A stretch of DNA of 35,264 nucleotides, taken from positions 1 to 35,264 of IMG/VR virus record IMGVR_UViG_3300013131_003222. The stretch is one strand, 5' to 3'. A model generated the notes under the pieces. That model was not told the DNA's origin and searched no databases. It saw only the letters and a list, made by a program, of their open reading frames with translations. Position 1 is the stretch's first letter, and every line of letters begins with the position of its first letter. The stretch comes from a virus. Shown piece by piece: positions 1-35,264 of the stretch. Made by a program: the position numbers and the translations under genes.

Positions 1-1
1 A

Positions 2-106
2 ACTAGAATTTCTAAGATCACCAGATTAAAAACTAAATCTGATCTATATGATATTCAAGTTGATGAAGTGCAGGAATATTTTGCAAATGGTATTGTATCC
101 CACAAT
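2..106 (+). other. Intein C-terminal segment in the gp46 P-loop
   Basis: The last 35 residues of an intein are visible. They contain a block F-like stretch (YDIQVDEVQEYFANGIV) and the terminal block G residues HN, followed by the +1 extein residue Ser. The junction falls exactly between K and S of the expected Walker A GxxGxGK|S, since the following residues STILDA match the continuation of the SbcC/Rad50 P-loop. Whether this is a contiguous or a split intein cannot be decided, because the upstream part is missing and no in-frame ATG is seen between base 2 and the junction. Confidence 0.88.
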
Positions 107-1699
107 TCTACTATTTTAGATGCCATTTGTTTTGGACTTTTCGGTAAAGCATTTAGAAATATAAATAAGCCACAATTAGTAAATTCTATTAATCAAAAAA
201 ATTGTATTGTTGAATTAGAATTTCGTATTGGTAAAAAAGAATATAGAATAATTAGAGGACAAAGACCGGGTGTATTTGAAATATACCAAGACAATAATCT
301 ATTGAATCAGGATTCTGCAGTCAAAGATTACCAGAAATATTTTGAAGATAAGATATTAAAGTTAAACTATAAATCATTTACTCAAATTGTTATTCTTGGA
401 TCAGCATCTTTCACACCCTTTATGCAATTAGCACAAGGAACAAGACGAGAAGTAATTGAAGATATATTAGATATTCAAATATTTTCTGTCATGAATAATA
501 TTCTCAAAGTACGTTTAATTGAACTAAAAGAACAATTGCAACAAATCAATAATATTATAGAATTAGGTAAGCAGAAAGTAAAATTGCAGACTGACTATAT
601 TAAACAACTTGAAGAAGAAAAATTGAGAAGAGAAGCTGATGCACAACTCGCAATATCAGAATCACAAGCAACTATTAATACTCTACAACAAGAAGCAACG
701 CAGCTGGCTGAAAATCTCCAGACTCTCAAAGAATCAACCCAGGATGAGTCAACTGTCTCGCAAAGAAGAACTGAGCTGGTTACTTTACTTAAATCACTCA
801 ACCAGCGTATCAACTCTGCCAGGGATCAGATTACCTTCTACGAGGAACATGATAATTGTCCAACATGCGCTCAGCTACTTACTGGAGAGCTTAAGACTAC
901 AGCGATTAAGAAACACTCGCACAAAATCGAAGAAATCAATGCAGCACTTGACTCGCTTAACAACAAAATCGCAGAAGTTGAAGCAAGAATTGATGCGATA
1001 TCTGCTATCAAGAACTCAATTGCCGATATACAGGATTCAATCGTTGACACAAACAGCAAAATCATCAGCGAACAAACCTTTATCCGCAAGATACAAGCAG
1101 AAGCAGAAAGATCAGTTGATTCAGAAAACAGTCTGGTTAGTGCTAAATCAACCCTCAAGGACCTTGCCAAAGAAGTTGTATGTGCGGCAGAAAGTAAAAG
1201 TAAGCTCAAAGAGGACTCGTATTATTTTGAGGCCTGTGCTACGCTACTCAAGGATACTGGAATCAAAACTAGAATTATAAAGCAGTACCTACCTGTTATC
1301 AACAAACTGGTAAATAAGTATTTAACTGCGATGGATTTTTTTGTCTCTTTTGAATTGGATGAGGCATTCAATGAAATAATCAAGTCTAGACATAGAGATG
1401 ATTTTAGTTATGCGTCATTTAGTGAAGGGGAGAAACAACGAATAGATTTGGCATTATTATTTACATGGCGGACAATCGCTAAGATGAAAAATAGCGCTTC
1501 AACTAATTTACTTTTATTAGATGAAGTATTTGATAGTAGTTTGGATTCTAATGGTACTGACTTTGTTATGAATCTACTAAACACCCTCGGTGAAGAAACT
1601 AATGTATTTGTTATTAGTCATAAGGGGGATCAGTTAATAGATAAATTTAAGAATCAAATTAGATTTGAGAAACATCAAAATTTTAGTAGGATATCATAA
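2..1699 (+). CDS. 46: Recombination endonuclease subunit gp46 (SbcC/Rad50-like ATPase), 5' partial, carrying an intein C-terminus
   Basis: The frame is open to the left edge with no ATG before the extein. Codons 2-106 encode an intein C-terminus; the gp46 extein begins at Ser (107-109). It continues as the end of a Walker A loop (STILDA, then FGLFGKA), closely following T4 gp46. Next come a Q-loop region (LGSASFTPFM), a long coiled coil with a zinc hook CPTC (near 860-870), an ABC signature (SFSEGEKQRIDLA), Walker B (LLLLDEVFDS) and the switch histidine in VISHKG. With gp47 it forms the Mre11/Rad50-like complex that resects DNA ends for phage recombination. The N-terminal extein and the rest of the intein lie outside the window. 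Codons between about 690 and 1290 are visibly richer in G and C than the flanks. The stop overlaps the next start (TAATG). Confidence 0.95.
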   Translation, partial: TRISKITRLKTKSDLYDIQVDEVQEYFANGIVSHNSTILDAICFGLFGKAFRNINKPQLVNSINQKNCIVELEFRIGKKEYRIIRGQRPGVFEIYQDNNLLNQDSAVKDYQKYFEDKILKLNYKSFTQIVILGSASFTPFMQLAQGTRREVIEDILDIQIFSVMNNILKVRLIELKEQLQQINNIIELGKQKVKLQTDYIKQLEEEKLRREADAQLAISESQATINTLQQEATQLAENLQTLKESTQDESTVSQRRTELVTLLKSLNQRINSARDQITFYEEHDNCPTCAQLLTGELKTTAIKKHSHKIEEINAALDSLNNKIAEVEARIDAISAIKNSIADIQDSIVDTNSKIISEQTFIRKIQAEAERSVDSENSLVSAKSTLKDLAKEVVCAAESKSKLKEDSYYFEACATLLKDTGIKTRIIKQYLPVINKLVNKYLTAMDFFVSFELDEAFNEIIKSRHRDDFSYASFSEGEKQRIDLALLFTWRTIAKMKNSASTNLLLLDEVFDSSLDSNGTDFVMNLLNTLGEETNVFVISHKGDQLIDKFKNQIRFEKHQNFSRIS

Positions 1700-2271
1700 T
1701 GTTAATTCGTAAAGATCAAATTAATCTTGTATCTGTTTCTAATCCTATACTTCATAGCAAACCTGATCTATATGATTTTAAAGATAACGATGGAGAATTT
1801 TTTGCTAATATTCTTTTTTCTAAGATGAAAGAATTGGGCGGAGTAGGTTTGTCTGCTAATCAAGTAGGAGTTAATGCTAGAGTTTTTGTAATGGGTCTAG
1901 ATGATGTTACTCGTATTAATGTGTTTAATCCTGAGATATTAGAATATTTAGGGGATGAGGTAGTATTAAATGAAGGTTGTTTGTCTTATCCTGGATTATT
2001 CATGCACATCAAAAGACCGCAGGGAGTTAAAGTAAAGTATCAAGACCAAAATGGTGAACATTGTGAGACAGTTCTTTCGGGACTTACTGCTAGAATATTC
2101 CTTCATGAATATGATCATATGATGGGAATAGATTTTACGTCAAGAGTGTCTAAATTAAAATTAGAGTTAGCCAAAAAGAAGTATTTGAACAAACGCAAAA
2201 AAGTAATCAGAAAACACGCAATTAATACCCTGGTCAAAGCATTGCAGGAAACTAAAGATTTGGATCAGTAA
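1699..2271 (+). CDS. def: Peptide deformylase
   Basis: This 190-residue protein has all three deformylase motifs: GVGLSANQ (residues 48-55), EGCLS (92-96) and HEYDH (136-140). Together these supply the Cys and two His metal ligands and the catalytic Glu. It removes the formyl group from the N-terminal Met of new proteins in the cytoplasm. Phage-encoded deformylases are known from aquatic T4-like phages, where faster processing of phage proteins is the usual explanation. The C-terminal tail after residue 150 is rich in Lys and probably helical. The start overlaps the gp46 stop by one base, so the two are probably co-translated. A promoter for the next gene lies just past its stop. Confidence 0.95.
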   Translation: MLIRKDQINLVSVSNPILHSKPDLYDFKDNDGEFFANILFSKMKELGGVGLSANQVGVNARVFVMGLDDVTRINVFNPEILEYLGDEVVLNEGCLSYPGLFMHIKRPQGVKVKYQDQNGEHCETVLSGLTARIFLHEYDHMMGIDFTSRVSKLKLELAKKKYLNKRKKVIRKHAINTLVKALQETKDLDQ

Positions 2272-2310
2272 GTCATTGATTTTAAAAGGCGAAAAAACCA
2301 GTATTTTTGC

Positions 2311-2339
2311 TTGACTCTCTTTACTTTTCTATATATAAT
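2311..2339 (+). promoter_or_regulatory. Sigma70-type promoter upstream of the zincin/VWA gene
   Basis: TTGACT (2311-2316) and TATAAT (2334-2339) are separated by exactly 17 bases. The start at 2362 follows with a GAGGAG Shine-Dalgarno sequence. The same architecture recurs before the AAA+ gene, gp43 and uvsX. Confidence 0.85.
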
Positions 2340-2361
2340 AAGGATATAGTGAGGAGAGTGT

Positions 2362-4545
2362 ATGTCTTTATCTAATTTGACCAATTCAAAATCCGTATTA
2401 GCCAAACTTTTGGCTCAGGAAAACATCACCGTAGAACACAGCAAAATTCCAACAGCTGCGTTTGACCCCAAAAACAGAACATTATATCTTCCAGTATGGA
2501 AGAACATGAGTTCTGAACTCTATGATCTTTTAGTAGGTCATGAGGTTGGCCATGCTTGGGAAACTCCCCCGGAGGGATGGCACACTGCTATTGAAGAAAA
2601 GGGCAAAGGGTTCAAGTCTTTTCTCAATGTAGTAGAAGATGCTCGCATAGAAAAGAAAATTAAACTGAGATATCCAGGATTACGTGGTCCTATGTACAAA
2701 GGATATCAACAATTATTTGAACAAGACTTTTTTGGCACTAATACTAAACCTATTGCTGCCTATAATTTGATTGATCGTCTAAATTTACACTTTAAAATTG
2801 GTTCATTATTAAATGTTCCTTTTCAGGAAAAAGAAAAACATTTTGTGAATCGAATGGAGCATCTATCCTCATGGGAAGATGTATATGAATTAGCATCAGA
2901 ATTGTATCAATACCAAAAAGAAAACCCCACCACATCTTTAGATGAATTTGAAGATGCGTTTGATAAAGATGCTGACGAGGGTGATTGGCATAGTGATTAT
3001 GAAAACTATGATGACAATGATGAATTTTCTGATGATTTAAATGAAAGATTGACTAAATCCTCGCGTGGAGGCAACAATGATCCTTTTTCCGAGACTGATG
3101 AAAAATTCAGAGAAAAAGAAAAGACATTATTGGATGAATCATCCTATCCATTTGTCTATGCTAATTTACCGAGAATAGATATTACAAAATTTGTGGTAGA
3201 CTATAAAACATTATATAGTATTGTAAAGTTTACTAGAATAGATGGATATGAGGATTATATTAAAGAATGCCTAAGTTCCAAAAGTTTAGAAAAGGCATAC
3301 TTAGAAGAAGCTGATGTATTCAATCGTAATACTATTCTTAATGATTACAAAGAAAAGAACATGAAATTCATCATGTACTTGGTAAAAGAATTTGAACTAA
3401 AACGAAATGCTGCTCAATATGCTAGGGCAAGTGTATCTAAAACAGGTGAACTAGATGTTGAAAAGGTATGGGCATATAAATTAAAGGATGATCTTTTCAA
3501 ACGTGTTACGAAAATTCCACATGGCAAGAATCATGCGATGGTAATGTTTGTAGATTGGTCAGGTTCAATGGTTGAAAATTTAGATAATACCATTGAGCAA
3601 ACTTTAGTTCTTACTGATTTTTGTAGGAAAGTCGGTATTCCATTTGAGGTACTAGCATTTTCGGACACTCAAACAGGATTCGAAGCATTCTTTGGATTTA
3701 GATATAATGAAAAACAAAGATATGACCTTAATCCTGGTGATCTTTACTATTACAATTCTTGTTTTAAATTATTAAACTTAATTTCATCTAGAATGAGTAA
3801 AAATGAATACCGAAATGCCCAAATTAGATTGTTGCAAATAGGTAAGGCATATGAACGTGTTAGTGGTGAATGTGATTATAACAAAAGACTTGCTATGAAC
3901 TTTAGGAGTCATGTTATTCCTGGGGCATTGAGTTTAGGTGGTACTCCGTTGGATGAAGCAATCGTCGTTGCGAATCAGTACATTGATACTTATAAAAAAA
4001 TAAACAAGATTGATGTTATGAATACGATCTTTTTAACTGATGGTGAAGGTTCTGATTCTAATTTTATCACTGCAGAGAATGGATCTCCTATACATGTCAG
4101 ACATAAAACTAAAAATAATAGACATAATTTTGTTTTAACTGATAAAGAATCTGGAATTTCGGTATCAGCTAAACCTGGAGAAAAAATTACTAGTGCTTTG
4201 TTGAGAATGTTAAAAGCAAAAACTGATACAAATCTTGTAGGATATTTTATTTCAAATAGAAATATTAAAACTACGGTTATCAATCTTTGTAATGAATATG
4301 GTACCTTTGTACCACACGACACTATTCAAGAAAACATTCGTAAAAATAAATTTTTTGATCTTGGCGGAATTGGGTATGATAGTTATTTTGTTATTCAGGG
4401 TAAAGATTTAGAAATTGTCGGAGATCAATTAGAAGTAGATGCCAATGCTGCGAAACGAGAAGTGATGAAAGCATTCATTAAGAATCAAAAACGTAAATTG
4501 ATTAACCGTGTACTTTTGAACAAATTTATAGAAAGAATTGCTTGA
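2362..4545 (+). CDS. VWA-domain protein with N-terminal HExxH (zincin-like) motif, CobT-like
   Basis: This 727-residue protein has three visible parts. The N-terminus carries HEVGH (residues 60-64) and then VEDARIE (91-97), a pattern of zinc metallopeptidases with a downstream acidic ligand. An acidic, Asp/Glu-rich linker lies around residues 195-235. The C-terminal half has a von Willebrand A domain with a complete MIDAS: DWSGS (D398, S400, S402), the Thr in GGTPLDEA and the Asp in FLTDGEG. The next gene encodes a MoxR/CobS-like AAA+ ATPase, the classic partner of CobT-type VWA proteins. A metal- or protein-remodelling role for the pair is inferred. A true cobaltochelatase role is unlikely to follow from homology alone, as no CobN is seen. 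The gene has its own promoter and a strong SD. Confidence 0.8.
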   Translation: MSLSNLTNSKSVLAKLLAQENITVEHSKIPTAAFDPKNRTLYLPVWKNMSSELYDLLVGHEVGHAWETPPEGWHTAIEEKGKGFKSFLNVVEDARIEKKIKLRYPGLRGPMYKGYQQLFEQDFFGTNTKPIAAYNLIDRLNLHFKIGSLLNVPFQEKEKHFVNRMEHLSSWEDVYELASELYQYQKENPTTSLDEFEDAFDKDADEGDWHSDYENYDDNDEFSDDLNERLTKSSRGGNNDPFSETDEKFREKEKTLLDESSYPFVYANLPRIDITKFVVDYKTLYSIVKFTRIDGYEDYIKECLSSKSLEKAYLEEADVFNRNTILNDYKEKNMKFIMYLVKEFELKRNAAQYARASVSKTGELDVEKVWAYKLKDDLFKRVTKIPHGKNHAMVMFVDWSGSMVENLDNTIEQTLVLTDFCRKVGIPFEVLAFSDTQTGFEAFFGFRYNEKQRYDLNPGDLYYYNSCFKLLNLISSRMSKNEYRNAQIRLLQIGKAYERVSGECDYNKRLAMNFRSHVIPGALSLGGTPLDEAIVVANQYIDTYKKINKIDVMNTIFLTDGEGSDSNFITAENGSPIHVRHKTKNNRHNFVLTDKESGISVSAKPGEKITSALLRMLKAKTDTNLVGYFISNRNIKTTVINLCNEYGTFVPHDTIQENIRKNKFFDLGGIGYDSYFVIQGKDLEIVGDQLEVDANAAKREVMKAFIKNQKRKLINRVLLNKFIERIA

Positions 4546-4570
4546 CATTGTATACTTTTGAACATATAAT
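4542..4570 (+). promoter_or_regulatory. Consensus sigma70 promoter upstream of the AAA+ gene
   Basis: TTGACA (4542-4547) overlaps the stop codon of the VWA gene. After 17 bases comes TATAAT (4565-4570). SD GAGGAG (4584-4589) precedes the ATG at 4600. This is a perfect match to both hexamers with ideal spacing. Confidence 0.9.
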
Positions 4571-4599
4571 AATGTTATTACCTGAGGAGTAATTTTATA

Positions 4600-5775
4600 A
4601 TGAAATTGACTGAATTAGATAAACGAAAAATACTTAGTAAATTTGCTGAACAATTTGGCAGCACTGTTTCTCGTAAAACACTAATAAATTATTGCAAAAA
4701 TAATGACATTACTGTTCCAAATTGGTTGATAAATGGCATTCAATATAGATTAGAGCGAGGATTAATTAATCTATTCTCTCCATCTGATACCGTAGGACAA
4801 ACTGATATGACACCAAATTTAGATATGATTCCTGCAATGCAAGCACAAGTTGTACCGATTAAACAGAAAAAAATGGTGCAAGAAATTGATAACTTGGTTC
4901 CACTGCGAGATGATACATACGTCCCATTTGGATTCTATCGTGATCTAGAGCAAATTGTAAAATCCAAAGCATTTTATCCATTGTTCATTACTGGTTTAAC
5001 CGGTAATGGTAAGACTACTATGGTAGAACAAGTATGTGCTAAGTTAAAGCGCGAATGTATTCGTGTCAATATTAGTATTGAAACTGATGAAGATGACCTT
5101 GTAGGTGGTAACACTTTAGTTGATGGTAATGTAATGTTTCGTGAAGGTCCAGTAATTACTGCAATGCGTCGCGGAGCAGTGTTACTTATTGATGAGATTG
5201 ACCGTGGTAGTAATAAATTGATGTGTATGCAAGGTATTCTTGAAGGCAAACCTTTCTTTATTAAGAAAACAGGCGAGGTAATTTATCCGACCGCGGGATT
5301 TAACATTATTGCAACTGCTAATACTAAAGGTCGAGGTACAGATGATGGCAAATATATTGCAGCTCAGATTTTAGACGAGGCATTTCTTGAGCGTTTTCCG
5401 ATTACTGTAGAACAAGAATATCCGTCGACTACTATTGAACGCAAGATTATTATCAATAATATGAAAATGCTAGAGTGCACTGACGAAGATTTCGCGGATA
5501 AATTAGTAGCTTGGGCTGAGATTATTCGTAAGACATATACCGAAGGTGCAATTGACGAATTGATTTCTACTCGACGCCTAGTTCATATTGTAAAGGCTTT
5601 CTCAGTGTTTAACGATCGCCAAAAAGCTATTGAACTTTGCATTAATCGTTTTGATGCAGATACGAAAACGGCATTTACAGATTTGTATAGTAAGATTGAC
5701 TACAAAGATGAACCAACTGATAATACAAATGTATCAGTTCCAGAACCTCGTGTAGATGAAGAGATTCCATTCTAA
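4600..5775 (+). CDS. MoxR/CobS-like AAA+ ATPase
   Basis: This 391-residue protein has Walker A GLTGNGKT (residues 132-139), Walker B LLIDEID and a sensor-1 Asn in IIATANTKGRG. It belongs to the MoxR/CobS group of AAA+ proteins, which act as chaperones or metal-chelatase motors with VWA partners. The immediately upstream gene is such a partner. The first about 100 residues lack a recognised domain but look like a small helical region (LTELDKRKILSKFAEQFG). Many T4-like aquatic phages carry a gene annotated cobS that resembles this one. Its true substrate is unknown. The last base of its stop is the first base of the next start (TAATG). Confidence 0.85.
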   Translation: MKLTELDKRKILSKFAEQFGSTVSRKTLINYCKNNDITVPNWLINGIQYRLERGLINLFSPSDTVGQTDMTPNLDMIPAMQAQVVPIKQKKMVQEIDNLVPLRDDTYVPFGFYRDLEQIVKSKAFYPLFITGLTGNGKTTMVEQVCAKLKRECIRVNISIETDEDDLVGGNTLVDGNVMFREGPVITAMRRGAVLLIDEIDRGSNKLMCMQGILEGKPFFIKKTGEVIYPTAGFNIIATANTKGRGTDDGKYIAAQILDEAFLERFPITVEQEYPSTTIERKIIINNMKMLECTDEDFADKLVAWAEIIRKTYTEGAIDELISTRRLVHIVKAFSVFNDRQKAIELCINRFDADTKTAFTDLYSKIDYKDEPTDNTNVSVPEPRVDEEIPF

Positions 5776-6413
5776 TGTTTGATCCTAACAATTTAAATAT
5801 AAAAACCAACGCCCAGTTATCTCAAGATCTCTGGGTGTTATATGAATCTAAATTTAAACGTAATGGGTATTTTGTTGATTTCGGTGCCACTGATGGAAAA
5901 GAAATTAATAATACATATTTACTAGAAAATGAATATAATTGGACAGGCATAGTTTGTGAACCTAATCCCGAATATCATTCTAAAATTATTAGTAATAGAA
6001 AATGTCATGTTGATTTAAATTGTGTATATTCCGTTTCTAATAGAAAGATAAAATTCCTTTGTGTTAATGACGCAGTGGATTTATCCACTATCGGAGAATA
6101 TGCAGGATTAGATGAACATGCAAGTGCAAGACAAAATAACAAAGTTATAGATGTCAACACCATTAGTCTTAATGATCTATTAGAAAAATACAATGCACCT
6201 AGTAACATAGATTACCTCAGTATTGATACTGAAGGAAGTGAATATGATATTCTTAAGGAATTTAATTTTGAAAAATATACTATAGATATGATTACTGTTG
6301 AACACAATTATACTTTCAATCGTGAAAAGATTTTTAAATTACTAACAAGTAAAGGATTCACTCGAGTATATCAAAACTATAGTAAATGGGATGATTGGTA
6401 TAAAAAAGGATAA
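5775..6413 (+). CDS. FkbM-family methyltransferase
   Basis: This 212-residue protein has the FkbM hallmarks: a SAM-binding VDFGATDG (residues 34-41), the acidic CEPNP (61-65), and the C-terminal motif LSIDTEGSEYDIL. These enzymes O-methylate sugars or other small hydroxylated substrates. It opens a run of overlapping genes for sugar synthesis, transfer and methylation, so a glycan substrate is likely. TAATG coupling to the AAA+ gene places it in the same transcript. Confidence 0.88.
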   Translation: MFDPNNLNIKTNAQLSQDLWVLYESKFKRNGYFVDFGATDGKEINNTYLLENEYNWTGIVCEPNPEYHSKIISNRKCHVDLNCVYSVSNRKIKFLCVNDAVDLSTIGEYAGLDEHASARQNNKVIDVNTISLNDLLEKYNAPSNIDYLSIDTEGSEYDILKEFNFEKYTIDMITVEHNYTFNREKIFKLLTSKGFTRVYQNYSKWDDWYKKG

Positions 6414-6416
6414 AAA

Positions 6417-6965
6417 ATGATAATAGACATAGGTTCGGGGCCATGGCCTAAACAAGATGCAGATATATTAATGGATTTACATAATTGGCCAGGAGTCAAT
6501 TGTTTACATGATTTATTGGAAACCCCATATCCATTTAACGATTCAACTTTTGATAAAGCATATATGGGAGATGTATTAGAACATATATTTATTTTTGATG
6601 TTGATCGTGTTTTGCGTGAAGTCAATAGAATTTTAAAAATTGATGCAATACTTGAAGTAACAGTTCCCGATGTTAAATGGATCGCAGAAAGAATTTATTT
6701 AAATGATTGGAAAGATAAAGCAAATGTTGGATGGTTAAATCCAACAAATGATTCTTGGAAAAATGCAATGAGATGTTTGTTTGGAGGATTTCACGATGCT
6801 AATGAATATATGCTTAGGGGCATGGGACATGTAAATGGATTTGATTATGATTCATTATCCAATCTTTTAACTAAGAATGGATTTAAAAATATAAAAAGAG
6901 TTCCTGATTTTAGAAATCCTGAACCAGCAAGAGGTGCTATTCTTAAAATTATATGTACAAAATAA
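6417..6965 (+). CDS. Class I SAM-dependent methyltransferase
   Basis: This 182-residue protein starts directly with the SAM-binding motif DIGSGPWP. Post-motif features typical of Methyltransf_11-like enzymes follow: DLLETPYPFNDSTFD, then DVLEHI, then VLREVNRILK and LEVTVPDV. It is shorter than usual but all core strands are recognisable. It lies three bases after the fkbM-like gene. The substrate is unknown; the context suggests a nucleotide sugar or glycan. Confidence 0.8.
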   Translation: MIIDIGSGPWPKQDADILMDLHNWPGVNCLHDLLETPYPFNDSTFDKAYMGDVLEHIFIFDVDRVLREVNRILKIDAILEVTVPDVKWIAERIYLNDWKDKANVGWLNPTNDSWKNAMRCLFGGFHDANEYMLRGMGHVNGFDYDSLSNLLTKNGFKNIKRVPDFRNPEPARGAILKIICTK

Positions 6966-6970
6966 AAAAT

Positions 6971-7834
6971 ATGAAAGATTTACTTATTGGGTGTGTAACA
7001 AATTATAAATGGGAAGATATTCAGAATTGGGTTTTATCTTTAGATGAATCCGGATTTTCTGGGGATAAACTTATGCTCGTTTATAATGTTGGATTTGACC
7101 TTGTGGAAAAATTACAAGAGTATAATTTTGATATTATAGGATTTAAACGAGATAATGTAAATAAAAAATTTATTTACGATAAACCATTTAATATTGTAGT
7201 ATCTAGATTTTTTGATATTTGGAAAATATTAAACAAAAGAACACATTATAGGTATGTAATTACAACTGATGTTAAAGATGTTGTTTTTCAAAGTAATCCT
7301 TCTGAATGGATAGAAAATAATATTCAAAATAAAAAAATTCTAGCTTCTTCTGAAGCATTAAAATATATGCACGAGGATTGGGGAAATAATAATATGAAAC
7401 TTTCTTTTGGGGAAGTTATACACCAACGTATGTTAGAAAAAGAAATTTATAATGCTGGAGTAATTGCAGGCGAAAGTGATTATATTAGGGATTTATTTTT
7501 AAATATTGCTTTACTTTGTAAATCAGCACCATTACACGTTTATGGTGGCGGGGGCCCTGATCAATCAGCATATAATATTCTTTTGACATTAGAATCATAT
7601 ATAAATATAGTTAAATATGTTAATCATGATGATGGATGGGCATGCCAAGCTGGAACTACAGCAGATCCTCAGAAAATTAATTATTTTAGGCATAATTTGT
7701 TGTCAAGTGAACCTAAATTTAAAAATGGGAAAGTATTGACCAATAAAGATATACCATACTGTATAGTTCACCAATACAATAGAGTTCCTTTATGGAACAA
7801 ATTTTTTAATGAAAAATATGGAAAATTACAATAA
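6971..7834 (+). CDS. Putative GT-A type glycosyltransferase
   Basis: The protein is 287 residues from ATG 6971; an in-frame ATG at 6953, overlapping the previous gene, would add six. It begins MKDLLIGCVTNYKW. A central VITTDVKDVVFQ resembles the DxD-containing strand of GT-A enzymes, and YNAGVIAG is a segment often seen in such enzymes before the acceptor site. No Pfam family is assigned with confidence. The position inside the glycan island supports glycosyl transfer. It overlaps the next gene by 26 bases. Confidence 0.55.
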   Translation: MKDLLIGCVTNYKWEDIQNWVLSLDESGFSGDKLMLVYNVGFDLVEKLQEYNFDIIGFKRDNVNKKFIYDKPFNIVVSRFFDIWKILNKRTHYRYVITTDVKDVVFQSNPSEWIENNIQNKKILASSEALKYMHEDWGNNNMKLSFGEVIHQRMLEKEIYNAGVIAGESDYIRDLFLNIALLCKSAPLHVYGGGGPDQSAYNILLTLESYINIVKYVNHDDGWACQAGTTADPQKINYFRHNLLSSEPKFKNGKVLTNKDIPYCIVHQYNRVPLWNKFFNEKYGKLQ

Positions 7835-8423
7835 ACAAACACATCTTATTTCTTTTTTAAGAGATTCTAATGGCATATGGAATCCACCATATGTGTCTGC
7901 GCCTGGATTAATAGAAGTATTTAAAAATCATTTTAATGGCACTCCGATTAAAGGCATTGAAATAGGGGTAGCAAATGCCTGGAATATGGTATATTTTTTA
8001 GATAATATTCCTAATTTACATATTACAGGTATAGATCCATTTCTTCCTTACATGGACTGGGTAGGTATGATAGATGAAAAAACTATTACTGCTCAATATG
8101 AAGTAGCAATGGATAACTTATCAAAATATATTTCAGATAATCGTGCATTATTTTACAGAGAAAAATGTGAAGATATAAAAAACAATTTTTTAGATTTAGA
8201 TTATGATTACATTTTTATTGATGGCGATCATTCGTATGAAGCAGTAGCTAGAGATTTAAAAAATTATTATAGTAAAGTTAAACCTGGAGGAATAATTTCT
8301 GGACACGATTATCATCTTTTAGATGTTCAAAGAGCTGTGTCGGAATTTAGGCAAACTTTTTCTGGTAAAAATATTCCTCCATTAAATTTCACAACTAACA
8401 GTGTTTGGTTTTGGAAAAAATGA
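7809..8423 (+). CDS. Class I SAM-dependent methyltransferase (Methyltransf_24-like)
   Basis: This 204-residue protein has motif I as GIEIGVANAWN, motif II around TGIDPFLP, and DYIFIDGDHSYEAVARDL followed by KPGGIISGHDY. The IDGDHSYE...KPGG pattern is typical of the Methyltransf_24 group acting on sugars and secondary metabolites. It overlaps the genes on both sides, with the ATGA overlap at its end. Confidence 0.85.
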   Translation: MKNMENYNKQTHLISFLRDSNGIWNPPYVSAPGLIEVFKNHFNGTPIKGIEIGVANAWNMVYFLDNIPNLHITGIDPFLPYMDWVGMIDEKTITAQYEVAMDNLSKYISDNRALFYREKCEDIKNNFLDLDYDYIFIDGDHSYEAVARDLKNYYSKVKPGGIISGHDYHLLDVQRAVSEFRQTFSGKNIPPLNFTTNSVWFWKK

Positions 8424-9280
8424 AGGCTTTAAGAATAAAATTTGTAGATTTTTGCGGGGAAGAATTTTTTACATGGTTGTTATCTAGAAGATTTGATATA
8501 ATTAAAGATGACAATCCCGAATTTATTTTCTTCGGGGATGAAAATTTTGGCACCGAGAATTTAAAATATTCAAGAAGTTTATTTACAAAAATTTTCTTTA
8601 CTGGAGAAAATAGGCGGCCTGAAAATTATGACTGCGATTATGCAGTAACGTTTGATCATAATTTTAACGAATGGCATTATAGATTGCCTGGTTATGCTAT
8701 AGCACCATTTGGTTATAGAAATGATTATCCTATAAACACACTATTTAATATACATAATACTAAATTTGAAAAAACTGATTTTTGTGCTTTTATTCACAGA
8801 AATGGTGGGTGTAGAGAAAGAAATTATTTTTTTAATTTGCTCAACTCATACAAAAAAGTAAATGCTGCAGGATATCTTTTCAACAATACTGGTTTTATTG
8901 TTGAAAATACCATAAAGGCAAAAATTGAATATTGTAAAAAACATAAATTTGTAATGGCATTTGAAAATGGTTCCCATCCTGGATATGTTACTGAAAAAAT
9001 CTTAGATGGATTTTATTCTAATTCTATTCCAATATACTGGGGAAGTAAAACTGTGGGAATAGATTTCAATACAGACGCTTTTATAAATGGACATGATTTC
9101 AATTCTTTTGAAGAATTATTAGAATACATAGTAAAAATAGACAAAGATGATGCTTTATATAATAATATTGTTAGTCAACCAAAATTAAAATATAATTTGC
9201 CTACTTCAGTATTAATCTACAATAATTTTTTACATTGGTTTGATTCCGTAGTATATGAAAAAAGGTCTAAAAGAAAATGA
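8420..9280 (+). CDS. GT10 family (alpha-1,3/4-fucosyltransferase-like) glycosyltransferase
   Basis: This 286-residue protein carries the GT10 signature at residues about 178-207: FVMAFENGSHPGYVTEKI followed by IPIYWG. In GT10 enzymes this segment binds the GDP-sugar donor. The N-terminal half (FFTGENRRP, YDCDYAVTFD) also fits the family. The start chosen is ATG 8420, which overlaps the previous stop as ATGA; a weaker in-frame start lies at 8405. Together with the Fcl-like gene downstream it suggests transfer of L-fucose or a related GDP-deoxysugar to phage or host glycans. Confidence 0.85.
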   Translation: MKALRIKFVDFCGEEFFTWLLSRRFDIIKDDNPEFIFFGDENFGTENLKYSRSLFTKIFFTGENRRPENYDCDYAVTFDHNFNEWHYRLPGYAIAPFGYRNDYPINTLFNIHNTKFEKTDFCAFIHRNGGCRERNYFFNLLNSYKKVNAAGYLFNNTGFIVENTIKAKIEYCKKHKFVMAFENGSHPGYVTEKILDGFYSNSIPIYWGSKTVGIDFNTDAFINGHDFNSFEELLEYIVKIDKDDALYNNIVSQPKLKYNLPTSVLIYNNFLHWFDSVVYEKRSKRK

Positions 9281-10290
9281 TGCATAGTAAAATTATAATT
9301 TGGGGAGCTAAATTAGATACATTACATACACATGCGTTTATACATGAAGCATTGGTTAAAGCAGCTACTTATTTAAATCTACCCGTATATTGGTTAGATA
9401 ATAGAGATAATGTGGATGAATCATTTTTCAATGATTCATTGTTTATAACAGAACAATTTATTGCTTGCCAAAATCCTGTAAGTAATAAAATTCCATTAAA
9501 TAAATCTTCAACCTATATAGTAAATTATTTAGGCAACAAAGGACCTATTGATGGAAATCCAGGCCCACAAATGTATTTAGGTAAAGTAAAAAAATTAATA
9601 GATTTTAGATTTGCTTGCAACTGGGGCGTGGATGGTGTAGAAGATAAAAATTATGCTTACGTTTTTGATAAAACGTTGTGTGAACCTATAAATTTAGGAA
9701 CATCTTTTTATCAAAAAGATTTAGATTATGATATTTTTTATTCTATTTGGGCCACCGATTTACTTCCAACTGAAATTGATTTTGAAGATAGGTTCACCAA
9801 TTTTAAGGAACCTCGTTATGCTTCTTTTGGGGGATCTATTTCTAAAGGATGGCAAAGTGTTTATGATGGCAATTACGATACCGTAATCAAATTTGCTGAA
9901 GAATGTAACAAAAATGGAATAAAATTTTTACATAATAACCCCCATAAAAATCCTTTACCATCTAATGTATTAAAGAAATTTTGTTTAGAATCTTTCTTAC
10001 CATTCGAATGCAGACCGTTGAATCATTTAAAAAATGGTTATTTGTCATGCAGGGCAATAAAGAATATAAGTTATGGTTGTTTGGGTATGTCTAATTCGAA
10101 AATTGCTTATGACTTTTTTGATCAGGAAATTGCTTATAGTGAGGATATTGTAGAACTTTTCTATATTGCGAAGGAAATGCAATATCATTCTAATACAAAA
10201 AATTTAATTTTAAATCAAATGCAAAAAATAAAAATGCAACATACGTATGTTAATCGATTACAAGATATGATAACAGCATCGGAGATGTGA
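9277..10290 (+). CDS. Unrecognised protein of the glycan island, possible GT-B glycosyltransferase
   Basis: This 337-residue protein begins KIIIWGAKLDTLHTHAFIHE. No catalytic motif can be assigned. The alternating hydrophobic strands and a C-terminal region with NISYGCLGMSNSKIAYDFF resemble the donor half of GT-B enzymes, but this is weak. A 34-codon fragment similar to its first about 27 residues lies at 14796-14900, showing that the family was once duplicated here. A perfect 10-bp inverted repeat lies inside the gene at 9416-9439. It overlaps both neighbours. Confidence 0.5.
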   Translation: MMHSKIIIWGAKLDTLHTHAFIHEALVKAATYLNLPVYWLDNRDNVDESFFNDSLFITEQFIACQNPVSNKIPLNKSSTYIVNYLGNKGPIDGNPGPQMYLGKVKKLIDFRFACNWGVDGVEDKNYAYVFDKTLCEPINLGTSFYQKDLDYDIFYSIWATDLLPTEIDFEDRFTNFKEPRYASFGGSISKGWQSVYDGNYDTVIKFAEECNKNGIKFLHNNPHKNPLPSNVLKKFCLESFLPFECRPLNHLKNGYLSCRAIKNISYGCLGMSNSKIAYDFFDQEIAYSEDIVELFYIAKEMQYHSNTKNLILNQMQKIKMQHTYVNRLQDMITASEM

Positions 10291-11297
10291 TGACAACTGC
10301 ATTAATTACAGGTATTACTGGTATGGTTGGGTCACATATGGCAGATTTTTTACTAGATAATACTGATTGGGATATTGTCGGGTTGATACGATGGAGAAGT
10401 CCTTTAGATAATCTAGAACATTTAGTTCATGATATAAATCGTAAAAAAAGAATAAAATTATGTTATGGCGATCTTAATGATTCGTCATCTTTAGATACAT
10501 TAATTAAAACTACAAAACCAAATTTTGTTTTTCATTTAGCAGCACAAAGTTTTCCTAAGACAAGTTTTGACGCTCCAATAGATACTTTAAATACAAATAT
10601 TCAAGGCACCCTTAGATTACTAGAATCATGTAAAAATTTTGCACCAGATGCACTTATCCATATTTGTTCCTCCTCTGAAGTATTTGGTAGAGTATCTAAA
10701 GACAAATTACCAATAGATGAAGAATGTAATTTTCATCCAGCTTCACCGTATGCTATTTCTAAAATCGGAACAGATTTAATTGGTAGATTTTATGCAGAAG
10801 CATATGATTTACATATACAAACAACTAGAATGTTTACTCATACTGGTCCTCGAAGAGGAGACGTTTTCGCAGAATCTACATTTGCTAAACAAATCGCCTT
10901 AATAGAGCAAGGATATATAGAACCTATCGTAAAGGTAGGTAATTTAAAATCGCTTCGTACTATTGCAGACGTACGAGATGCTGTAAGAGCATATTATATG
11001 CTGTTGACTGTTAATCCCATAAAAGGCGAATATTATAATATAGGAGGAACTTTCACTTGCGAAATCAAAGATGTATTAGAAACATTAACTAATTTGTCTA
11101 CTGTTAAATTTACAATAGAAATTGACCAAGACAGATTAAGACCTATAGATGCTGATCTCCAAATTCCTAATACTAATAAATTCAAGAAAAGAACAGGTTG
11201 GGAACCAATGATACCTTTTAATAAAACTATGGAGGATTTATTGAATTATTGGAGAGAAAAGGTTATAAAAATGAAAGGTAAAATATTGGTTAGATAA
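10290..11297 (+). CDS. Extended SDR nucleotide-sugar enzyme, GDP-mannose 4,6-dehydratase/GDP-4-keto-6-deoxymannose reductase-like
   Basis: This 335-residue protein has the Rossmann motif GITGMVG (residues 8-14), the active-site SSSE (127-130) and YAISK (Y154, K158). Conserved blocks are HTGPRRGDVF and VGNLKSLRTIADVRDAVRAY. The C-terminal blocks look closer to reductases of the RMD type, while phage homologues are usually labelled Gmd; which reaction is catalysed is open. The start is ATG 10290, inside a TGATG overlap, with SD GGAG just before; the GTG at 10287 is less likely. It fits with the Fcl gene at 12351 as part of a GDP-deoxysugar pathway. Confidence 0.8.
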   Translation: MTTALITGITGMVGSHMADFLLDNTDWDIVGLIRWRSPLDNLEHLVHDINRKKRIKLCYGDLNDSSSLDTLIKTTKPNFVFHLAAQSFPKTSFDAPIDTLNTNIQGTLRLLESCKNFAPDALIHICSSSEVFGRVSKDKLPIDEECNFHPASPYAISKIGTDLIGRFYAEAYDLHIQTTRMFTHTGPRRGDVFAESTFAKQIALIEQGYIEPIVKVGNLKSLRTIADVRDAVRAYYMLLTVNPIKGEYYNIGGTFTCEIKDVLETLTNLSTVKFTIEIDQDRLRPIDADLQIPNTNKFKKRTGWEPMIPFNKTMEDLLNYWREKVIKMKGKILVR

Positions 11298-11358
11298 TAT
11301 GGGATCAGAACTTAATCAAGATATGTATGTAATAATATTTTTAATTCTTCTATAATTT

Positions 11359-12354
11359 ATGATAATAATTAGAACTCCCTACAGAATTTCTTTTTTCGGG
11401 GGAGGAACGGATTATCCCATTTGGTATAATTCTAATCGTGGAGCTGTTTTATCTACTACTGTTAATAAGTATTCTTTTTTAGTTTTAAGAAAACTTCCAG
11501 ATATTTTTGATTACAAATATCGTATACGATATTTTGACAGACAAGAAACAATAAACATAGATGATATTAATGTTCCTGTTGTTCGTGAAATTATAAAATA
11601 TTGTAATTTCACACAAGGCTTAGAAATAACTCACCATGGCGATCTACCTAATAGATCAGGTATTGGTTCTAGTTCTAGTTTCACTGTGTCTTTAATACAT
11701 GGTATTGCATGTTTACAAAATAAGATTTTAACTAAACGGGATCTTGCTCAATCTGCTATACATATAGAACAAAATATACTCCAGGAAGCGGTTGGTTCAC
11801 AGGATCAAGTAGCCGCAGCATTTGGAGGATTTAATAGAATAGATTTCGGAGGACATGCTAATTTCACTTGTACTCCATTACCTATAGCAAAACATAGTTT
11901 AGATAATTTAGAATCATGGGTACAATTATTTTTTACTGATCAATTAAGAAATTCTTATGATATAGCAGATAAAAAAATTACTAATATTAAAAATAACAAT
12001 ATAGATTTATCATGGATGTTGAATCTTTTAGAAGAAGCACAATCCCATTTATTAAAAAATAATATAGAAGAATTTGCGAAATTACTTAATATCCAATGGA
12101 AATTAAAAAAAGAAATAGAAAAATCTATCTCAAATAATTCTATTGATACCATTTATAATCTTGGAATAAAAGCTGGCGCTATAGGTGGAAAATTACTAGG
12201 AGCAGGCGGAGGAGGATTTATGTTGTTTTTAACTCCTCCGGAAAAACAACCCGTGGTAGCTAAAGCTCTAGGTCTTAAAGAAGTATCTATAGATTTTGAA
12301 TATTTAGGAAGCCAAATGATTTATTATGATTATCAAGATTTGGAGTATGTATGA
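11359..12354 (+). CDS. hddA: GHMP kinase, D-glycero-D-manno-heptose 7-phosphate kinase-like (HddA)
   Basis: This 331-residue protein has the HddA pattern RTPYRISFFGGGTDYP at its start, the GHMP ATP loop GIGSSSS (residues 101-107), an EAVGSQDQVAAAFGGFNRI block and the C-terminal GKLLGAGGGGF. The family phosphorylates D-glycero-D-manno-heptose 7-phosphate at C1, on the way to GDP-heptose. Other GHMP sugar kinases (for example fucokinases) share parts of this pattern. It is flanked by GMD/RMD-like and Fcl-like genes, a grouping also known for 6-deoxyheptose synthesis. The isomerase GmhA, the phosphatase and the nucleotidyltransferase HddC are not in the window. No clear SD precedes the start; the ATGA overlap joins it to the next gene. 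Confidence 0.85.
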   Translation: MIIIRTPYRISFFGGGTDYPIWYNSNRGAVLSTTVNKYSFLVLRKLPDIFDYKYRIRYFDRQETINIDDINVPVVREIIKYCNFTQGLEITHHGDLPNRSGIGSSSSFTVSLIHGIACLQNKILTKRDLAQSAIHIEQNILQEAVGSQDQVAAAFGGFNRIDFGGHANFTCTPLPIAKHSLDNLESWVQLFFTDQLRNSYDIADKKITNIKNNNIDLSWMLNLLEEAQSHLLKNNIEEFAKLLNIQWKLKKEIEKSISNNSIDTIYNLGIKAGAIGGKLLGAGGGGFMLFLTPPEKQPVVAKALGLKEVSIDFEYLGSQMIYYDYQDLEYV

Positions 12355-13304
12355 CAATATTTGTTGCAGGACATAGAGGATTAGTAGGATCAGCAATAGT
12401 TAGAAATTTAATTCAAATGGGGCTAAATAGAAATGATTTAATTTTAAAAACACATTCTGAATTAGATTTAACTAATCAAACTGCAGTAGACAATTTCTTT
12501 AATGAACATAAAATAGATCAAATTTATTTAGCTGCAGCTAAAGTAGGTGGGATACATGCTAATAATCTATATCCTGCAGATTTTTTATATCATAATTTAA
12601 TGATAGAAACTAACGTACTTAGTAATGCTAATAAACATAACATAAACAAGGTGTTATTTTTAGGTTCTACATGTATATATCCAAAATTTGCAACTAATCC
12701 TATTACTGAGGATCAGTTACTAACTGGTAAATTAGAACATACAAATGAATCATATGCAATCGCAAAAATAGCAGGATTGAAACTATGCGAAGCATTTAAT
12801 CGACAATATAACAGACAATATAGATCAGTCATGCCAAGTAATTTGTATGGCATATATGATAGTTTTCATCCTGAAAATAGTCATGTTATCCCAGGAATGA
12901 TGCAAAGATTTCACGCAGCTAAAGTTAAAAAAGAAAATGCAGTTACAGTGTGGGGAGATGGTACTCCGAGACGAGAATTTACTTATTGTGATGATTTGGC
13001 GTTAGCTTGTATTATTGTACAGAATGTTTCTGACAAAAATTTTAGGAATATTACTACTCCGTACGATAGTGCCATTAATATAGGACCAGGATATGATATC
13101 ACTATTTCAGAATTAGTAGAAAATATGAAAACAGTAACTGGGTTTACTGGTGATATTATTTATGATAAATCTAAACCAAATGGCACTTTAAACAAGTTGA
13201 CTGACAACTCAAAAATTATTTCGTTAGGTTGGAAACCTCAAGTATCAATTTTATCGGGATTACAAAAAACATATTCTTGGTATTGCGAAAATTTAGTTAA
13301 ATAA
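12351..13304 (+). CDS. fcl: GDP-L-fucose synthase (GDP-4-keto-6-deoxymannose 3,5-epimerase-reductase)
   Basis: This 317-residue protein matches Fcl closely: GHRGLVGSA at the N-terminus, AAAKVGGIHANN, GSTCIYPK and SYAIAK. Visible catalytic residues are S106, Y135 and K139 of the SDR triad, plus C108 and H178 for epimerisation, each one residue before its E. coli equivalent. It converts GDP-4-keto-6-deoxymannose to GDP-L-fucose with NADPH. Some members act on GDP-heptose intermediates, which the neighbouring HddA-like kinase makes worth considering. A GT10 transferase in the same transcript is a plausible user of the product. Confidence 0.92.
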   Translation: MTIFVAGHRGLVGSAIVRNLIQMGLNRNDLILKTHSELDLTNQTAVDNFFNEHKIDQIYLAAAKVGGIHANNLYPADFLYHNLMIETNVLSNANKHNINKVLFLGSTCIYPKFATNPITEDQLLTGKLEHTNESYAIAKIAGLKLCEAFNRQYNRQYRSVMPSNLYGIYDSFHPENSHVIPGMMQRFHAAKVKKENAVTVWGDGTPRREFTYCDDLALACIIVQNVSDKNFRNITTPYDSAINIGPGYDITISELVENMKTVTGFTGDIIYDKSKPNGTLNKLTDNSKIISLGWKPQVSILSGLQKTYSWYCENLVK

Positions 13305-13315
13305 AAAAGAAATTA

Positions 13316-14050
13316 ATGAATAAAAAGGCACTTATATTTGTTCCCACTGGAACAACATTCAATTATGATAATCGCTATGATATGTCTGCTCATTGGAGAA
13401 GTACTAGGCCGGAAAGAACTTATGAAATTCTTTCTGCAATGTATGATGATAGTGTGCCTGATCCATCCACTTATGATTATTTAGCAAAAGTAAAAGATCA
13501 TAAGTGGCAGATGGTTAGAAAAATTTTCAAAAATATTGATATCGACAGATATGATTATATTGGATGTATTGACGATGACGAAGTAACAGATGTGTGGAAT
13601 CTTAATAGAGGATTAGAATTAGCTAGAAGATTTGATTTTAGATTATGGCAGTTGTCTATGGCTCCAGGTTCTCAGATTTGGTATGATTGCCTTAAACAAG
13701 ACACATCTATTGACTTTAGTGAGACTAATTTTTTAGAATGCGGTGTGCCTGTTTTTAGAACAGATATCTTTAAAAAAATATTAGCAGTACTAGACGAATG
13801 GAAAGATTTTGAGCAAGGTTGGGGAATGGATAAAGTATATTGTGATATAGCTCAATCTAATGCTCACGTAATTCATTGTGCTTCTGTTTACCATCCTCCT
13901 AGATCAGGATACTATGATAAAAGTCATGCAATGCAAGAATTGCATGACTTTACAAATACAATTTATCCCAGGATAATAAAAAAACTATACAATAGAGATA
14001 GCTTATTTGTAGATCAGCAATCGACTTATCGAAAATATAAATTAAGATGA
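13316..14050 (+). CDS. DUF707-like glycosyltransferase-related protein
   Basis: This 244-residue protein has the sequence YDYIGCIDDDEVTDVWNLN, resembling the Asp-rich strand of DUF707 proteins (YDYIFLWDDD-like), and later FLECGVPVFRTDIF and QGWGMD, also typical of that family. DUF707 proteins are predicted GT-A glycosyltransferases. Near its 3' end is a perfect 12-bp inverted repeat (13920-13951). It overlaps the oxygenase gene by ATGA. Confidence 0.65.
   Translation: MNKKALIFVPTGTTFNYDNRYDMSAHWRSTRPERTYEILSAMYDDSVPDPSTYDYLAKVKDHKWQMVRKIFKNIDIDRYDYIGCIDDDEVTDVWNLNRGLELARRFDFRLWQLSMAPGSQIWYDCLKQDTSIDFSETNFLECGVPVFRTDIFKKILAVLDEWKDFEQGWGMDKVYCDIAQSNAHVIHCASVYHPPRSGYYDKSHAMQELHDFTNTIYPRIIKKLYNRDSLFVDQQSTYRKYKLR
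13920..13951 (+). repeat. Perfect 12-bp inverted repeat (strong hairpin) inside the DUF707-like gene
   Basis: AAAGTCATGCAA (13920-13931) and TTGCATGACTTT (13940-13951) are exact reverse complements separated by 8 bases. The transcript would form a stable stem-loop about 100 bases before the gene end. No U-run follows, so it is not a classical terminator. Confidence 0.85.
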
Positions 14051-14799
14051 TTAATCTAACAGATAAAGATTGGTATAGATTACATGAAGAATTCATTACC
14101 AATGAACCGTATAACCATATTATTATAGATAATTTATTTAATGCAGAAATTGCAAATAACATCTATGAATCTTTACCAGATTATAATTCAGATAAAATAG
14201 ATGCTAATTATAACAATCCAATAGAAAGAAAAAAAACAATCCAAAATTGGACGACATTTAATGCTACGATCTATAAAGTAATGAGTTATTTTGTGGGGAC
14301 TGAATTTACTCAATATATGAGAATACTTACAGGGCAAAAAAATTTAGAAGCAGATTATGGATTACATGGTGGCGGTATTCATATGCATGGCAACGGTGAT
14401 TATTTAAATGTTCATTATGATTATGATATCCATCCTAAGTTAAAGAAACAAAGAAAATTAAATATTATAACCTATTTTACGCCTGATTGGAAAGAAGAAT
14501 GGAATGGGCATTTAGAATTATGGTCACATGATGTTAAAAATAATCAACCAAAAGAATGTGTGAAACGAGTATTGCCTAAATTCAATAGATCAATTATTTT
14601 CGATACCACACAAAATAGTTGGCATGGCTTACCTATTCCTTTAAATACGCCTGCTGGAGTATTACGTAGAAGTTTAGCTGTTTATTATGTGATTCCTACA
14701 GATATTAAAGAGTCTAGAATGAAAGCATTATTCGCACCCACTGAAACACAAAAGTCTGATCAAGATGTATTAGACTTTATAAAAAGGAGATCACAATGA
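14047..14799 (+). CDS. 2-oxoglutarate/Fe(II)-dependent oxygenase
   Basis: This 250-residue protein has the double-stranded beta-helix metal triad: H123-Y-D125 in NVHYDYD, and the distal His H193 in SWHGLP. An Arg pair (R207/R208) at about the expected spacing would bind 2-oxoglutarate. The block ITYFTPDWKEEWNGHLELW matches the prolyl-4-hydroxylase-like group. Such oxygenases are frequent in aquatic T4-like phages. Here it ends the glycan island, so sugar or lipid hydroxylation is as likely as protein hydroxylation. It overlaps its neighbours on both sides. Confidence 0.85.
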   Translation: MINLTDKDWYRLHEEFITNEPYNHIIIDNLFNAEIANNIYESLPDYNSDKIDANYNNPIERKKTIQNWTTFNATIYKVMSYFVGTEFTQYMRILTGQKNLEADYGLHGGGIHMHGNGDYLNVHYDYDIHPKLKKQRKLNIITYFTPDWKEEWNGHLELWSHDVKNNQPKECVKRVLPKFNRSIIFDTTQNSWHGLPIPLNTPAGVLRRSLAVYYVIPTDIKESRMKALFAPTETQKSDQDVLDFIKRRSQ

Positions 14800-14900
14800 G
14801 GCATAAACGAATTATAGTATGGGGGCATAAGTTAAATGTTATAGATAACCATACTTTTGTAAATAGAATAAAGGAAATAATTAAGGTGACAAATGATTGA
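14796..14900 (+). pseudogene. 34-codon remnant of a paralogue of the 9277-10290 gene
   Basis: The ATG overlaps the oxygenase stop (ATGA). The translation MRHKRIIVWGHKLNVIDNHT resembles the start of the 337-residue protein at 9277 (MMHSKIIIWGAKLDTLHTHA), sharing the I-I-x-W-G-x-K-L core and the H-x-F that follows. It stops after 34 codons and overlaps the next gene by 8 bases. It is most simply the stump of a deleted second copy, although it might still be translated. Confidence 0.65.
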
Positions 14901-15192
14901 TTACAAATATAATGAAAATATTCTGATTAAAGAACTAAAGGATTATGTAGACTCTACCTACACTCAACATTATGCCCAGGGAAAAATTCAAACTACAGAA
15001 TTCATTATTGATAATGGTCATGGTATTGGTCATACTGTCGGTAATGTAATGAAGTATGCCCAAAGATACGGGAAAAAAGAGGGAAGGAATAGGAAAGATA
15101 TACTAAAGATATTACACTATGCATTAATAATGTTACATGTACACGACTTAGAAACTACTCAATTAAATAATGATCTTGATGAAAGGAAATAA
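14893..15192 (+). CDS. DUF3310 family protein
   Basis: This 99-residue protein has the DUF3310 core: HYAQGKIQTTEFI, then GHTVGNVMKYAQRYGKKEG and a following helix KDILKILHYALIMLH. DUF3310 proteins are common in phages and are sometimes described as SaV-like or nucleotide-kinase-associated; the function is not established. SD AAGGTGA lies just upstream. It is placed directly before the sliding clamp gene, two bases apart. Confidence 0.8.
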   Translation: MIDYKYNENILIKELKDYVDSTYTQHYAQGKIQTTEFIIDNGHGIGHTVGNVMKYAQRYGKKEGRNRKDILKILHYALIMLHVHDLETTQLNNDLDERK

Positions 15193-15194
15193 TT

Positions 15195-15851
15195 ATGCAG
15201 TTTAATAAAGAAACGATTGATGTTTTAAAGAATTTTGCCAGTATTAATAGTAATATTTTGATTCGTAAAGGTAAATCTCTATCCACTATCAGTACAGCAA
15301 AAAATATTTTTGCCAAAGCAAATGTAGCTGAAGATTTTCCCGTTGAAGTTCCTGTATATGATTTGAATTCCTTATTAGCTTTGCTAACCTTAATGGAAAA
15401 TCAGAATGTAGAATTTGGTGATAAGTCTTTAACTATCGCCAAAGATAATGGCAAATTTGAATATTTTTATTCTAGCCCAAATGTAATTGTTGCTGCTCCA
15501 GATAAAAACATTGAATTGGATAATCATTTTCAGTTTAAACTTACAGCAGAAGAAGTAAGTATGTTGATGAAGGCGGCCGCCATTACAGCTGCCCCTACTC
15601 TTTCTGTATCATGTAAACATCAACAGGTAGTATTAAGTATTGGTGATAAGAAAAATGATTCTGCTAATACTTATAAGAAAAACATTGGGCCCGGGATTGA
15701 AGATTTCGACTGTCATATGGCAATCGAAAATTTTAAAGTTATCCCAGATGCATATACCGTTACGATTAGTAAGAAGAAATTTTTTCATTTTAAACATGAA
15801 ACGAAATCCATTGAATATTTTATTGCTATGGAACCTGATTCGGTAGTATAA
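15195..15851 (+). CDS. 45: Sliding clamp gp45
   Basis: This 218-residue protein aligns along its length with T4 gp45 (228 residues): LKNFASINSNILIRKG at the start, VYDLNSLLALLTL, and a C-terminal YFIAMEPDS. It is the trimeric processivity clamp for gp43 and, in T4, is also part of the late-transcription machinery. Clamp loader genes follow, preserving the T4 order 45-44-62-regA. SD AGGAAATAATT precedes the ATG. The stop overlaps the next small gene as TAATG. Confidence 0.93.
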   Translation: MQFNKETIDVLKNFASINSNILIRKGKSLSTISTAKNIFAKANVAEDFPVEVPVYDLNSLLALLTLMENQNVEFGDKSLTIAKDNGKFEYFYSSPNVIVAAPDKNIELDNHFQFKLTAEEVSMLMKAAAITAAPTLSVSCKHQQVVLSIGDKKNDSANTYKKNIGPGIEDFDCHMAIENFKVIPDAYTVTISKKKFFHFKHETKSIEYFIAMEPDSVV

Positions 15852-16027
15852 TGGAAACACCATTAAGTAAAGGTGAGGAAAATATTCGTTATGTAGCTCG
15901 TATAATAAGTGAACGTGAATGCGGGTCTCAAGAACAATGGGAATATTATATTTCAAGAGCATGGGATGTTATCTTATTAGTAGAACAACTGGGATTTTTA
16001 AATAAAAAAAGATTCTGGGGTGAATAA
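15851..16027 (+). CDS. Small hypothetical protein (58 aa) between gp45 and gp44
   Basis: The frame METPLSKGEENIRYVARIIS continues to KKRFWGE and overlaps the gp45 stop by one base. It is rich in charged and aromatic residues and probably helical (EQWEYYISRAWDVILLVEQL). I recognise no family. Its tight coupling between clamp and clamp loader genes supports it as real. Confidence 0.6.
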   Translation: METPLSKGEENIRYVARIISERECGSQEQWEYYISRAWDVILLVEQLGFLNKKRFWGE

Positions 16028-16054
16028 TGTCCAAATATAAATTATGGAAATATT

Positions 16055-16993
16055 ATGGAAATTCGTGAAGATCAATTTCTCTGGGTTGAAAAATACAGAC
16101 CCAGAACTTTAGAAGATTGTATTTTACCTGAAGATCAAAAAAAGATCTTTCAGGATATGCTCGCTAAGGGCGAGATTCAAAATATGTTATTATGTGGTTC
16201 GGCAGGTGTGGGTAAAACTACAGTTGCCAAAGCACTATGTGAACAATTAGAAACTGATTATTTGGTCATCAATGGTTCGGAAGAATCTGGGATTGATGTG
16301 CTAAGAACCAAAATTAAACAGTTTGCATCCACAGTTTCCTTTTCAGGTAAGACGAAGGTTGTAATTTTAGATGAAGCAGATTACCTAAATCCAAATAGTA
16401 CTCAGCCAGCCTTAAGAGCTTTTGTTGAAGAGTTTTCTGTTAATTGCCGTTTCATCTTTACTTGTAACTTTAAAAATAGAATCATTGCACCTCTACATTC
16501 TAGATGTGCGGTTATTGAATTTAAATTATCAAAAGAAGATAAACCGAAGATCGCTGCGAAATTCTTCAACAGAATTAAATTCATCATTCAAAATGAAGGC
16601 ATCGAAGCTGATCTGAAAGTAGTGGCAAAGGTAGTAGAAAAGTTCTTTCCTGATTACAGAAGAACTTTAAATGAATTGCAGAAATATTCTGTTTCGGGTG
16701 TAATTGACGAAGGCATTCTTGTTAACATTAGTGATGAAAATATGAATGCGCTAAAGAATGCACTAAAAGAAAAAGACTGGAAAGCAATGCGTTCTTGGGT
16801 CGTAAATAATTCTGATAGTGATACTGCAGTATTTCGTAGAATATATGATACCTTATTAAATGAGGTAGTACAGATTCCTCAACTAGTAATATTATTGGCT
16901 GATTATCAATATAAAGCGGCATTTTGTGCGGATCAAGAAATTAATCTTGTTGCATGTTTAACAGAAATAATGGCTACAGTAGAATTCAAATGA
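16055..16993 (+). CDS. 44: Clamp loader large subunit gp44 (AAA+)
   Basis: This 312-residue protein begins with the clamp-loader hallmark LWVEKYRPRTLEDC. It has Walker A GSAGVGKT (residues 48-55), Walker B VVILDEAD (102-109) and the SRC motif (149-151) that supplies the trans arginine finger. With gp62 it opens gp45 and loads it on primer-template junctions. The start is the only ATG in frame after an upstream stop at 16025; the SD is poor. Confidence 0.95.
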   Translation: MEIREDQFLWVEKYRPRTLEDCILPEDQKKIFQDMLAKGEIQNMLLCGSAGVGKTTVAKALCEQLETDYLVINGSEESGIDVLRTKIKQFASTVSFSGKTKVVILDEADYLNPNSTQPALRAFVEEFSVNCRFIFTCNFKNRIIAPLHSRCAVIEFKLSKEDKPKIAAKFFNRIKFIIQNEGIEADLKVVAKVVEKFFPDYRRTLNELQKYSVSGVIDEGILVNISDENMNALKNALKEKDWKAMRSWVVNNSDSDTAVFRRIYDTLLNEVVQIPQLVILLADYQYKAAFCADQEINLVACLTEIMATVEFK

Positions 16994-17175
16994 AAAGCTT
17001 ACTAAGTTTTGAGAAAAATACTCGTCGGGTATATATCTTTGAGAGAGGCAACGGATATAGAGTATTGTTTATTGATGTCTATTTTGATAAACACGAAGAA
17101 TCATATTATGAAGAACTGGAAGAAGCAATTGAAATAGCGAAAACATGGATTGATATTAATGACAACTCTATTTAA
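16990..17175 (+). CDS. Small hypothetical protein (61 aa) between gp44 and gp62
   Basis: ATG 16990 overlaps the gp44 stop (ATGA). The frame reads MKSLLSFEKNTRRVYIFERG, then a beta-like segment YRVLFIDVYF, and ends with an acidic helix EEAIEIAKTWID. Its end overlaps gp62 by 17 bases. No family is recognised. Overlaps on both sides argue that it is expressed with the clamp loader genes. Confidence 0.6.
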   Translation: MKSLLSFEKNTRRVYIFERGNGYRVLFIDVYFDKHEESYYEELEEAIEIAKTWIDINDNSI

Positions 17176-17608
17176 AGATGAAGAACCAAAACTCGAAATA
17201 GAGTATGAAAACGAAAAACTGCCTGCTCTTGGATTGTTTGACATAATTAACGCAATAACTTATAAAAAAGAAAATGTATTAGTAGATGACCAATCTGAGA
17301 AAATATATCAACCCTATATGATAAACAAGGCATTATCTTTTGGAGCAGATACTGTATTTTATGCAAATGAAATGAATTCTAAACATCATTTAGACAAAAA
17401 AATGCAGTTTTCCTTTTTAATAAATATAATTAGGGCCAAAAAAAGATACAATAAATGGATCAAGCCTGAAAAAATTGAGGCGATAGAATTAATTAAGGAA
17501 TACTATGGATACAGCACAAATAAAGCTCACCAAGTTCTTCCTCTTCTATCTGATGCTCAAGTTGAACTAATAAGAAAAAGATTAATAAAAGGTGGTCGAC
17601 ATGGATGA
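17159..17608 (+). CDS. 62: Clamp loader small subunit gp62
   Basis: The protein is 149 residues from ATG 17159. This start gives MTTLFKDEE, matching the MSLFKDD start of T4 gp62; the TTG at 17150 would add three residues. Other matches to T4 are FDIINAI, INKALSFGADTVFYANEMN and the KKRYNKWIK segment. It is shorter than T4 gp62 (187 residues). It lies after gp44 and directly before regA, as in T4, and overlaps regA by 8 bases. Confidence 0.88.
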   Translation: MTTLFKDEEPKLEIEYENEKLPALGLFDIINAITYKKENVLVDDQSEKIYQPYMINKALSFGADTVFYANEMNSKHHLDKKMQFSFLINIIRAKKRYNKWIKPEKIEAIELIKEYYGYSTNKAHQVLPLLSDAQVELIRKRLIKGGRHG

Positions 17609-18023
17609 TGTATTTAAAATTGATTTTCCAGGATATTTGCCTCTGGAAGTGTTACTAGAAAAACCTGATGATTTTCTTAAGGTAAAGGAAACTCTTACTA
17701 GAATTGGTGTTGCTTCTCGTAAAGATAAAATACTGTATCAATCATGCCGTATTCTACATAAACAAGGTAAATACTATATAGTACACTTTAAAGAACTTTT
17801 TGCTTTAGATGGTAAACAAGCTGATCTTACTGATAATGATCTACAACGAAGAAATACTATAGCTAAGCTGCTAGTTGATTGGGGCTTAGTTAAAATTGTA
17901 AATGAGAAACAATATTTAGATACTGCTCCATTATCTCAAATTAAAATTATTGCATTTAAAGATAAGGATAACTGGAACTTACAAACAAAGTATAATATTG
18001 GTAAGAAAAAGCAGTCTGCGTAA
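17601..18023 (+). CDS. regA: Translational repressor RegA
   Basis: The protein is 140 residues from ATG 17601, preceded by AGGTGGT. The core is nearly identical to T4 RegA: KPDDFLKVKETLTRIGVA, YQSCRILHKQGKYYIVHFKEL and QRRNTIAKLLVDWGL. RegA binds start regions of early mRNAs and blocks initiation, including those of the clamp and clamp loader genes in T4. Compared with T4 (122 residues) there is an extra N-terminal segment (DDVFKIDFPGYLP). The GTG at 17592 is an alternative but less likely start. Confidence 0.95.
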   Translation: MDDVFKIDFPGYLPLEVLLEKPDDFLKVKETLTRIGVASRKDKILYQSCRILHKQGKYYIVHFKELFALDGKQADLTDNDLQRRNTIAKLLVDWGLVKIVNEKQYLDTAPLSQIKIIAFKDKDNWNLQTKYNIGKKKQSA

Positions 18024-18140
18024 TAAATATTAATATCCCTGGGATGGGACTAGCATGCCAGCGAAGGCTAGTAAAATATTCACTGGTGCCAATGCCATTT
18101 GGGTTGGCAATCTTTAATCTCGCTTACGAGGAGAACTAAA
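18024..18140 (+). promoter_or_regulatory. Structured leader of the hsp20 gene
   Basis: This 117-base gap holds three possible stem-loops. ACTAGC (18049-18054) pairs with GCTAGT (18067-18072). TGCCAA (18087-18092) pairs with TTGGCA (18104-18109). A short TCTCG-CTTA-CGAGG hairpin (18118-18131) buries part of the GAGGAG Shine-Dalgarno. The last resembles the weak SD-masking helices of bacterial heat-shock RNA thermometers. An AATAAATATT near 18022 is similar to, but not identical with, T4 late promoters. Confidence 0.45.
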
Positions 18141-18626
18141 ATGACACTTATGCTTAAAAACGGACCTTTTGATATGTTTAAGGATTTTGATAAATTATTT
18201 GTAGGTTTTGATGACACTTACAATCGCATGGCTAAATTTCATGATGATGTGACCAAAAATATTCCTAACTATCCACCATATAATATTCGCAAAGTCGAAG
18301 ATAACAAGTACGTTATTGAATTAGCTGTTGCTGGTTTTGCTAAACATGATATTGATATTACTTTTGAAGATAATAAACTAATTATTAGCGGCAAAACTGA
18401 AGATGACAATAGCAATTTTCTATTCAAAGGAATTGCGAATAGGGCATTCACACGTACCTTCTTTTTGGATGACACCATTGAAATCAATGATGCAGCTATG
18501 ATGAACGGTATGCTTAAAATTGCTCTGGAAAAAATTATTCCAGATCATAAAAAGCCTAAGAAGATTGCTGTTAATGATGGTGAAACTAAAACATCTAAGA
18601 AACAATTATTGACTGAAGACAAATGA
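18141..18626 (+). CDS. Small heat shock protein HSP20 (IbpA-like)
   Basis: The protein is 161 residues from ATG 18141 with SD GAGGAG; an upstream in-frame TTG at 18099 would run through the hairpin leader and is rejected. The alpha-crystallin domain is clear: NYPPYNIRKVEDNKYVIELA, VAGFAKHDIDI, LIISGKT, a GIANRAFTRTFFL block and LKIALEKIIPDHKKPKKI. It is an ATP-independent holdase preventing aggregation. Phage HSP20 genes are widespread in aquatic T4-like phages. Confidence 0.93.
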   Translation: MTLMLKNGPFDMFKDFDKLFVGFDDTYNRMAKFHDDVTKNIPNYPPYNIRKVEDNKYVIELAVAGFAKHDIDITFEDNKLIISGKTEDDNSNFLFKGIANRAFTRTFFLDDTIEINDAAMMNGMLKIALEKIIPDHKKPKKIAVNDGETKTSKKQLLTEDK

Positions 18627-18772
18627 TTTGCTTATCTAAATTCCATGCTTTTATGCAATGGTTAGATAAGTGGTCTCATACATCTGTGGCAGAACATTAT
18701 CTGTCAAAAAGTATAGATCGTGCTGACTTTGATTATAGAGAAAAAGTTTTAAGGCACAAAGGACTATTATGA
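18623..18772 (+). CDS. Small hypothetical protein (49 aa), DUF3563-like
   Basis: ATG 18623 overlaps the hsp20 stop (ATGA). The sequence runs MICLSKFHAFMQWLDKWSHT and ends with EHYLSKSIDRADFDYREKVL. The C-terminal half resembles the short DUF3563 pattern (YLxxSxDxADxExR), an assignment made by eye. Overlap with both neighbours supports expression. Confidence 0.5.
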   Translation: MICLSKFHAFMQWLDKWSHTSVAEHYLSKSIDRADFDYREKVLRHKGLL

Positions 18773-18885
18773 GTAAAATCAAATGTTTTTTAAAAAAATC
18801 ATATCAAATACTCGAAGCTATGGCAGAGGGTAGAAGAATGAGAGTCAGTAAACAAGTTTCTGAATATATAAAAAATAGAAAATGA
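18769..18885 (+). CDS. Small basic hypothetical protein (38 aa)
   Basis: The ATG overlaps the previous stop (ATGA). It encodes MSKIKCFLKKSYQILEAMAE and a basic C-terminus ending IKNRK. No family is known. It is followed immediately by a strong stem-loop. Confidence 0.4.
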   Translation: MSKIKCFLKKSYQILEAMAEGRRMRVSKQVSEYIKNRK

Positions 18886-18889
18886 TGGA

Positions 18890-18911
18890 ATGCCCAGGTT
18901 TTCCTGGGCAT
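18890..18911 (+). terminator. Stem-loop after the hsp20 small-gene cluster, possible terminator
   Basis: ATGCCCAGG (18890-18898) and CCTGGGCAT (18903-18911) form a perfect 9-bp stem with a TTTT loop. The downstream bases are A/T-rich but not a T-run, so it may act as a weak terminator or an mRNA-stabilising structure. Confidence 0.5.
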
Positions 18912-18918
18912 ATATTAT

Positions 18919-19209
18919 ATGAAGAAAAAATTGCATAGTGCCGTGATTCATATTGATCCAAAAACAGGATTAGAAACATGTGATCCAAAATCTTGTACAG
19001 ACAAATTGACAAGTATCTTTGAAGTAATAGAAACTAATTACAAATGGGTAGGAGGTCCTGTAAAACACAAATTTTATTATTCTTTGTGTAGTCAATGTAA
19101 TAGAAGAACTATTACAAATCAAAATAAAAAACTTACAAACGAATCTTATAAACGAGGCACTGAAAATTCCGGAATAGATCCTCAAACTTTGGAGACAACT
19201 AATGGCTGA
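18919..19209 (+). CDS. Hypothetical protein (96 aa) with a CxxC pair
   Basis: The protein begins MKKKLHSAVIHIDPKTGLET and contains CDPKSC and CSQCNRR, which could bind zinc. No family is recognised. Its start lies eight bases after the stem-loop and has no clear SD, so initiation is uncertain. Its end overlaps the next small gene by eight bases. Confidence 0.5.
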   Translation: MKKKLHSAVIHIDPKTGLETCDPKSCTDKLTSIFEVIETNYKWVGGPVKHKFYYSLCSQCNRRTITNQNKKLTNESYKRGTENSGIDPQTLETTNG

Positions 19210-19324
19210 GAAAAAACATGAACGTGTAGTAAAATCAACTAGACAAAATGGATCTAAAACTGCTACAATGAACAAGCACATTAAACGCTCACATAAAAAG
19301 TACCGGGGTCAGGGTAAAAGTTAA
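19202..19324 (+). CDS. Small basic protein (40 aa)
   Basis: The frame reads MAEKKHERVVKSTRQNGSKT and ends IKRSHKKYRGQGKS, giving a strongly basic, probably nucleic-acid-binding peptide. A KKYRGQG-like ending is, from memory, found in other small proteins of T4-like phages, but no function is known. Confidence 0.55.
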   Translation: MAEKKHERVVKSTRQNGSKTATMNKHIKRSHKKYRGQGKS

Positions 19325-19397
19325 TCTCATTTCATTATTCTACAGAAAAAAATGCACGCAATTTTTAGTATTTTTTTCAGTTTTGGTAAATAAATAC

Positions 19398-19424
19398 TTG
19401 ACTCACTAAACTGTTTATTATAAT
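19398..19424 (+). promoter_or_regulatory. Probable promoter of the tRNA region
   Basis: TTGACT (19398-19403) and TATAAT (19419-19424) are spaced 15 bases apart, slightly short, 16 bases before the tRNA-Leu. An overlapping AATAAATACTT resembles late promoters. Elsewhere in the 19325-19439 gap only A/T-rich sequence is seen. Confidence 0.5.
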
Positions 19425-19439
19425 ATAAGATTATGAGTC

Positions 19440-19527
19440 GCCCAGGTGGCGAAATTGGAGAGACGCACAAGACTTAAAATCTTGCACATTAGAAACGTTG
19501 CGGGTTCGAATCCCGCCCTGGGTACCA
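19440..19527 (+). tRNA. tRNA-Leu (UAA), CCA encoded
   Basis: Acceptor GCCCAGG (19440-19446) pairs with CCTGGGT (19517-19523), with one G-U. The D-stem is GCG/CGC, the anticodon stem CAAGA/TCTTG encloses CTTAAAA (anticodon UAA), and a long variable arm follows, typical of class II leucine tRNAs. The T-arm is GCGGG-TTCGAAT-CCCGC, and the 3' end ACCA is encoded. UUA is a common codon in this AT-rich genome, so the tRNA probably supports phage translation. Confidence 0.93.
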
Positions 19528-19529
19528 AA

Positions 19530-19769
19530 ATGAAAGATATATTAATTTTCTATCATATTTCTATTATGAATACTTGGAAAGTTAGCCATAATATGATAGA
19601 TAATTATTTTCAACAGTCTTGCGGAAATATTTTTTGGACAAAAACTAATTTTTTAAGAAAGTTAAGTTTATTAGAATGGAATCCTAATTCAATAAATGAT
19701 AGAATGAATGCTGAAAGATTATTGGGATCAAGAGGTGGAAATTTCTATAATTTAGGCGATTGGTTATGA
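19530..19769 (+). CDS. Hypothetical protein (80 aa)
   Basis: The frame reads MKDILIFYHISIMNTWKVSH and starts two bases after the tRNA CCA; a longer frame from 19446 would read through the tRNA and is rejected. The N-terminus resembles short glycan-island proteins with an FYHI-type first strand, but it is too short for a complete enzyme. It may be a fragment left by recombination at the tRNA. No SD is evident. Confidence 0.4.
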   Translation: MKDILIFYHISIMNTWKVSHNMIDNYFQQSCGNIFWTKTNFLRKLSLLEWNPNSINDRMNAERLLGSRGGNFYNLGDWL

Positions 19770-19799
19770 TGTCTTTTTAATAACTTTTAAGGAAACTAG

Positions 19800-20486
19800 A
19801 TGGCAATTATTACTCGTATTACCTATAAAGATTTACCAGAAACTAATTTAACAGGCGTTACCGGTCTTACTGATGGCAATTTTGTAGGCGATGGTAAAAT
19901 CGATATTCTTATTGAAGCAATCGGAACTGCTAAAGATATTGATACTATTGGATTAGGCGTAAAATTGGCAGATATTACCTTTTCTAAAGGTAAAGAAACA
20001 ATGCTAGCTACACATGCCGATCTTCCTGATGTTGTTTTGTCTATGCAAAGTATTGAACGTGTTATTGGTGCAGATAAAGCAGTAGCCTTTGATGTTTCTG
20101 GTAATGCAGGTGAAGTATATGCTTTGTTAGCTACTGCTTTCGGTAAGACAGATGTTACACCTGCATTAGTAGGCAAATATTTATATCACAAAGATGCGGG
20201 CAAAACAGATACTGAAATTGCTAAAATGATTCTTGATTCCACTGAATATAAAGCAGATGCACTTGGTAGTAGTAATGAAACATTTGTCAAACAAGTTTAT
20301 AAAAATTTATTGAATCAAACACCTAGTTTTGCAGATTTGCTATATTTTACTATTGAATTGGACAAAGGCACATTTACTCAATCACAATTATTGGAAGCAG
20401 CTAGTAATTTGGAATTAACTAGAGACGTGGATCATATCAACCTTGTTGGTATGAATACTATAGAATATACACCTTTCGGCGGTTAA
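19800..20486 (+). CDS. DUF4214-like protein
   Basis: This 228-residue protein has SD AAGGAAAC before the ATG. The C-terminal half contains a DUF4214-like helical pattern: ETFVKQVYKNLLNQTPSFAD, then LLYFTIELDKGTFTQSQLLE and a final INLVGMNTIEYTPFGG. DUF4214 domains occur in large secreted or surface proteins of aquatic bacteria. The N-terminal half is a beta-rich region without a known domain. No signal peptide is present. A virion surface or host-derived adhesin role is only inferred. Confidence 0.6.
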   Translation: MAIITRITYKDLPETNLTGVTGLTDGNFVGDGKIDILIEAIGTAKDIDTIGLGVKLADITFSKGKETMLATHADLPDVVLSMQSIERVIGADKAVAFDVSGNAGEVYALLATAFGKTDVTPALVGKYLYHKDAGKTDTEIAKMILDSTEYKADALGSSNETFVKQVYKNLLNQTPSFADLLYFTIELDKGTFTQSQLLEAASNLELTRDVDHINLVGMNTIEYTPFGG

Positions 20487-20527
20487 TTTTAGCCCCTTAG
20501 TGCATAGAGGCATCTAATATTAAAAAG

Positions 20528-20621
20528 GATGCTTTGTGCGGCCATAGCTCAGTGGTAAGTCAGCACTCCGCTCATAACGGATAGGTCCCTGGTTCGAATC
20601 CAGGTGGCCGCACAAAGCATC
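20528..20621 (+). repeat. Inverted repeat extending the acceptor stem of the CAU tRNA
   Basis: GATGCTTTGT (20528-20537) and ACAAAGCATC (20612-20621) are perfect reverse complements that abut the tRNA acceptor strands, giving a continuous 17-bp helix. The left arm can alternatively pair with GCATC at 20510-20514. Confidence 0.85.
20538..20612 (+). tRNA. tRNA with CAU anticodon (Met or Ile2), no encoded CCA
   Basis: Acceptor GCGGCCA (20538-20544) pairs perfectly with TGGCCGC (20605-20611). The anticodon loop is CTCATAA (CAU) on a CTCCG/CGGAT stem with a C-U mismatch at the base. The T-arm is CCTGG-TTCGAAT-CCAGG. The D-stem is weak, GCT/AGC plus a C-C mismatch. CCA is not encoded. Whether it is elongator Met or lysidine-modified Ile cannot be told from sequence by eye. 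Confidence 0.85.
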
Positions 20622-20654
20622 TTAATTTGCCTCACGCGGGGACACCAAATTTAT

Positions 20655-21371
20655 ATGAAAAAAGCACTCGTTATAACACCTACTACCGGAGCATCTGAAT
20701 TACTAGATGCTATAGAATCTGTTAAGAATCAAACATATGAGCATGTAGAACACCTCATCGTTATAGATGGCAAAGAGTTTTCTGATAGAACTAAAAAATT
20801 AGTTAATAAAAATACTCTTATATGCGAATTGCCGTATAACACGGGTGGTGGAGGATGGTATGGTCATAGGGTAATGGCAGCATTTAGTCATCTAGTCCCA
20901 CATGATTATATTTTATTTTTGGATCAAGATAATTGGTATCAACCAAATCACATAGAAAAATTAATTTACACAATAGAAAAATTTAATTTTGATTGGGCGT
21001 TTTCTTTAAGAAACATTTTTTCTGTTAATAAAGAATTTATTTGCCAAGATAACTGTGAATCGTTGGGTAGATTTTCTGCATGGGTAGATGATAAGGTACA
21101 TCTAGTTGATTCTAGTTCTTATTGTTTTACTAATGCTTTCATACGAAAATACGGATATATCTGGGATCATGGTTGGGGAGCTGATAGAAGATTTTATACC
21201 ATAATTACAGAAGTATTAAAACATACTAATTTCGGATGTAGTAATAATTATACATTATGCTATAGATTAGGGGGTAACGAAGGGTCAGTTAATGCAGAGT
21301 TTTTCATTGAAGGTAATGAAAAAATTAAATTAAAATACGGGGAATTTTTTCCCTGGAACAGGACTATATAA
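20655..21371 (+). CDS. GT2-like (GT-A fold) glycosyltransferase
   Basis: The protein is 238 residues from ATG 20655; the frame open from 20604 would start inside the tRNA and is rejected. It begins KKALVITPTTGASELLDAIE, has SVKNQTYEHVEHLIVIDG, and a DxD-type motif in ILFLDQDNWY (D90, D92). This is the standard layout of family 2 enzymes, with a nucleotide-sugar and metal-binding centre. It lies away from the main glycan island, between two tRNAs, which suggests separate acquisition. Confidence 0.78.
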   Translation: MKKALVITPTTGASELLDAIESVKNQTYEHVEHLIVIDGKEFSDRTKKLVNKNTLICELPYNTGGGGWYGHRVMAAFSHLVPHDYILFLDQDNWYQPNHIEKLIYTIEKFNFDWAFSLRNIFSVNKEFICQDNCESLGRFSAWVDDKVHLVDSSSYCFTNAFIRKYGYIWDHGWGADRRFYTIITEVLKHTNFGCSNNYTLCYRLGGNEGSVNAEFFIEGNEKIKLKYGEFFPWNRTI

Positions 21372-21445
21372 TGGAGTCAATTTCCAGAGAAATTATTCGT
21401 AGTTGATAAATACATTATAAAACAAATAGAAAATAAAACATTTAG

Positions 21446-21519
21446 CGCGGGTTGGTGAAACGGTATCACAGAGGACTCATAATCCTCAGTCTCTAGTTCG
21501 AATCTAGAACCCGCAACCA
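21446..21519 (+). tRNA. Initiator-like tRNA-Met (CAU), CCA encoded
   Basis: With the T-arm fixed as TCTAG-TTCGAAT-CTAGA, the acceptor strands are CGCGGGT and ACCCGCA, leaving C1 and A72 unpaired. This mismatch is the hallmark of bacterial initiator tRNA, and the ends closely match CGCGGG...CCCGCAACCA of E. coli fMet. The D-stem is GTGA/TCAC, the anticodon stem GAGGA/TCCTC and the loop CTCATAA. The three G-C pairs usual in initiators are only two here, and the 11-24 pair is of elongator type, so the identity is probable, not certain. Confidence 0.8.
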
Positions 21520-21530
21520 TAAATCACTTT

Positions 21531-21549
21531 TTGCAGATAGATTCTGCAA
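21531..21549. terminator. Hairpin in the convergent junction, possible terminator
   Basis: TTGCAGA (21531-21537) pairs with TCTGCAA (21543-21549) around a five-base loop. It lies between the end of the plus-strand tRNA region and the end of the minus-strand operon and could stop transcription from either side. Confidence 0.5.
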
Positions 21550-21577
21550 TGTCTTTATTACCTATCACAAAATATGG

Positions 21578-21605
21578 AGCGTACCAGATCATTATCCAGT
21601 ACGCT
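21578..21605 (-). terminator. Hairpin after the minus-strand operon, possible terminator
   Basis: AGCGTAC (21578-21584) pairs with GTACGCT (21599-21605). It lies ten bases beyond the stop of the last minus-strand gene. No T-run follows, so efficiency is uncertain. Confidence 0.45.
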
Positions 21606-21614
21606 ACTATAACA

Positions 21615-22238
21615 TCAAGATAAGCTAATTGGCTTGATTGCTGGTTTACCAATTGGTTTAACTCCAGGTGTTGGACCACTAGATATTGGACTTGGATCAT
21701 CCATTGGATCGGGCCCCATATCTCCACGCATAGGCATCGGATCATTCATCCCCATACCTCCACCCATTGATATTGGAGCAGGACCTAAAGGTCTTGGGCC
21801 CCCAGGTTTATTTAATCCATTCATCGCATTAGCCTGTGCTGCGGCACCTGCCATCGCAGCTTCTTTACCTGATCCTGCAAGCATTATACCTGATAATGTA
21901 CCACATAAGAATGTAGCAACTGGAATGATAAGTTCAAAGAATTTTTGATCTATTGGACTAATAGCATTCAAAGGTTGTGTGACAAACATGATACTGTAAA
22001 GAACAGTAAAAACAATGCCAATAAGAGTGAGCGCCAAGCAGACTCCGATAAAGAATTTAAGGCGGACCATAAGTTCATTTTCTGTATACCTCTCTCCTGG
22101 TTTAGATGCTTTCTCACCTTTATGTTCGTCTTTCTTTGTTGGTGTTGGTGATGATTTTTTTATTGGTGTAGGCACAGTAGTTTGTTTAGGTGCACTATCA
22201 TTGATTCCAGGATCTTTAAACATGTCTTTAATTCCCAT
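21615..22238 (-). CDS. Two-pass membrane protein with Pro/Gly/Met-rich tail
   Basis: This 207-residue protein is last in the minus operon, with SD GGGAG. The N-terminal 50 residues are Lys/Pro/Thr-rich. Hydrophobic segments span about 61-86 and 101-122. The tail from about 140 is rich in Gly, Pro and Met (SMGGGMGMNDPMPMRGDMG) and probably disordered. No family is recognised. The topology suggests both ends face the cytoplasm, with a short loop outside. Confidence 0.7.
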   Translation of the reverse strand: MGIKDMFKDPGINDSAPKQTTVPTPIKKSSPTPTKKDEHKGEKASKPGERYTENELMVRLKFFIGVCLALTLIGIVFTVLYSIMFVTQPLNAISPIDQKFFELIIPVATFLCGTLSGIMLAGSGKEAAMAGAAAQANAMNGLNKPGGPRPLGPAPISMGGGMGMNDPMPMRGDMGPDPMDDPSPISSGPTPGVKPIGKPAIKPISLS

Positions 22239-22463
22239 TTATTTAGCTCCCTTACATTGTTCACACTTATCGGGACTAGAAAAAGATGCTACGCCTTCTT
22301 GTCCTTTAAAAATATGTTCAGGGCAATCTCTTGAAACCTCGCAATACGGTTTCTTACAATAATCCTTATCCCAATTATCTGGATTTTGACAAGGATATCG
22401 GTACCTAGCTTCGCATCCAAATAATAATAAACCTGTAAAAATAACAGCAATTAATTTAACCAT
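22239..22463 (-). CDS. Cys-rich lipoprotein (74 aa)
   Basis: The protein from the ATG at 22463 begins MVKLIAVIFTGLLLFGC, a textbook lipoprotein signal with a lipobox ending at Cys17. The mature part has seven further Cys residues (CQNPDNW, YCKKPYC, RDC, KCEQC), suggesting disulfides in the periplasm. An in-frame ATG at 22478 would add five residues, but it weakens the signal peptide and lies inside the upstream gene. Size and lipidation would allow an outer spanin, but the Cys-rich body is not typical of one. Confidence 0.75.
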   Translation of the reverse strand: MVKLIAVIFTGLLLFGCEARYRYPCQNPDNWDKDYCKKPYCEVSRDCPEHIFKGQEGVASFSSPDKCEQCKGAK

Positions 22464-22984
22464 GGTATCCACATCCAAATTGCTTGACTGACTAGCAACG
22501 ATCCAAAAGCACCAACTATCGTACTAATATAAAACATTGGCATACTAACTGCCAAGATACTAGCAGTCAATAAAACTATTCCTATTTGTAATGCAGAACC
22601 TCCCCAGGTAAACCAAGGAGATTTTAATTTCGCAGCATCTCTTTCTGCTTCTAATATTTTAGCCTTCTCCATAATTTCTTTTTTATCGTCACTCATACGT
22701 TTAGCTTCAGCTAGAAATTTATCCTTGTTCTCGGGTTTACTTGCTTCAGCTGCACTTATTTCATATAGAACACCTCGAACGTTCTTGGCTTGATACCACG
22801 CCCACATATTGTTAGCTTGAATAGTATTATTTTGAATCTTACTAGAATTACTACCCCCTAGCATAGTATTTATGGCCAGTACCGCAGCCAAAAAGACAAT
22901 GATAAATCCTGCCTTATCTTTTATCTTTGCTTCACGTTCACTTCTGGTTAAAGGTTTTGGGTCTTTCGATTGTTGGTCTGTCAT
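22451..22984 (-). CDS. DUF4337-like membrane protein
   Basis: This 177-residue protein has one N-terminal transmembrane helix (about 25-42), a charged helical middle (about 75-120) and two C-terminal transmembrane helices. The segment MWAWYQAKNVRGVLYE just after the first helix is characteristic of DUF4337. That family is of unknown function and widespread in bacteria. SD GGAGATTG precedes the ATG. It overlaps the genes on either side. Confidence 0.72.
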   Translation of the reverse strand: MTDQQSKDPKPLTRSEREAKIKDKAGFIIVFLAAVLAINTMLGGSNSSKIQNNTIQANNMWAWYQAKNVRGVLYEISAAEASKPENKDKFLAEAKRMSDDKKEIMEKAKILEAERDAAKLKSPWFTWGGSALQIGIVLLTASILAVSMPMFYISTIVGAFGSLLVSQAIWMWIPWLN

Positions 22985-23309
22985 TTACAATCTCCTTAGG
23001 TTTATTTACGTACTTATCAAGAATAGCATTACCTACCCAAGCAGCCATATATCCCATAAAATACCATTCACTAAATCGTTCCTCAACTATAAGATAAACA
23101 AAGCCCCAGGTACTAACTATCCATGCTCCGAATCTGACAAATTTCTTCTCATCTAATTTGCCACTACTACATATCAAATCTTTTAAATCAATATTACTAT
23201 CACTATTTCTATGCCATACCCAAAGTAACAGAATAAGAAAAAGCACAACCAACATTAATATGGAACTCATGGCAAATTGTGCCTTGTTAATATCTGTCCA
23301 ATCAATCAT
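22938..23309 (-). CDS. Membrane protein (123 aa)
   Basis: There is a strongly hydrophobic segment SSILMLVVLFLILLLWVW near residues 15-32, then a short hydrophilic part and two further hydrophobic stretches (AWIVSTWGFVYLIV and WYFMGYMAAWVGNAIL). The number of helices and short length would fit a holin, but the tail and the setting do not prove it. The start overlaps the upstream stop as TAATG. The 3' end overlaps the next gene by 47 bases. Confidence 0.65.
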   Translation of the reverse strand: MIDWTDINKAQFAMSSILMLVVLFLILLLWVWHRNSDSNIDLKDLICSSGKLDEKKFVRFGAWIVSTWGFVYLIVEERFSEWYFMGYMAAWVGNAILDKYVNKPKEIVNDRPTIERPKTFNQK

Positions 23310-23944
23310 TACTTCCCTTCATACATTACATCAGTAGTATCACCTAATGCCCATTTTGGATTGGTTTCTACTCTGTAAATTTTAGTACAAACTTTGAAAT
23401 CAGGGAATTTTAAATTTTTCGGATTACTTGCAGCATCCAAAAATATACATCTGTTATTTGGTTGTGCTGCATATTGGCCGTTATCTAGTTCTATAAAATT
23501 AAAGCTCTTATGATCCTCCGGCCATTCTGCGTAAGTGGTATCTATAATGTTTGGATCAGAATGTGCATTGTCTACCGTAAACATATATCCGCCACTGTAG
23601 AAGTTTTTATCTTTTGCATAAAATTTACAGGTCAAATTTTTAAGAAAAGATTTTTGTAATACTGTAACATCATGAGAAAAACAATCCCAAATTTGTAATG
23701 TATCTAAGGGTAACAATGGACCTAAATTTTCTGTCCTAGATACAAATGCATGTAAAGGAAGTTTATCATATAGAGCTCCATAGTTGGGCATGTATGATTC
23801 AATTCTAAACGCTTGTCCTCTAATGGATTTTACTGTTACCCAGATACAAGGTTCATATTCCCCGTGTCCTTTTTCAAAATCATAAAGAAATTCTTTTCTA
23901 ATGTAACAATGTACAGGGGGAATATTTGCTATAAGATGTGCCAT
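23309..23944 (-). CDS. Hypothetical soluble protein of the envelope operon (211 aa)
   Basis: The protein starts MAHLIANIPPVHCYIRKEFL. It has no signal peptide or membrane helix and looks beta-rich with many aromatic residues (FYSGGYMFTVDN, YAEWPEDHKSFNFIEL). No domain is recognised. It is the only member of the operon without an evident membrane or export signal, so it may be a virion part or a cytoplasmic partner. It is coupled on both sides by TAATG overlaps. Confidence 0.6.
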   Translation of the reverse strand: MAHLIANIPPVHCYIRKEFLYDFEKGHGEYEPCIWVTVKSIRGQAFRIESYMPNYGALYDKLPLHAFVSRTENLGPLLPLDTLQIWDCFSHDVTVLQKSFLKNLTCKFYAKDKNFYSGGYMFTVDNAHSDPNIIDTTYAEWPEDHKSFNFIELDNGQYAAQPNNRCIFLDAASNPKNLKFPDFKVCTKIYRVETNPKWALGDTTDVMYEGK

Positions 23945-24597
23945 TATTTGTTTGCTAAAGGATTGTCAAGAGCTTTCTTAAGTTTTTCGTCTAGATCTCT
24001 TTGTGCTGCTTTTAACTTAGAATCAATTTCCTTATTATTAGCAGCAATTGCCTTGGTATTTTCTGCTGCCATGCGATTTATTTCTTTAGTTGCAGAGTTT
24101 ATACTGGCGTCAGCTTGCTTCTGAATATTTCTAACATCTGTTTTTACTTCGGCAACCGTTCGATCTATTTCTCTTTGTTGAGTTTTATTACTGCGTTCAA
24201 CGTCTTCTACAGTTTTCTCTAAACGGCGTATATCATTCTTTAGATCATTTTTGATGTCTCGAGTATATTCCGCTGTTTTATCACTGCCCTCTTGTACAGC
24301 CTTTTGAGTCTTGCTGGCATTTTCTTCTATAAGAGCCAGACGTTTATCAAACTCTGTTAGATCAGGTGCAATATATTCAGCGATCTTTTTCTTCATTCCG
24401 ATGTAATCTTTGTATACCTCAAATGCTCCATAAAGTCCACCTAATATGCTGGAGACCAATGTAGCTGCTACCATTAGTTTAGCTGGTGTAAACTCATAGC
24501 CACCTATACTAATTACAGTGTCTTTACTGGCATATTTTTTAACTGCTGCTTCGGCATCATCAATCTTTTTATTTACATCTACCTTTTCTTCTGACAT
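23944..24597 (-). CDS. Membrane-anchored coiled-coil protein
   Basis: This 217-residue protein has a single hydrophobic segment, AKLMVAATLVSSILGGLYGA, near residues 39-62, followed by a long heptad-like coiled coil (about 75-215) rich in Lys, Glu, Asp and Ala. The build resembles stalk- or spacer-type envelope proteins. SD AGAAGG precedes the ATG. No family is assigned. Confidence 0.68.
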   Translation of the reverse strand: MSEEKVDVNKKIDDAEAAVKKYASKDTVISIGGYEFTPAKLMVAATLVSSILGGLYGAFEVYKDYIGMKKKIAEYIAPDLTEFDKRLALIEENASKTQKAVQEGSDKTAEYTRDIKNDLKNDIRRLEKTVEDVERSNKTQQREIDRTVAEVKTDVRNIQKQADASINSATKEINRMAAENTKAIAANNKEIDSKLKAAQRDLDEKLKKALDNPLANK

Positions 24598-24599
24598 TT

Positions 24600-27122
24600 T
24601 TACCTTCTGTATTGTTGATCCACCATTTCTTGGTGTAGTCTGTCAGAGGCTAATTGTCTTAGCGCTCTGGCGTTATCCACATTACGTTGATTTCTATAAA
24701 TCTCTTTTGGAGCATAGAAATTAGCATCAGATAAAGCTATCATATAATTACTGAAACCAGTAGGAGTCCTAGCAATAGTATCAATAGAAACTCCTGCGGC
24801 TGCATCGTTGTCCTGAACATTGGATTTAACCTGTTGTGTGTTTGTATCTTTTCGTTCCTGTTCAATAGTAGATTGTTTATTTTCAATGATATCGTTTATA
24901 GGATTGGTTCTATCTGTAGTAAAATTACTTTGAGCTTGAGGAATGTCTACTGCAACTACAGGTGCTATCATAACAGACTGAAAACTTTGACTGGGTTCTG
25001 TTATATTAGTTTGCTGAGGAGGTTGTAGTATGTTTATTTGTACAGAACTTGTGTTTACAGGTTGCTCAAAATTAGCGACCTCGGTTGGTTTTGTTTCTGT
25101 TATGTTTTGCTGCACTGGTGCCTGATAGGGTACTACAACAACTGGTGCTGTCTGAGAAAACACCGGAGGTTGCAGAGGATTAAACTGCTGTACTGGTTGC
25201 ACTGTAACTACTGACATGGCATTAAATTGAACTATGGCACTGGTGCTGGTCACTGTATTAGTTGTCTGAGGTGTAATATCTACAGCAGTCTGCCCCTGTG
25301 TTGTTCGTTGCTGTATGGCTAGATTGACTACACTGGTACTACCTGGTGCTGGTCCAATGTTTAGAATACTATCTGTTCTGGAACCAACAACGACATTTTC
25401 TGTTCCAGAATGTTGCTCCTGCTGTTGCTGCATATTTTGACTTCGATTAACAGCTTCCAGGGCAATGGCTTCGGCTTGTCGCGTACCTGCGCCAGCAGCT
25501 ACTGCTGCAGTCTGCATAGCGTTTTGGCTAGCCTGAGTTGCTATATTAGTTTCTCGTTCTTGATTTCTGTTGATAAGAGATAAAGCAAATGATGTTGTAT
25601 TGTTTTCTCTGGCACTTTCAGTTCTAGTAGCAGTTTGATTTGGTTGTGATCCAGAATCTCTTTGTGCAACTGTGTCTGCTGTAGTAGTTGTACTTGTAGA
25701 TTTAGGAGATGTTGTTGCAGCAGTTGTGTCAGTAGCTGTAACCGTAGTAGTGCTTACAGATGGACTTGCTGTATTTGCATCAGTAATTGTATTAGTAACC
25801 GTTCCACCGGGCGTAGACGATGTTGTTGATATGTTTGCAATAGTTTGTTCTAAAGAAGCTTTTTGTATCTTATTTTGCTCATCGGCCAGACGTTTGATTT
25901 CTGCATCAAAGTTGCTACAATTTTTACTGTACAAAGGCTGGTCGTAACAAGGATCAGGTGTCCATATAGGTCTGGTGTAACCAGCGAAACCCATGTTATC
26001 TCCGTATCCGCCATACACACTCCAGGATACATATCCCATGTTCAAGGTATTTTTAGTCTCTGTAAACAGCATACTACCACTTCTAGCACCACCGCTGTAA
26101 TTACCTTCCACCCACCAGTTTTGAGAAAATAAGCTATTGCCCAATTTATCAGTTATATTCAATGTAACATTTCTACCGTTAGCACCACTGCTTGATGTAC
26201 ACCACCACAAAAAGGTATTAGTACAGTAATCTCCTGCGTAATATCCAAATCCATAATCAAATCCATGTAATTGAACTCCACCGCCTATGTGAGGTAATGC
26301 AGTAGCAATATTATAGTTATTCCATATAAGAGGACTTAAAGGGCCTTGAAGAACAGCATTAAATCCTGGACAACTTGGAGCATAAGCAGGGTTTAATATA
26401 CAAGGATCAACGCTATAGTTTACATTTAAAAAAGCATCTTTAACTTGAGGGCCATAACAGTCTGGCATAAGGCAAGCCCAAAATCCAGCATCAGAACCAC
26501 TTATGCTTAAACTAAAAGTACCCAATGTAGCTAAAGATTTAGCTCCTGCAAATGTATGAGAATTATTTAATTGTTGCCAATTAGGATTGTATGGAGGATT
26601 ACCATCGTTTATATTTTTTAATCCTAACTGATGTAATTGAGACCATTCAACAGTTCCATTAGGGGATAAGTATTGAGCGGTTGCACTTAAATTATCTTGA
26701 AGACCATTTACATTTTCGCAACTTCCTCCTATACTATTAGCACATTGAAATCTATACTTAAATCCATAATTAAATCCAGTAACGAATATCGCACCGGTGT
26801 TCTGATAACCATGTACTAAGTTAGCTAAATTAGCAGATGTAGATATTGTACTATTGGCATAAGAGAAGGTATATCCATCATTGACAAAACTTCCCTGTAA
26901 ACCGCTCACGCTCCAACCTGTACTACTTTTTATACTACTATCATAAGGAATCATGTTGCCAGTAGTCAAATCAATACTATAACCGCTAGGTGTATTAACA
27001 GAGCCAGAAGTTACAGTTTGACCAAATACTGCGCCTGAAAGCAAAAGCAACGTAATACAAATGGCTAAAATAAAACCTTTAGTCCAAGTGTAGTTGTAAT
27101 GCTTGTGATTAAAATCGTCCAT
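24600..27122 (-). CDS. Large secreted protein (840 aa), Cys-containing head with Thr/Gln-rich tail
   Basis: A signal peptide with a long N-region is visible: GFILAICITLLLLSGAVFGQ, with likely cleavage after Gly34. Residues about 35-400 form a beta-rich, Gly/Asn/aromatic region with Cys pairs spaced in the manner of periplasmic disulfides (PCILNPAYAPSC, DPCYDQPLYSKNC). From about 420 the protein is Thr/Ser/Gln-rich and repetitive, probably fibrous or disordered, ending in a charged helix. The start is coupled to the upstream stop by TAATG. No family is recognised; an adhesin or fibre-like role is possible, but export before lysis is unusual for a virion fibre. Confidence 0.65.
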   Translation of the reverse strand: MDDFNHKHYNYTWTKGFILAICITLLLLSGAVFGQTVTSGSVNTPSGYSIDLTTGNMIPYDSSIKSSTGWSVSGLQGSFVNDGYTFSYANSTISTSANLANLVHGYQNTGAIFVTGFNYGFKYRFQCANSIGGSCENVNGLQDNLSATAQYLSPNGTVEWSQLHQLGLKNINDGNPPYNPNWQQLNNSHTFAGAKSLATLGTFSLSISGSDAGFWACLMPDCYGPQVKDAFLNVNYSVDPCILNPAYAPSCPGFNAVLQGPLSPLIWNNYNIATALPHIGGGVQLHGFDYGFGYYAGDYCTNTFLWWCTSSSGANGRNVTLNITDKLGNSLFSQNWWVEGNYSGGARSGSMLFTETKNTLNMGYVSWSVYGGYGDNMGFAGYTRPIWTPDPCYDQPLYSKNCSNFDAEIKRLADEQNKIQKASLEQTIANISTTSSTPGGTVTNTITDANTASPSVSTTTVTATDTTAATTSPKSTSTTTTADTVAQRDSGSQPNQTATRTESARENNTTSFALSLINRNQERETNIATQASQNAMQTAAVAAGAGTRQAEAIALEAVNRSQNMQQQQEQHSGTENVVVGSRTDSILNIGPAPGSTSVVNLAIQQRTTQGQTAVDITPQTTNTVTSTSAIVQFNAMSVVTVQPVQQFNPLQPPVFSQTAPVVVVPYQAPVQQNITETKPTEVANFEQPVNTSSVQINILQPPQQTNITEPSQSFQSVMIAPVVAVDIPQAQSNFTTDRTNPINDIIENKQSTIEQERKDTNTQQVKSNVQDNDAAAGVSIDTIARTPTGFSNYMIALSDANFYAPKEIYRNQRNVDNARALRQLASDRLHQEMVDQQYRR

Positions 27123-28552
27123 TATCTGAATGCACTAGCTGAATATTTTACTGGAGTAGGTTTAGGTACTTCGGTTTCAGTCTTGTAATCATACTGAGGT
27201 ACTTTGTTGGGATTAGCTGCCCATAAATCTTTGGCTTTTTCGCCAATCTGACCTTCATATGGGCAGGGAGTTCCAGCTGCCATCATTGCTTCCCAAACTC
27301 TTCTATCTTGACACATGGTAGCAACTGCGGCGACCTTCATGCCCATGTCATATAATGTTTTACTTAATTTTAAGCGTTCGCAATTTAGATCTCTTTGAGT
27401 ACCACCTAAAGCAAACCCCAAAAACTGAGTCTGTGCTGCACCACTAACGCCTGTAGTACATAAATCTTGCCCTCCACCAGACATCATGGCAGGAGCTATG
27501 GCAGTTGGGGGAGGCTGTACGACTCTTTGAGTAATAGTAGTCTCGTTGATATTTCTATTAGTCATGTCGCCAGTTTGAATATTCTGATTAACTGCTGTAC
27601 TATTATTTTGATTCATATTAGTATTAACTGTTGTAGCAGTAGATTGATTAATATTTCTATTAGTCATATCTCCTGTCTGCACATTGTTGTTATTATTCGT
27701 ATTAGTAGTTGTAGCAGTAGATTGATTAATATTTCTATTAGTCATATCACCAGTTTGAATATTGTTATTGGTGTTAGTGTTTGATGACGTGCTAGCATTC
27801 ACATTATTGTTGTTATACGTCATGGTGCCAGTATTGATATTGTTATTGGTACTGATACTGGTTGATGTATTAATGTTAGTATTTTTATTGTCACTGACAC
27901 TGGTCGATGTGTTGATATTTCTATTAGTCATGTCACCAGTATTGATGTTATTGTTAGTGTTTACACTAGTAGAAGTATTGTTATTGTTGTAGGTTACTGT
28001 ACCAGACATAATATTACGATTTGTACTATCAGAAGTGCTGGTATTTTGATTGATGTTGGTTATGGAACCAGATTGAATATTCTGATTAACATTAGTATTG
28101 GTATTATTAGTAGTACTGGTCGATGCATTATTATTGTTATACGTCATGGTACCAGAATTAACGTTGTTATTGTTGTAGGTAACCGACCCACTCATGTTGT
28201 TGTTATTGTTGTTGGTTACTGTACCACTTTGAACATTGTTGTTGGTGTTTACATTTGTACTAGTACTGATGCTAGTGTTTACATTGTTGTTGTTATTGGT
28301 ACTTGTACTGTTTACAGTGCTGGTATTAGTGTTGGTACTAGTACTGACACTGGTATTATTGGTTTGTACTGAGCTGGTACTATTTGATGTAGAATTGGTA
28401 TCCACCAGACTTTTAGAGTCATATGAACCCTGATTAATTGGATTAGTAGTACTGGTTGTGGTTCCACTTGTGGTGGATTGTGTGCTTGTGTTTTGCGCTA
28501 TTGCACTCGTGGTTAGCATTAATAAAAGCGCCGCGATCGCCGCTTTTAGCAT
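27122..28552 (-). CDS. Exported Asn/Thr/Ser-rich repeat protein (476 aa)
   Basis: A clear signal peptide, MLKAAIAALLLMLTTSAIAQ, opens the protein. Residues about 80-340 contain ten copies of a [ST]G[DST][MVI]T[NY] motif, each followed by Asn-rich spacers, for example QTGDMTNRNINQS. The Q-x-G...N...Q spacing recalls curlin repeats, but this is only a visual analogy. The C-terminal about 120 residues are a compact domain with Cys residues (LCTTG, RDLNCERLKL, MCQDRRVWEAMM, TPCPYEG). It is the first gene of the operon, with SD AGGAGAA. Confidence 0.72.
   Translation of the reverse strand: MLKAAIAALLLMLTTSAIAQNTSTQSTTSGTTTSTTNPINQGSYDSKSLVDTNSTSNSTSSVQTNNTSVSTSTNTNTSTVNSTSTNNNNNVNTSISTSTNVNTNNNVQSGTVTNNNNNNMSGSVTYNNNNVNSGTMTYNNNNASTSTTNNTNTNVNQNIQSGSITNINQNTSTSDSTNRNIMSGTVTYNNNNTSTSVNTNNNINTGDMTNRNINTSTSVSDNKNTNINTSTSISTNNNINTGTMTYNNNNVNASTSSNTNTNNNIQTGDMTNRNINQSTATTTNTNNNNNVQTGDMTNRNINQSTATTVNTNMNQNNSTAVNQNIQTGDMTNRNINETTITQRVVQPPPTAIAPAMMSGGGQDLCTTGVSGAAQTQFLGFALGGTQRDLNCERLKLSKTLYDMGMKVAAVATMCQDRRVWEAMMAAGTPCPYEGQIGEKAKDLWAANPNKVPQYDYKTETEVPKPTPVKYSASAFR
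27540..28260 (-). repeat. Diverged tandem repeats in the Asn-rich gene
   Basis: The DNA segment ATATTTCTATTAGTCAT, as read on the plus strand, recurs near 27548, 27652, 27727 and 27916, each followed by a similar ATGTCACCAGT-like string. Other, more diverged copies encode the SGTVTYNNNN version of the unit. The period is irregular (about 60-110 bases). Confidence 0.75.
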
Positions 28553-28627
28553 TAAGTTCTCCTAATTGGTTTTTAATGAACGAATTCAATATGATGAAAT
28601 CAGGGAAAACTAATAAATATTAATGCA

Positions 28628-28654
28628 ATTATATCATGTTTATCTATTGATCAA
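28628..28654 (-). promoter_or_regulatory. Weak promoter candidate for the minus-strand operon
   Basis: On the minus strand, TTGATC (28649-28654) and TATAAT (28628-28633) are 15 bases apart, upstream of the start at 28552. The -10 hexamer is perfect but the spacing is short. Confidence 0.4.
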
Positions 28655-28661
28655 ACTTCTA

Positions 28662-28690
28662 TTGACTTTCCAGTCCTTATTATTTATAAT
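28662..28690 (+). promoter_or_regulatory. Sigma70-type promoter of gp43
   Basis: TTGACT (28662-28667), 17 bases, then TATAAT (28685-28690). SD GTGGAG and the start at 28714 follow. Confidence 0.87.
28681..28688 (-). promoter_or_regulatory. T4-type late promoter candidate for the minus-strand operon
   Basis: The minus strand reads TATAAATA, identical to the T4 late-promoter core, followed by ATAAGG. It lies about 130 bases before the operon start and overlaps the -10 box of the gp43 promoter on the other strand. In AT-rich DNA the octamer can occur by chance. Confidence 0.45.
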
Positions 28691-28713
28691 ATAAGGATTA
28701 GTGGAGACCCTTG

Positions 28714-31203
28714 ATGCGATTTTATACCAGTGTTTTGCAGTATGGCAACCGAATTCTAGTCCGTGGAGTGAATAATGGCAAAGCTGTCCAGGATAGAATA
28801 GAATTTAGACCAAGTTTGTATGTACCAAGCCCAAAACCAACCGAATTTACTTCTCTAGATGGTAGATATTTAGAGCAAATAGACTTCGAAGATATTAACG
28901 AAGCCAAAGATTATATTAAAAAATACAAAGATATAGAGAACTTTAAACTCTATGGAAACTTCAACTTTGCCTATCAATATATTACAAAAATGTTTCCAGA
29001 TGAGGTTGAATTTGATATTTCTCAAATTAAAATATGGTCTATTGATATCGAGACTAGTGCCGAGTATGGATTTCCTGATACAAAAGATCCCAGGGAAGAA
29101 GTTTTATTAATCACCATTCAGGATTATACAACCAAACAACTTATTACTTGGGGATCTAAACCATCTGATAATGTTAAAGATAATCATAAGTATATAACAT
29201 GTGATAATGAATATGAAGTTCTTAAAAAATTTATTGAATATGTTTCTTTGAATTGTCCTCATATTATTACTGGATGGAACGTAGAATTTTTTGATATTCC
29301 ATATCTTTGTAATCGTATTAATAAAGTTTTAGGTGAAGATAGTGTTAAAAAGTTATCACCTTGGAACATTGTTAATTCTAAAGAATTTGAAATGAGAGGT
29401 AGAACAGAACTCACATTTGACATTCTTGGAATTTCAGTTTTAGATTATTTAGATTTATATAAAAAATTTACATACAATGCTCAAGAGTCCTATAAATTGG
29501 ATCATATTGCCAAAGTAGAACTAGGCAAAGAAAAATTATCATATGATGAATATGATTCTTTTAGATCATTTTATAAAAATAATTGGCCTAAATTTGTCGA
29601 GTATAATGTACGAGATACAGAACTTGTAGATCAACTTGAAGATAAAATGAAGTTGATTGAATTAATTCTTACAATGGCATATGATGCTAAATGTAACTAT
29701 GTAGATATATTTTCTGCAGTAAGAACCTGGGATTGTATTTTATTCAATCATCTTTGGAATCAAAAAATTATAGTACATCAAAGAGATGACTCAAGAAAAG
29801 GAAGGCAAATTGTTGGTGCATATGTCAAAGAACCAGTACCTAGTAAATATAATTGGGTAGTATCATTTGATGCGACAAGTCTATACCCTAGTATCATTAT
29901 GCAATATAATCTAAGTCCCGAGACAATAGTGGTTGGAGGCAAAGATATTGGTATGGAAAAAATACTTGAAAGTAAATATGATTTATCAGATTTGAAAGAA
30001 AAAAATTATTGTATGGCAGCAAATGGTTTTATGTATAGAAGAGACAAGCAAGGTTTGTTTCCTAACATTACAGAAAAGTTATTTAGCGATAGGCAAAAAT
30101 ATAAAAAGCTTATGATTACTGCTCAAAAAATGTATGAGGAAACAAAAGATAAAAAGTATCGAAAAGAAATTGCAAAGTATAATAATTTTCAGATGGCTAG
30201 AAAAATTCAATTGAATTCTCTTTTTGGTGCATGGTGCAACGAGTATTTTAGATTTTACGATGACAGAATAGCTGAGGGTATTACTATCACTGGACAATAC
30301 ATTATCCAGAAGGTAGGTAGAGCACTTAATGAATACCTTAATAAGATTTGTGATACTACAAACTATGACTATTCTTTTTATTCTGATACTGATTCATGTT
30401 ATGTTACGTTGGATCCTTTAGTGCAAAAATTCTACAAAGATATGCCTAAGGATAAAGTTGTAACTATCTTAGATAAAATCTGTAATGAAAGAATAGAAAA
30501 AGTTTTGAATAAAGTTTGCGAAGATTTGGCAGACTATACCAACGCCTATGAACAGAAAATATTTTTTAAACGCGAGGCAATTGCCGATAGAGGTATTTGG
30601 GTTGCTAAGAAACGTTATGCACTAAATGTCTATAATAATGAAGGTGTACAATATAAAGAACCAAAATTAAAAGTGATGGGATTGGAAATTGTACGATCAT
30701 CCACACCTGAACCAATACGCGAAGCATTACGCGAAGCAGTAAAATTGGCTTTGACTAAAACTGAAGCACATCTACAAAAATTTATACGAGAATTTGAGGA
30801 GAAATATCGGTACATGAAACCAGAAGACATTTCCTTTCCACGGGGTGTCAATGGTGTAGAAAAGTATTCTGATAGTAGCAAAATTTATCGCCAAGGTACT
30901 CCTATGCATGTAAGAGGTGCATTATTATATAATTTTCATCTAGCAAAAAACAAACTAGATAAAAAATATGAATTGATACGCGAGGGAGATAAAATAAAAT
31001 TCTTATACTTAAAAGAACCAAACATTATTGGTGAAAATTGTATCGCATTTGTATCTTCTATTCCAGAGGAGTTGAAATTAAAACAATATGCAGATTATGA
31101 TATAATGTTTGAAAAATCATTTTTAGAGCCGTTGACAACTATTCTTAATAGTGTCGGATGGTCAGCTAAACCTAAAGCAACACTTGAAAATTTATTTGGT
31201 TAA
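28714..31203 (+). CDS. 43: DNA polymerase gp43 (family B)
   Basis: The protein is 829 residues from ATG 28714 with SD GTGGAG; a TTG at 28711 is the alternative. The exonuclease motifs are intact: SIDIETS (D111, E113), NVEFFDIPYL (D194) and YNVRDTELV (D301). The polymerase motifs are intact: DATSLYPSI (D386), KIQLNSLFGAW and FYSDTDSCY (D558, D560). It is somewhat shorter than T4 gp43 (898 residues). No intein is present, although polymerase genes are a frequent intein site. It replicates the phage genome with gp45, gp44/62 and gp41. Unlike in T4 it is separated from regA by about 10 kb. Confidence 0.96.
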   Translation: MRFYTSVLQYGNRILVRGVNNGKAVQDRIEFRPSLYVPSPKPTEFTSLDGRYLEQIDFEDINEAKDYIKKYKDIENFKLYGNFNFAYQYITKMFPDEVEFDISQIKIWSIDIETSAEYGFPDTKDPREEVLLITIQDYTTKQLITWGSKPSDNVKDNHKYITCDNEYEVLKKFIEYVSLNCPHIITGWNVEFFDIPYLCNRINKVLGEDSVKKLSPWNIVNSKEFEMRGRTELTFDILGISVLDYLDLYKKFTYNAQESYKLDHIAKVELGKEKLSYDEYDSFRSFYKNNWPKFVEYNVRDTELVDQLEDKMKLIELILTMAYDAKCNYVDIFSAVRTWDCILFNHLWNQKIIVHQRDDSRKGRQIVGAYVKEPVPSKYNWVVSFDATSLYPSIIMQYNLSPETIVVGGKDIGMEKILESKYDLSDLKEKNYCMAANGFMYRRDKQGLFPNITEKLFSDRQKYKKLMITAQKMYEETKDKKYRKEIAKYNNFQMARKIQLNSLFGAWCNEYFRFYDDRIAEGITITGQYIIQKVGRALNEYLNKICDTTNYDYSFYSDTDSCYVTLDPLVQKFYKDMPKDKVVTILDKICNERIEKVLNKVCEDLADYTNAYEQKIFFKREAIADRGIWVAKKRYALNVYNNEGVQYKEPKLKVMGLEIVRSSTPEPIREALREAVKLALTKTEAHLQKFIREFEEKYRYMKPEDISFPRGVNGVEKYSDSSKIYRQGTPMHVRGALLYNFHLAKNKLDKKYELIREGDKIKFLYLKEPNIIGENCIAFVSSIPEELKLKQYADYDIMFEKSFLEPLTTILNSVGWSAKPKATLENLFG

Positions 31204-31211
31204 TTATAATA

Positions 31212-31240
31212 TAGACTCATACTTTAAAATACATTATAAT
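31212..31240 (+). promoter_or_regulatory. Promoter of uvsX
   Basis: TAGACT (31212-31217) and TATAAT (31235-31240) are 17 bases apart. SD CAGGAGA lies before ATG 31263. Confidence 0.75.
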
Positions 31241-31262
31241 AAGATATACACAGGAGAAAAAT

Positions 31263-32327
31263 ATGTCGCTACTAGATAAACTAAAGAAAAATTCAACGAT
31301 TAAAGAAACAGAAGTTTTGAACAAATCCAAATTCTTTTCTAAGAAAGATATGATTCAAACTTCGGTGCCAATGATGAACGTAGCACTATCAGGATCATTG
31401 GAAGGTGGATTGACCCCAGGATTAACAGTATTTGCTGGACCATCAAAGCATTTTAAAACTGCGTTTTCTTTACTTTGCGCAAAGGCATATCTAGACAAAT
31501 ATGAAGACGCTATTGTTTTATTTTATGATTCTGAGTTTGGTAGTCCTCAGTCTTACTTTGATAATTTCGGGATTGACCCTGCCCGAGTACTTCATACACC
31601 CATAACTGATATCGAACAACTAAAATTTGATAGTATGTCGCAGCTCAACAATATTGAGAGAGGCGATCATGTTATGATTGTAGTTGATTCTGTAGGTAAT
31701 CTTGCATCTAAGAAAGAAGTAGAAGATGCTTTAGAAGGTAAATCGGTTGCAGATATGACTCGTGCTAAACAAATGAAATCATTATTTAGAATGATTACTC
31801 CACACTTGACAATTAAAGATATTCCAATGGTTGTTGTTAATCACACATATTCTGAGATAGGATTATTTCCTAAGCAAATTGTTTCCGGTGGTACAGGCTT
31901 GTATTACTCAGCTGACAATATTTTTATTATTGGTCGACAACAAGAAAAAGATGGCACTGAAGTAGTTGGATTTAATTTTATTATGAATGTAGAGAAGTCT
32001 AGATTCGTAAGAGAAAAATCTAAGATTCCTATTGAAGTTTCTTTTGAAGGTGGAATTAGTACTTGGTCTGGTTTATTAAATGTAGCAATGGAAGGTGGTT
32101 TTGTAGTCAAACCAAGCAATGGTTGGTATAGTGGACCTACAACAACTAATAATAAATTTAGATTGAAGGATACTTACACCAAGGAATTTTGGATGCCTAT
32201 CTTAAAAAATCCTGCATTCCGAGATTATATAGAATCAAGATATAAAATTGCTGGTACAGAAATGATACAAAAGCAATTGACCGATGACGAATTTAATGAG
32301 GAGTTTAATAATGCAAGTGAAGTATGA
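31263..32327 (+). CDS. uvsX: Recombinase UvsX (RecA-like)
   Basis: This 354-residue protein has the UvsX-type Walker A GPSKHFKT (residues 59-66), a RecA-like FYDSEFG block, Walker B VMIVVDS (D142) and VVNHTYSEIG. It forms filaments on ssDNA for strand invasion and recombination-dependent replication, working with the gp46/47 resection complex encoded at the start of the window. Its end overlaps the start of the next small gene. No intein is present. Confidence 0.95.
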   Translation: MSLLDKLKKNSTIKETEVLNKSKFFSKKDMIQTSVPMMNVALSGSLEGGLTPGLTVFAGPSKHFKTAFSLLCAKAYLDKYEDAIVLFYDSEFGSPQSYFDNFGIDPARVLHTPITDIEQLKFDSMSQLNNIERGDHVMIVVDSVGNLASKKEVEDALEGKSVADMTRAKQMKSLFRMITPHLTIKDIPMVVVNHTYSEIGLFPKQIVSGGTGLYYSADNIFIIGRQQEKDGTEVVGFNFIMNVEKSRFVREKSKIPIEVSFEGGISTWSGLLNVAMEGGFVVKPSNGWYSGPTTTNNKFRLKDTYTKEFWMPILKNPAFRDYIESRYKIAGTEMIQKQLTDDEFNEEFNNASEV

Positions 32328-32619
32328 GCCTTGGGGAATCAATAAGGCAGAAAAACAGTTATGGGGAGTTAAAATTGTAGATGGTATGTATGCAGATACA
32401 GTAATCAGTATTAATGAACTTAAATTTAGTGATCAGATTAATGGTGATGTAGAATTAGACTATGACTACATTACTAAAACAAAAGGATTGTCTGAGGAAG
32501 ATTATAAGACAGATGAATTTAACAAAATCATGTCTTATATTCTAGAAGATATTCTAAGAAAGGCGATTGATGAGCATAGTAAAGATAGAGACAGTAATAC
32601 TACAGAATCTTCTTCATAA
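32311..32619 (+). CDS. Hypothetical protein (102 aa) between uvsX and gp41
   Basis: The start chosen is ATG 32311 with SD TGAGGAG; an upstream ATG at 32284 lacks one. The protein reads MQVKYEPWGINKAEKQLWGV and has an acidic, helical C-terminus. It overlaps uvsX (17 bases) and gp41 (50 bases). Its position equals that of T4 gene 40, but I cannot confirm sequence relation. No domain is recognised. Confidence 0.65.
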   Translation: MQVKYEPWGINKAEKQLWGVKIVDGMYADTVISINELKFSDQINGDVELDYDYITKTKGLSEEDYKTDEFNKIMSYILEDILRKAIDEHSKDRDSNTTESSS

Positions 32620-33943
32620 CGAAGATTATATGAGAAAAACGATCCCGTTTCTAAAGCGGGATTATTTTACTGATTCTACAGAAAGAAGAATATTTGATTA
32701 TGCTAAAGAATTTATTGATAAGTATAATAATACTCCAAATATTGATGCACTAATAGTAAAATCTCAGAATGATAAATCGTTAGGAGATGAAGAATATAAA
32801 GAATTAGCAGAAACAATACAGCAACTTGTTCCTTCGGAACATAATAAAGAATGGTTAATAACTGAGACTGAAAAATTTTGTAAAGATAAAGCGGTATATA
32901 ATGCTATCCTAGCTTCGATTGCCATTATTGATGGAAGAGATAAAGCGCAATCTCAAGATGGGATTCCTCAAATTCTGCAAGACGCTCTGGGTGTTTGTTT
33001 TGATAATAATGTAGGGCATGATTATATTGATAACTCTGAATCAAGATTTGATTTTTACCATAAGGTTGAGTCTCGTATACCGTTTGATCTTGAGATGTTT
33101 AATAAGGTTACTAATGGTGGATTACCTAATAAGACATTAAATGTTGTATTGGCCGGTACAGGCGTTGGAAAATCTTTATTCATGTGTCATGTTGCGGCAT
33201 CCACTTTATCTCAAGGTAAAAATGTGTTATATATTACTATGGAAATGGCAGAAGAAAGAATAGCTGAGAGAATAGATGCTAATCTAATGAATGTAACAAT
33301 GGATCAACTAAAAGAATTACCTAAAGCTATTTTTGATAATAAAATTGAGAAAATAAGAAATAAAACTGAAGGTAAATTAATTATTAAAGAATATCCTACT
33401 GCCGGAGCACATGTAGGTCACTTTAATAGTTTACTAAATGAGTTACAGTTAAAGAAACAATTTAACCCTGATATAATTATTGTAGACTATTTAAATATAT
33501 GTGCTAGTTCTAGATTTAAAGCTGGAGCTAATATTAATTCATATACTTTAATCAAAGCAATAGCTGAAGAGTTACGTGGTATGGCAGTAGAAAATAATGT
33601 TCCTATATTGAGTGCTACTCAGACTACAAGAGGCGGGTATGGAAACACTGATGTTGAACTTACAGATACTTCAGAATGCCTAGACCCCACATCACAAGTA
33701 ATAACAGAATCTGGAGATACTATGGAAATCCAAAATTTGAAACCGGGTGATAGAATATTGGGTAGTAACGGGTTCGTTTCGGTGATTCAGGTACACCATA
33801 GTAAAATCAAAAAACTATATAAAATAAAAACCAGATCGGGCAAAAACATAATTTGTTCAGCAGATCATATCTTCCCAACAAGCGAAGGTAGAAAAAATAT
33901 AAACAATGGCCTGAGAGTTGGTTGTAAAATACGAAGTTTATAA
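32570..33943 (+). CDS. 41: Replicative helicase gp41 N-terminal fragment fused to an intein N-half
   Basis: This 457-residue frame consists of gp41 residues 1-369 and an intein N-terminal segment (370-457). Helicase features are Walker A GTGVGKS (196-202), TMEMAEERIAERID, Walker B DIIIVDYLN (301-309) and SATQTTRGG, then ELTDTSE, where the intein begins. DnaB-type helicases continue as S-G/F after this point, so the C-terminal helicase part is missing here and must be encoded elsewhere. The start is ATG 32570 (TTG at 32567 is the alternative), inside the end of the previous gene. Function requires protein trans-splicing with an IntC-gp41C partner not in this window. Confidence 0.9.
   Translation: MSIVKIETVILQNLLHNEDYMRKTIPFLKRDYFTDSTERRIFDYAKEFIDKYNNTPNIDALIVKSQNDKSLGDEEYKELAETIQQLVPSEHNKEWLITETEKFCKDKAVYNAILASIAIIDGRDKAQSQDGIPQILQDALGVCFDNNVGHDYIDNSESRFDFYHKVESRIPFDLEMFNKVTNGGLPNKTLNVVLAGTGVGKSLFMCHVAASTLSQGKNVLYITMEMAEERIAERIDANLMNVTMDQLKELPKAIFDNKIEKIRNKTEGKLIIKEYPTAGAHVGHFNSLLNELQLKKQFNPDIIIVDYLNICASSRFKAGANINSYTLIKAIAEELRGMAVENNVPILSATQTTRGGYGNTDVELTDTSECLDPTSQVITESGDTMEIQNLKPGDRILGSNGFVSVIQVHHSKIKKLYKIKTRSGKNIICSADHIFPTSEGRKNINNGLRVGCKIRSL
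33677..33943 (+). other. Split-intein N-half (IntN, 88 residues) in gp41
   Basis: Cys370 is the intein residue 1. Block A is CLDPTSQVITESGD, followed by EIQNLKPGDRIL. Block B is GKNIICSADHIFP, with the block B His at 433. The segment ends at LRVGCKIRSL and a stop codon, about where an endonuclease domain would sit in a full intein. From memory, sequence and length resemble the gp41-1 split IntN known from ocean metagenomes, although the insertion site here is a few residues further along, in the DTSE|S motif. Confidence 0.9.
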
Positions 33944-33946
33944 ATA
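33939..33946 (+). promoter_or_regulatory. T4-type late promoter candidate for the endonuclease gene
   Basis: TATAAATA overlaps the stop codon of the gp41-IntN frame and lies 38 bases before the endonuclease start. It matches the T4 late-promoter core exactly. In T4 several homing endonuclease genes use late promoters. Confidence 0.5.
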
Positions 33947-33983
33947 TTTTGTAGTTAAAATATTTATGGCAACGGGAGATTTT

Positions 33984-35096
33984 ATGGCTAAACCAGTAAA
34001 AGTATTAACTAATATACATGATAAATTTTTACAAATTACTAAATATAAAGAATGGCAGCAGTTTGAAATTGAAGATATGAATGATGAAAGAAAGACAGCT
34101 GCATACGAGGCATTGGGCAAAATAGATTATAAAAATCATATTCATGTAAAAAAACTAGCCAGACTATGTAAATATGCTACTCCCGATGAAATTTCAACAA
34201 ATATAGAATTATCTTTAAAAATTTCTAAATACGGGTCTTCTTTAGATAAACTTATAATTATGTTTGGTAAAAAAGAGGGCGAAAACAGATTTAACAAAAG
34301 TTTACAACATCTTTCTAAAAATGGTAAAAAGGGATCTTTCTCTAAAGATTATTGGGTATCTAGAGGTTATACCGAAAATGAGGCAAGGGATATAATTTCC
34401 TCTAAAAATAAAGAATTTGCTAAACTAAAAACTGAAAAATATTCTAAAAAAGAATTATCAGACTTATTACGCATTAAAAATCCTATATGTAAAGAATATT
34501 GGATCAGTCAAGGATTTACTGATCTTAAAGAAATTGAAAATCTAAGAAAAGAATATTTTACCAGTAGCCAAACATTTTTTATCAACAAATATGGTACCGA
34601 AGATGGAATATTTAAATTCGAGGAAAAATATAAGAAAAGAAAAGATACTATCATACAAAAATATGGCTCAATTTCCTTATTGTCGGGTTATATTAAAAAA
34701 GCATCTAAGGAATCTAGAATAATTTTAGATAAATTAGCAGACTTGTGTGATAAACTACAAATAAAATACTTTTATGGAATAGATGGCAACACCGAATGGT
34801 GGTGTAGAGATATAAATGATAAATCTAAATTTTATTTTTATGATTTTACTATACCTCAGTTAAATTTAATTTTTGAATATAATGGTGTGGCTTGGCATCC
34901 TAGGGGTTCTAAAGAAGAATTCATTAGTCCTATTTCGGACAAATACGATTATCTAAAACAATATGACATTCAGAAGATTAAATCTGCGGAGAATCAAAAC
35001 TTTAAAGTAATAATTTTGTGGAGCGATGAGGATAAAATTATTAATACCCAAAAAAGTATACAAATAATACAGGAAGAGTATGATAACCTTAGATAA
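33984..35096 (+). CDS. Free-standing Vsr-like (EDxHD) homing endonuclease
   Basis: The protein is 370 residues from ATG 33984, with SD GGGAG eight bases upstream; in-frame starts at 33966 and 33918 are less favoured. The N-terminal about 230 residues look like DNA-binding repeats: KDYWVSRGYTENEARDI (121-137) against KEYWISQGFTDLKEI (170-184), and IIMFGKKEGENRF against FFINKYGTEDGIFKF. The C-terminal nuclease has Vsr-fold landmarks: E271, D287 in FYDFTIP, IFEYNGVAWHP with H305, then an Asp-containing helix (near D322) and VIILWSDED. This fits the EDxHD homing endonucleases found within fractured phage genes. It sits directly after the split-intein N-half. Confidence 0.85.
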   Translation: MAKPVKVLTNIHDKFLQITKYKEWQQFEIEDMNDERKTAAYEALGKIDYKNHIHVKKLARLCKYATPDEISTNIELSLKISKYGSSLDKLIIMFGKKEGENRFNKSLQHLSKNGKKGSFSKDYWVSRGYTENEARDIISSKNKEFAKLKTEKYSKKELSDLLRIKNPICKEYWISQGFTDLKEIENLRKEYFTSSQTFFINKYGTEDGIFKFEEKYKKRKDTIIQKYGSISLLSGYIKKASKESRIILDKLADLCDKLQIKYFYGIDGNTEWWCRDINDKSKFYFYDFTIPQLNLIFEYNGVAWHPRGSKEEFISPISDKYDYLKQYDIQKIKSAENQNFKVIILWSDEDKIINTQKSIQIIQEEYDNLR

Positions 35097-35264
35097 TATA
35101 GATTTAGAATCTTTAGCAAAAAGAGCAGTATTTCTGCATTCCAAACGAGAATTGTTTCCATATCTTGAAAATCTAGATGTGGAAGATATATTTGATTTGT
35201 TAATGAATATTGAAAAGGAAAAATATCAAAGAGATATCCTAACAGATTCCTTAATAGAATATAA
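35080..35264 (+). CDS. Hypothetical protein, 3' partial
   Basis: ATG 35080 overlaps the endonuclease end by 17 bases, after SD AGGAAGAG. The visible 61 residues read MITLDNIDLESLAKRAVFLH and remain open to the right edge. They form charged helices (VEDIFDLLMNIEKEKYQRD). They do not resemble an intein C-half or the rest of gp41. No family is recognised. Confidence 0.6.
   Translation, partial: MITLDNIDLESLAKRAVFLHSKRELFPYLENLDVEDIFDLLMNIEKEKYQRDILTDSLIEY

Follow-up and report, generated by a model that had tools for sequence, protein, structure and literature searches.

A conserved three-gene core of predicted envelope proteins, P8-P7-P6, in freshwater and marine phages

We show here that a minus-strand operon of a T4-like phage consists of a three-gene core, P8-P7-P6, together with satellites, and is not one eight-part system. 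We rate the core as an accessory module of phage late and lysis regions whose function is undescribed. It recurs beside lysis genes, which makes it probable that its products act late in infection, on the host envelope; the reading we prefer, with a probability of about 0.4, is that P8-P7-P6 forms a virus-specific late module working on the envelope as infection ends. This reading is built on the conservation and order of the genes, their predicted signals and transmembrane segments (TMs), the predicted fold of P7 and the identity of neighbouring genes, and from these we infer the localisation of the products, their assembly into a complex, their ligand, the timing of their expression and the outcome of the module.

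Results

The operon and its surroundings

The window, by which we mean the entire 35,264-base virus contig that was analysed, derives from a T4-like phage, and its DNA polymerase is nearest to cyanophage polymerases (~50-52% identity). Eight open reading frames (ORFs), all on the minus strand, run from 28552 to 21615 and are named P8 (first) to P1 (last; Table 1). They are joined by overlaps of 1, 28 or 47 nt or separated by gaps of 0-2 nt, and the whole is bracketed by a late-promoter-like site and a terminator-like hairpin, which agrees with the eight-gene minus-strand operon proposed in an earlier, sequence-only reading of this DNA. Hydropathy, on which all signal peptide and TM calls are based, gives P8, P7 and P2 a signal or TM segment at the N-terminus and P6 an internal TM, and counts one clear TM in P4 and two each in P3 and P1. 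P5 alone has neither a signal nor a TM, so that the earlier count of seven exported or membrane products among the eight holds. The DUF4337-like protein and the Cys-rich lipoprotein of that reading are likewise recovered: P3 matches DUF4337 (PF14235) with an E-value of 6e-30 and 104.9 bits against a cut-off of 27, and P2 has a lipobox and seven cysteines. The true start of P2 may be an in-frame ATG at 22463.

Three tRNA genes (Leu-TAA and two Met-CAT) lie in the window at 19440-21515, just past the 3' end of the operon. Inspection by eye also identified an island of methyltransferase, nucleotide-sugar and glycosyltransferase-like genes at 5775-14799, which probably serves surface-glycan modification. 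Within 32567-35096 a gp41-type helicase ORF enters an intein-like N-terminal segment (CLDPTSQVITESGD...GDRILG) and then stops, and a second ORF at the contig end (33918-35096) resembles a homing endonuclease, both again as judged by eye.

Table 1. Features of the operon and its flanks, with counterparts of the core in cultured phages.
Feature	Position or genes	Strand	Description
Sigma-70-like site of the divergent DNA polymerase gene	28662-28690	+	TTGACT-17-TATAAT; consensus match only
T4-type late-promoter-like site	28681-28688	-	TATAAATA; ~129 nt upstream of P8
P8 (core gene 1)	27122..28552	-	476 aa; signal peptide, Asn/Thr/Ser-rich repeats, C-terminal domain ~aa 345-455
P7 (core gene 2)	24600..27122	-	840 aa; signal peptide, predicted beta-sandwich domains, low-complexity linker, conserved C-terminal 60 aa
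P6 (core gene 3)	23944..24597	-	217 aa; one TM ~41-59, long coiled coil, C-terminal DNPLANK motif
P5	23309..23944	-	211 aa; phrog_3704 family of T4-like marine phages; no TM or signal
P4	22938..23309	-	123 aa membrane protein; phrog_1322; rare satellite
P3	22451..22984	-	177 aa membrane protein; DUF4337; frequent satellite
P2	22239..22478	-	79 aa Cys-rich lipoprotein; YPCQNPDNWDKDYCKKPYCEVSRDCPEHIF core; satellite, paired with P1
P1	21615..22238	-	207 aa; two TMs; phrog_25359; Gly/Pro/Met-rich tail; satellite
Terminator-like hairpin	21578-21605	-	12 pairs; directly 3' of P1
Core counterparts, pelagiphages	HTVC033P gp46-45-44; HTVC023P gp45-46-48; HTVC202P gp24-26; Mosig 202-200; HTVC115P gp54/53/49		
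Core counterparts, roseophages	CRP-207, CRP-810		

Conservation and reach of the core

Every one of the 89 first-round viral loci that encode P8, P7 and P6 has the three genes in identical order and on the same strand, with overlaps or gaps of a few bases in most cases; the conservation check suggested by the sequence-only reading thus came out in its favour, and unlinked genes, the contrary outcome, were not found. An independent search seeded with P6 placed P7 upstream in 61 of 65 loci and P8 in 55. Each of three IMG/VR searches yielded roughly 550 or more viral stretches with P8 or P6: the P8 search at least 550 confirmed, the P6 search at least 561 and the marine P8 search at least 547, with 80 relatives kept from each. 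P7 gave 37 loci. Carriers range from the 32 kb HTVC202P to contigs of 400 kb and come from both freshwater and the sea. Besides metagenomic records, P8 is found in six cultured pelagiphages and two cultured roseophages, and one core carrier, HTVC033P, is among the most abundant pelagiphages (PMC9038755). A prophage or bacterial origin was rejected, since among 84,980 prokaryotic species P8 occurs in just 11 contigs, each titled as a MAG or bin and several sharing one bin.

No family in Pfam, NCBIfam, PADLOC or the named PHROGs describes the core, for which the earlier statement of no known function therefore stands, and in the literature searched no publication described the P8-P7-P6 module. 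Matches of P6 to ZorA and similar proteins are most likely coiled-coil noise, and a defence system was discarded as a candidate.

The satellites

The proposal of an undescribed system survives for the three-gene core and fails at its eight-gene boundary, because P5 belongs to a cytosolic family, P4 is rare, and P1 and P2 can occur without the core. P3, P2 and P1 lie downstream of the core in 47, 28 and 33 first-set loci, many of them freshwater relatives, and P4 in six loci only, the window among them. The P2-P1 pair is present with no core nearby in Actinomycetia phage DSL-LC01 (L131 5762-6291), which has an assigned actinobacterial host. P1 matches no holin in Pfam or the named PHROGs and is holin-like in size and topology only (two TMs); in ct7L0027 it is flanked by the core on one side and by a GH19-type endolysin gene on the other. 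Several T4-like relatives (L092-L099, L105 and L122; cluster c25) have a gene with a Guanylate_cyc domain between P6 and the satellites, on the opposite strand.

The P5 family is found in 114 phage records, and the public names 'PurM' and 'ferredoxin' were set aside, as Pfam gives P5 neither domain. In P-SSM4 the family member sits between hsp20 and gp43, and in HTVC008M it adjoins ribonucleotide reductase, so that an ancestral position may explain the presence of P5 in the operon of the window; this does not explain why 35 of 38 marine loci have P5 close to the core.

The core proteins

In P8 a signal peptide and a conserved N-terminal stretch are followed by Asn/Thr/Ser-rich repeats, which vary in length, and then by a C-terminal domain; a signal-like N-terminus is present in 80 of 88 homologues. 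The marine-phage P8 proteins are only ~200-260 aa long with a short repeat region, which identifies the C-terminal domain as the constant part. Four cysteines of this domain (365, 391, 414 and 430) are invariant across 45 aligned sequences, and the domain is probably closed by disulfides. The AlphaFold model of P8 is of low confidence (mean pLDDT 51); it contains short helices, reaches pLDDT values of ~85-93 at residues 411-450, and renders the N/T/G/Q repeats, again with low confidence, as strand-turn-strand units. Against Pfam P8 has no match at E-values up to 1, and hence no curlin repeat match.

P7 is predicted to comprise an FBA/CBM-like domain (residues ~50-236) and a second beta-sandwich (262-388), and AlphaFold modelling of residues 1-430 gives two beta-sandwich domains with a mean pLDDT of 79. 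The model of domain 1 aligns with the sugar-binding domain of Fbs1 (2e33) at a Z-score of 15.4 and 2.3 A over 151 residues, above the Z-scores of 11-12 obtained with CBM61 and CBM16. The sequence gives independent agreement: when the P7 profile was compared with all PDB sequences, it found FBXO6, FBXO2 and FBXO44 only (E 5e-4 to 7e-3), in a match that runs through the motif GxDxxFWAGxYGP. The tryptophan of this motif, a glycan contact in Fbs1, corresponds to Trp215 of P7 and is kept in at least 90%. The Pfam FBA family (PF04300) itself matches four of 44 P7 homologues, the best with an E-value of 2e-4, and does not match P7 of the window. As modelled, domain 1 has an FBA-type fold, and it may bind glycan.

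A signal-like N-terminus is found in 83 of 97 P7 homologues. Two pelagiphage-type P7 proteins show a weak CBM_4_9 match instead of FBA, two pelagiphage-type entries carry their depositors' label 'carbohydrate binding domain', and in the roseophage counterparts an FBA/CBM-like domain was seen neither by eye nor with Pfam. A BFVD search with P7 returned mostly uncharacterised or tail proteins, and folds of the FBA/CBM type occur in tail proteins too.

The hallmark of P6 is its C-terminus: NPL or NPM lies no more than five residues from the end in 105 of 107 P6-like ORFs, as against 4 of 2237 other ORFs. The NPL tail is shared by the third genes of Mosig, HTVC202P, HTVC023P, HTVC033P, Baldr, S28C10 and the roseophages, and this links the divergent marine triads to the core of the window. 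Lys and Arg are somewhat commoner after the TM than before it, leaving the orientation of P6 ambiguous. Two public annotations, 'putative lysozyme' for CRP-207 gp73 (L006 3292-3873) and 'lysozyme' for CRP-810 gp51 (L007 6330-6752), were not upheld; both proteins are P6-like with an NPL tail, and neither has a lysozyme domain. In L071-L073, P6-like genes form a tandem pair after P7.

Neighbouring genes and a candidate late promoter

Genes for cell lysis adjoin the core in several lineages, a link that is recurrent without being universal. A GTA_holin_3TM gene directly precedes P8 in Mosig, Peptidase_M15 directly follows P6 in HTVC023P, with M15 relatives near 18 of the 38 marine loci, and Amidase_2 and Phage_lysozyme lie beside the core in HTVC033P and ctXG6705, respectively. 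Downstream of P6 in L083 and L088 there is Phage_lysozyme together with an Rz-like spanin. In eight contigs a GH19 endolysin gene is found at a distance of 8-97 bp from the core, and several of the eight have an Rz1-like o-spanin gene immediately before it; these eight contigs, and likewise the 38 marine loci, are each a related set and not independent. GH19 adjacency was rejected as a general rule, direct contact being confined to one freshwater contig set; 17 of the 32 contigs with a GH19-type gene have it more than 20 kb from the core. Over these 32 contigs, which are related, the GH19-core distances differ from a uniform distribution (KS p 2e-4). The core stands shortly before terminase in S28C10, HTVC202P and Baldr, a position also occupied by the lysis genes of T7, and core genes lie downstream of tail or structural genes in S28C10 and HTVC115P. 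The core of the window and of its near relatives adjoins DNA polymerase, with no recognised lysis gene nearby, and many T4-like and jumbo relatives have it next to DNA polymerase or distant from the endolysin gene.

Of 84 P8 genes, 30 have the octamer [ACT]ATAAATA in the 250 nt preceding them, compared with 8.4% of other genes on the same contigs and with 11 of 84 in the opposite-strand control; the 84 P8 genes are non-identical, with many of the phages related. This excess supports, and does not prove, a late-type promoter before P8.

Discussion

According to the model that we favour, the operon would be transcribed late and P8 and P7 would be exported by Sec. The FBA/CBM-type domain of P7 would bind an envelope glycan, P8 would form an extended Asn/Thr-rich structure, and P6, by means of its TM and coiled coil, would serve as the inner-membrane anchor and offer, in the NPL tail, a fixed contact site. 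The resulting assembly might aid opening of the envelope, or it might keep released progeny off host debris; these two outcomes, the latter amounting to less re-adsorption of progeny, are indistinguishable from the present evidence. P1-P4 would be accessory membrane parts, and the module would work alongside holin, endolysin and spanin, not in place of them. The sequence-only reading had offered superinfection exclusion, envelope remodelling, fibre display or lysis as functions; lysis and envelope action best fit the neighbours and the late-promoter-like site, a curli-type fibre system is not supported, CsgG being absent from 49 long relatives, and exclusion is left with chance-level homology.

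A different account holds that exported P7, with P8 and perhaps P2, coats host glycans and thereby blocks adsorption to infected cells or debris. The lectin-like character of the P7 domain and the inclusion of a lipoprotein, P2, in the operon are in keeping with this, and the P7 N-terminal domains vary by lineage in a way that would suit variable surface glycans, being FBA-like in freshwater and weakly matching CBM_4_9 in pelagiphages, with neither type seen in roseophages. The Llp lipoprotein of phage T5 is a precedent for surface masking, though not against a glycan (PMC9586334). Llp is early, however, while P8 is preceded by a late-promoter-like site; the linkage of the core is to lysis genes; the membrane coiled coil of P6 would be left unexplained; and the match of the superinfection exclusion family phrog_4980 to four of 25 P3 members (best E 0.02) is at chance level. 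We consider masking unlikely. It is improbable that the genes form no single system, being unrelated late membrane genes brought together with a core that acts outside the envelope or lysis: P1-P5 do differ among relatives and the placement of the core changes between lineages, but its order and strand are strict in phages from 32 kb to 400 kb and the NPL motif is conserved.

Much the same low standing attaches to the idea that the virion contains P7 and P8 as fibre or adhesin components, their hydrophobic N-termini not functioning as signals. Most homologues have signal-like N-termini, the conserved Cys sets fit an oxidising compartment, the constant partner is the membrane protein P6, and in T4-like relatives the core is on the strand opposite to the gp43-uvsX-gp41 block; these points are set against the frequency of CBM-like domains among tail proteins and the location of the genes behind tail or structural genes in S28C10 and HTVC115P. 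Least probable of all, and by our estimate very unlikely, is a curli-like amyloid display in which P8 would be a functional CsgA/B equivalent forming extracellular fibres for 'sibling capture'. Pelagimyophages carry curli modules (PMC7029224, PMC9599517), the P8 repeats are modelled, with low confidence, as strand-turn-strand units, and in some relatives a cyclase gene lies inside or next to the module. CsgG (PF03783) was absent from the window and from all 49 long relatives, in which contigs may be incomplete, under a search that was positive for control genomes, and curli secretion was rejected on this ground; P8 matches no curlin repeat, the repeat region of marine P8 is short with the C-terminal domain as the constant part, and HTVC008M has CsgF and CsgG yet no P8 match.

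Returning to the late envelope module, a more ambitious and doubtful proposition, which we put forward tentatively, is that P8-P7-P6 represents an undescribed class of phage late function, exported, glycan-binding and membrane-tethered, that cooperates with holins, endolysins and spanins while being distinct from them and is spread over phages of 32-400 kb infecting freshwater and ocean hosts. A conserved exported module of such reach, now labelled 'hypothetical protein', would be a missing part of how phages exit from or alter diderm cells, and a cultured host, SAR11 HTCC1062, and core-carrying phages exist.

Comparison with known systems

The phage lysis cassettes of holin, endolysin and Rz/Rz1 are adjoined by the core in several lineages and resemble it in encoding envelope proteins with likely late timing; the core differs in having no sequence match to any holin, endolysin or spanin family and in coexisting with spanins and lysozyme. 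Set against the architecture of the Rz/Rz1 pair, P6 has a TM and coiled coil, though in ambiguous orientation, and P2 has a lipobox but is often absent; neither P6 nor P2 matches spanin families. An Rz1-like gene is present in 30 of the 49 relatives, and this coexistence indicates that the core is not a spanin substitute; spanin replacement was rejected given the separate spanin genes beside the core, such as the Rz-like genes of L083 and L088. T5 Llp is, like P2, a small phage lipoprotein with predicted envelope export; the Cys-rich P2 differs in matching no named exclusion family and in being encoded in a larger operon downstream of a late-type promoter site.

The curli or type VIII secretion modules of pelagiphages (PMC7029224, PMC9599517, PMC9004378) also pair an exported Asn-rich repeat protein with marine phages; the core differs in having no CsgG (0 of 49 contigs) and no curlin repeat match, and the lack of CsgG from the long relatives marks the published modules as a different system. 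To Fbs1 and the FBA family (PF04300), CBM16 and CBM61, the likeness is in the fold of P7 domain 1, with the GxDxxFW...YGP motif present in P7; unlike Fbs1, the domain belongs to a secreted phage protein without an F-box. Also among the closest are the gene sets of cultured pelagiphages and roseophages, for which annotation goes no further than hypothetical, carbohydrate-binding, OmpA-family or an unsupported lysozyme. Their P8 has no long repeats and the N-terminal domain of their P7 is of another type, yet they share with the window the order of the genes, the C-terminal domain of P8 and an NPL-tailed third protein.
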